A DNA stretch of 38,834 nucleotides, taken from assembly GCA_023128595.1 (NCBI GenBank), contig JAGMDR010000158.1, forward strand, positions 1-38,834, given 5' to 3'. Under the pieces are notes generated by a model. It searched no databases and was not told the origin of the DNA. It was given only the letters and a program-made list of their open reading frames with translations. Origin of the DNA: Planctomycetota bacterium (GTDB taxonomy: Bacteria > Planctomycetota > Phycisphaerae > Sedimentisphaerales > Anaerobacaceae). Below, one piece after another: positions 1-38,834 of the stretch. The translations under genes were made by a program, and so were the position numbers. How positions within the stretch are numbered: the stretch's first letter is position 1; every line of letters starts with the position of its first letter.

Positions 1-525
1 CTGTCCTTTGTTCGCCGCGCCCTGACCACGCAAACGATACCGCCCACAATCGCCATTATAGGTTTGGGATTGTTTCTGACGTTTTATACGATGGCTCCCA
101 CATTCGGCAAAATCAACGGTCTTTGCATTCAGCCTTATCTCTCGGACGAGATTGATTTCAAAACAGCGGGGGCCAGAGGCAGCAGCTGTATGAAGGAATT
201 TATGCTCAGGCAAACCCGCGAAGCCGACCTCGCTCTTTTTGTGCAGATGGCCAAGATAGAGCCTCCCAGCAGCCTAATGGACCTCGGCCTGCATATAGTC
301 GTCCCGGCCTTTATCATAAGTGAATTTCGCACCGCGTTCGAGATAGGCTGCCTTTTGTTCATCCCCTTTTTGCTGATAGATATGGTTATTGCAAGCGTTT
401 TGCTCAGTGCCGGTATGATGCTCCTGCCCCCTGTTATGATTTCACTGCCTTTCAAGTTGATATTATTCATCCTCGTGGACGGATGGGGTTTGCTGGCCAA
501 GAGTCTGAGCATGGGCTTCAAGTGA
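1..525 (+). CDS. fliP: Flagellar export gate protein FliP (5' truncated by window edge)
   Basis: FliP is an inner-membrane component of the flagellar type III export gate, where it assembles with FliQ and FliR. The frame is open from base 1, so the N-terminal signal and first membrane segment lie outside the window and 174 residues are visible. The visible part starts with the family motif region LSFVRRALTTQTIPP, followed by a hydrophobic segment, the soluble loop ending near SFMKEF-type sequence (here SSCMKEFMLRQTREADL), and the C-terminal hydrophobic segments with FEIGCLLFIPFLLIDMVIAS and MMLLPPVMISLPFK. These are diagnostic of FliP rather than of a virulence SctR homologue in this context, because fliQ, fliR and flhB follow on the same strand. 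A 68-nt gap separates it from fliQ. Confidence 0.96.
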   Translation: MSFVRRALTTQTIPPTIAIIGLGLFLTFYTMAPTFGKINGLCIQPYLSDEIDFKTAGARGSSCMKEFMLRQTREADLALFVQMAKIEPPSSLMDLGLHIVVPAFIISEFRTAFEIGCLLFIPFLLIDMVIASVLLSAGMMLLPPVMISLPFKLILFILVDGWGLLAKSLSMGFK

Positions 526-593
526 CGTATTGAGACACCAAACGGCAAAGAAGGCGTTTGGGAACCCATTAACCTCTTTTACGGATTTGCCGG

Positions 594-863
594 ATGAACA
601 GCAGTTTTATTCTTTATCTCGGCCGATACACACTCGAGACAGCTCTGCTTTTATCAGCGCCAATTCTAATAACCTGTATGGTGGTGGGCGTAACGGTAAC
701 GTTGTTTCAGGCGGTTACTTCCATCCGCGATATGACGCTCACCATAGTCCCAAAGCTTCTGGCGGTCGGTGCCGTCATATTGCTTTTCGGCGGGTGGACG
801 CTGCAGGTGATGCTGAGATTTGCCACCGATATCTTTGCTCACATCCAGAACATCGGGCAGTGA
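594..863 (+). CDS. fliQ: Flagellar export gate protein FliQ
   Basis: FliQ is a small two-helix inner-membrane protein of the flagellar export gate. The 89-residue product has the usual family length, two hydrophobic segments (about residues 14-38 and 52-75) and the conserved central stretch FQAVTSIRDMTLTIVPK between them. It starts with ATG, and its TGA stop lies 3 nt before the fliR ATG, so the two genes are probably translationally coupled. The ribosome binding site upstream is weak. The order fliP-fliQ-fliR-flhB is the common one for flagellar export genes. Confidence 0.96.
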   Translation: MNSSFILYLGRYTLETALLLSAPILITCMVVGVTVTLFQAVTSIRDMTLTIVPKLLAVGAVILLFGGWTLQVMLRFATDIFAHIQNIGQ

Positions 864-866
864 TTT

Positions 867-1628
867 ATGGATCCGATAATCGACAAACTGCTCGGTTTCG
901 CGATGGTCTTGACAAGGATTTCGGCATTTTTTCTGGTTCTGCCGGTTTTCGGATGGAGAAGCATTCCGGTCAGGATCAAAGTGTCGTTAACTTTGCTGAT
1001 GGCGTTTTTCTTTTTTTTGACGGATCCATTTGCCATCAGTTCAAGTTCGGGCAAACAGGTCTCGGCGTTGGAGGCGATATTGCTGCTGAGTAATGAGGCC
1101 ATATACGGCCTGGCTATGGGAATAATTGTGGTTTCCGTATTTGCCACCGTTAAGTTCTGCGGGCGGATCGCGGAACGGCAAATGGGATTGGCGATGGCCC
1201 AGATTCTGGACCCCATGACGGGTGAAATGGGCCAGCCACTCGCAATGCTAATGGAGATGATATTCATAATCCTGTTCCTTAGCGCGAACGGTCATCATTT
1301 GTTCCTGTTAATTATCTCACGAAGTTATGAGGCGTTTCCGGCGGGAAGCATCCCGACACTGCCGATTATGACCGAGGGAATAGTCAAAGCGGGCTCGACA
1401 CTGCTGATGGGCGGCCTGAGATTGGCCGCACCGATGCTCGCGGCATTCCTGTTGTTAATGGTCGTCTTGGCCGTGTTGGCGCGTATAGCTCCAGAAACGA
1501 ACATCCTGTTCGTTAGTTTACCGTTGCGGGTGGGCCTGGGATTGATGTTAGCAGCGTTGTTTATACCATTTGTCAATGGATTTGTGGCTGAATTCGCCGA
1601 TTGGATGGGCAAACTGCTTCCTTTGTAA
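867..1628 (+). CDS. fliR: Flagellar export gate protein FliR
   Basis: FliR is the third export-gate subunit and contacts FliP, FliQ and FlhB in the inner membrane. The 253-residue product has the family's usual length and is highly hydrophobic. The N-terminal region TRISAFFLVLPVFGWRSIPVRIK and the central segment with ERQMGLAMAQILDPMTGE are characteristic. The C-terminal part contains NILFVSLPLRVGLGLML, also typical. The start is ATG, 3 nt after the fliQ stop. A run of eight T at 1011-1018 encodes a phenylalanine cluster in a membrane segment. It is followed by a 117-nt gap carrying an inverted repeat before flhB. Confidence 0.96.
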   Translation: MDPIIDKLLGFAMVLTRISAFFLVLPVFGWRSIPVRIKVSLTLLMAFFFFLTDPFAISSSSGKQVSALEAILLLSNEAIYGLAMGIIVVSVFATVKFCGRIAERQMGLAMAQILDPMTGEMGQPLAMLMEMIFIILFLSANGHHLFLLIISRSYEAFPAGSIPTLPIMTEGIVKAGSTLLMGGLRLAAPMLAAFLLLMVVLAVLARIAPETNILFVSLPLRVGLGLMLAALFIPFVNGFVAEFADWMGKLLPL

Positions 1629-1645
1629 GACGTGAAAAGACTGAC

Positions 1646-1711
1646 CGCAGAGCACGCGGAGAACGCTGACATGAGAAAATCAGAAAGAATATGTCCTCTG
1701 CGGGCTCTGCG
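1646..1711. repeat. Imperfect inverted repeat between fliR and flhB
   Basis: Two 16-nt arms, 1646-1661 (cgcagagcacgcggag) and 1696-1711 (ctctgcgggctctgcg), are reverse complements at 14 of 16 positions and are separated by 34 nt. Each arm is itself built of repeated CGCAGAG-like units. The element sits alone in the only long gap of the fliPQR-flhB cluster. It resembles dispersed CGCAGAG-type palindromic repeats known from some environmental genomes (general recollection, not searched). No U-run follows the right arm, so it is not a clear intrinsic terminator. Confidence 0.6.
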
Positions 1712-1745
1712 AGCTCGTTGGTAAGAGAAACAAGGGATACGGACC

Positions 1746-2810
1746 GTGGCAGAGAAACCAGCAGCCGAAAGAACAGAACGCCCAACAGGAAAAGTGCTGT
1801 CCAAGGCCAGAAGTAGAGGGCAGACGCCTCAGAGCCAGGAGGTGATGTCATTCATGTCAATTCTGGTTCTGGTCGCAATGGTGGCTTTCCTGGCGTCGCC
1901 CTTGTGCCGGTGGTGCGTTGTACAATTAGAGCAGGGGATGTCGTGCGATACATCTATTTTCGCCGATAACAAGGTCTTTATAGCCTTCATGAACGCGAAG
2001 GTGACCAGTTTCATAGTGGTTATCTTTCCGATTTGTGCTGCGCTATGCGTCGGCGCGGTCGTTGGTAGTATCGTAGTCGGGGGTTTCAACTACTCACCCG
2101 GAGCTATACGCCTGGATTTCGGTGCGATAAATCCTGTAGGCGGTCTGGGCAAGCTGGTAAATATGCGTTCTATGGTTCGCCTTGTGTCATCCGTGCTGAA
2201 ATTGCTTTTCGTCTCAGTCATCGCCTGGTATTACCTTCAGGACAAGCTCGAGGTCCTTGCGGCGCTTCGATGGGCCTGGTCCTTTGGGATGCTCGCTGCC
2301 ATCGCGAAGATAATATTAGGGCTAATGATACGTATTTGCATTGCACTGCTGGTTTTGGGAGCTGCCGACACGGTTTTCCAGAAATGGAAATACATCCAGG
2401 ACTTGAAGATGACAAAGCAACAGGTAAAGGAAGAGCGCAGGCAGACAGAGGGCGCGCCGGAGGTCAAGCACCGAATCCGGAGAATCCAGTTGGAGATGGC
2501 TATGAAGCGGATGCTCGCCGAGGTGCCCAAGGCCAGCGTCGTGCTGACCAACCCGACACACGTGGCTGTTGCGCTGCGCTATGATGCCAAGGAAACCGAA
2601 GCACCTCTACTGGTTGCCAAAGGAGCAGACCATTTGGCAGAGAAGATAAGAGAAATTGCCAGGGCTTACGGTGTGCCTGTTATCAGGAAGCCGGAGCTGG
2701 CCAGAACAATATACTCTACGGTGAAACTCGACAGCACTATACCGCAGAGTCTGTACGCGGCGGTGGCCGAGGTCTTGGCCATGATCTACCGGCTGCGGCG
2801 TAGAAGATGA
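1746..2810 (+). CDS. flhB: Flagellar export switch protein FlhB
   Basis: FlhB sits at the export gate and switches substrate specificity from rod/hook to filament-type proteins through autocleavage of its cytoplasmic domain. The 354-residue product starts with GTG; the family N-terminal pattern (ERTERPTGKVLSKARSRGQ) begins within 10 residues, and an AAGGG lies 9 nt upstream, which supports this start. Four hydrophobic segments lie at about 35-51, 85-113, 146-164 and 180-207. The cytoplasmic part carries the autocleavage motif NPTH at residues 269-272 (bases 2550-2561), the same numbering as in Salmonella FlhB. It ends convergently with fliD, leaving a 77-nt gap. Confidence 0.97.
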   Translation: MAEKPAAERTERPTGKVLSKARSRGQTPQSQEVMSFMSILVLVAMVAFLASPLCRWCVVQLEQGMSCDTSIFADNKVFIAFMNAKVTSFIVVIFPICAALCVGAVVGSIVVGGFNYSPGAIRLDFGAINPVGGLGKLVNMRSMVRLVSSVLKLLFVSVIAWYYLQDKLEVLAALRWAWSFGMLAAIAKIILGLMIRICIALLVLGAADTVFQKWKYIQDLKMTKQQVKEERRQTEGAPEVKHRIRRIQLEMAMKRMLAEVPKASVVLTNPTHVAVALRYDAKETEAPLLVAKGADHLAEKIREIARAYGVPVIRKPELARTIYSTVKLDSTIPQSLYAAVAEVLAMIYRLRRRR

Positions 2811-2887
2811 GAACTCGCCGGGATTGAAAGCTGAAAGTATCCTCGCACAGGTCTCTGCACGAAACTTCTCAAATCTTACGTAATAAC

Positions 2888-5248
2888 TCAGCCAAAAGCG
2901 CTCAATATACCGGCGGCGGCCATCTGGTTCTGGAGCAAAGCCAACACCTTCTCGAGCCGGGCAAAGCGAAGGATTAACCTGGATTCCCTCTGGACAAGGC
3001 GGTATTCTTCGAGCTCGATCTTCTCCTCCAGTTGCTCTATCTGGTCCTCTATATGCTTCTTGCTTATCGGGAACGAGCCCGTTGTTGCCTTGAGCATCCT
3101 GTCGACGTGATCTTCTATCTTGCCGGTGAAGCCCTGCTTGACGCGAACCGTAGCTGTGTAATCGTCGTCCGTGCTCAGGTCAACGCTGAGCTGAAGGCTG
3201 TTCTCCGCATAGACGGGGTCGCCGTTGGTATCGAAGGTGCTGTTGCCCGTGACAATATTTCCGCTGTAGGTTGCATCGCGGTAGGTTGATTCGCTCGAGA
3301 GCTTGATTTGCGCACTGGTTATGGCTCCGCCGCTGACCGTAACCTGAACATCATATTCACCGGCTGTCGTGTACTCGGTGTGGGCGCCGTAGAACTTGAT
3401 TATGTCGCTGGTGCTGCTGCCGGTCTTGTCCGCCCCGATTACGGCCAGGACGCCCATATAGTCTTCGCCTATGGCCTCGTCAAATTCATTCATGTCCAGA
3501 CTCAGCACTCCGTCCCTGTCCAGATCGAGACCAATATGGAGCGGGGTCAGAAAGGTGTCGATGTCCTGAATGAACCCGGCTGTCTGCTCGATAAGCGGCT
3601 CACGAAACTTGTAGCGGATTGTCGAGACGACATAATCGGCCATCAATACACCGGCGGTCTTGTTGACTTCATTGTAGCCGGTCTTTTCCTTGATAAACTC
3701 CACCGCAGAATTGTAGGCGATAATCATAGAATCCAGCTTGTCCTTGACCGATTGTATGTCCCTGGTCAGGGTCAGCTCCTCGCCGCCGGCATCGGTGGTA
3801 TCGTGCAGATGCAGAGTCACGCCGTAAATAACGTCGTCCACCGTGTTCGAGCTTCTGCTGATCAAACCCGCGGCCCCCTTTGTCGTTTCCGTGATCGTGA
3901 CGGTCAGTGTAGGAGTGAGGTTGCTGTCGTCAATCGTAATCATGCTGACGTCACCGAGCGTATTGCTGAACGTGAACGTCACATCACCATCGTCTAAACC
4001 GTTAGCACCGCCGTCTACCGTTATATCATCGGTGGCAACTGTGGACAAGAGCTCGAGCGCGGCCTGAATAACCGCAGGACTCGCGTCGAATTCAATCGCC
4101 GCAGTGGTTTGCCCTTTGTAGGTCAGGGTGTAAGTGCCGCCGCTCGGCGACTTGCTTGGGCTCGCCGTCTGCACTTCAGAAATTGCCCCACCGGAGGGAT
4201 AGCCGTCCACCTGAATCTCTGAATCCTGAGCGGCCTGGCTCAGGCTAAAGTCTGAAGCGGTAAAACCTGACAGAGCTCCCGGTGTGCCACCCGCCGTTGA
4301 AACGGATATATCGAGCGGGGTCAGTGTTGTCTCACCCAAACCCGGATCGTAAGTCAAAGTGATTAAAAGACTGCTTGTCCCGTAGGTATCATCCGTCAAA
4401 ACAATCTTGCCATTTTCAAGAACTGCCTTGGCAGTCCCGTCGAAAGCGTCGTTAATCTCCCCAATGAGATGTTCGAGTCTGGTGTTCTCGGTAACGCTTA
4501 GATCTACCTGAGCTATGGCAACACCGTCATGGTCGGTTCCGGTGATTTCAATAACTTCATCACCTGCGAGTGTCCCGCTGAACTGATCAAGGTCTGTAAT
4601 CTTCGTGGTCAGTGTGGCGTTATCACTACCCTGCGTAAAGGGCGAGCCTGATTTCCAGACTTTGGTGCTGCTTGCATTGACTGAGATCGTATAATCCGAG
4701 CCGGCATCATTGCCGTTCAGGACCAAATGATACGCGTCGTCGTGGTACAACAGGCCGGCTGTAACGCCAGGATTATTCGCATCGTTATTGATCAGGCCAA
4801 CCATGTCCTGTAGCGTTGTCGTCGCGGTGGTCGTTATGCTCGTTTCCTTGTGATTGTAGGAGTAAATGAAAGTGCCCACCCCAACATAGTCTTCGGTGTA
4901 TTCCTTGCCGCTTGTATGGACCCACCGCTCAGCGGTCGCCAACTGATTGATTACAACCGTGTGATTGCCCTCGAAGGCATCGTTTGTCGCCTCGGCGGTA
5001 AGGTAATCAGTGTCGCTCGAAGAAACCGCATAAGCGCGGAGTGCATCAGCGTCGGAAAGGGCACGAACGGAGCTTCTTAAGTTACTCAGTTTGCTCTCTA
5101 AGGTGCTCAGGGCCTCCTGTCTCTCTTCCCAAAGGGTCTTGCGCCGTTCGTACGTATTGAGTGTACGGCGTTGAAGAGCCATTAGCTGCTGCACGAGCTG
5201 TCCTGTATCAATCCCTGACTGCAGTCCCGGAAGACGTATTGAAGGCAT
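2888..5248 (-). CDS. fliD: Flagellar filament cap protein FliD (hook-associated protein 2), with inserted modules
   Basis: FliD caps the growing filament and folds flagellin subunits into place outside the cell. I chose the ATG at 5246-5248: it gives MPSIRLPGLQSGIDTGQLVQ, the usual FliD start, and a GAAAGG lies 8 nt upstream. An in-frame TTG at 5275 is possible but has no such support. At 786 residues it is well above the usual 450-550. N-terminal helices (1-70) and the C-terminal coiled coil (about 730-765, IEDQIEQLEEKIELEEY) are standard. A roughly 106-residue module (355-460) is inserted between VDGYPSGG and the conserved ISRSSNTVDDVIYGVTL. It carries a GTYTLTYKGQTTAAI-type motif. A second beta-rich insert lies near 610-700. 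A sigma-28 type promoter precedes the gene. Confidence 0.95.
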   Translation of the reverse strand: MPSIRLPGLQSGIDTGQLVQQLMALQRRTLNTYERRKTLWEERQEALSTLESKLSNLRSSVRALSDADALRAYAVSSSDTDYLTAEATNDAFEGNHTVVINQLATAERWVHTSGKEYTEDYVGVGTFIYSYNHKETSITTTATTTLQDMVGLINNDANNPGVTAGLLYHDDAYHLVLNGNDAGSDYTISVNASSTKVWKSGSPFTQGSDNATLTTKITDLDQFSGTLAGDEVIEITGTDHDGVAIAQVDLSVTENTRLEHLIGEINDAFDGTAKAVLENGKIVLTDDTYGTSSLLITLTYDPGLGETTLTPLDISVSTAGGTPGALSGFTASDFSLSQAAQDSEIQVDGYPSGGAISEVQTASPSKSPSGGTYTLTYKGQTTAAIEFDASPAVIQAALELLSTVATDDITVDGGANGLDDGDVTFTFSNTLGDVSMITIDDSNLTPTLTVTITETTKGAAGLISRSSNTVDDVIYGVTLHLHDTTDAGGEELTLTRDIQSVKDKLDSMIIAYNSAVEFIKEKTGYNEVNKTAGVLMADYVVSTIRYKFREPLIEQTAGFIQDIDTFLTPLHIGLDLDRDGVLSLDMNEFDEAIGEDYMGVLAVIGADKTGSSTSDIIKFYGAHTEYTTAGEYDVQVTVSGGAITSAQIKLSSESTYRDATYSGNIVTGNSTFDTNGDPVYAENSLQLSVDLSTDDDYTATVRVKQGFTGKIEDHVDRMLKATTGSFPISKKHIEDQIEQLEEKIELEEYRLVQRESRLILRFARLEKVLALLQNQMAAAGILSAFG

Positions 5249-5256
5249 TTTGCCCG

Positions 5257-5262
5257 CCTTTC
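5257..5262 (-). promoter_or_regulatory. Ribosome binding site that decides the fliD start
   Basis: On the minus strand GAAAGG lies 8 nt upstream of the ATG at 5246-5248. This favours the ATG over the in-frame TTG 27 nt further upstream and yields the canonical FliD N-terminus. Confidence 0.7.
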
Positions 5263-5305
5263 TCTCAAACCTCAAGATTCAAGTCTAATAGACCACTACG
5301 TTTTA

Positions 5306-5332
5306 TTATCGGTTAAGGACTCTTTTACTTAA
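5306..5332 (-). promoter_or_regulatory. Candidate sigma-28 (FliA) promoter upstream of fliD
   Basis: The minus strand reads TTAAGTAA, 11 nt, then ACCGATAA. The enterobacterial sigma-28 consensus is TAAAGTTT, 11 nt, GCCGATAA, so the -10 element matches at 7 of 8 positions, the -35 element at 5 of 8, and the spacing is exact. The -10 ends about 57 nt before the fliD ATG. fliD is a usual late, FliA-dependent gene, which fits. Matches and spacing are seen directly; use of this promoter is inferred. Confidence 0.65.
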
Positions 5333-5406
5333 CTACTTAGCATATATTCGCTTACAACATTTACACCGTTCAACAGTCAACTTGCGCTGCCGGCCCTTTT
5401 CAGGTC

Positions 5407-8214
5407 CTATAGCGTCTCGACAGATCCAACAGCCTTGTTCGGCTCGGTCATCTGCAGCAGTTTCTGTTTGTAATAATCTCCGTAGCGTTTGAAATACTCG
5501 CCATATTGCACCATACCACCCTCGGCGTGTTTGTAGAAGGTCCTCATCAGGTATTCACAGTACTGCCGTTCTTTCAGGGCGGCATCATCAATACCTGCAA
5601 TTTGCGGACATAAGACCTCCGGCGGATAAATCGAAACCATTTCATTAAGCACCCTCGCCATTATTTCATTTCTCACCCTGAAATTGTGCGAGCTGCTACT
5701 CGGTAGCCTCCTGTAGAAATACGTCAAATGGTCGTCAACCCGCATGAATCTTATCCTCAATGCGTTTCTGCACAGGAACACAAAGTCCTCAACGGAATCC
5801 ACATCATCGTACCCCCCCACCTTATCAAAAAGAGACCTTCTTTTTAGACTCCCCGGATTTGGAATCGGGCCATATCCCATCTCGAAAAGAAACGCAACAA
5901 GTGTGCTGTTGTCCGAGAAGTCCGGATAGCTCCACTGTTCGCCCGTGGGATTGCCGGTCTCGTCCACAGGTGCAAGCCTGCCCGGGTAGAAATAATCGAC
6001 TTCCGGGTGTCGCTGCGCAGAAGCAACCATTTTCTCGATATAGGTCGCCTCGATGAAATCATCCGAATCAACACACAAAAGATACTCACCGGCCGCCTGT
6101 GCAATCGCCCGGTTTCTCGCTGAGGCGCCATTCCTGTGCGGCGTATGGACATATCGAATCCTGCTATCCGAATAGGATGCAATTAGCTGCGCGGTCGCGT
6201 CGGTGCTGCCGTCATCGACTATGAGCAGCTCAAAATTCCGATACGTTTGAGCCAGCACTGAATCAATGGCCTGCCTGATAAACTTCTCTGCGTTGTACGT
6301 AACCATTTTAACAGTAACCAACGGCTTGCTGCCCCTGCACCCAGGGCCGCTGGCGGGGGGGCCGGGCCCGGCAGCCTTGTGTCTTCCGATAAGAGCAAAG
6401 AGCTTGTCGAATTGCACGTCCACGTTGGCTGCAAGCCAAAGGACAGGGTCCTCAAGCCCCCACCCCCCTGCGCCTTCCGGCCAATTCACATCCGTCAGCA
6501 TCCCATTCTCGCACAGCTTTGTAAGTATGATAAAATACTGCTCAACATCCTCATATTTCTTCCTCGCTTCTGCGACCGCTCGCCGGAACAACTGATCGAA
6601 GCTCTGATTGCCTTGCTCGACCGAAACACTGCACCTTCTCTTCAGGGCGTTTACCCTCGCTTTGACCCTGGACATTATGCCGACATTGATCTTGTTGGGC
6701 GAACGGGACAGCGAGTCAGGCGCCTCCCGGTGGAGATACAGACAGTCGTCCACAAACTTCAAGTGAGCCACTTCCTCCATCTTATAGACAATATCAATAT
6801 CCTCAGCATACAATATATTCTCGTCGTATCCGGCGGTCTTGAGATAGTCCCGTATCTTGAAGGTCTTGAAATGGCTGACTACGTTCGCATCAAGGCTGGT
6901 CCCGCCCGGAGGTATCTCGCGGCAGAACCCGATTTTCCTCTGTGTAAGACCCTCGCCGCAGAACACGAACTGTGAGTAGATAAGCCCGCAATCCGGAAGC
7001 TCAACGTGCTTTATGTACATCGTCTCGACAGCACGCGGCGCCAGGCAGTCGTCACTGTCCAGAACACCGAAGTATTCCGAGCGGACACTCGCAATGCCGG
7101 TCTTCAAAGCGGCCGTGTAGCCGAGATTGACATCGTGCCGAATCAGTTTTATGCGCCCGTCACCCAGATATTGTTCGATCACCGCCAAAGAGTTATCCGT
7201 CGAGCAGTCCTCGACAATAATCAGCTCCCAGTCCTCGAACGTCTGGTTTACGACCGATTCTATGGCCTGGGCTATGTACCGGGCGTTGTTGTAGTTGGCC
7301 ATTATGACAGAGAATTTCGGCTTCAAATCCTGCTGTCCGTAATGCCCTCCGTTAGGCTCAACGTAAGTGGTCACTGTCTCGGCGGCTGCCTGGCCGGAAT
7401 CCATGAAATGCAATTCAACCTCCTGGTGGCACGAATTGGGAACAAAACCCGAATACCTTTCGACATCAATCCTGCCTCCCTCTTCAAATATCTGCGCCAG
7501 TTTGTCCACAGAGTAATTATGGTTACCACCGACGCGATTGTCCCAGACCGTCTGGACCACATTGACCGGAGCACAAAAGGTGACAGAACTCTCAAAGCAG
7601 AGCAGGCAGTTTCCGGCCCGCTGGTACAGATGGGAATTGGCCGCCATTGCCCATTCGAGGGTATTGGGATTGCTGAATTCGACTTTCCTGAGCATCTCCA
7701 GAATGTCAGCAGCGCGGTATATCGAACTTGAGACTTCGAGTGGGTAGCCAAAATCGTGCTCGGCCAGCGTCCAGTCGTACTTCAATATCCCGTCATCGAC
7801 CTGCCGGAACGCCGGCACCTGCTGGCCGGCATCGTGGGCATAGCAGTACGTTGTATTGCTGCCCACTCTCAGCGAAAATCCGACTGCATCATCGTTGCCT
7901 CGCAGGCTTTTGACAATATCAGCAAGGTAGAAATCTCTCACGAACAAATTGTCGTCAACAAGAAACAGCACATACTCAAACCCGCCAACAACAGCCAGCA
8001 CCTGCTCCTTGAAATCAACCTCCTCGATAAAGGACACGTCGCGGAACTTCTCTTTGAGCTTTTCGTACTGCCGCCGGCAAAATTGATTTGACGCCTTGTA
8101 CAATACGCATAATTCTATTTGGCTGTGGTCCCGACAATGCAGAAAGAAAGACTCGATCGCAGCCTGAAGCTGCATTGCCCGGTCCTTGCTGAATACTTCC
8201 ACACAAAGGAACAT
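5407..8214 (-). CDS. Multi-module glycosyltransferase with three GT-A domains (935 aa)
   Basis: This is a cytosolic-looking fusion of three GT-A type glycosyltransferase modules, with no signal peptide or membrane segment. Module 1 (about 1-270) is GT2-like but atypical, with FLVDDN at 84-89. Module 2 (about 300-500) opens with FSVIMANYNNARYIAQAIES and has DSDD at 386-389. Module 3 (about 632-840) opens with VTVKMVTYNAEKFIRQAIDS and has DSDD at 716-719. A Gly/Pro-rich linker (about 614-631) joins modules 2 and 3. GT2 enzymes move a sugar from a nucleotide donor; donor and acceptor cannot be read here. The ATG directly follows the TGA of the upstream gene with no gap. Seven-base G/C runs occur at 5812-5818 and 6355-6361. 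Confidence 0.88.
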   Translation of the reverse strand: MFLCVEVFSKDRAMQLQAAIESFFLHCRDHSQIELCVLYKASNQFCRRQYEKLKEKFRDVSFIEEVDFKEQVLAVVGGFEYVLFLVDDNLFVRDFYLADIVKSLRGNDDAVGFSLRVGSNTTYCYAHDAGQQVPAFRQVDDGILKYDWTLAEHDFGYPLEVSSSIYRAADILEMLRKVEFSNPNTLEWAMAANSHLYQRAGNCLLCFESSVTFCAPVNVVQTVWDNRVGGNHNYSVDKLAQIFEEGGRIDVERYSGFVPNSCHQEVELHFMDSGQAAAETVTTYVEPNGGHYGQQDLKPKFSVIMANYNNARYIAQAIESVVNQTFEDWELIIVEDCSTDNSLAVIEQYLGDGRIKLIRHDVNLGYTAALKTGIASVRSEYFGVLDSDDCLAPRAVETMYIKHVELPDCGLIYSQFVFCGEGLTQRKIGFCREIPPGGTSLDANVVSHFKTFKIRDYLKTAGYDENILYAEDIDIVYKMEEVAHLKFVDDCLYLHREAPDSLSRSPNKINVGIMSRVKARVNALKRRCSVSVEQGNQSFDQLFRRAVAEARKKYEDVEQYFIILTKLCENGMLTDVNWPEGAGGWGLEDPVLWLAANVDVQFDKLFALIGRHKAAGPGPPASGPGCRGSKPLVTVKMVTYNAEKFIRQAIDSVLAQTYRNFELLIVDDGSTDATAQLIASYSDSRIRYVHTPHRNGASARNRAIAQAAGEYLLCVDSDDFIEATYIEKMVASAQRHPEVDYFYPGRLAPVDETGNPTGEQWSYPDFSDNSTLVAFLFEMGYGPIPNPGSLKRRSLFDKVGGYDDVDSVEDFVFLCRNALRIRFMRVDDHLTYFYRRLPSSSSHNFRVRNEIMARVLNEMVSIYPPEVLCPQIAGIDDAALKERQYCEYLMRTFYKHAEGGMVQYGEYFKRYGDYYKQKLLQMTEPNKAVGSVETL

Positions 8215-11200
8215 TCAATAATTCTCCACGGCTTCAAATGCCCTGATTATGTTTAGCAATCTGTTCACGTAAGTATGGTGGCTCTTGACTATTTCCTGCT
8301 GCTCGTAAATCATATCTCTATATCTGCTCAACGGTAAGCTGAGCGTATTGTCGATTAGCTCTTCGATACTTTGGCCCTTAACAGTGCAATCGTTAAATAT
8401 ATCATCGAACTTTCTGACATTTGAGACGCCCAGTTGACCGTATGAAATATTCTTCCACATCCGGCAGGGAAGATAGTTGTTTTCCACCTGCCAGCGGCCG
8501 GCAATTGTCGGGGCAATAAGCGAATGGCGAACATACTTGATATTCAGCGAACCTGAAATGCCCTGTAAGTGAATGAATCTTATATTCCTTTTTTCGAGGA
8601 CATCCTTCAGCATTTCGATTTCGTTGACATTGCCCCGATCCAGACGATCATTCCATATACTGCCGACCCAAAAGACAATGTTGCCTACGGGTTCGAGTAT
8701 CGGCTCTTCAAATTCATCCGCGAGCAAATCTGTTGCCCAGGGTTGAAACAGAATGCGGTTCTTACCGTCGAAAAACGTTACCTGGTCCCACATTTGGCCG
8801 GCCTGCGCAGCCGAATTCATATATGTCTGAAGTCTGATGTTGCGCGATGGGTCAATTCTTCGATGAATATCATCCGAACAATTGTGCAGACAATAATACA
8901 CGTTGTCCCTGATGGGCAGGTGCGAGCTGGAAACATCAACAGAGATGACCAGGTCATTGCTTTCTACTATATCTTCGTTCTCCCTGCGGTCATCCACCAG
9001 AACGACACTTGCGCCCAGCTTCTCTAACGTACGGAAGAAGTGATGGTGAATGTAAGCATGAGTATGTTCCTGGGTTTTGAGCCCCCATACAACTACCTTG
9101 TTGAATTTCTCAATCTTTCTGCGCAGTTGCGTTTCAGAACGCTCGCAGTGGGATTTCGTCGAAGTCCGTCTCACAGTCGTCTCTGTAGTTGCCTGATTCC
9201 TCGCGTTTAGCCCCCCCCAAGCATCGGAATAGACCGGCCCCTCGTCATAAGGCTCCTCAAGGCCGGGCCTTATGGAATAGCCGTTAACAGTACTGATAGA
9301 GCCGTTTTTTGTCGAACAGAGCACAGGAGCGGGCGAGCACTGCTCTCGGCGGGCCGCCCGAATCAACAGGTCCGGCCCCGGCTCAAAATCCGGTGCTAAC
9401 CTGACCACCGCTGTCGCCGCCTTCTCCGCCAAAGCACCATCTCGGCACTTATAGGCCGCTCTGGCTAAGTACCACAACACCTGCTCGTGATCACAAAATG
9501 ATCTAACAGCCTGCATAAGTTCCTGCTCAGCTTCGGCAAACAGGCCCCGCTGAAAACACGCAAGCCCGTGCCAGAAACTCTCGATACTCGAATCAATTCT
9601 CTCCAAATCGGCGGGCACATTAAATGCCTCGGAAAAGTCATCCTGCCACAGCAAACGCCCCGGCCTCGGGATCTCAGCGCCAACAAAATGGCTCCAGCGA
9701 CGCCGGCACAGCTCAATGTCACGACCGCTGGCGTCGGCGTTGGCCTGTTTCTGCACGTCAAGCAGATTATTGTGAGTAACAAAACATCCTGGCAGCGGGA
9801 TAAACTGCCTGCCGTTTTCGTACAGCTTGTAGCAAAAATCTGTATCGGCGCAATAGAACCTGTACGCCTCGTCAAAGCCGCCGACCTGCCTGAAACTCTC
9901 CAGTCTGAGCAAACCATAGTTCATCAACAGTTTGTTCCCGTGCGTAAAATCGATACCGTACTTAGCCCAATCCTCTCTCGTTGGGTGTATGTTCTTATAG
10001 AAAAAGATGCCCCCTGCCGCCTCATCTCTCTGCTTTTCGAGCAGCTCTACCGCCCGAGCGAGCGCGCCCGGGCTAAATACGATGTCATCGCTGGCGTACA
10101 TCGCCCATTTGCCGCGGGCCTTTGAAAAGCCAAAATTATACAACTGCGGCCACGAGTGCCTGCCCACCCCAAGCCATTGCGACTCACTGTAGATCTCTCT
10201 TACGTTATGCTTGCCCAGCACATCCAAGGTATTATCAGACGAGCCCCCTTCGACAACAATTATCTCATAAGCTACACCACCGGCGGCCTCTCTGAGACTG
10301 CCAAGCATCTGGTCCAGCAGCCCCGCCCGGTCCTTCGTGCAAAGTACAATACTGACATCACACTCTGCCTCTTGACCGTGTCCGCTGCGCACCATCGAAT
10401 CAGCTTCGTGGATGGAAACATCCTCACTGCTCCCTGAAGTCTCAAAAGAATGCTGTGGGATCGCGGGTTCTCTGTTTTTATATGTTATCTGCTGCGACTG
10501 CTTCTCGAGGAACTCCAGGGCAGAAGGAAAAATGATTCCAACCGACATCTGGCTCGTATCTTCTATGCCCCTTTCTCTGAGATACCGATGGTGATGAGTT
10601 GCAAACGTTCTTCCCAGCGAAGCCCAGAGGCTCTCCGGGTTTGAAACCAGGTCCCTGTCGAATCGTCGGCGCAAATATCCAAAGAACCTCTTGGCCAAGA
10701 AAAGCCACTTCTCCTTTTCCCATTCACACGTGTGCCTGATATGATATGCGAACGGCGAAACAAGTCTCTTTGTTTGAAAGCCCTCCACAGCCGGAATTAA
10801 CGGCGCCCAATAGTCCCACCACGGCATCCCTATACAGAATTCGGACTCCGGATAACAGGATATCAGTGACCTATCGAAAAAGAAGAAATCAAATCCATCC
10901 TGATAGACTTCGCCCTCCGGATGGTCTAAAGAATCAACATCGGTTCTCGACCCATAAATAAGGCAGTTTTCCGCCTCGCTTTTAATAAAGGAAATAATAC
11001 CTTCGTCTGCAACTAAATGAATATCCGAATTCACAATCCCACAAATCCTGTATCCGCTTTCCCTAAAATACTCGAGGAACTCATCAAAATATATAAGAGG
11101 CTTGCCGAACGCCTCCCTTGCGTCCCGCTGGGGCCGAACAAATCTGACTTCCGGGAAAAACTCTCGAAGGGACTCTATCTCCTCGGCGCAATTTATCGAA

Positions 11201-12579
11201 ACAACGTCGAAGCCGAGTTTGATCCAGCTTTCAATCGCTTCAATCTGAGCCTCAATCCTTCTGGGAGCTATGCTCGTGGCAATTGTCAGGCGCGCGTCTC
11301 TGCCTGTCTCAACATCAGACCGGCACGTGGCATCCTGTAATCTCTCTGGCCCTTGTACGTAAATATCCGGACTATTTTCACGCCCGGATATGGCAGTCCT
11401 ACGGCCCTCGACTGCAATGATCTCAACAGCACTGACATCCAGGAACTTGTCACAGGACTGCCACGCGGGTCTTGAGGATTGCGGCTTCCACAATGAGCTG
11501 CCCTGCACAAACAGGCGCGTCTTCGGCGAAGATTTCTCAAGAGTCTGCCGAAGAGCTTCGGCGATAACTTCCGGTGCAACATCCTTGACACAATGAGGAG
11601 CCTCATATCGACAACCCCAATTGCATCCATAACACTCCAGAGGCAAACAGACAACAGAAGTTAGCGGCGAATAAGGCATAAAACGCCCGAAATGTCCGCC
11701 GCCTAACAGGATAACGTTGGGTCTTCCAACAGCGCAGGTAATATGTGCCAGGGCCGTCTCCGCTCCGATGGCAAGTCTGCACCGTTTCAATACCGCGGCG
11801 GACTCTCGGATACTCGTTCCGGCGCTTAGGTTTACCGTCCTGACTCCAGCCGCATCCAAGTTTCTCTGATTAATGTCTCGATCTTGCTCCGTGCCAAGTG
11901 CGATTACCTCAAGCTGATTCGCCTTGCAAAACTCAGACAGCGCTTCGCCATATCTCTCATACACGCGACCGCCATATTGTGCACCGGCAAACAGAACGAT
12001 TGTCTTACTCGGATTGAGTCCATTTTCTCGAAATAGCCTGTCGGCAAATTCCTCATTTTCCTGTGTCGTCCAGACCATCGGGCGTAAGTCCTGTACCTCA
12101 ATACCCAATCCTATGAGAAAATCTTTGTGTCGCTTAAGCTCCGGTTCATGCTCACCGCAGCTTGGCAGCAGGTTGGTGTAGAATTGATTGTGCATGTTTC
12201 TGAGCTCGGCTGGAATGTTGCACAGATTTCCTTCGAGTGCAACACGCTGCTCGGCCCCGCACTTTATCGCAAACCAATCCGTCAGGGCCTCACGGGAATA
12301 TACCGAATTCAACGACACATCCGGTTTCAACGCCCTGAGCCGCTCTACAACCTCTTCTCGGTAGCGCTCGTCCAGGAGGGCCCGTTGCCTGTCAAAGACT
12401 ACGATGTCATCAACATAGGGACAGGCCTCGTATAGCTCGGCGATATGCTCCTGACAGACAACGCTTATCCCGGCGTCTTCGTACTTTTGTCGGATGTACG
12501 GCAGCATCGACGAAGAAAGCACCGCATCGCCTATCGAATCCGTCCTGACCCAGAGTATGTTTCTAATATCGGTTCTCAT
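8215..12579 (-). CDS. Four-module glycosyltransferase: GT9 + GT-A-like + GT2 + TPR + GT-B (1454 aa)
   Basis: The order of modules is as follows. Residues 1-350 resemble ADP-heptose-type GT9 heptosyltransferases, with VRTDSIGDAVL at 11-21 and AETALAHITCAVGRPNVILL at 273-292. Residues 430-640 form a GT-A-like unit with VNSDIHL at 516-522. Residues 740-960 form a GT2 unit starting VSIVLCTKDR, with ASDDI at 829-833. A TPR-like helical stretch spans 1000-1070. Residues 1158-1454 form a GT-B-like domain resembling the CgeB / Glyco_trans_1_2 type. The start is ATG without a strong ribosome binding site. A run of eight G on the coding strand (plus-strand C run at 9211-9218) falls at residues 1121-1123, just before the last domain. 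The product probably adds several sugars of the flagellar glycan; the sugars are not known. Confidence 0.85.
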   Translation of the reverse strand: MRTDIRNILWVRTDSIGDAVLSSSMLPYIRQKYEDAGISVVCQEHIAELYEACPYVDDIVVFDRQRALLDERYREEVVERLRALKPDVSLNSVYSREALTDWFAIKCGAEQRVALEGNLCNIPAELRNMHNQFYTNLLPSCGEHEPELKRHKDFLIGLGIEVQDLRPMVWTTQENEEFADRLFRENGLNPSKTIVLFAGAQYGGRVYERYGEALSEFCKANQLEVIALGTEQDRDINQRNLDAAGVRTVNLSAGTSIRESAAVLKRCRLAIGAETALAHITCAVGRPNVILLGGGHFGRFMPYSPLTSVVCLPLECYGCNWGCRYEAPHCVKDVAPEVIAEALRQTLEKSSPKTRLFVQGSSLWKPQSSRPAWQSCDKFLDVSAVEIIAVEGRRTAISGRENSPDIYVQGPERLQDATCRSDVETGRDARLTIATSIAPRRIEAQIEAIESWIKLGFDVVSINCAEEIESLREFFPEVRFVRPQRDAREAFGKPLIYFDEFLEYFRESGYRICGIVNSDIHLVADEGIISFIKSEAENCLIYGSRTDVDSLDHPEGEVYQDGFDFFFFDRSLISCYPESEFCIGMPWWDYWAPLIPAVEGFQTKRLVSPFAYHIRHTCEWEKEKWLFLAKRFFGYLRRRFDRDLVSNPESLWASLGRTFATHHHRYLRERGIEDTSQMSVGIIFPSALEFLEKQSQQITYKNREPAIPQHSFETSGSSEDVSIHEADSMVRSGHGQEAECDVSIVLCTKDRAGLLDQMLGSLREAAGGVAYEIIVVEGGSSDNTLDVLGKHNVREIYSESQWLGVGRHSWPQLYNFGFSKARGKWAMYASDDIVFSPGALARAVELLEKQRDEAAGGIFFYKNIHPTREDWAKYGIDFTHGNKLLMNYGLLRLESFRQVGGFDEAYRFYCADTDFCYKLYENGRQFIPLPGCFVTHNNLLDVQKQANADASGRDIELCRRRWSHFVGAEIPRPGRLLWQDDFSEAFNVPADLERIDSSIESFWHGLACFQRGLFAEAEQELMQAVRSFCDHEQVLWYLARAAYKCRDGALAEKAATAVVRLAPDFEPGPDLLIRAARREQCSPAPVLCSTKNGSISTVNGYSIRPGLEEPYDEGPVYSDAWGGLNARNQATTETTVRRTSTKSHCERSETQLRRKIEKFNKVVVWGLKTQEHTHAYIHHHFFRTLEKLGASVVLVDDRRENEDIVESNDLVISVDVSSSHLPIRDNVYYCLHNCSDDIHRRIDPSRNIRLQTYMNSAAQAGQMWDQVTFFDGKNRILFQPWATDLLADEFEEPILEPVGNIVFWVGSIWNDRLDRGNVNEIEMLKDVLEKRNIRFIHLQGISGSLNIKYVRHSLIAPTIAGRWQVENNYLPCRMWKNISYGQLGVSNVRKFDDIFNDCTVKGQSIEELIDNTLSLPLSRYRDMIYEQQEIVKSHHTYVNRLLNIIRAFEAVENY

Positions 12580-12603
12580 TTCGTATTTAACAGCTTACTG
12601 CAC

Positions 12604-15600
12604 TTACGCCAGCGGCTGTAGCTCGGGTGCAACGCGTATGTCATTAGTCTCAATGTCCATTTTCCTTTCATCGCTGGTGTTGTAATTAAGTAGTGGCGCA
12701 TCAATCAGAATCGACTTGTTGAATGTCTTCAGGACGTTCAGACAGAATTCTCTATCCTCCACTCCCTGGACTAAGCCGGCCCATGCAACCTTCTGCAGAA
12801 CCTCGCGCCTGATACACAGCGCCCCGGCGTGGGTCCTCATGAACCCGGCGCCAAACGCCTTTGGCATCGGACCCTGCACAAAGTACTTCTCATAAAGTTC
12901 CTGCGACGGAGCTGTCTGAATATTATCGTAAACAATTTCCCCCGCTTCGCCTTCACTGAAGGTTGTATATGAATGGCACAGGTGCACAATGTCGTGCTCC
13001 TTGAAGAAGCTCTTGACAATCTCAAGCCTTTGCGGATGCTGGGTATCATCGGCGTCATGATATAAAATCACATCTCCGTTCAGACTTTCCGTCAAACGCT
13101 CTCGTGCGCTGGCGGCATCAAGCCGTTGTTCGCACCATTTTATCTCCAGCGCAAAGATATCTTTGAACTTCTCGTACAGTCTGTTGAGCCGGTCCAACTG
13201 CTCTTGCCCCTCTACAGGAGAAACAACGATTACCACTTCGTCGGGAACCTCCGTCCCACGGGCTATCTTAGACAACGCATTATCAAGATATCTGACATGA
13301 TGCCGGGCACACAGAATGGCTACCGAAGTTCTCAAGGAATTCGACACCACGTAACAGCTCGAAGTCGATTCGGTTTGCTGCAAAACTGCACGGCACTGCT
13401 CATCCAAAGGACAGAGTTTCATCACCCGTTTCGCAATTCCACGGGCCTTGTCGGATTGTCCTTTGTCGGCGTAATAAGCGGCAAGCTCACACATAGCGGT
13501 CATACAGGAAGGCTCAACAACAAGCACCCGCTGCCAGAGCTGCGCGGCCTCATCATTCCTCTGAAGCGATTTCAAACGGTCGGCTCCCCGAAGCAACGCC
13601 CCCAAATCGCTGCGCCAACGATCTGTATAGGAATCGAAATTGACCGTAACCTGCCACGCAACCCTGTCTTGCTCAGCCCGCACCTGCTGTGATTTGCTAA
13701 TGACGTGCTCAATCCCTCTTCGCATATTCTCCTCGAAAGTCTGTTGCGAATAGTCGCGCAATGCCGCCTGCCTGGTCTTTATCGAATGCTCATAATGCCA
13801 CTGCGCGGGCTTCGCCATAACCTCACGCACAACCCGAACAATCTGGTCAATAGAATCGTCCTGCAGCATTATCCCGAAATCGTCCACATCTATGTTCGCC
13901 TCACGATTGACAATCGGAATCAGCCCCTGGTTCATACACTCAACCACACCACCGGGAGAACCCTCCGCACACGATACAAATATCGTACTGTTGCACAGGG
14001 TCATAAGCTCGTAAAAACGAGGCGACCTGAGTTCGACCCAGCTCACAAAATGAATATTCGAATGTTTGGGTAATGCCTCTTTGTACACCTCCGCAAAACC
14101 CGGCTCCACCGGTCCGGCACACCACAGTTCCGCATCCAACTGCATAAAGGCCTCAACCAGCAAACCAAGACCCTTGTGAATATTGCCTCCGGAGCCAAAG
14201 TAAAGGAAATGCCTGCGCCCGGCATCAAAGTCTTTGGCCGCAGCGTCATAATGGTCATCCCCATAGCACGCGTTGTTAAGGTTGAAGCAAACGGGGGACT
14301 GCCTGTAGCTGGCCGCAGCATTTTTATTGCCGAGACATATAATCCCATCGGCATCGTGAACCGCAAATTCTTCACTAAATTCTATCCGTCGGTCGTATGG
14401 CAGCCGCACACCACGACGCTCTTCAAGTCTATCAAATCTCTCCGCCTCCTGGCGATTGAACTGTCGCCAGTATATCCCCGTTGCAAAATAAATCTTTATA
14501 GCATCACGGACAACATTTCTGCTGAGATATTCCCAGTTAGCTCCTGCGTGTCCTATGAAAAGGTCGTAAGTCTTATCACTTTCAAAGTCCATGCAGTTCC
14601 AGTCTATCAAATCTACAACGTAGCCCATCTCAACCAGAACCTTAACCATACTGCGGGCTATACCGGCATTGCTGAACATAAACGGCTGGTATTGAGGCCC
14701 CATCCTGAGCGGCGCCGTAATGTAAGAAACCAGCGCATTTTTCTTGGCAGCCTTTAGCACAGGCTGACAGGGCCGGTTCGTTCCAGGACCCGCCGAAACT
14801 TTTCTTCCAAAACCGGCAATAAAATTCGACATCACATCAGGGTGCGTACCTGTGAACGGCTGTGTATGCGAATGCTCATCACCCAACCATACCGGATATG
14901 TCCTTTCTATCCGCTCACGGTTCTGCGGATTCCACTTCAGGAAACATTCTTTGTACCATGCTTGGCGGTCGAACCCCCAGAAGTCCCCTTTCTTGTCCAT
15001 CCTGCCGTAGTAATCGTTCTTCTGCTTGACCTGACTGTCCAACACATAATTGTAATGATATAGGATCACCCCCATTTCTCTCGTTGCCGTCCCACCCCAA
15101 AGATGCATTTGCTCGGTAGTCCTGTTACAGCCAGGCCAGACCATTGTGGGCGGCCGGTGAGATATGAATACGGCCCCTGGAACAAACTTGAACAGCCTTC
15201 TGAAGTGATTTGAAAATTCGAAGAACTTCGATGAATAGACTATATGATCCGGCCCCTTCCAGAAACTGTTCGGGATGAAATTCACCTGCGTAATAGACGG
15301 ATCGCTCTTGACGATTCCCTTGATCCTGTCGAGGTCGTTACGCTTGTATACCTCGTCGGAGTCTATGAGCCAGACGTAATCTCCCGAGACGTGTTTTAGC
15401 GCCTCGTTCTGCATTTCGCATTTTTCGGGCCATCGACCTTGGATCAAGGTGATTTTGTTTTCGGGATCGGGGAAAGACTTGATGAACTCGACGGTGCCGT
15501 CTTTGCTGCCGCCATCGGGATTGGCGGCGAACAGACAATTTTCGACGGCGCCCTCGACGATGATAATCTCGTGAGCAAAGTCGTAAACGGATTTCAGGCT

Positions 15601-17223
15601 GTACTCGATGAAGGGCATTGCGTTCAAGGCGATCATAACAAATGAAAACTTGTTCGGAGTTTTCTGCGCCAAGTTCTGAAGGCCATTCAAGCCGTCATTA
15701 ATCCTTCTGAGATTCTCCTGGTGCAAGACAACCTTTATTTGCGTAATCTGAGATCGAGGCATAGTGGGAACTGTGAATTCAGCGCCGCACTTGTTCAAGA
15801 ATTCCCAAACAGCATGTCCCTTTTGCGCCGCCGTTCCTGCATCTATTCGCGAACCATCAAGGACAATCCCTGCGTCGTCAATGAGAATAACGCCTCCGGT
15901 CAACATCATCGGGATCAACAGTTTGAATTCCTCAAAAATCACATCCTTGTCGTTCACGGAGTCGAGAAAAGCCATGTGAAATCGGCGGTTCTTCATACTT
16001 TTGAGGTGAGTAACAGAATCCGACAGTATCCACTCGACGTTCGAGGCATTTCGGCACACCTGCTTGCTGACCATTATCGAATAGGGGCTTATGTCAATTG
16101 TAATAATGCGGCCCGCTTCGCCCAACACTTCTGATATATATCGGGTGCTCTGGCCGGATTCATGGTAGAAGCGGATTGTCCCCGTTTCAATAACCTCGAT
16201 GTGGTCGCTGGGAAACTTCTGTTTTACTTCATTTGCGGCATCGATAACATTCTGCATGTCAACGGGCTTTTGATACAATCGGCCGTAGAGGTCATAGTTT
16301 CGCACATAATCCATCATCACTTCCGGGTGTATGCCGTCGAACAATTCCGTATGCGAATTCTTATCCTCAATCCAGACCGGATAGTAGCTTTCGACTTCCT
16401 CCCTGTTCGCGTGCATCCATTTTCTGAAGCACTCGTTGCGCCACTGAATCAGATCAATTCCACGTTCACGATTCAATCCAAGCCTCAGGCACTTCTCAAT
16501 CCACAAGTCGAGCTGAGCATGAGAAACAAAAGTGTAGTTGAAAATCACAACTCCATTGCGTCTCATTTCGCAGGCATCCAACCGATTCACCGGGATGGCG
16601 CCGGCCGATGAATTCGACTCGGGAATTCTCAGAGACGATTCTCGGTCAAAAGTCGCCCCTTTGAAATACTTGAACACTCGCGGACAGTGATTGCGCTTGC
16701 TGTGAAGATCATCGGACACAATGACATAATCGAGTACTTTCCAGAACATTTCAGCAATAAAATCAATTTGCGTGACGGAATCATCCGCAGCAAGAATCTG
16801 CCTCACTCTTGTCAGATCCTGTCTCCTGTAAACTTCGACAGGATCTATAAGCCAAACATAATCTCCAGTGACATATTTGAGGGCCTCGTTCTGCATTTCG
16901 CACTTTTCAGGCCATCGGCCCTGGACCAGCCTGATTTTCTCTTGCGGATCAGGGAAAGACTTTATGAATTCGACCGTCCCGTCGGTGCTGCTTCCGTCGG
17001 GATTGGCGGCGAACATACAATTCTCGACGGCGCCCTCGACAATGATTATCTCGTGAGCAAAGTCATAGACAGATTTAAGGCTGTATTCAATGAACGGCAT
17101 CCCGTTTAGCACAATCATAACAAATGAGAACTTTGGTTCCCGCTCTTGTGCACTTGGCGAGACTCTTGGGCTAATGCTCGAGTCTAATCCGTTACCATCA
17201 ATGGATACGTTTTCGTTGTTCAA
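12604..17223 (-). CDS. Mega-enzyme: GT2 + methyltransferase + GT2 + GT4 + TPR + GT2 (1539 aa)
   Basis: Five catalytic-type modules are visible. GT2 copy A (31-310) and GT2 copy B (525-805) are close duplicates, both carrying FIEYSLKSVYDFAHEIIIVE. Copy B has LIDSDEVY (619-626); copy A has LIDPVEVY (125-132), so the DxD-type motif is lost there. Between them, 335-500 looks like a class I SAM methyltransferase of the Methyltransf_24 type (ETGT near 346-349). Residues 830-1180 are a GT4 GT-B domain with FGSGGNIHKGLGLLVEAF and CAEGSPGGVVECM. A TPR stretch (about 1205-1285) precedes a final GT2 (1298-1530, DADD at 1390-1393). The start is TTG at 17221-17223 with AAAGGA 6 nt upstream; the next in-frame ATG falls inside the GT2 core. 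Confidence 0.86.
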   Translation of the reverse strand: MNNENVSIDGNGLDSSISPRVSPSAQEREPKFSFVMIVLNGMPFIEYSLKSVYDFAHEIIIVEGAVENCMFAANPDGSSTDGTVEFIKSFPDPQEKIRLVQGRWPEKCEMQNEALKYVTGDYVWLIDPVEVYRRQDLTRVRQILAADDSVTQIDFIAEMFWKVLDYVIVSDDLHSKRNHCPRVFKYFKGATFDRESSLRIPESNSSAGAIPVNRLDACEMRRNGVVIFNYTFVSHAQLDLWIEKCLRLGLNRERGIDLIQWRNECFRKWMHANREEVESYYPVWIEDKNSHTELFDGIHPEVMMDYVRNYDLYGRLYQKPVDMQNVIDAANEVKQKFPSDHIEVIETGTIRFYHESGQSTRYISEVLGEAGRIITIDISPYSIMVSKQVCRNASNVEWILSDSVTHLKSMKNRRFHMAFLDSVNDKDVIFEEFKLLIPMMLTGGVILIDDAGIVLDGSRIDAGTAAQKGHAVWEFLNKCGAEFTVPTMPRSQITQIKVVLHQENLRRINDGLNGLQNLAQKTPNKFSFVMIALNAMPFIEYSLKSVYDFAHEIIIVEGAVENCLFAANPDGGSKDGTVEFIKSFPDPENKITLIQGRWPEKCEMQNEALKHVSGDYVWLIDSDEVYKRNDLDRIKGIVKSDPSITQVNFIPNSFWKGPDHIVYSSKFFEFSNHFRRLFKFVPGAVFISHRPPTMVWPGCNRTTEQMHLWGGTATREMGVILYHYNYVLDSQVKQKNDYYGRMDKKGDFWGFDRQAWYKECFLKWNPQNRERIERTYPVWLGDEHSHTQPFTGTHPDVMSNFIAGFGRKVSAGPGTNRPCQPVLKAAKKNALVSYITAPLRMGPQYQPFMFSNAGIARSMVKVLVEMGYVVDLIDWNCMDFESDKTYDLFIGHAGANWEYLSRNVVRDAIKIYFATGIYWRQFNRQEAERFDRLEERRGVRLPYDRRIEFSEEFAVHDADGIICLGNKNAAASYRQSPVCFNLNNACYGDDHYDAAAKDFDAGRRHFLYFGSGGNIHKGLGLLVEAFMQLDAELWCAGPVEPGFAEVYKEALPKHSNIHFVSWVELRSPRFYELMTLCNSTIFVSCAEGSPGGVVECMNQGLIPIVNREANIDVDDFGIMLQDDSIDQIVRVVREVMAKPAQWHYEHSIKTRQAALRDYSQQTFEENMRRGIEHVISKSQQVRAEQDRVAWQVTVNFDSYTDRWRSDLGALLRGADRLKSLQRNDEAAQLWQRVLVVEPSCMTAMCELAAYYADKGQSDKARGIAKRVMKLCPLDEQCRAVLQQTESTSSCYVVSNSLRTSVAILCARHHVRYLDNALSKIARGTEVPDEVVIVVSPVEGQEQLDRLNRLYEKFKDIFALEIKWCEQRLDAASARERLTESLNGDVILYHDADDTQHPQRLEIVKSFFKEHDIVHLCHSYTTFSEGEAGEIVYDNIQTAPSQELYEKYFVQGPMPKAFGAGFMRTHAGALCIRREVLQKVAWAGLVQGVEDREFCLNVLKTFNKSILIDAPLLNYNTSDERKMDIETNDIRVAPELQPLA

Positions 17224-17229
17224 CTCAAT

Positions 17230-17235
17230 TCCTTT
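17230..17235 (-). promoter_or_regulatory. Ribosome binding site supporting a TTG start
   Basis: On the minus strand AAAGGA lies 6 nt upstream of TTG 17221-17223. The next in-frame ATG is inside the conserved GT2 strand (residue 36), so the TTG is the most likely start of the 1539-residue gene. Confidence 0.6.
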
Positions 17236-17277
17236 TCCAATTCGTCCAAAGAAATCGCATTTCCTTCTGCAATACTG

Positions 17278-20200
17278 TCAGCCTATCAGACTCTGCCGGT
17301 ATTCATTAGCGGCTTGATCTATTCGCTCAAGCAGGCCAGCGGCGCCGCGATTGTCCGGCTGCAGCGAAAGTTCCACCTGGCAGGCTCGTTTTGCCGAGAA
17401 TATATCCCCCAACTGAGCATAAGCGGCAGCCAACGCATAATACAGATTAGGCAGTGTCGTACAATTCATCGCCGCCCTTTCGAGATGTTTTACGGCCTCT
17501 GAACCATTGCCGTCATTTAGATATTGAAAACCCTTCCTGAAGAATTCCTCGGCTGCCGACCTGTTTTCCGTCTCCAGAGAATTCAATAACAACTTCGCAA
17601 CGTTCTTTGCCGAACCTAATATCAATTCCCTCCTGGCAACAGGCAGCAACCTTGACAGACAATCAGGGTCCACCTGCAATCTCAGAGCCTCGAACTGCTC
17701 TTTCACAATATCCGGCGCCTGCTGATAGGCACTTTCAATACATTTAAGAGCCGCTGAGAAGTTATTCTCTTTAAGAAATTCGCTTATGGGTCTAAGTGCA
17801 ATACCGTTCGGCGTTAACTCCCAGGCGGCATGAGATGTATATGCAAGAGAGGTATCGTTGCCGGTCAAGTCCAAATTTCGTTGTAATTCAATATTAAAAC
17901 TTGCCCCTTCTTTGCCCCCCGATATATGCGAATGGCCGTGGTTCTGATGGATGATTGTCACCTTGTTGCTCGCATCGACGACCGGCTGACCGGCCAACAA
18001 GGGCTCTCGAACGAGCCAGTTGTCCCACATACCTCGCCCCAACGCCAGTGGAGGAATCGCAGGCCACAAGCCTTTTTTGAAAGCAAAATAGTCGATACCC
18101 GTCGGAGCATGATAAATACCTTCCCGCCTGACCCGCTCAATTAACCTCTGCTCCCAGTCCTCGGCGTAGAAGTCAATCTCTTCCGACATATCAAGATCCC
18201 ACCGCCGACCGACCATCAAGAACTGACCAAACCGCCGGGCGACACTTTCAAGCGCTTCGGCAAAATCATCCATAAGGATTATGTCGGAATTGACATATAC
18301 ACAGATTTCATTTGACGCCGCGGCCTGCGCCTTTAGAAATAAGTCGTCAAGTAAGGGCGTCCCGAACTCATTGCGCTGTACGCTTGGAATATGTTTGAAA
18401 CCATATCTGAGGGCGAAGTCAGCCACCCCATCGTCATCTCCCAGGAGAATAATCTCAGGGCGAGGTCTCAACTGCATCCAGCTTCCTACCGCATTTCTTT
18501 GAATAGCAGCAAAAGCACCCGTAAAGCACTTGGGCATTGCAAAAATGGTCAAACCTTTAAGCTGTCGTTGCTGAGCCTGTTTTGAAATATGCCCTTGTTC
18601 TTTGGCTATGTACTTCTTGATATCTTTATACAGAATTTGCGCATTAGGATGAGCACACTTGCCGTTGACCTCCGACTCCAGCGCTTTCACGGCTAAATCA
18701 AATCGCCCAAGCCTTACAAGGCATATACCTATCGCACATAATGCTCCACTGATGTTCGATGTAAGACCAATCGCTCGATTGAAACAGTCCAAGGCTTCCT
18801 GCACACGGCCCACCGCAAAGAATTCAATCCCACGCCGACACAGAGCTGCTGCCTCTTGACCGGCTGAAACATCTTTCTCTTCGTAAACACTGATTTGGTC
18901 CACCGGATTGTGATGTAAGTTTCCCGTAAGTCTATTGAATGCCTCTAAACTGAAATCCGTACCGGCTGCGTTTCCAGGACTCGCCGGGCACTCAAACATC
19001 ACCACCTTATTGCCAGGCTCGAAAATCAGGTCGATCTTATTGCGATTCACCCACTCCATCAGTGGGGCTACTTCAGGAAAACCTATAAAAAAGCCCCCTT
19101 TCCAGTAAGGCGCGTAATAACCATCGAAGCATCCAAGAGAATCGACCTCGTTGGCAGCAACTTCTTTAAGAAACTTTGAAACACTACCATCCGACACCGG
19201 CTCATTGCGATACCATAAGTCATCTACTGCTACTACACTACCTCGCGGCAATGCTGATAGGGCATTTTTCAGAATATGTGCCATAATGGGAGCGATTGGT
19301 GTATCATGCACATCAACATAAAGTATGACTCTGTCTTCTTTAGACCAGAGCCGGCTGAAGTCTGTTTTCAAGATATCCTGCTCGAGCAATTTTACCTTCG
19401 ACAATTCAAGAGGAACAACCGCACAGCTATCCAAAAGCGGCTTGAACGAAAGGTCAACGGCAATAATTTCCGCATCAATTTGCGCATTGTTTTTTGCCAA
19501 AAGCCATGCTCGCAGCGAAAGACCGGAGAGAGTTCCTAACTCGACAATTTTGTCGGGCTTATGGCAGTAAACAAGATTAACTAATGCGCTCAGCGATTTG
19601 ACGCTCTGGTCACGGTAATAAAGACGCTTTTGAGACGATGCAAGTTGTTCAATCCATTCTCCAACTTCGTTCACAGAGTCAATTTCGTTACTCGTGCAGA
19701 ATGTTTCTAATGTCGGAGACAGTTTACGTGGGGCTATATCAACGCACCTGCGTATGTCGGCCGGCTCAGAGTTTCTCCGGGGCGATGTTTTGATATTCGC
19801 CGTCCCAAAAGTTGGTTTTACGACAGGCGCCACCTTTGGCATATAGAAATACCTATCTTCGTGGCCGACCATTGTATGCTTGTACCCCAATGACGCGAGC
19901 AACTTTGTTATTTCCTCCGGGCGGTATCCGAACTGTTTGGTATTTGGTTCCCAATATTCAAGAAGAATGTTGGGATGGCACCTTCTTATCAACTCTTGAG
20001 CGCCTTTCAAGACCAGAAGCTCACACCCTTCGGTGTCAATCTTGACCAGATCCACTCTATCTAACCCATAGTCTTTGAGAAAATCATCAACCGTGCTAAC
20101 GGGAACTTCACATTCCACCCAGTTTTCAAATCTCAGAGGGCTCCCTATACAAGCTAAGCCGTCATTCTTTCCGGAGCTGGGAACCTTCAACACCGCCGTG

Positions 20201-20547
20201 CCCTTTTTGTCGGCCAAAGCAAGCTGGAATGTCTTGACTCTGCCCTCAAGATTGTTGAGAGCTATGTTTCTTTGCAGAATGTCATAGTTTGATGGAGCTG
20301 GTTCGAAGGCAAAGCAGCGTATATGTTGATTTATCGCGGCAATCAGGGAAAAAACACCATCGTTGGCCCCAATATCCAAAACCACCGGATTTTCATACCC
20401 TAACGTTAGTTTGTAGAAGAACCTCTCAAGGTCACTGGTAAGTTTGGCCGGTATCCCATCGCGATAACGACCGTGCCAGCAATGACCCGGGCCAGTGGCT
20501 CTTTCGTCAATTTCTAATTTGAAATCATCAAACAGATACGCCTGCAT
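17278..20547 (-). CDS. FkbM methyltransferase + second methyltransferase + TPR + GT-A-like fusion (1089 aa)
   Basis: Residues 50-205 are an FkbM-type SAM methyltransferase: VVLDIGANDGVFSL (55-68), FEPAPSNYDIL and the signature VKIDTEGCELLVLKGA (168-183). Residues 325-490 look like a second class I methyltransferase, with IVELGTLSGLSLRAW (334-348) and VVAVDDLWY (438-446). TPR-like repeats span 564-640. Residues 664-905 are a GT-A-like domain with VNSDIILMDD (752-761), similar to the second module of the 1454-residue protein. TPR repeats end the protein (about 995-1070). FkbM enzymes O-methylate sugars and other metabolites, so this product probably methylates glycan residues. The ATG lies inside the end of the dehydrogenase gene (20-nt overlap), with GAAGG 9 nt upstream. 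Confidence 0.86.
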   Translation of the reverse strand: MQAYLFDDFKLEIDERATGPGHCWHGRYRDGIPAKLTSDLERFFYKLTLGYENPVVLDIGANDGVFSLIAAINQHIRCFAFEPAPSNYDILQRNIALNNLEGRVKTFQLALADKKGTAVLKVPSSGKNDGLACIGSPLRFENWVECEVPVSTVDDFLKDYGLDRVDLVKIDTEGCELLVLKGAQELIRRCHPNILLEYWEPNTKQFGYRPEEITKLLASLGYKHTMVGHEDRYFYMPKVAPVVKPTFGTANIKTSPRRNSEPADIRRCVDIAPRKLSPTLETFCTSNEIDSVNEVGEWIEQLASSQKRLYYRDQSVKSLSALVNLVYCHKPDKIVELGTLSGLSLRAWLLAKNNAQIDAEIIAVDLSFKPLLDSCAVVPLELSKVKLLEQDILKTDFSRLWSKEDRVILYVDVHDTPIAPIMAHILKNALSALPRGSVVAVDDLWYRNEPVSDGSVSKFLKEVAANEVDSLGCFDGYYAPYWKGGFFIGFPEVAPLMEWVNRNKIDLIFEPGNKVVMFECPASPGNAAGTDFSLEAFNRLTGNLHHNPVDQISVYEEKDVSAGQEAAALCRRGIEFFAVGRVQEALDCFNRAIGLTSNISGALCAIGICLVRLGRFDLAVKALESEVNGKCAHPNAQILYKDIKKYIAKEQGHISKQAQQRQLKGLTIFAMPKCFTGAFAAIQRNAVGSWMQLRPRPEIILLGDDDGVADFALRYGFKHIPSVQRNEFGTPLLDDLFLKAQAAASNEICVYVNSDIILMDDFAEALESVARRFGQFLMVGRRWDLDMSEEIDFYAEDWEQRLIERVRREGIYHAPTGIDYFAFKKGLWPAIPPLALGRGMWDNWLVREPLLAGQPVVDASNKVTIIHQNHGHSHISGGKEGASFNIELQRNLDLTGNDTSLAYTSHAAWELTPNGIALRPISEFLKENNFSAALKCIESAYQQAPDIVKEQFEALRLQVDPDCLSRLLPVARRELILGSAKNVAKLLLNSLETENRSAAEEFFRKGFQYLNDGNGSEAVKHLERAAMNCTTLPNLYYALAAAYAQLGDIFSAKRACQVELSLQPDNRGAAGLLERIDQAANEYRQSLIG

Positions 20548-21883
20548 ACCCTTTAACCTTCAGTCCTTTGCCCATCGGCACGTATTCGGCCTTTTGACCG
20601 AGCCGAGCCGGGGCCAATATCCGCCAGCAATCGATAATCTTAACCGGACCGCCGCTGATATAGCTTTCATCGATTTGCTTGAACTCATCCGCCGGCGTTG
20701 TAATCACGCAGACCGACGAGCTTGAGATACAGTCTTTTGCCGAATCGGCATATCGGATTCTCTCGCCAAAGACCTCTCTGGTGCTGTCCATCGCAAACCG
20801 GTCATAAACCGTAATGTCCACACCGTTTTTCAACAGCTCGTCAATGAGCCTTATCGCCGGTGACTCCACTATCACCGGCGTCTCAGGCTTAAATGCCAGC
20901 CCCAGAATCGAGACCGTCTTATCATTTGCCGATGAGATTTGATTGAGAACAAAGTCCGCCAGATGCCGGTTATGCTGTTGGTTCACCTCTGCCGAGGCCT
21001 CAATCAGCTCGGCATTGCAGCCGCACTGTCTGGCAAACCTCGCAAAAGCCGCCGTATCTCTTGGAAAACACGTTCCTCCATAGCTCAATCCGCCCCGAAA
21101 ATAGAAAGGCGAAATCCTTTTGTCCAAACCCAGCGTGCTTGTGATAACATCCACATCTGCACCGGCCGTCCCTTCACACATTTGCGAGACGGTGTTGGCA
21201 AATCCTATCTTCATGGTTATGTACGCATTGAGGCTGACCTTGATGATTTCCGCATTGATAATCGATGTTCGTACAATAGCCGGAGTATTCTCGCACATAC
21301 GCTGATAGACGGATGCAACCCGCTGCCCGGCCGAAGAGTCACTTTCTCCAATCAAAACAAAGTCAGGATTGGAGAAATCATGGATCACCCTGCCCAATGC
21401 AACAAAATCCGGATTATAGCACACCTGAAAATCATCATTGAGCCTCCTGCCGGAATGCTCTTCAAGCAAAAGAATGAATGTTACATCCGTCGAACCGGGT
21501 ATTACGGTACTGCTGACAACAAAAACATGATTTGACTTTCCACTTTCACCGAAAGCCCCTGCCAAAGATTTCAGGGCCGATTCCACGTACCTGTTCGAGA
21601 AGCTTCCGTCGGGCTCGCTTGGAGTTGACACCAAAACAAAAGTGACATCCGTCCTGTCAATGGCCTCCTTATGACTCCCCGTCGCCCGCAGCCTTGTGCC
21701 GCCTAATTTGGATATCAGCTTCTGCAGACCCGGCTCAACTATCGGCGAAACTCCGCTGTTGATCGAGTCAACAACCTCCTTGTTAATATCAACCCCTATT
21801 GTCTCGAAACCTCTTTCCGCAAAGCAGGTAGCCAGACACAAACCGAGCTTCCCAAGTCCAACAACAGATATGGAATCTCTCAT
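20528..21883 (-). CDS. UDP-glucose/GDP-mannose dehydrogenase family nucleotide-sugar dehydrogenase
   Basis: This enzyme family oxidises the C6 hydroxyl of a nucleotide sugar to a carboxylate with two NAD+, supplying uronic-acid donors. The 451-residue product has the N-terminal Rossmann motif VVGLGKLGLCLATCFAERG (residues 7-25), the central helical region, the catalytic cysteine in GGTCFPRD (Cys272) and the C-terminal nucleotide-sugar binding domain starting ILGLAFKPETP. The usual NPEF motif reads NPDF (157-160), a Glu-to-Asp change at a residue implicated in catalysis in the family. I start at ATG 21881-21883, which has GAGGT 8 nt upstream; a longer frame to 21925 would overlap the DUF362 gene. 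The substrate (UDP-Glc, UDP-GlcNAc or GDP-Man type) cannot be told from sequence alone. Confidence 0.92.
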   Translation of the reverse strand: MRDSISVVGLGKLGLCLATCFAERGFETIGVDINKEVVDSINSGVSPIVEPGLQKLISKLGGTRLRATGSHKEAIDRTDVTFVLVSTPSEPDGSFSNRYVESALKSLAGAFGESGKSNHVFVVSSTVIPGSTDVTFILLLEEHSGRRLNDDFQVCYNPDFVALGRVIHDFSNPDFVLIGESDSSAGQRVASVYQRMCENTPAIVRTSIINAEIIKVSLNAYITMKIGFANTVSQMCEGTAGADVDVITSTLGLDKRISPFYFRGGLSYGGTCFPRDTAAFARFARQCGCNAELIEASAEVNQQHNRHLADFVLNQISSANDKTVSILGLAFKPETPVIVESPAIRLIDELLKNGVDITVYDRFAMDSTREVFGERIRYADSAKDCISSSSVCVITTPADEFKQIDESYISGGPVKIIDCWRILAPARLGQKAEYVPMGKGLKVKGYAGVSV

Positions 21884-21891
21884 TTGAAAGC

Positions 21892-21896
21892 ACCTC
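21892..21896 (-). promoter_or_regulatory. Ribosome binding site that decides the dehydrogenase start
   Basis: GAGGT on the minus strand lies 8 nt upstream of ATG 21881-21883. This start puts the Rossmann glycine motif at residue 7 onward, as is normal for the family. Confidence 0.65.
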
Positions 21897-21900
21897 AATC

Positions 21901-23436
21901 TCAAATCTCGATATGTCCCACCCAACCGGGATGGGGTTTGAAATCAAAGAACCGATCTTCACCGTCACTGACACAATTTTGCCATCCACCCTCATCACAG
22001 ATAACTTCAATGTCGCCGGGCTCGCGAATACCGTAGTCGCAATCCAAATCTTCCAGTACATTTCGATACAGCCGCAGCTTCAACGGATCAAATCCCATCA
22101 GCCTGGTTGCAACTAAATCAACAGCGACAATATTCTCCCCGGCCAGCAGCACGCCCGCCGGTTTGGGCTCGGGCGAAAGAGGCCCGTTGTTCTGCCCTCC
22201 TATAACACCATCGATAACCGAAAAGACCCTACGCTGTTTGTCCGTGTGCATACAGCCCTGCCCGTCGGCAAAATAGAACACCTTCAACAAGTCAAAGACC
22301 ATTCGCCACGCCGAATCATTGCCGTGCCAGTTGCCCGCATCAAGCATTCGCTTCTCCCGAGGCACGGTAATACCGAAAGGTTTAATGAAGAGGCCGTGCA
22401 GCCAATATGCCGAGCGGTGAATATATTCCAGCACTACGCTGCGTCGTGCCAGAAGGTTGTCATACATCCACCGTTCGAGCCTGATCAGGCCTCTTTCGAC
22501 AGGACTGAATAAACCCTCCGGATACTGGTCGCCACCCTCACCTGGTGAGCCTAATCTATAATGGAGACAAAAGTTCTTATTGGTGCAAATCCCCACCAGA
22601 CCCTTCAGATTCAATGTCACACCGACTTTCTTATGCACCTTCAGCTTGGGAACCGAAATCACCACATCCGCATCCAGCACCGTACGAGAAATCTCATACT
22701 CCTGGGTTTCTCCGCAATGATGGTTTATCAGCTCGCTGCGGTGATAGACCGTGCCGTAAAACCTCTCCGGATTTGGGCAGTTGTACAAAGCGCTCTGCCG
22801 CCCCAATCTAACTGTGGTGACGCCTTTGGGGTCACCCGGAAGCGGTATTTTGCATGATGGAAAATGCCTGGTCTTAGACCAATAGCTCCTCAAATCATAC
22901 AGATGAACCTTAGGTCCGGAGAAGTCCGAATAGAAATCGCACACGTGGTCTATCTTGGTAATTTCAACCAGTTGTTTGAAGTCACAATCGTACTGCGGCG
23001 CGTCGGCTACAACTATTTCTCCCCGCCCCTTCAGTGCTATCCAGGAGTAGTCCGCTATCGCCCTCAAAACGGAAGGATGAGTGATAATTGAGAATACGTC
23101 CTTACCCTCCGAGTGTTTGCCTAAGACGAAATTGGGCTTTATGACAACCGTCATGCCCGGCTCAATCAAGTACCCCAAAGGATTCCATTGTTCTGTGCCG
23201 TAATTCTCTGCATCCAGACCCAGCAAATGCAACAGCCGTCTCACGCTCGCATATATCTCGTTTTCACAGGAGCTGATGTGTCCTTTGAATGGGTATTCGG
23301 GATAAGCCGACGAAGGGTGATACGGAGCATCCCGCGGATAAACCGGCTTTGACATGTTTGCCACTGCGATCTTCGCTCTGCATTTTGATTCAGTCGCGAT
23401 CATATTATGTGCATTTGTGCCATGTCCACACTTCAT
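21901..23436 (-). CDS. DUF362 domain protein (511 aa)
   Basis: The family is recognised from TVVIKPNFVLG (about residues 95-105), the central VISVPKLKVHKKVGVTLNLK and the late NIVAVDLVATRLMGFDP stretch, in the usual order. Its biochemical function is not established, so none is assigned. The protein looks soluble and lacks the ferredoxin-type CxxCxxC clusters found in some DUF362 proteins. The ATG overlaps the stop of the CapK-like gene as ATGA (23433-23436), so the two are translationally coupled. In-frame ATGs at residues 12 and 28 are alternatives, the second just before the conserved region. Context suggests a role in processing or attaching an activated intermediate for the flagellar glycan; this is inference. 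Confidence 0.8.
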   Translation of the reverse strand: MKCGHGTNAHNMIATESKCRAKIAVANMSKPVYPRDAPYHPSSAYPEYPFKGHISSCENEIYASVRRLLHLLGLDAENYGTEQWNPLGYLIEPGMTVVIKPNFVLGKHSEGKDVFSIITHPSVLRAIADYSWIALKGRGEIVVADAPQYDCDFKQLVEITKIDHVCDFYSDFSGPKVHLYDLRSYWSKTRHFPSCKIPLPGDPKGVTTVRLGRQSALYNCPNPERFYGTVYHRSELINHHCGETQEYEISRTVLDADVVISVPKLKVHKKVGVTLNLKGLVGICTNKNFCLHYRLGSPGEGGDQYPEGLFSPVERGLIRLERWMYDNLLARRSVVLEYIHRSAYWLHGLFIKPFGITVPREKRMLDAGNWHGNDSAWRMVFDLLKVFYFADGQGCMHTDKQRRVFSVIDGVIGGQNNGPLSPEPKPAGVLLAGENIVAVDLVATRLMGFDPLKLRLYRNVLEDLDCDYGIREPGDIEVICDEGGWQNCVSDGEDRFFDFKPHPGWVGHIEI

Positions 23437-24821
23437 AATCTCAAGGCAAAACCTAAAGATAAATCGTTATATTCATTTTCCATTTCCTGGACCAGCAATC
23501 TATGTTTTCCACGTTTTGTAAGAGCAATTTCCCCTACACTTTCCATCGTCAGCTCCACATCAGCACCCATTTTCAACAACAAAGCTCTCTTCATATCTTC
23601 CACAACTTGACGGTTGCAAGTCTGCTTCGGAACGAATCTTAATACAACCTTGCCTTGTTCTTTCTGGTAAAACTGAAAATATTTAATATGGTCGTAAAAA
23701 TCGTCGTGCATATTGAGCATTGAAGTGGATACATAACGCCCTTTACCAGTTACGATGAGTTCTTGCAGTCTGCCTTCTATTCTTTCCCAAATCTGGTATG
23801 GGCGTCCGCAAGAAGAGCAGCCAAAGCCTTTCAGCACAGCAAGATCCTGAGTCTTGTAACGAACAAACGGTGTTGCCTTCATGATAAACGAAGTTCCCAC
23901 AATCTCACCAATGTGACCTGGTTCCACCACAGGTTTTCCATCTTCGCCTATGAGCTCAGCATAACCGTATTGGGGCAACACGTGATATGTATCTTCATAT
24001 TCACAGAATCCTGCCAGAACCGCCATCTCGTAGTGCCCATAGTGGCAAAACACCCGGGCATCAAAGATCTCGGAGAATAACTTCTTCTGAAAATCATAGA
24101 GGTGTTCAGACGCACAAAGAATACCTTTAATTTTTGGAAACGACCTGTTTGTCTCTTTCAGAAATCTCGCAAAAACATATCCCGACGAAGGATAACATCT
24201 TATCCACTCCGGCTCATAAGTAAGTGCTCGTTGCCGATAAATCTCCATCGACTCCGATGTAAAATGATAAGTGGAGCATCTAAGTTCGTTAAAATCCGGG
24301 ACAAGCTCCATACGATCTCCTGTTGCTATCTGCAAACCCCTCAGGACAAACTGTCTATCTCCTTCTTTCCAACCAACTCTATAGTACTGATGTGCTTTTG
24401 ACGCTAATTCCTTTGCAAAAGACTTTTGATCTCTATACATTCCACAGGGAACACCTGTACTTCCTCCGGTGGTGACATAATACCTGCCGTCAATGTTAGC
24501 AGAAAAATCTTCCAGGTTATCTCGAATCATTTGTTTTTCGATAAACGGGAGTTTTCTCAAATCATCTATCGTCTGTATAGTATCCGGGGATACGCCGAAC
24601 TTATCGTACAGAGCTTTATAGCCCCTGGTGTTTTCGTAGGCGAACTTGACTGCCTGCCTGACCTGCTCCAACTGATAGTCCTCAATGTGTTGCCTGTTCC
24701 AGCCGTCGGATTCCCTTAGAAACTCCACCCACCGGCAATAGTCTCTATTCCGCAGATCGACGTGCGCCGGGGCTTCATATTTCTCAGAAACCTTCACAAA
24801 AGACCCCTCGCTGTGATTCAT
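23433..24821 (-). CDS. CapK/PaaK-like adenylate-forming enzyme (462 aa)
   Basis: The product belongs to the phenylacetate-CoA ligase-like branch of adenylate-forming enzymes, often called CapK when found in polysaccharide clusters. It has the ATP-binding loop TTGGSTGVP (117-125), a YGHYEM motif (261-266) at the place of the family YGxxE motif, and YKTQDLAVL (322-330) near the hinge, followed by GCSSCGRPY with a Cys pair (335 and 338) that often binds zinc here. It may activate a carboxylic acid as an adenylate or thioester for transfer to a sugar or protein. The substrate is unknown. AGGAG lies 7 nt upstream of the ATG. Its DNA looks more AT-rich than the genes on both sides. The stop overlaps the DUF362 start by 4 nt. 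Confidence 0.82.
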   Translation of the reverse strand: MNHSEGSFVKVSEKYEAPAHVDLRNRDYCRWVEFLRESDGWNRQHIEDYQLEQVRQAVKFAYENTRGYKALYDKFGVSPDTIQTIDDLRKLPFIEKQMIRDNLEDFSANIDGRYYVTTGGSTGVPCGMYRDQKSFAKELASKAHQYYRVGWKEGDRQFVLRGLQIATGDRMELVPDFNELRCSTYHFTSESMEIYRQRALTYEPEWIRCYPSSGYVFARFLKETNRSFPKIKGILCASEHLYDFQKKLFSEIFDARVFCHYGHYEMAVLAGFCEYEDTYHVLPQYGYAELIGEDGKPVVEPGHIGEIVGTSFIMKATPFVRYKTQDLAVLKGFGCSSCGRPYQIWERIEGRLQELIVTGKGRYVSTSMLNMHDDFYDHIKYFQFYQKEQGKVVLRFVPKQTCNRQVVEDMKRALLLKMGADVELTMESVGEIALTKRGKHRLLVQEMENEYNDLSLGFALRL

Positions 24822-24872
24822 CTGTAAGCTCCTGTGCTAAACAGCTTCATACGTTACGCTGCTGTTCACGAC

Positions 24873-26237
24873 TCAAATAAATTTGTACGTCATACTGTCG
24901 TTCAGAACCACCTGCTCGTATATCTCATTGTGCGGCTGATACGTGCACCTCGGACATTCGCTTTGAACAAGGATGCTGTCGTGAATGTCCCAATGTTCTT
25001 TGCCACCCCACAACTTCTGAATTTCCTCGGCGCTTTCGATATTCCTGGCCAATTCCAGCTTCGCATCGCCGCGCCTGTCGCAGCAAAGCCCCACCGTAAA
25101 CGAATCTTTCGGCGCATCGGCGCCGATCGGCGGCTCGATAACCGCCGTCATAAAAATCGAATGACACCTGCAGAAATAATCCGCGCTGGCAAACTGGGAA
25201 TTGAATTTGTGAGTAACCCCATAAACGCCGAAGCCCTCATCGTCCAGCTCCAGCGCCTTGGCAATCTGGTCTTCAAACAGGAGTATATCCTCCCGGGAAA
25301 AGGAAATTTCATCCTCTGTGCCCAGCTTGTCCCAGGTGGTCCCCGCAGGCCGGAAATGAATACTCTTGCACCCTATCCGCTTGGCAAGCTTCGCCGCCTC
25401 GTACACTTCGCCGATATTATCTTCGTACAAAAGATACTTGAAACTAACCCCGTAAGCGGGATGCTTCCAGCCCAGCCTATTATTATGCATCCTGGCGTAG
25501 TCAACCAAAATGGCAACGTTCTCAATAACGCGGTCAAATACATCGCACCCGCCGCCCAGCCCCTTCAACTTGTTGTAAGTCTCTCTCGTAGCCGCATCCA
25601 CCGACACACCCACCCACACCGCCTGAGACAGCGAATCCACAAATCCACCTATCGCCGTGCCGTTGGTGACTACGCCCACGTCAACATCATTTGCCACGAC
25701 CCTGTCGATGAAGCTGCCGGTCGCTTTGTTCAACAGCGGCTCTCCGCCGCCGGCAATGCAAATGGCCTGGACGCCTAACTCCTGACAGCCCGTGCCTTGG
25801 CCCCAGCGAGGCAGGAAGTCCGCAATTTCAAGTAAGGCCTCTTCCGACAACGAGCCTCTTCGCTCTCTTCTTACAAACTCCGCATTGCACCAGATACAGT
25901 TCAAATTACATATATTCGTCGGGTCAACTGTGATCAGTATCGGCGGAGGAATTGGCTTGCCCCGTTTAATCTTTTTCCACCTTTCAACCTGCGCAAGGAG
26001 CTTATAGCTGTTGAACGGATTCCACCGTTTGCTCGGATTCCATTCCCTGTGAGCTTGTTTCGGTCTTTGCCGCGCCTCGGTCCGGACTCTGCCGCCGACG
26101 GAAATCGCATCGGCCGAGCTGCCGACCAAACCAACGCTATCATCATACTGATTACTTCCAGTCCTGCTTACTTGAGGCAAATACTTCACCCCCGGCCCTG
26201 CAACTTCCTGCACCGCTTTTTTTCTCACAACAAACAT
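24873..26237 (-). CDS. Radical SAM protein with C-terminal cysteine cluster (454 aa)
   Basis: The radical SAM core is clear: CNLNCIWC at residues 110-117 is the CxxxCxxC [4Fe-4S] motif, and GGGEPLL (163-169) is the SAM-binding glycine/glutamate motif. The core strand VTNGTAI (190-196) follows. C-terminal cysteines at 356, 358, 385, 386, 428 and 431 suggest a SPASM/Twitch-like auxiliary cluster. Such proteins do radical chemistry on peptides, sugars or cofactors; the reaction here cannot be read off. Residues 1-95 are a low-complexity, basic extension outside the core. AAGGA lies 8 nt upstream of the ATG. The gene lies between the small helical protein and the CapK-like gene in the same operon. 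Confidence 0.87.
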   Translation of the reverse strand: MFVVRKKAVQEVAGPGVKYLPQVSRTGSNQYDDSVGLVGSSADAISVGGRVRTEARQRPKQAHREWNPSKRWNPFNSYKLLAQVERWKKIKRGKPIPPPILITVDPTNICNLNCIWCNAEFVRRERRGSLSEEALLEIADFLPRWGQGTGCQELGVQAICIAGGGEPLLNKATGSFIDRVVANDVDVGVVTNGTAIGGFVDSLSQAVWVGVSVDAATRETYNKLKGLGGGCDVFDRVIENVAILVDYARMHNNRLGWKHPAYGVSFKYLLYEDNIGEVYEAAKLAKRIGCKSIHFRPAGTTWDKLGTEDEISFSREDILLFEDQIAKALELDDEGFGVYGVTHKFNSQFASADYFCRCHSIFMTAVIEPPIGADAPKDSFTVGLCCDRRGDAKLELARNIESAEEIQKLWGGKEHWDIHDSILVQSECPRCTYQPHNEIYEQVVLNDSMTYKFI

Positions 26238-26249
26238 CTAATTTTCCTT

Positions 26250-26576
26250 CTACCGGGCCTTTCTTGATATATTGCTGCGATAAGCCCCAATAGCTCTCCT
26301 GCCTCTACGAATCCTGCTTAACTCTCTGGATACCTCGTCCTTCTGGTCGCTGAGAGTCAGTCTCAGATCCCTGTACAATCCTGCCAAATGTTCACGTTGC
26401 TCTTCAAATCCAGCCTGTTCAAGAATCCCTGTCTGTCCTATTTCTTTCGCAATATCCCCTGCCTGCTCGCCCAGAGTTTCAACCTCGCCCAGCTTGCCCT
26501 GCCGAGCCAGCTCTATCTGCCCTTCCAACAGCCTTTGCAGCTCGCTCAACAGCCATATCTGCCTGTCTGTGCCCAT
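26250..26576 (-). CDS. Small helical protein, possible FliT/FlgN-like flagellar export chaperone (108 aa)
   Basis: The 108-residue product is almost wholly predicted helix, rich in Glu, Gln, Leu and Arg, and ends in a basic RRGRRAIGAYRSN stretch. Length, helical content and the late basic GRRAIGAY-like segment recall FliT/FlgN type chaperones, which bind FliD, FlgK or FlgL before export. No single diagnostic motif is seen, so this is a weak assignment resting on shape and context. A separate FlgN-like gene exists at 33779-34300, which would leave FliT (chaperone of FliD) for this one. It begins 5 nt after the TPR gene and ends 12 nt before the radical SAM gene. Confidence 0.5.
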   Translation of the reverse strand: MGTDRQIWLLSELQRLLEGQIELARQGKLGEVETLGEQAGDIAKEIGQTGILEQAGFEEQREHLAGLYRDLRLTLSDQKDEVSRELSRIRRGRRAIGAYRSNISRKAR

Positions 26577-26581
26577 ACGGC

Positions 26582-27211
26582 CTAACCCCCTGCCTGCCTC
26601 TGCCCGGCCAGACTATGTTCCACTTCTTCCAACAGATTAGCCGCATCACTGTTGCCCGGATCCAAAGCCAGGATGTCCCCAAGAAGTGTCCCGGCCTGCT
26701 CAAGATGGCCATCCTTAACATAGAGCGCTGCCAAAGAAAACATGACGGAAATATCACCCGGATGCATATCCAGATACACCTCAAGATAGTGAATGATTTT
26801 GCCGAATGAACCCATCTGGCAGGAAGTCTGAAACAGACCCAAAAGAGCTGTCAGATTATCCGTATCCAGCTCCAGGCATTTCAGATACATATCAAACGCC
26901 TGCTTGTAATCGCCCCTCTCCTGGGCGACCATCGCCTGGCCCGCGTAGCCCTTGGCGCAATTGACATCCAGCCGACAGGCAACCCGAAAGGCTATCTCCG
27001 CATCCTCAAGAAGCTCCTTCTGCAGGGCCACTACTCCAAGCCCAACGTAAGGACCCGCCTCGTCGGGCCCCAGGGTAGCGGCTTTTTCGTAGCACTTCTG
27101 CGCCTGTTCGTAGCTGCCTACCGACGCGTAACAGTCGCCGAGCTCCTGCAGCACTTCGTAACGCTGGGTCGTATTCTCATGCTCAGCAATATCGCCTTTT
27201 GTCATGTCCAT
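26582..27211 (-). CDS. Tetratricopeptide repeat protein (209 aa)
   Basis: The product is made almost wholly of about five TPR units, for example LGDCYASVGSYEQAQKCYEK and the matching stretches around residues 55-90, 90-125 and 155-190. TPRs are protein-binding scaffolds. There is no catalytic domain, signal peptide or membrane segment. It may present acceptor proteins to the glycosyltransferases or hold them together, an inference from context. Two in-frame ATGs open the gene, at 27211 and 27205. The second makes an ATGA overlap with the stop of the upstream GT2 gene, so either is plausible. Confidence 0.82.
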   Translation of the reverse strand: MDMTKGDIAEHENTTQRYEVLQELGDCYASVGSYEQAQKCYEKAATLGPDEAGPYVGLGVVALQKELLEDAEIAFRVACRLDVNCAKGYAGQAMVAQERGDYKQAFDMYLKCLELDTDNLTALLGLFQTSCQMGSFGKIIHYLEVYLDMHPGDISVMFSLAALYVKDGHLEQAGTLLGDILALDPGNSDAANLLEEVEHSLAGQRQAGG

Positions 27212-28803
27212 ACTAATTCTCTTCCTTCAAGTATTTGTTCTGCCTCTTCGAGACGCACTATTGCCAAGTTGAAATCTTTCTTCTCTTTGTGCAGTTTCGC
27301 CTCTAACAAAAGCGTATCCACGGTCGGTCTTTTTTCATTGACCTGACGCGCCAGGCCCACAGCCTTGCCAAGCTCGCCGGCCCTGAAAAACGCCTCCGCG
27401 GCCTGGTATTTCATCCACAGCTTGTTTCCATACCGCTCAACGAGGTGCTGGTATATTTGGGCCGCTCTTGACCAATTTCCATCCTTTTCCGCCAGTTGGG
27501 CCTGACAAAGCAATTGGTCAAACTGAAAGGGAATCTCGTCCGGCAAAACTCGTCTTATCGCAACGCCGTCCGCAATTAGCGACTCCCGAACCGACATACT
27601 CGCAAACCTCTCACGAGAATGCCGCAGGTCATCCGTTCTCAATATCACCGCCCAGAGCTTATCCGTCGAGTCTTCTAACTCAAATCCTTCGCCGTCAACC
27701 GGATTTTTAATAAGAGCACAGAGTGAATCTTCCAACCAGAATTCCCTGATTGGAAATCCGCTCGGCACTACTGCCGTGTATTCGCCCTCGCATTTCGCCA
27801 AAGCCGCAGTCGCACGCCCGGCCTCGGACGCCGAAGGATCCACTGATAAAGTGACTATGCTGGGCATGTCCGTATCCAATTTCCCCAAATCAGTCTGCGA
27901 GAGCGGCAAATACACTTCATACGGATAGAACGTATGACGCCAGATTGAAGCAAGGGTCCTCCCTGCCTGCTGGTCCAGTTGCTTCGTAACGAAAATAATC
28001 GAGACATCCTTAATCTTCGACCAGGGCTTGGCCGGTCTCGTGGTCCGTATCGCCATAACATTCCGCAGGTACTCGTTTTCGTCTTTGCGACGGCGGACCG
28101 ATACCCTGTCCGATTGGCCAACAGGACTGTAATATTCACCCGTAATTTCATGGACATGATAAAAGTCTGAGAAAAAGCACAGTTTCCGGGTCAGCTCCCA
28201 GTCAATCAGCACGTTGAGTTTCTCATTATGAGGCCCGATCTTCTCAAGCAAATCGCGGCGGTGCATCAGGCTCACGTGCAGGGCGTGATTGAAATACAGC
28301 ATAACAAATCGGTCGAAGTCCCTGCTGACTTCGACAACCTTGCTGAGAACCTCCCGCCTGCCGTCCGGCTCAGTCCGGCAATACGTCCTGTACAAATCGC
28401 TGTATGCAACCTGGCAGTCCGTTTCATTCTCCAGTGCGTTGACCAGCGTGCCGACGTGATGGCTGTAGTACAAATCGTCATCACCAAGGTAGCAGACATA
28501 TTTGCCATGGGCTCGGGCCAGCGCCTCGTTGAGCGTAAAGGGTATCCCGTGATTTTCCTTCCTGTTGATGAAAATGATTCTCGGATCGTTGAACGACCCG
28601 ATAACGTCACTCACTTCCTCTCCGCCGTCTCTGATTACAAATATTTCGAGATTATTGTAATCCTGACCCACCACACTGGCCAATGCCGTACGCAAATACA
28701 TCCGCCTGTTGTAGGTCGGTATAAGCACGCTGACAAGCGGCCCCGTCTTTGCACGAAAGTTCTCGAGTACCATAACTCTATCTAACAGCCCTAAGAGAGC
28801 CAC
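27202..28803 (-). CDS. GT2 glycosyltransferase with degenerate second GT domain and TPR tail (533 aa)
   Basis: Residues 22-240 are a GT2 domain beginning VSVLIPTYNRRMYLRTAL with GDDD at 107-110, the metal/nucleotide motif. Residues 265-400 look like a second GT-A fold starting VSIIFVTK, but the position where a DxD is expected reads VVPSGFP, so it is probably non-catalytic. Residues 430-530 are TPR-like repeats. The frame opens with GTG at 28803, only 3 nt after the upstream stop. An ATG at 28773 (residue 11) is an equally good start and leaves the GT2 domain intact. The stop overlaps the TPR gene. It probably adds one sugar; donor unknown. Confidence 0.85.
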   Translation of the reverse strand: MALLGLLDRVMVLENFRAKTGPLVSVLIPTYNRRMYLRTALASVVGQDYNNLEIFVIRDGGEEVSDVIGSFNDPRIIFINRKENHGIPFTLNEALARAHGKYVCYLGDDDLYYSHHVGTLVNALENETDCQVAYSDLYRTYCRTEPDGRREVLSKVVEVSRDFDRFVMLYFNHALHVSLMHRRDLLEKIGPHNEKLNVLIDWELTRKLCFFSDFYHVHEITGEYYSPVGQSDRVSVRRRKDENEYLRNVMAIRTTRPAKPWSKIKDVSIIFVTKQLDQQAGRTLASIWRHTFYPYEVYLPLSQTDLGKLDTDMPSIVTLSVDPSASEAGRATAALAKCEGEYTAVVPSGFPIREFWLEDSLCALIKNPVDGEGFELEDSTDKLWAVILRTDDLRHSRERFASMSVRESLIADGVAIRRVLPDEIPFQFDQLLCQAQLAEKDGNWSRAAQIYQHLVERYGNKLWMKYQAAEAFFRAGELGKAVGLARQVNEKRPTVDTLLLEAKLHKEKKDFNLAIVRLEEAEQILEGRELVWT

Positions 28804-28806
28804 ATA

Positions 28807-30291
28807 TCACGTAACACTGCGGCCCCCAAACACACCGACAGGCGATTGGACAGAGATTCCAATATCTCGGCCGACCTGCCGCAGTTCCGTATCCATCTGG
28901 GCCTCCAGCTCAGTGAAAACCTTGTTTATTCCGCTCAACTGCTTTTTCAGCGAATACTTCTCCTCGACAAATCTGCGATACCTTTGAGGCTCGTATGTAT
29001 CCGAAAGAATCTGCTCGCAGAATTCCTCGGCAATATCGAACAGGAATTCCGATGGGAAAATCTGCTCGGCGCCCAGAAAATTATGAACCACGGGCTTGAG
29101 CCCACAGGCCATCGACTCCAGAATCCCTACGGGGTGCCCTTCGCAGATGGACGTTGAGACTATGTAATGCTTGTCCCCGAGCCAGTAGTTCACATCTGCC
29201 TGCCACCCGTCAAAGAACACTACAGCAGCCAGGCCAAGGGCCCCAACCATATGCCTTAGATATTGTTCGAGAACCCGGTCCGTAAAGGCGCCGCCAAAGA
29301 ACAAGCGATACTCAGGGTCAACGTAGTGCAGCTTCTGCATACACTGCAGCACAAAGGCCGGGTTCTTTACCAGCCTCAGATTGCCCAAAAACGCAATGTT
29401 CTTGCCTCGCCGGCGGTCAACGAACGCAAATCTGCGAAGATTCACCCCATTTGGAACGGCCACGATCGAAGTTTGATTTCCTATATCGTGAACCTGGCTC
29501 TTGAGCGTCTCTAAAGTAATAGCGTTGCCAACCGTTACCAGAACGTCGATGTTGCTCCAATTAACCTGCCCGGGCCATTGCTCATAGGCCTCATAGCGGT
29601 GTAGCCTGATAATGTTCTTGCAAACCTTGGGCTTATTTGAGGCGGCTACTGCAAGATTGGTGCACCACTCAAACCACGATATATCACTCCACCGCATCAA
29701 CTCATATAGTTCTTCTTCCGTTTGCCCCTCAAAAACCCGCACCTCAAAACGCCGCTCCGTAAACTCGACGATTTCGTTGAGAAACGTCATTCCGTCGCCA
29801 CCACAAAAGAAGGCTATCTTCGGCCTCTTGGAACGAATCACCTCGACCATAGGTGTAAGAACATTCTGCTCCGGCGAGATTTGAAGCGAGCGAAGCAGCA
29901 TCTCAATCGCATTTGCCTTGTCGTTCTGGTTGAGAAAAACATCCGCAGCTCTGTTTAGTATGTCCGCACTCAATATTCCCAGCCGCTCCATATTGTCAAA
30001 AAGCTGCGCCGCTTCCTCTACTTCACCAACGGCAATATATGCCTCGGACAAATTCCAAAGTATCTCACCGCTGTCCGGCTTCAGACTCCCGGCTCTAATA
30101 AAATGATCAATAGCTTCACCCGAGCGACCCAGACAATGAAGTATTGCCCCTGCGTCGTTCAGGGCCTCCGCATCTTCAGGCACTGTCCGGAGATGTCCCT
30201 GGATATGCTCAAGAGCTTCCTGATGCCTGCCTGCTTCGGCCAATTCCAGACCCTTCCTGTAGCGGTCCGAATTATTAGTCTGGTTTGTCAT
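28807..30291 (-). CDS. TPR-GT4 glycosyltransferase, first gene of the glycosylation island (494 aa)
   Basis: Residues 8-145 are TPR repeats (for example LELAEAGRHQEALEHI and the next units). Residues 155-440 are a GT-B fold of the GT4 type: VPNGVNLRRF, IAFLGNLRLVKNPAFVLQCM for the donor domain, and CEGHPVGILESMACGLKPVV with the conserved EGxP...E pattern. Fusing a TPR protein-binding domain to a GT-B enzyme recalls FlmG of Caulobacter, a flagellin glycosyltransferase, so this could be the enzyme that attaches a sugar to the flagellar protein. That link is architectural only. AGGGAG lies 8 nt before the ATG. A 252-nt gap upstream holds candidate promoters. Confidence 0.86.
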   Translation of the reverse strand: MTNQTNNSDRYRKGLELAEAGRHQEALEHIQGHLRTVPEDAEALNDAGAILHCLGRSGEAIDHFIRAGSLKPDSGEILWNLSEAYIAVGEVEEAAQLFDNMERLGILSADILNRAADVFLNQNDKANAIEMLLRSLQISPEQNVLTPMVEVIRSKRPKIAFFCGGDGMTFLNEIVEFTERRFEVRVFEGQTEEELYELMRWSDISWFEWCTNLAVAASNKPKVCKNIIRLHRYEAYEQWPGQVNWSNIDVLVTVGNAITLETLKSQVHDIGNQTSIVAVPNGVNLRRFAFVDRRRGKNIAFLGNLRLVKNPAFVLQCMQKLHYVDPEYRLFFGGAFTDRVLEQYLRHMVGALGLAAVVFFDGWQADVNYWLGDKHYIVSTSICEGHPVGILESMACGLKPVVHNFLGAEQIFPSEFLFDIAEEFCEQILSDTYEPQRYRRFVEEKYSLKKQLSGINKVFTELEAQMDTELRQVGRDIGISVQSPVGVFGGRSVT

Positions 30292-30543
30292 AGGTTTTAC
30301 TCCCTGTTCAATTCACAGTCCACGCCATATCGGCATCGCCCAACAGAGCTAATGCACATTCAGTATCTATTACACAAATTGCGTGCCATCGGCCTGTATC
30401 CCCGTTTATTCGCCGTTACGCGGCCCCGGAAAATGGATGTGTATAAATATCAAACACTCGTGTCTACAAACGGTCATTTTTCCAATTCCGGCAGTCTTGA
30501 ACGTATTTGCAGCACCTCGACCACCCACATATCTCCTCAATGG
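30292..30543. other. Intergenic region between flgL and the glycosylation island
   Basis: This is the longest gap on the minus strand and the likely promoter region of the island. It holds the sigma-54-like site listed separately. A second, weak sigma-28-like -10 (GCCGATAT at 30327-30334, 7 of 8) lies 36 nt before the ATG, but its -35 matches at only 3 of 8 positions. No convincing intrinsic terminator after flgL and no convincing small gene were found. Confidence 0.5.
30373..30388 (-). promoter_or_regulatory. Candidate sigma-54 promoter upstream of the glycosylation island
   Basis: The minus strand reads TGGCACG, 4 nt, TTGTG. The sigma-54 consensus is TGGCACG, 4 nt, TTGC(A/T). The -24 element is perfect and the spacing exact, but the key GC of the -12 element is GT. 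It lies 81 nt upstream of the first island gene. Flagellar genes are often RpoN-dependent. The site is suggestive, not proven. Confidence 0.4.
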
Positions 30544-31734
30544 CTATATGATAAAATCTAAAAGTGACATCGACATAAGTCTTCCGGCCACCGACAGCGA
30601 CATTTGATACAGAACCTCTCGACGGGAAATGTCGATGGCAATCTGGGCAATGTCGGCCTCCTGCAGCATCGTTGTCTCATCTTCGGTGCCAAATTTTATG
30701 TTCTCGACAGTACCTTTCATATCCTCAAGGAATCCTATTCTCGACCCCATCGAAACGGATTTTTCCGTCAGAAGACTTCTTATCTCTTCCAATGATCCAA
30801 TAGAATTATTTCGCAGCTCCTGAAGCTGAGCGTCGGAAAGCCCCCTCTGGTTTTTCAATATGTCCCGGATATTGATAAGCGTGTTAAAAGTATCATAGGT
30901 CCCCGGCACACGAACCATATCGACTCCCGTACTTATAGTTGTCGCATCAACATACAGCACATCTCCGTCGGAATTCTCAACCGCTATGTTGCTGACATCT
31001 CCAATGGTTGGCACCTCCACAGTATTATCACCGTCATCAATAGAGAGTTCATATTTTTCGCTGGTCTCGTTGTAAGTTACTGTCAACCACACGTCACCCG
31101 TTACACTTGATGTCCCCGTGCCCGCTTTGGCGCCGGTATCACCCAGAAAGACCGGTGTGCTTCGGCTGTCCGAGCGAAAAATCTGGTCTCCAACGTAAAA
31201 AGCCGATGACTGCACACCTGCAGCTACTTCGATCTCTCGATTCTCGAAACTGCCCTGGTAAGTCACACTCGTGATCTCTCCATTGGTGCGCGCCACCGCG
31301 TAGGGCGCCGAGCCGGTATCACCTCCTCCAAAAAGGTGTTCATTCAAATGCTTCGTATTGGCCAGCGAAACCACCTGCTCTAATGTGCTGTTGATCGCCT
31401 CAGCGATTCTCTCTCGCCCCTCCTGCCCGTAAACGCCGCTGACAATTTGAGTCAGGAGCACCTTTGTATCTGCGAACTGAGATATCATATCCTCGACAAC
31501 CACCATGGATATCTCCAGCGTGCTGACGGCCTGCGAGATATTATCCATATAGCCTTCCAGGAACCTCTCCTGGGAGTTCAGCCCCAGAACACGATAGGCG
31601 ATAGAAGGGTCATCGGATGCTCGATTGATTCGCGAGCCGGTGGATGCCTGCTCCTGCAGCCGCGACAGGGCCTCCGTATGAAGATGCAAAGCAAAGCCCA
31701 AATCGCTATAAATGCTGTTCAGTGGTCCACTCAT
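30544..31734 (-). CDS. flgL: Flagellar hook-filament junction protein FlgL
   Basis: FlgL forms the outer ring of the junction between hook and filament. The 396-residue product has the flagellin-like N-terminal helix region (LQEQASTGSRINRASDDPSIAYRV, residues about 27-50) and a matching C-terminal helix with EADIAQIAIDISRREVLYQ. The middle holds beta-rich sequence with the family motif LFGGGDTGSAPY. Length is somewhat above the common 300-320. The ATG has GAGAGG 5 nt upstream. It follows flgK by 27 nt and is the last structural gene before the glycosylation island. Confidence 0.94.
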   Translation of the reverse strand: MSGPLNSIYSDLGFALHLHTEALSRLQEQASTGSRINRASDDPSIAYRVLGLNSQERFLEGYMDNISQAVSTLEISMVVVEDMISQFADTKVLLTQIVSGVYGQEGRERIAEAINSTLEQVVSLANTKHLNEHLFGGGDTGSAPYAVARTNGEITSVTYQGSFENREIEVAAGVQSSAFYVGDQIFRSDSRSTPVFLGDTGAKAGTGTSSVTGDVWLTVTYNETSEKYELSIDDGDNTVEVPTIGDVSNIAVENSDGDVLYVDATTISTGVDMVRVPGTYDTFNTLINIRDILKNQRGLSDAQLQELRNNSIGSLEEIRSLLTEKSVSMGSRIGFLEDMKGTVENIKFGTEDETTMLQEADIAQIAIDISRREVLYQMSLSVAGRLMSMSLLDFII

Positions 31735-31761
31735 TGCGACCTCTCGGGTAAATTCCGCCCC

Positions 31762-33750
31762 CTATACTACTTCCATAAGACTCAACATTGACGACTGGAC
31801 AATGCTTATGTACTTGGCCATCGCCTGAAACATCTGCTCGAAAACCAATAGCTGGGCCGCCTCCTCGCTGATGTCAACGCCGCTTATATCGCTCTGCCGG
31901 TCGCCAAGATTCTGGACCATCTGCTCCATGTTATCCTGCCGCATTTGCCTGAGCGAAACCTTCTGACCCACGCCTGACACCACTCTGCGATAAAACTCCC
32001 CACACGTCAGTGAGGTCAAACTGCTGATAGTCAGCTCTTTCACCGCCGCCATCCGCAAAGCATTCGTGTTGTCGGTCATATCGGCGCCGAGGGCCGCGGC
32101 CACCCGACCGGGCGTGGCCGATACATCCGAACAGACCGCTATATCATCGGCACTGTTCCCGGAGAAAAAGGTGTTTATCCCAACCGCTGCCAACACCCCG
32201 GAAGTGTCGGTATTGCCAAATGCTTTCACCTGAAAACTGTCGTCTGCAACTAAATCGCCTGTGGTAAGGGCGATTTTGATCCCGTTGCCAATATCAAGCT
32301 TGTCACCCGCCGCGTAACCCGATCCGACATTAAGAGTGGCAACAGTATTATCGCCACTGTCGGTCACAACAAGCTGCAGCGTACCGTTACCCACTGCCAG
32401 ACCTGTGCCGGAGACGGTGAACGTAAAAGTATCTTTTGACGTACCCGTATAGATGCCCGATACGGATACGGTCGGCGGCGGTGTGCCGGTTAGATTCAAA
32501 GTGTCGCTCTCGGGCGAAGAAAGCACGGCAGGTGAGAAGTCGAATTTGTAGCCACCATCAGCCTGTATGCACAGCTTTGAACTGACAATTGATGCACTCA
32601 CACCACTAAGTGCGTCAATGGCATCCTTTAAAGTGGTCAACGTATCACCGCCTGTATCTGCGTCAACAGTAACTTCTTCTCTGGTTACCACTCCCGTTGA
32701 GGTATCGGTAATTCTTATAAATATTGAGCCGTCAATCACAGATGGATTAGTGTAATCAGCAAATTCTTTGTCAGCGTCGGATACCACCCTGCCGGTCAAC
32801 TCCGTAAAGGAACCCTCCGAGCCGACCCCCTGAACGTGGTACTGATTTATCTGCTGTATTATCGCGCTTGCTAAAGAGTCCAGATCGGTGTGAACATCGG
32901 ACACAAGATCGTTTTTTAGGGATAGTAATCCGCCAATCTTTCCCCCGGCAATATCAGTATGGTAAGTCGCCGCACCGACGACAGAAATACCCAACTTAGC
33001 ATTTTCATCCAGCCCCGCCTCAAGTTCCATAGTAGAAGCACCCGCCACTACCGCTATCCCCACAACACTCACATCCACCACTCCGTATGGCCTACTCTGT
33101 GTCTCAATACTGATCAACTCTGCCAGGTCGCCTATCAGCTTGTCCCTTTGGTCACGCAGGTTGTTCGCATGACCGCCGCCTATTTCAACGCTTTGGATGC
33201 TCTTGTTGAGCTCCGCAATCTGGCTTGTGAGTGAATTGATGGATTCAACGACGTTTTCGATTTCCAGCCTAATCTCCGTTTCCAATATGGTCAGGAACTC
33301 TCCCAACGTCCTGAATTGGCCGGCCATCGCGCCCGCATCGCTCACCGCCTGATTTTGCCAGACAGCATCTCCGGGATGAGCACTAAGATCCTGCAAGGCA
33401 TTGAAGAACCTGTCTATTGCCGCGTTCAACCCACCGTCCTTTGTTGAAAGCTCTCCCAATGCACTTTCAACGGTTCGCAGCGTGACAAGCTCACGGTCAA
33501 CATGCCCGGCCAAAGAACGCTGCCGAAGAATCTCCTTCTCCAGAAGATCATCTATCATCCTGGTGACGCTTTCCACCTTAACACCCGTTCCGAACAGCAG
33601 GGAGCCTTCCTGCCATGAGGCAGCAGGCCTGAGTTCTATCCTCTGACGGTGGTAGCCCTCGGTGGCCGCATTGGCAATGTTGTTGCCTATCACCTCGAGC
33701 GCTTTCCTGGCCGCACTAAGACCACTGATACCTATGAAGTAATCCGACAT
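31762..33750 (-). CDS. flgK: Flagellar hook-associated protein FlgK (HAP1), with extra module
   Basis: FlgK forms the first junction layer on the hook tip. The 662-residue product starts with the canonical rod/hook-type motif (LEVIGNNIANAATEGYHRQR, 18-37) and ends with the canonical VDISEEAAQLLVFEQMFQA (625-643). FlgK is typically about 450-650 residues, so this is at the long end. A beta-rich module at about 427-512 (32215-32472) carries GIYTGTSKDTFTFTVSGTG and GNGIKIALTTGDL, a pattern I recall from planctomycete flagellar and surface proteins. It follows flgN by 28 nt. Confidence 0.95.
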   Translation of the reverse strand: MSDYFIGISGLSAARKALEVIGNNIANAATEGYHRQRIELRPAASWQEGSLLFGTGVKVESVTRMIDDLLEKEILRQRSLAGHVDRELVTLRTVESALGELSTKDGGLNAAIDRFFNALQDLSAHPGDAVWQNQAVSDAGAMAGQFRTLGEFLTILETEIRLEIENVVESINSLTSQIAELNKSIQSVEIGGGHANNLRDQRDKLIGDLAELISIETQSRPYGVVDVSVVGIAVVAGASTMELEAGLDENAKLGISVVGAATYHTDIAGGKIGGLLSLKNDLVSDVHTDLDSLASAIIQQINQYHVQGVGSEGSFTELTGRVVSDADKEFADYTNPSVIDGSIFIRITDTSTGVVTREEVTVDADTGGDTLTTLKDAIDALSGVSASIVSSKLCIQADGGYKFDFSPAVLSSPESDTLNLTGTPPPTVSVSGIYTGTSKDTFTFTVSGTGLAVGNGTLQLVVTDSGDNTVATLNVGSGYAAGDKLDIGNGIKIALTTGDLVADDSFQVKAFGNTDTSGVLAAVGINTFFSGNSADDIAVCSDVSATPGRVAAALGADMTDNTNALRMAAVKELTISSLTSLTCGEFYRRVVSGVGQKVSLRQMRQDNMEQMVQNLGDRQSDISGVDISEEAAQLLVFEQMFQAMAKYISIVQSSMLSLMEVV

Positions 33751-33778
33751 CTATTAACACCACTCAAGCACTGCTTTC

Positions 33779-34300
33779 TCAGAACTGCATACTGACGAAA
33801 GCCGCATCAGTTTGGAGTTTGGCAGCCCCATCGGAGCTGTACGTTATCGCTCCTGTACACCCAAGCTCGAGAACACCCCTCAAGAGTACACTGTTAAATC
33901 CGGCACAATCCGACAGAAGCATTGTTGTCTTCAAATATTCCCTCTTAAGTTCTTCGGTCAATGACCTCAATTCTGCCTTTCTCTGCGCCACCTGAACCTG
34001 CTTCTCGCCCGGCAGCATCGCCTCAAGACGCGAGAGCGTCATCTCGGCAACGCTGCAACCTGAAGCAGCCGCTAATTCTTCTCGTAACGACTGCCGTTTC
34101 GATTCATTGGCACAGTAACTATCCGATTCATCCCCAATAGTCTTAAGCAGCCTGCCCAAAGCTGCTTCGTCCCGTTTAATAACCAAGCTGCGCAGCTCAT
34201 CAAGTCGAGATAAAGCTTCCCGCACGTGCCGACTGTCCTCATCGAGAACTGCCAGCAGCTCGTCAATTTTGCCGTCCATTTCGACTGTCATAGATTCCAT
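33779..34300 (-). CDS. flgN: FlgN-like flagellar export chaperone
   Basis: FlgN is the cytosolic export chaperone of FlgK and FlgL. The 173-residue product is helical and lacks a signal peptide. It has the FlgN-type central stretch AEMTLSRLEAMLPGEK and LRSLTEELKREYLKTTMLL, followed by NSVLLRGVLEL. Its position directly before flgK and flgL supports the call, since sequence conservation in this family is low. An ATG at residue 4 (34291) is an alternative start, and it begins 6 nt after the rod-binding gene. Confidence 0.75.
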   Translation of the reverse strand: MESMTVEMDGKIDELLAVLDEDSRHVREALSRLDELRSLVIKRDEAALGRLLKTIGDESDSYCANESKRQSLREELAAASGCSVAEMTLSRLEAMLPGEKQVQVAQRKAELRSLTEELKREYLKTTMLLSDCAGFNSVLLRGVLELGCTGAITYSSDGAAKLQTDAAFVSMQF

Positions 34301-34306
34301 AGATTA

Positions 34307-34645
34307 CTACCCGGTCGCCTCCACCTTCGTATCTGCTTGGCCTGAACTGTTAAGAAACTGGTACATATCCTTCCACATTCCAAAGCCGCCGTTGTTCGCG
34401 ATGTCCCTCGCTAAGTACAGCCAGAATATTCCCCCCACCTGCTTGGATACCGCGTCTTTCTCAAGTCCCCAGTCCCCGATAGTGTTTTTCATCGCATCCA
34501 AAAGCTTAGCGATTAAAACCGACTCAAAATCCTTGGCCGCCTGCATCTTCTTCTCTTCCGAAGCCCCGGCGATCTTATCCGGCTCTTTCAACGTAGCCGG
34601 CAGAGGCACGGCTTCGGTCAATAGCAATTTGGCGGCGCTCTCCAT
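34307..34645 (-). CDS. flgJ: FlgJ-type rod-binding protein, without muramidase domain
   Basis: The 112-residue product matches the N-terminal rod-binding domain of FlgJ: AAKDFESVLIAKLLDAMKNT (residues about 35-54) and the later GGFGMWKDMYQFLN. The peptidoglycan hydrolase half of enterobacterial FlgJ is absent, as in many other phyla, so a separate enzyme must open the cell wall. TAGGAG overlaps the flgI stop and lies 7 nt before the ATG. It lies between flgI and flgN. Confidence 0.88.
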   Translation of the reverse strand: MESAAKLLLTEAVPLPATLKEPDKIAGASEEKKMQAAKDFESVLIAKLLDAMKNTIGDWGLEKDAVSKQVGGIFWLYLARDIANNGGFGMWKDMYQFLNSSGQADTKVEATG

Positions 34646-34655
34646 AAATCTGCTC

Positions 34656-35762
34656 CTACATTATCTCCAGCTTGGCCTGAAGGGCGCCGGCTTTCCTCAA
34701 AGCATTGAATATCGCTATCAGGTCTCCAGGAGTCGCTCCTATCGCATTAAGCGCCTTGGCCAAATCCGACACTGTAACCACTTTCGGCACCGGAACCAGA
34801 TAACCCTGCTTCTCTTCCACACCTATTAGCGTTTCAGGTACTTTTTCCGTTGTCGCGCCCTCGGAGAAAGCCGCCGTCGGCTGAGAGACTATTTCCGTCT
34901 CTTTGATTTTGACAACCAGACCGCCCTGCGAAACCGCCACTTCGGATATGCCCACGTTTTCTCCAACCACAATCGTCCCCGTGCGCTCGTTGATAACTAC
35001 AATCGCCGGCACATCCACCTTCACGTCGGGCATCGTAATCTCGTCAATAAACCCGGCTATCCCGCTCTCATCAACCTCTGCCGGTATCTTGACCCGGATA
35101 GTCCCGGCATCAACTACCGCCGCACTGTCTGCGTGGGTCTCGTTGATAGTCTTGCCTATACGCTCTGCCGTTGAGAAATCGTTGTTTCTAAGATTAAAGG
35201 TGATAAACCTCTCCTCGCCAATGTTCTCCACAAATGTGGCTATCTCCTCCTTTTCAACGACCGCCCCGCCCGGTATCCGCCCGACAGTCGGATGGTTCTT
35301 CGTTATGGAAGCTTGTTTGCCGACCGCAGACCACCCGCCAATAAATACCGCACCGTGCGCCTCGGCGTAAACCTGCCCGTCAAGACCACGCAGCGGAGTC
35401 GGCAACAGCATTCCACCCTGAAGGCTCTCGGCGTCACCTATCGAAGAAACGTCAACGTCGATGAGCGAGCCCTCGCGGGCGAACGGGCCCAAATCAGCCG
35501 TCACCATAACGACGGCAACATTGCCGCCGGTAAAGTCACTGGGCGAAAGGACCAATCCGGAACTTCTGAATATGTTCGTCAGTATTTGCTGAGACGCCAG
35601 GGTCTTGTCCCCCGTATCGGCCAGACCCACAACCAACCCTATGCCGGTGAGAGGATTGCTGCGAACGCCCTGGATATCGACGATGTCCTTTATTCGCTCA
35701 CTCCGTCCCGGCGAGGCCACACTCAACAGGATTACCAACAAAAGTATCAAACGGAATCTCAT
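34656..35762 (-). CDS. flgI: Flagellar P-ring protein FlgI
   Basis: FlgI forms the periplasmic P ring around the rod. The 368-residue product has the family's usual length. An N-terminal signal peptide (MRFRLILLLVILLSVASPGRS) is followed by the highly conserved IKDIVDIQGVRSNPLTGIGLVVGL. Other conserved stretches include ALRGLDGQVYAEAHGAV-like sequence and the late LVPVPKVVTVSDLAKALNAIGATPGDLIAI. It lies 47 nt after flgH; the ribosome binding site is weak and a run of seven A precedes it. Confidence 0.96.
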   Translation of the reverse strand: MRFRLILLLVILLSVASPGRSERIKDIVDIQGVRSNPLTGIGLVVGLADTGDKTLASQQILTNIFRSSGLVLSPSDFTGGNVAVVMVTADLGPFAREGSLIDVDVSSIGDAESLQGGMLLPTPLRGLDGQVYAEAHGAVFIGGWSAVGKQASITKNHPTVGRIPGGAVVEKEEIATFVENIGEERFITFNLRNNDFSTAERIGKTINETHADSAAVVDAGTIRVKIPAEVDESGIAGFIDEITMPDVKVDVPAIVVINERTGTIVVGENVGISEVAVSQGGLVVKIKETEIVSQPTAAFSEGATTEKVPETLIGVEEKQGYLVPVPKVVTVSDLAKALNAIGATPGDLIAIFNALRKAGALQAKLEIM

Positions 35763-35809
35763 AAGCTTACTCTTTCAAAAAAACGTAACACGCAGTGCCA
35801 AAGATGAAC

Positions 35810-36427
35810 CTAAAACGGCCAAAGTATGTCAAATAACCTGCCAAGCCACCCTTGCCTGTTATACGGCTCCGCAACGCCGCCGTTCTTGTTGACAATGCGG
35901 CAGTTCGCTATCTGCTCGCTCCTGACCGTGTTGTCAAATGCGATATCGCTCGGGCGGACTATGCCGCTTACTTCAATCGTTTGTACGTCACCGGAAATGT
36001 TGCGGTTGCGCGTTCCCATTATCACAAGGTTGCTGTTGGGTAGAATGTCCACCACAACTACCGTAACGCTATCAACAAAGCTGCGCTCATCTTTGTAATC
36101 AGCCTTGCTCTTGAGTTCGTTACTCGATCCTGCCGCCATCGTAAAACCAGGCATGCTCGGCAGAACGTGGTCGATGTTAAGCTCTCCGTTAAACGTGGTA
36201 GATCTGTCGGTCTCCTTCTTGAGATCTCTCTTTGCCTTGTTATCAACCTTGCTGGCCTCCCTGATTTTGACGGTCAGAATATCACCTATCTGACGGGCCA
36301 CATCATCGGCGTATAAACGCCTCATATTCCTGTCCCTCTTGGCCCATATTGAGTCGGCCAGAAGGCAGTTACCCTCACAGAGCAAGAAGAGTATAAGAAC
36401 AAGCGCCGCGACTACTTTACTTCTCAT
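35810..36427 (-). CDS. flgH: Flagellar L-ring protein FlgH
   Basis: FlgH forms the outer-membrane L ring. The 205-residue product has the family motifs RQIGDILTVKIREASKVDNKA near residues 45-65 and VSGIVRPSDIAFDNTVRSEQIANC later. The N-terminus is hydrophobic with Cys17 (preceded by FLL) and Cys21 (preceded by EGN), neither a canonical lipobox, although most FlgH proteins are lipoproteins. It may be cleaved by signal peptidase I after ADS-adjacent Ala24. AAGGAG lies 6 nt before the ATG, immediately after the flgA stop. Confidence 0.93.
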   Translation of the reverse strand: MRSKVVAALVLILFLLCEGNCLLADSIWAKRDRNMRRLYADDVARQIGDILTVKIREASKVDNKAKRDLKKETDRSTTFNGELNIDHVLPSMPGFTMAAGSSNELKSKADYKDERSFVDSVTVVVVDILPNSNLVIMGTRNRNISGDVQTIEVSGIVRPSDIAFDNTVRSEQIANCRIVNKNGGVAEPYNRQGWLGRLFDILWPF

Positions 36428-36438
36428 TGTTTCTCCTT

Positions 36439-37437
36439 CTAAAAAACCGGTTCCACAGTTCCGTCTTCATTGACCTTGGCCAAGATTATTCGCTGCGAGT
36501 CCACGTTCCGGACCCTTATGTATTCGCCGGCCCTGCCTTCTTCTACGCTCCGTCCCATCGCCGTAACAACAAGTCCGCCTGCATCAATCCGAATGACAAC
36601 GTTTTGGTTGCGCTTGACCACAATCGGCGGCTTGACCGGACCCACCATGTTCGAGCGAATCACGGTATTCGCAAGCAGCCGACGTTTGGCAACGAAACCG
36701 TAAGGCACAGCCCAATTGGCAGGCTCGGGATAGTTCGATACCGTCTTTTCCACTTTCACGTTCTCGGGGCTGATGACCGCACCGGCCGGGACCTCAACCA
36801 GTGTTACCACTCTGTGACTGTTATACTTAAAGCGGAAGCTCACCTCGCGCCTTCCAATCTCTTTGCCCCCCGCAATTACGGCAATTTGAACCCTTGCCTG
36901 ATTCGGCACGGCGCTCCTAACCAGGCGGGGAAGCAGCTTTATGTCCTTGCGAGCTCCCTCAAGAATCAAATCTTTCGAGCCACGTATCATCTCCAATTGG
37001 CAAATCGAGCCTGCGGGTGGATTCCTGTCAAAAAATGACCGCGCCAAATCAACGAATTCACCACCCCTGATAATTTGACCTTTTTGACGTACTCGTATCT
37101 TCTCCGCACCGGTGAGCTTCACTCTTGACGCAGGGATCCCATTAGAGGCCAGCCTGCTCAGCACCACCACCCTGTCAATCGTAACCTGCTGGCCCGGCAC
37201 CGAAATCCGCCCTAAGACTATCTTGCTCGCCTTCGCAACGAGAGATTCCTCGCCGCGAATTATGCCGATTTGCCCCAAACTCGGTACATTGCTCTCAATC
37301 GCAACTTCCCTCGGCAGGTAAATCCGCAGCAAATGGTCTTTCGCTTTCTCGTCCGCTCTCCCGCCCGCCCACAGGGAACCCGCAGAAACCAGCAAACACC
37401 CAATTATGATAATACCAATCGTTCTTCCGCTCATCAT
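36439..37437 (-). CDS. flgA: Flagellar P-ring assembly chaperone FlgA
   Basis: FlgA helps FlgI assemble into the P ring in the periplasm. The 332-residue product starts with a signal peptide (GRTIGIIIIGCLLVSAGSLWAGG) and ends with the SAF/ChapFlgA domain: VPAGAVISPENVKVEKTVSN, AKRRLLANTVIRSNMV and VVIRIDAGGLVVTAMGRSVEEG in order. Two ATGs are adjacent, at 37437 and 37434. The AGAGG overlapping the flgG stop is 2 nt from the first and 5 nt from the second, which favours the second. It lies between flgG and flgH. Confidence 0.92.
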   Translation of the reverse strand: MMSGRTIGIIIIGCLLVSAGSLWAGGRADEKAKDHLLRIYLPREVAIESNVPSLGQIGIIRGEESLVAKASKIVLGRISVPGQQVTIDRVVVLSRLASNGIPASRVKLTGAEKIRVRQKGQIIRGGEFVDLARSFFDRNPPAGSICQLEMIRGSKDLILEGARKDIKLLPRLVRSAVPNQARVQIAVIAGGKEIGRREVSFRFKYNSHRVVTLVEVPAGAVISPENVKVEKTVSNYPEPANWAVPYGFVAKRRLLANTVIRSNMVGPVKPPIVVKRNQNVVIRIDAGGLVVTAMGRSVEEGRAGEYIRVRNVDSQRIILAKVNEDGTVEPVF

Positions 37438-37447
37438 TACCTCTTTA

Positions 37448-38236
37448 TTAGAATCTTGCTATCTGAATTGCCTTTCGGAGCATCTCATCCGCGGCCCTTA
37501 TCGCACGTGAGTTTGTCTCGTAAGCCCGCTGGGCAGTTATGAGGTTTATAAGCTCGGTTATCATTTGCACATTGGACTTCTCCAGAAATCCCGGCTGAAT
37601 AGAACCAATACCGTTCTCTCCCGGCGTGCCGGTTGTAGGCGTACCGCTTGCCTCGCTCTCAGCCAGGAGATTGTCGCCCTCGCTCGAAAGGCCTGATGGG
37701 TTCGGAAATCGGGCCAACTGAATATTGCCCACAACTGACTGGGTTCCGGAAGCAGTCGTGATATTCACGCCACCATCCGTGCCAATATTGACGGCAACCG
37801 CATCTGTCGGAATGGTAATAGCAGGCTCTATGAAATAGCCGCTGGTCGTAACTAACTCCCCATTGGCACCTTGTTGCAATGCGCCGTCACGAGTGTACTT
37901 CGTACTGCCGTCCGGCATACTCACCTGAAGAAAACCGTCACCGGTAATGGCCACATCCAAATTCCTGCCGGTATTCATAAGCTCGCCTGTGCCAAACACT
38001 TTTACCGTAGAGGCCACACGAACACCGCTGCCTATCTCCATACCCGTGGGAGACTTAATTCCCGACGATACTTCCGTACCCGGCTCCCTCATCTTGATAT
38101 AGAGCAAATCCTGAAAATCAACCTGGCTCCGCTTGAAACCGTTGGTGTTGATGTTGGCAAGGTTGTTGGCAGTCACGTCCACCATCACTTGCTGGGCCGT
38201 CATGCCGGTCGCCGCAGTGGAAAACGCTCTCAACAT
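37448..38236 (-). CDS. flgG: Flagellar distal rod protein FlgG
   Basis: FlgG forms the distal rod. With the ATG at 38234-38236 the product is 262 residues, the normal length, and starts MLRAFSTAATGM with the rod motif ANNLANINTNGFKRSQVDFQ (residues about 23-42). It has LDVAITGDGFLQVSMPDGS and the C-terminal NVQMITELINLITAQRAYE typical of FlgG. AAGGAG lies 9 nt upstream of this ATG. A TTG at 38269 would add 11 residues and lacks support. It follows the flgF-like gene by 61 nt. Confidence 0.95.
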   Translation of the reverse strand: MLRAFSTAATGMTAQQVMVDVTANNLANINTNGFKRSQVDFQDLLYIKMREPGTEVSSGIKSPTGMEIGSGVRVASTVKVFGTGELMNTGRNLDVAITGDGFLQVSMPDGSTKYTRDGALQQGANGELVTTSGYFIEPAITIPTDAVAVNIGTDGGVNITTASGTQSVVGNIQLARFPNPSGLSSEGDNLLAESEASGTPTTGTPGENGIGSIQPGFLEKSNVQMITELINLITAQRAYETNSRAIRAADEMLRKAIQIARF

Positions 38237-38245
38237 TTTGCTGTT

Positions 38246-38251
38246 CTCCTT
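38246..38251 (-). promoter_or_regulatory. Ribosome binding site that decides the flgG start
   Basis: A full AAGGAG on the minus strand lies 9 nt upstream of ATG 38234-38236, choosing this start over the in-frame TTG at 38269. Confidence 0.8.
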
Positions 38252-38297
38252 ACTTTCGTTGTTTTGCAAAATTGGAGTTGGGCATATAAGAGGTAAA

Positions 38298-38834
38298 TCA
38301 GCTCATAGCCACATCTATAATGTTCTTGGAAGTGTCTCTCTTGACCGAGACAAACTGCATATTCGCTTCGTAGAGTCTCGACACCATTATCATGTCCACC
38401 AGCTCCTCAACCAGTTGAACATTGGAGGCCTCCTGAAAGCCCTGTTTTACAATCAGGTTCTTCGCCGACTCCGGTTTTGCATCCGCCGGCGCCTGGAAAC
38501 AATTCATGCCCGCCGCGAGAAGCTCCTTCTCGTCATCTTCATCGAAATCCACCAGCCTGAATTTGCCGATGGACGCACCGCCGCCACTTATTCTCCCATC
38601 GCTTGCAACGCCGATCTGTGAAGGTCCGACATTGGGGGGAATCGTTATCGGCCCGGATTCGCCCGCCACTATCCTGCCCGCCGAATCCACTATCTGCCCG
38701 TTCTGATCCTTCCGAAACATCCCGTTGCGGGTGTAAAGCGGACCATTCGGCGTCTCTATCACAAAGAAACCCTTACCGACTAATGCAAAATCCAGCGACC
38801 GACCGGTTGCCACGAGGCTGCCCTGTGTAAAGTC
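38298..38834 (-). CDS. flgF: Flagellar rod protein FlgF (or FlgG-like paralogue), 5' truncated by window edge
   Basis: The frame is open to the window end, so the N-terminal part is missing and 178 residues are visible. They begin DFTQGSLVATGRSLDFALVG and continue with KGFFVIETPNGPLYTRNGMF, the rod/hook family core, and end with NVQLVEELVDMIMVSRLYEANM and a short tail. Position upstream of flgG and the shorter visible C-terminal part fit the proximal rod protein FlgF, but FlgF and FlgG are similar and the missing N-terminus would help decide. It is transcribed with flgG. Confidence 0.85.
   Translation of the reverse strand, partial: DFTQGSLVATGRSLDFALVGKGFFVIETPNGPLYTRNGMFRKDQNGQIVDSAGRIVAGESGPITIPPNVGPSQIGVASDGRISGGGASIGKFRLVDFDEDDEKELLAAGMNCFQAPADAKPESAKNLIVKQGFQEASNVQLVEELVDMIMVSRLYEANMQFVSVKRDTSKNIIDVAMS

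Follow-up and report, generated by a model that had tools for sequence, protein, structure and literature searches.

The window analysed here comprises 38,834 nucleotides of a planctomycete draft MAG (80% complete, 579 contigs). It contains a flagellar glycan island, flanked by flgG-flgA-flgH-flgI-flgN-flgK-flgL and by fliD-flhB-fliR. Glycosyltransferase (GT), methyltransferase (MT) and sugar-nucleotide genes lie among the flagellar genes. The neighbouring genes, which encode an FkbM-type MT protein, a GT9-GT2 protein, a GT2-GT2 protein and a UDP-sugar dehydrogenase, keep their order in several relatives; fliD adjoins the GT block in the loci L018, L025, L026 and L027, and lies near the end of L016. 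Thus, the synteny of flagellar and glycan genes makes it likely that the 1539-residue protein encoded in this island acts in the flagellar glycan. We found no literature on planctomycete flagellar glycosylation.

Fused proteins recur in islands of this kind. In L013, a GT2-MT part and a GT9-GT2 part form one protein of 2008 aa. From end to end, the GT9-GT2 protein of the window (8215-12579) is 63% identical to the C-terminal portion of this fusion (L013 9528-13865), but it has a gene of its own, 24 bases downstream of the one for the 1539-aa protein. L014 (7080-14948) and L016 (2298-11555) encode fused glycan proteins of 2622 and 3085 residues, respectively (counted from stop to stop); both contain several GT domains, and that of L014 also an MT. 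Between 20528 and 26237, the window encodes a UDP-sugar dehydrogenase, a radical SAM protein, a DUF362 protein and an unassigned protein of 462 aa, a set that partly recurs in L013, L015 and L018. These are possible donor-sugar or unusual-modification genes.

Table 1. Features of the 1539-residue protein and of the flagellar genes in the window.
Feature	Position	Strand	Basis
fliD	2888..5275	-	PF07195/PF02465
Flagellin-N/FlgL-like gene and flgK	30544..33750	-	PF00669, PF22638
Multidomain protein GT2(A)-MT-GT2(B)-GT1/GT4-TPR-GT2(C), 1539 aa	12604..17223	-	ORF, Pfam
Start of the 1539-aa ORF: TTG codon, AAGGA-like sequence upstream	12604..17223	-	Start context
Copy A, degenerate GT2 domain, residues 31-310	16294..17133	-	BLASTP to B, PF00535, AlphaFold
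Copy A, conserved N-terminal part, residues 31-140	16804..17133	-	85% aa identity to B
Copy A, degenerate C-terminal part, residues 141-310; 13 lost C-part invariants including HRP195-197, H229, Q240, K241	16294..16803	-	
LIDPVEVY, copy A residues 125-132, D-P-V in place of DxD	16828..16851	-	
Methyltransferase domain, PF13578 at residues 356-450, module to about 512	15688..16278	-	Pfam
Copy B, intact GT2 domain, residues 525-805	14809..15651	-	BLASTP to A, pLDDT, SunS 7msp fold match
LIDSDEVY, copy B residues 619-626, DxD intact	15346..15369	-	
GT4-like (Glycos_transf_1 type) module, residues 806-1195	13639..14808	-	Weak PF13692; similar module in L016, L027
TPR segment, residues 1196-1290	13354..13638	-	Pfam, relatives' modules
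Third GT2 domain (C), DADD motif; PF13641 at 1301-1492	12607..13353	-	Pfam

Copies A and B both belong to the GT2 family, with PF00535 scores of 32.9 and 45.8 bits against a cut-off of 23.3, and both are predicted by AlphaFold to adopt a GT-A fold (pLDDT 91.0 for A and 94.8 for B). The models were built with alignments of active homologues, which biases that of A towards GT-A; its confidence drops to ~51 just behind a lost HRP motif, at domain residues 171-180. The outline given by the first-pass annotation, two related GT2 copies with an MT between them and DPV in A where B has DSD, was found in full. Both of the motif sites that it placed exist, but in reversed order relative to its text. 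The third GT2 domain (C) shows no similarity to A or B, and the loci of the relatives examined contain nothing that matches it at 1e-6. No further copies of the A/B domain were found elsewhere in the genome.

The two copies align over 283 columns with 53% amino acid (BLASTP, E = 1e-107) and 65% nucleotide identity. This identity is unevenly distributed: the first ~105-110 residues are 85% identical at the amino acid and 79% at the nucleotide level, the remainder 33% and 50%. The earlier description as close duplicates holds for the first part of the domain only. Synonymous divergence (dS) between the copies is about 1.7 in the N-part and saturated in the C-part. Measured from A, the N-part dS is 1.74 to B, 1.61 to L013 and 1.87 to L006, with identical-codon fractions of 0.59, 0.60 and 0.56, respectively. 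At synonymous sites, A is therefore as far from the domains of other genera as it is from B, and the low divergence that marks a recent tandem duplication is missing. This rules out the recent duplication or recent A-B gene conversion that had been proposed, and the flanking modules moreover have their counterparts in two different groups of relatives.

The subfamily is uncommon. Besides this genome, it occurs in 10 genomes of the order, one copy each, and outside the order in one Verrucomicrobia and one Geomonas record. We aligned A and B with 12 homologues from other genomes, each of which has one copy and an intact acidic DxD (D-x-D-E in all members other than A). Seventy columns are invariant apart from A, and A has changed 14 of them: D129, G163, F173, H195, R196, P197, T220, H229, Y232, V238, Q240, K241, Y245, and P271. 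The losses are concentrated in the C-part: A keeps 39 of the 40 N-part residues that are invariant in the 13 others, compared with 17 of 30 in the C-part (Fisher p = 2.6e-5), and the constraint falls abruptly near residue 135. The sole N-part invariant lost is the second, metal-binding Asp of the DxD (D129V, next to S128P), while the first Asp (D127) and E130 are retained. Polar side chains are not significantly enriched among the lost residues.

More distant single-domain relatives from other classes, compared among the readable members (L024, L047 and L048 left out), keep the DxD and largely keep HxPP, HY and QV..K. DPV was found in none of the 12 homologues and in none of the readable distant members, and thus in one MAG only. 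The first-pass annotation would have taken its reading as refuted if homologues of copy A kept DxD and DPV were only a sequencing error or recent mutation in this genome. Half of this applies: DxD is intact in the homologues linked to an MT, and DPV is confined to this genome, but 13 further losses show that it is neither an error nor an isolated new mutation. A derivation of A's C-part from another GT2 subfamily was rejected, as a search of 161 genomes of the order returned no relative closer than the ordinary members (best match 42%).

A has lost the metal-binding Asp together with the HRP, His and QK residues, which in distant relatives are largely retained. Most likely, therefore, it is a GT-A domain without catalytic activity in which selection still acts on the donor-side half; for the lost residues other than the Asp, a catalytic role is presumed. 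The earlier suggestion that A is a pseudoenzyme and B the transferring copy agrees with this pattern: A very probably is the non-catalytic and B, which like all 12 homologues has the second Asp, the active domain. In GT-A enzymes, the C-terminal half forms most of the acceptor side. Since this is the half that has degenerated, the acceptor-binding role suggested for A is weakened. The alternative suggestion of donor binding is weakened by the GT2 enzyme TarS, in which the equivalent Asp (D93) chelates Mn and the D93A substitution abolishes both activity and UDP-GlcNAc binding (PMC5156392).

Selection on A was evaluated by polarising codon changes with L013 as the outgroup. Codons changed on A only comprise 13 synonymous and 1 nonsynonymous in the N-part, and 14 and 30 in the C-part. 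In the C-part tree, the branch of A measures 4.09 against a median of 0.54 (about 7.6x), whereas its N-part branch is ordinary (0.08 against a median of 0.11). Relative-rate counts agree with this split. Judged from these codon patterns, the N-part of A appears to be under strong purifying selection, in the single genome in which A has been seen.

The flanking modules bear on the origin of the two copies. The MT is ~50% identical to the MTs that follow a single GT2 in G056/L013 and G016/L025, and the GT4-TPR module follows a single GT2 in L016 and G125/L027, with the GT4 part 56-68% identical. The gene in the window carries both pairings. As GT2-MT stands alone in two relatives and GT2-GT4-TPR in two others, the joining of two pre-existing modules is favoured by the flanks, though not proven by them. 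Tree tests reject neither A and B as sisters (p-AU 0.10) nor A with L013 (p-AU 0.36). Rather unlikely, in our estimate, is a tandem duplication inside the gene with capture of the MT between the copies, the pairings of the relatives being later losses: the sister grouping is not rejected and the N-parts are 85% identical, but B clusters with the GT2-GT4 proteins of L016 and L011 and with L009 (support 80/82), the MT and GT4-TPR modules reside in separate relatives with one GT2 each, and the synonymous divergence of A and B equals that between genera. In L021 (Geomonas paludis) and L020 (a Verrucomicrobia MAG), the same GT2 is followed by a different Methyltransf_24-like domain and a GT9. This suggests that the GT2 module spread horizontally between phyla.

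The present state of A can be read in several ways. It could be a relic in decay, subject to little selection, that does nothing but keep the frame for the downstream domains; its N-part would then look conserved only because an intact copy (B or an unsampled allele) had overwritten it by gene conversion. The abrupt fall of constraint near residue 135 and the occurrence of A in one genome would suit such a relic, and the downstream domains would preserve the reading frame anyway. However, a pure relic is expected to decay over its whole length, and the conservation of the N-part counts against it unless that part was refreshed from an unsampled copy. Synonymous sites show no special closeness between the N-parts of A and B, and the DxD loss lies inside the conserved stretch, so that a conversion would have had to precede it or stop short of it. 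We regard this explanation as unlikely.

It is still less probable that A remains a glycosyltransferase, metal-independent or with an altered active site and a new acceptor. The fold, the N-part, D127 and E130 are all retained; yet D129, H195, R196, P197, H229, Q240 and K241 are all missing, and no relative is closer to the C-part than ordinary members are. Least credible is a sequencing or assembly artefact. The contig does come from a draft assembly of many pieces, but the longest exact word common to A and B is 20 bases, the composition is similar along the gene, the reading frame is intact across 14 changed invariant positions, and the module order agrees with that of relatives.

The explanation that we consider reasonably probable combines the joining of modules with the partial retention of A. 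The protein would be a chain of transferase modules in the flagellin/flagellar glycan island, with flagellin as the putative acceptor, in which [GT2-MT] and [GT2-GT4-TPR] were joined end to end, each headed by the same GT2 subfamily. Copy B would be the working glycosyltransferase of the subfamily. Copy A, lacking the second DxD Asp and many C-half residues, would transfer no sugar, and its N-half, the nucleotide-binding half of the GT-A fold, would probably persist for structure or docking, keeping the MT attached to the chain. The combination of DPV and C-part decay was seen in no second genome.

If the N-part is indeed kept for a non-catalytic reason, A would be a clean case in which one half of a GT-A domain evolves at the normal rate of its family and the catalytic half has been lost. 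Such a case would help to tell what in GT2 enzymes serves donor-side structure and what serves catalysis. If A is merely a relic, the case is an ordinary one. The very large flagellar glycan proteins of Planctomycetota appear to owe their variety to the addition and joining of modules that each start with a member of one GT2 subfamily.

Among known systems, the best structural matches of both copies are SunS/ThuS, TarS, TarP, SpsA, and WrtF. SunS ranks first in the PDB for both copies (7msp for B), with a whole-domain TM of about 0.47 that makes only the core comparable, and is also the best sequence-profile match (E = 5e-4). SunS/ThuS differ, however, in sharing 14-18% identity with only the N-terminal GT-A core superposing well, and their Cys glycosylation finds no support here. 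The combination of a PF00535 GT and a methyltransferase domain in one flagellin-glycan protein resembles the GT2 protein CDR20291_0242 of Clostridioides difficile type B flagellin, which is proposed to add and methylate rhamnose (PMC5207246). As described, its methyltransferase belongs to a different Pfam family (PF08241), and the parts of that source consulted do not mention an inactive second copy. The architecture of Caulobacter FlmG is modular, too: this cytoplasmic flagellin O-glycosyltransferase has a domain set apart for binding flagellin (PMC7591256). Compared by description, it differs in belonging to the pseudaminic acid pathway and in binding its substrate by an N-terminal domain.

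No literature on pseudo-glycosyltransferases with DxD was found, but the pairing of an active with an inactive GT domain is already known from human LH3 (PLOD3). LH3 combines active and apparently inactive GT-A-type domains with another enzyme domain in one polypeptide, and an accessory, non-catalytic role has been named as a possibility for its AC domain (PMC6082870). By analogy, and only tentatively, A could be a maintained pseudo-glycosyltransferase whose nucleotide-binding half serves as a scaffold or donor sensor, positioning or regulating the MT and the active GT2. Such a domain would be a bacterial equivalent of the accessory domain in LH3. The likeness is one of analogy only: LH3 is a collagen enzyme, its active GT comes first and the AC domain second, and its domains lie outside this GT2 subfamily.

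Follow-up and report, generated by a model that had tools for sequence, protein, structure and literature searches.

What does a run of three genes for a radical SAM protein, a CapK-like ligase, and a DUF362 protein do inside a flagellar glycosylation island of a Planctomycetota bacterium, and do the three act together? The sequence-only reading of this locus had treated them as a coupled trio, in which an acid is made or altered by radical chemistry, activated as an adenylate or thioester, and then transferred or processed with DUF362. The window is the whole stretch of 38,834 nt that was analysed (contig JAGMDR010000158.1). All three open reading frames were found on the minus strand, stop-free and collinear (Table 1). 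The radical SAM gene had been placed 51 nt upstream of CapK; this gap was found at 24822-24872, and an AGGAG precedes the CapK ATG. The genes had also been placed inside an island, and they do lie in a glycosylation island, bounded by flgL and fliD; besides glycosyltransferases and a TPR protein it holds a protein resembling FliT, whose FliT profile score is below cut-off. Flagellar profiles matched in the window were Flagellin_N, FlgK, FlgI, FlgH, FliD, FlhB, and FliR-type. The ATGA overlap described for CapK and DUF362 stands if DUF362 begins at its first ATG and falls if the start is residue 12. Because the alignment with the nearest DUF362 homologue (L045) begins at window residue 12 and residues 1-8 of the DUF362 model have pLDDT < 50, the start may be the residue-12 ATG (base 23403), with no ATGA overlap. 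A gene for a nucleotide-sugar dehydrogenase (UGD), missing from the sequence-only reading, starts 17 nt past the DUF362 end and is part of the CapK-DUF362 unit.

Table 1. Coordinates of the features in the window.
Feature	Position	Strand	Remarks
flgL	30544-31734		bounds the glycosylation island
Upstream island genes: FliT-like, TPR, GT2 and GT1 glycosyltransferases	26250-30291	minus	profile matches
Radical SAM protein	24873-26237	minus	PF04055 51.8 bits (cut-off 29.5), CX3CX2C
CapK-like (PaaK-type ANL) ligase, 462 aa	23433-24821	minus	module core; PaaK-type NCBIfam matches below cut-off
DUF362 protein, 511 aa	21901-23436	minus	PF04015 91 bits (cut-off 24); module core
UGD, UDP-glucose-type nucleotide-sugar dehydrogenase	20528-21883	minus	TIGR03026 341.7 bits (cut-off 189.8)
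Downstream island genes: FkbM methyltransferase-TPR, multi-domain glycosyltransferases, last FliD	2888-20547	minus	profile matches
fliD	2888-5275		bounds the glycosylation island

Pairing of the genes was surveyed in 199 genomes sampled evenly across the phylum, using profile A3 for the DUF362 subfamily (E ≤ 1e-60) and profile A4 for CapK (genome counts at E ≤ 1e-40). The DUF362 subfamily was present in seven of the 199 genomes (G000, G086, G099, G110, G178, G190, and G234), and in all seven CapK lay directly upstream on the same strand with 48-117 nt between the matches, an adjacency far above chance. CapK was present in 34 of the 199 genomes, mostly without DUF362, and so has other uses; the converse, the DUF362 subfamily without CapK, was unseen in the sample. 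The neighbourhoods of CapK in eight of the 27 genomes that have it without DUF362 were ordinary-looking glycan clusters with no consistent DUF362 substitute (in one of the eight, L203, CapK was unresolved by gene calling).

A collection scan of public genomes with the DUF362 alignment as the query gave 470 relatives, and the loci were counted in the best 80 of these, which are redundant (duplicate contigs, several loci per genome; L045 and L213 are one contig of G416) and do not represent independent lineages. A single-protein query of the same genome contigs gave no match, and a plasmid search gave none. CapK was found at 72 of the best 80 of 470 loci, on the same strand at 71, within 1.5 kb at 66, and within 400 nt at 58, lying upstream at 40 and downstream at 31 of the same-strand loci; it was not seen at eight within the locus DNA examined. 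The CapK calls at L078, L096, and L123 come from partial or split frames, and the CapK of L124 is on the opposite strand. At one locus only of the best 80 of 470 (L093) were DUF362, a glycosyltransferase, and CapK found in one open frame. CapK occurred at none of 33 other DUF362 loci taken as a control (1.5-kb flanks). Mirror-tree comparison of CapK with DUF362 gave r = 0.75 over 70 loci, part of which is shared host ancestry, and none of 2,000 permutations was as high (highest 0.17). After L045, the closest DUF362 homologues in the best 80 of 470 (56-62% identity) were by record name from Chloroflexi, Kryptonia, Terriglobia, Verrucomicrobia, Acidobacteria, and Gemmatimonadetes, and since they are scattered over so many phyla, unit-wise transfer of CapK-DUF362 is likely. 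CapK-DUF362 is a genuine, probably mobile, two-enzyme module in surface-glycan clusters of many bacterial phyla.

A random 115 of 282 same-strand neighbours of the module were scanned. Glycosyltransferases were the most frequent, followed in the list by heparinase II/III (7), GFO/IDH/MocA (6), methyltransferases, UGD (3), and Asn synthase (3); the glycosyltransferase, heparinase, sugar-dehydrogenase, and Asn-synthase neighbours fit acidic surface polysaccharides, in keeping with the glycan setting first proposed for the pair. Single-ORF fusions were also seen, in which CapK was joined to a domain of asparagine synthase, methyltransferase, or GT1 type, or DUF362 to GT1 (L080:11530-14691, L100:5342-8824, L103:11415-13772, L111:11506-13701, L081:11447-14200, and L083:8630-11554).

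The window UGD resembles UDP-glucose 6-dehydrogenase of the TuaD/AglM type (TIGR03026 over cut-off; PDB 3vtf, E 2.9e-69) but may use another NDP-sugar. In the best 80 of 470 loci, UGD lay ≤ 400 nt downstream of DUF362 in 11, all closest to the window and from several phyla, and was not directly downstream in 69, which leaves a uronate substrate far from certain outside the window's clade. On the contig of L045 (G416) the gene order is that of the window, radical SAM-CapK-DUF362-UGD. Two further genomes, G032 and G415, have an island matching the window's in which the radical SAM gene is followed directly by a UGD 41% identical to that of the window, and CapK and DUF362 are absent from both over the island DNA examined. 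Common to these two islands are a GT2 gene, TPR, FliT-like, radical SAM (77-78%), and an FkbM protein, with GT1, FlgL, and FlgK additionally in G032; the upstream island genes (FliT-like, TPR, GT2, and GT1) also flank the radical SAM gene in L210, L211, and L213 over the DNA examined. In the window's clade, CapK-DUF362-UGD is a travelling three-gene cassette, and it looks as if this cassette replaced a resident UGD in a flagellar glycosylation island, a direction of exchange that we infer. Two genes downstream of UGD, G032 has a second, different radical SAM gene (L210:8047-9135; AhbD/NirJ-like, below cut-offs).

The CapK-like protein gave no Pfam match at E ≤ 0.01, AMP-binding included; its best solved relative is phenylacetate-CoA ligase (PDB 4r1l, E 4.5e-21). 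In an alignment of 73 sequences, K439 is conserved in 70 and D326 in 71, and Tyr261-Gly262, Glu265, and Arg321-Tyr322 are conserved. In ANL terms K439 is the adenylation Lys, and D326 and Arg321-Tyr322 are catalytic. By these residues CapK is predicted to be an ANL-competent ligase, and it retains what the adenylate formation previously ascribed to it requires; CoA or another thiol would be a putative acceptor. It thus shares the ANL catalytic Lys, Asp, and Arg-Tyr with PaaK/CapK-like enzymes but stands in glycan clusters rather than catabolic ones and falls below the PaaK cut-off (TIGR02155, 81.8 bits against 646.3). A Cys pair, C335/C338, is conserved in 65 of 73 sequences and is possibly a metal site.

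For DUF362, alignment A3 had 79 rows after L059, L075, and L091 were dropped as near-duplicates and L043 was added. Structure prediction, a check proposed along with the trio, gave a model with pLDDT 94.8 from the 79 sequences (an earlier model from four sequences, pLDDT 40.7, was not used). The top twelve structural matches were LarA-type (Z 15.0-15.5, rmsd 3.2-3.6, 219-249 residues), among them 4nar, a T. maritima protein; the next unrelated match had Z 5.4 (VIA). Foldseek agrees on the LarA fold, with modest E-values. The DUF362 protein is accordingly modelled with the LarA lactate-racemase fold, and passages of PMC11770544 place DUF362 and DUF2088 (LarA) in the same Pfam clan, CL0471. The protein differs from LarA in having no match to the Lar_N profile (PF09861), DUF362 being its sole Pfam match at E ≤ 0.01. 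Compared by sequence with solved structures, the DUF362 profile found none, the two matches up to E 10 looking like chance. NF052623 (Npun_F2552 family) was the only NCBIfam model matched, by all 79 A3 members; the window protein does not belong to that family, scoring 52.5 bits where the cut-off is 500. Residues invariant in 79 of 79 sequences include P101, N102, R183, K264, K266, H268, K270, K278, H292, D303, W370, N373, W377, R378, and D409, a list that is not exhaustive. No cysteine is invariant among the 79 sequences, which makes an iron-sulfur centre in DUF362 unlikely.

The account favoured here, tentatively and at a little under an even chance, is that CapK-DUF362 is a mobile glycan module which was swapped in as a UGD cassette beside an older radical SAM gene and which acts on a sugar acid. 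The pair probably activates and modifies this acid by chemistry new to the open literature searched. UGD would provide a nucleotide-activated uronic acid; CapK would adenylate a sugar-acid carboxylate, most simply that of the UGD-made uronate, and may hand the activated acid to a thiol. DUF362, whose fold relatives act on the carbon adjoining a carboxylate, would then epimerise or transfer the activated acid in a pocket formed by H268, K278, and H292 with the invariant R183/R378. C5 inversion, transfer, and amide formation would be alternative steps for DUF362, and the product would be a glycan carrying a modified acid residue. One detailed version, a long shot, has the nucleotide-uronate from UGD converted by CapK to an acyl adenylate or thioester in which the C5 hydrogen would be acidic, and an NPN-free DUF362 (NPN, nickel-pincer nucleotide) with the LarA fold inverting C5 by means of an invariant His and Lys. 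If C5 inversion were true, it would be the first activity for the DUF362 family and a new route to unusual sugar acids at the level of the activated monosaccharide.

In the open literature searched (titles, starts of abstracts, and passages, with most subscription papers outside), DUF362 has no assigned activity, the phrases "DUF362 family protein" and "DUF362 domain-containing protein" are absent, and DUF362 is not linked to exosortase or polysaccharide loci. The same parts of that literature, searched for the CapK-DUF362 module or for flagellin glycosylation with radical SAM, gave nothing on the module. Each enzyme family has been described before; what appears to be new is the strict CapK-DUF362 pairing, together with the cassette. 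DUF362 (PF04015) is widespread, and the strict cross-phylum partnership with CapK together with the predicted LarA fold makes its function testable in vitro with two proteins. CapK-DUF362 can also serve as a genomic marker for a class of surface and flagellin glycans that are modified and probably acidic.

The pair could instead turn a small acid, such as a hydroxy acid, into an acyl substituent, with DUF362 as an acyltransferase or racemase and UGD merely supplying uronic acid. This would suit the 69 of the best 80 of 470 loci without UGD directly downstream, the use of small 2-hydroxy acids by LarA enzymes (in passages of PMC11770544), and the predicted ANL competence of CapK. A directly downstream UGD is, however, kept in the 11 closest of the best 80 of 470 loci, across several phyla, and no dedicated acyltransferase recurs in the 25 commonest neighbour families (115 of 282 neighbours); a small-acid substrate is on balance rather unlikely.

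The trio itself, in which radical SAM makes or alters the acid, CapK activates it, and DUF362 transfers it, has the radical SAM gene as its first member. That gene encodes a member of the radical SAM superfamily (PF04055 over cut-off, CX3CX2C at residue 110), and it is consecutive with CapK and DUF362 on one strand in the window and in L045/G416. Nevertheless, a radical SAM homologue stands at just one module locus in the best 80 of 470, and CX3CX2C occurs near the module in just one other gene, at L117, 6 kb away. Among 161 genomes of the order, a direct search turned up radical SAM homologues in 5, and among 294 genomes of the phylum in 3. UGD follows the close homologues in six of six loci, directly or after CapK-DUF362. 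In G468 and G274 the radical SAM gene is followed directly by UGD, with no flagellar genes seen alongside, and in these two genomes, as in G032 and G415, no CapK or DUF362 adjoins it; in L045/G416 its frame is split in two. A distant homologue in G084 (35%), beside an ABC-2 exporter and with no UGD seen within 10.3 kb, was excluded from the six close loci. The radical SAM gene is a neighbour of CapK-DUF362 and not its partner, and its product would be a separate modifier linked to UGD. Making an acid by radical chemistry and then activating it would span two separable modules, because sister islands keep radical SAM without CapK and DUF362 and a single module locus in the best 80 of 470 has it. 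Of the proposed coupling, the CapK-DUF362 half survives on the seven-of-seven adjacency and the mirror-tree correlation, and the radical SAM half does not; the co-occurrence survey proposed as its check likewise found CapK-DUF362 above chance and radical SAM not. A three-step trio is therefore improbable.

Among described enzymes, the radical SAM protein has a weak match to BlsE, cytosylglucuronate decarboxylase (PDB E 0.36, NCBIfam E 3.6e-5), and its link to a uronate-forming UGD is a likeness of context, to be taken as a lead only; it scores far under the cut-off, however, at 23.4 of 400 bits. The split frame of L045/G416 consists of two overlapping frames (L045:7210-8555, on the L213 contig) and is due to assembly error or decay. 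In G274, the radical SAM homologue (67%) and UGD lie directly behind phosphonate genes (L128:5396-11720), namely PEP mutase and phosphonopyruvate decarboxylase, each above its cut-off, and a PsrA-like iron alcohol dehydrogenase below cut-off; a phosphonate-decorated glycan is possible there.

The modelled LarA fold could also mean that DUF362 resembles LarA in being a nickel-pincer-nucleotide enzyme, one that epimerises a sugar acid. A profile alignment of 13 LarA with 13 classical DUF362 proteins reached 2.6-3.3% probability, so the residue equivalences are weak; the motif region is plausible. In the low-scoring alignment (2.6%), H268 falls on the second catalytic His of LarA and K278 on the NPN-bearing Lys, and H292 is one residue off the Ni-ligand His. 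The His/Lys spacing of the classical DUF362 protein L001 is nearly the same as in the window subfamily. Passages of PMC11796402 put the share of genomes that make NPN but lack LarA at about 15%. Against this, the low-scoring alignment puts K100-P101-N102 of DUF362 where LarA has the Asp/Arg that hold NPN (Asp70 and Arg73 in the Isosphaera LarA enzyme, in passages of PMC12393405). LarC was not found in the module carriers of the window's family (G000, G009, G017, and G060, incomplete drafts) nor in several other module genomes; LarE was below cut-off in G000 and over it in G060 and G082. Two overlapping sets of module genomes (they share G000; G017 is G082) had LarC in 20 of 25 and in 23 of 34, versus 152 of 199 in the phylum. 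With LarC close to the base rate of the phylum in module genomes and not found in the family carriers, an NPN cofactor is unlikely. LarC occurred in 68 of 82 DUF362-positive versus 84 of 117 DUF362-negative genomes (Fisher p 0.09, genome lists cross-matched by hand), with two 99%-complete exceptions, G041 and G045. Given LarC, LarE, and Lar_N surveys without enrichment, the nickel-pincer reading was set aside as very improbable. Weaker still, mere co-location in variable glycan islands, where cassettes do shuffle, is scarcely credible for CapK-DUF362 against adjacency in seven of seven carriers in the 199-genome even sample, co-variation at r 0.75, and the single ORF of L093.

Lar_N proteins with the motif HEVVGFSGGHK were observed in G000, G060, and G082, in which LarC was not found (L143, at G000:C163:3147-3620, L141, and L142), and these may be LarA-type proteins that work without NPN.
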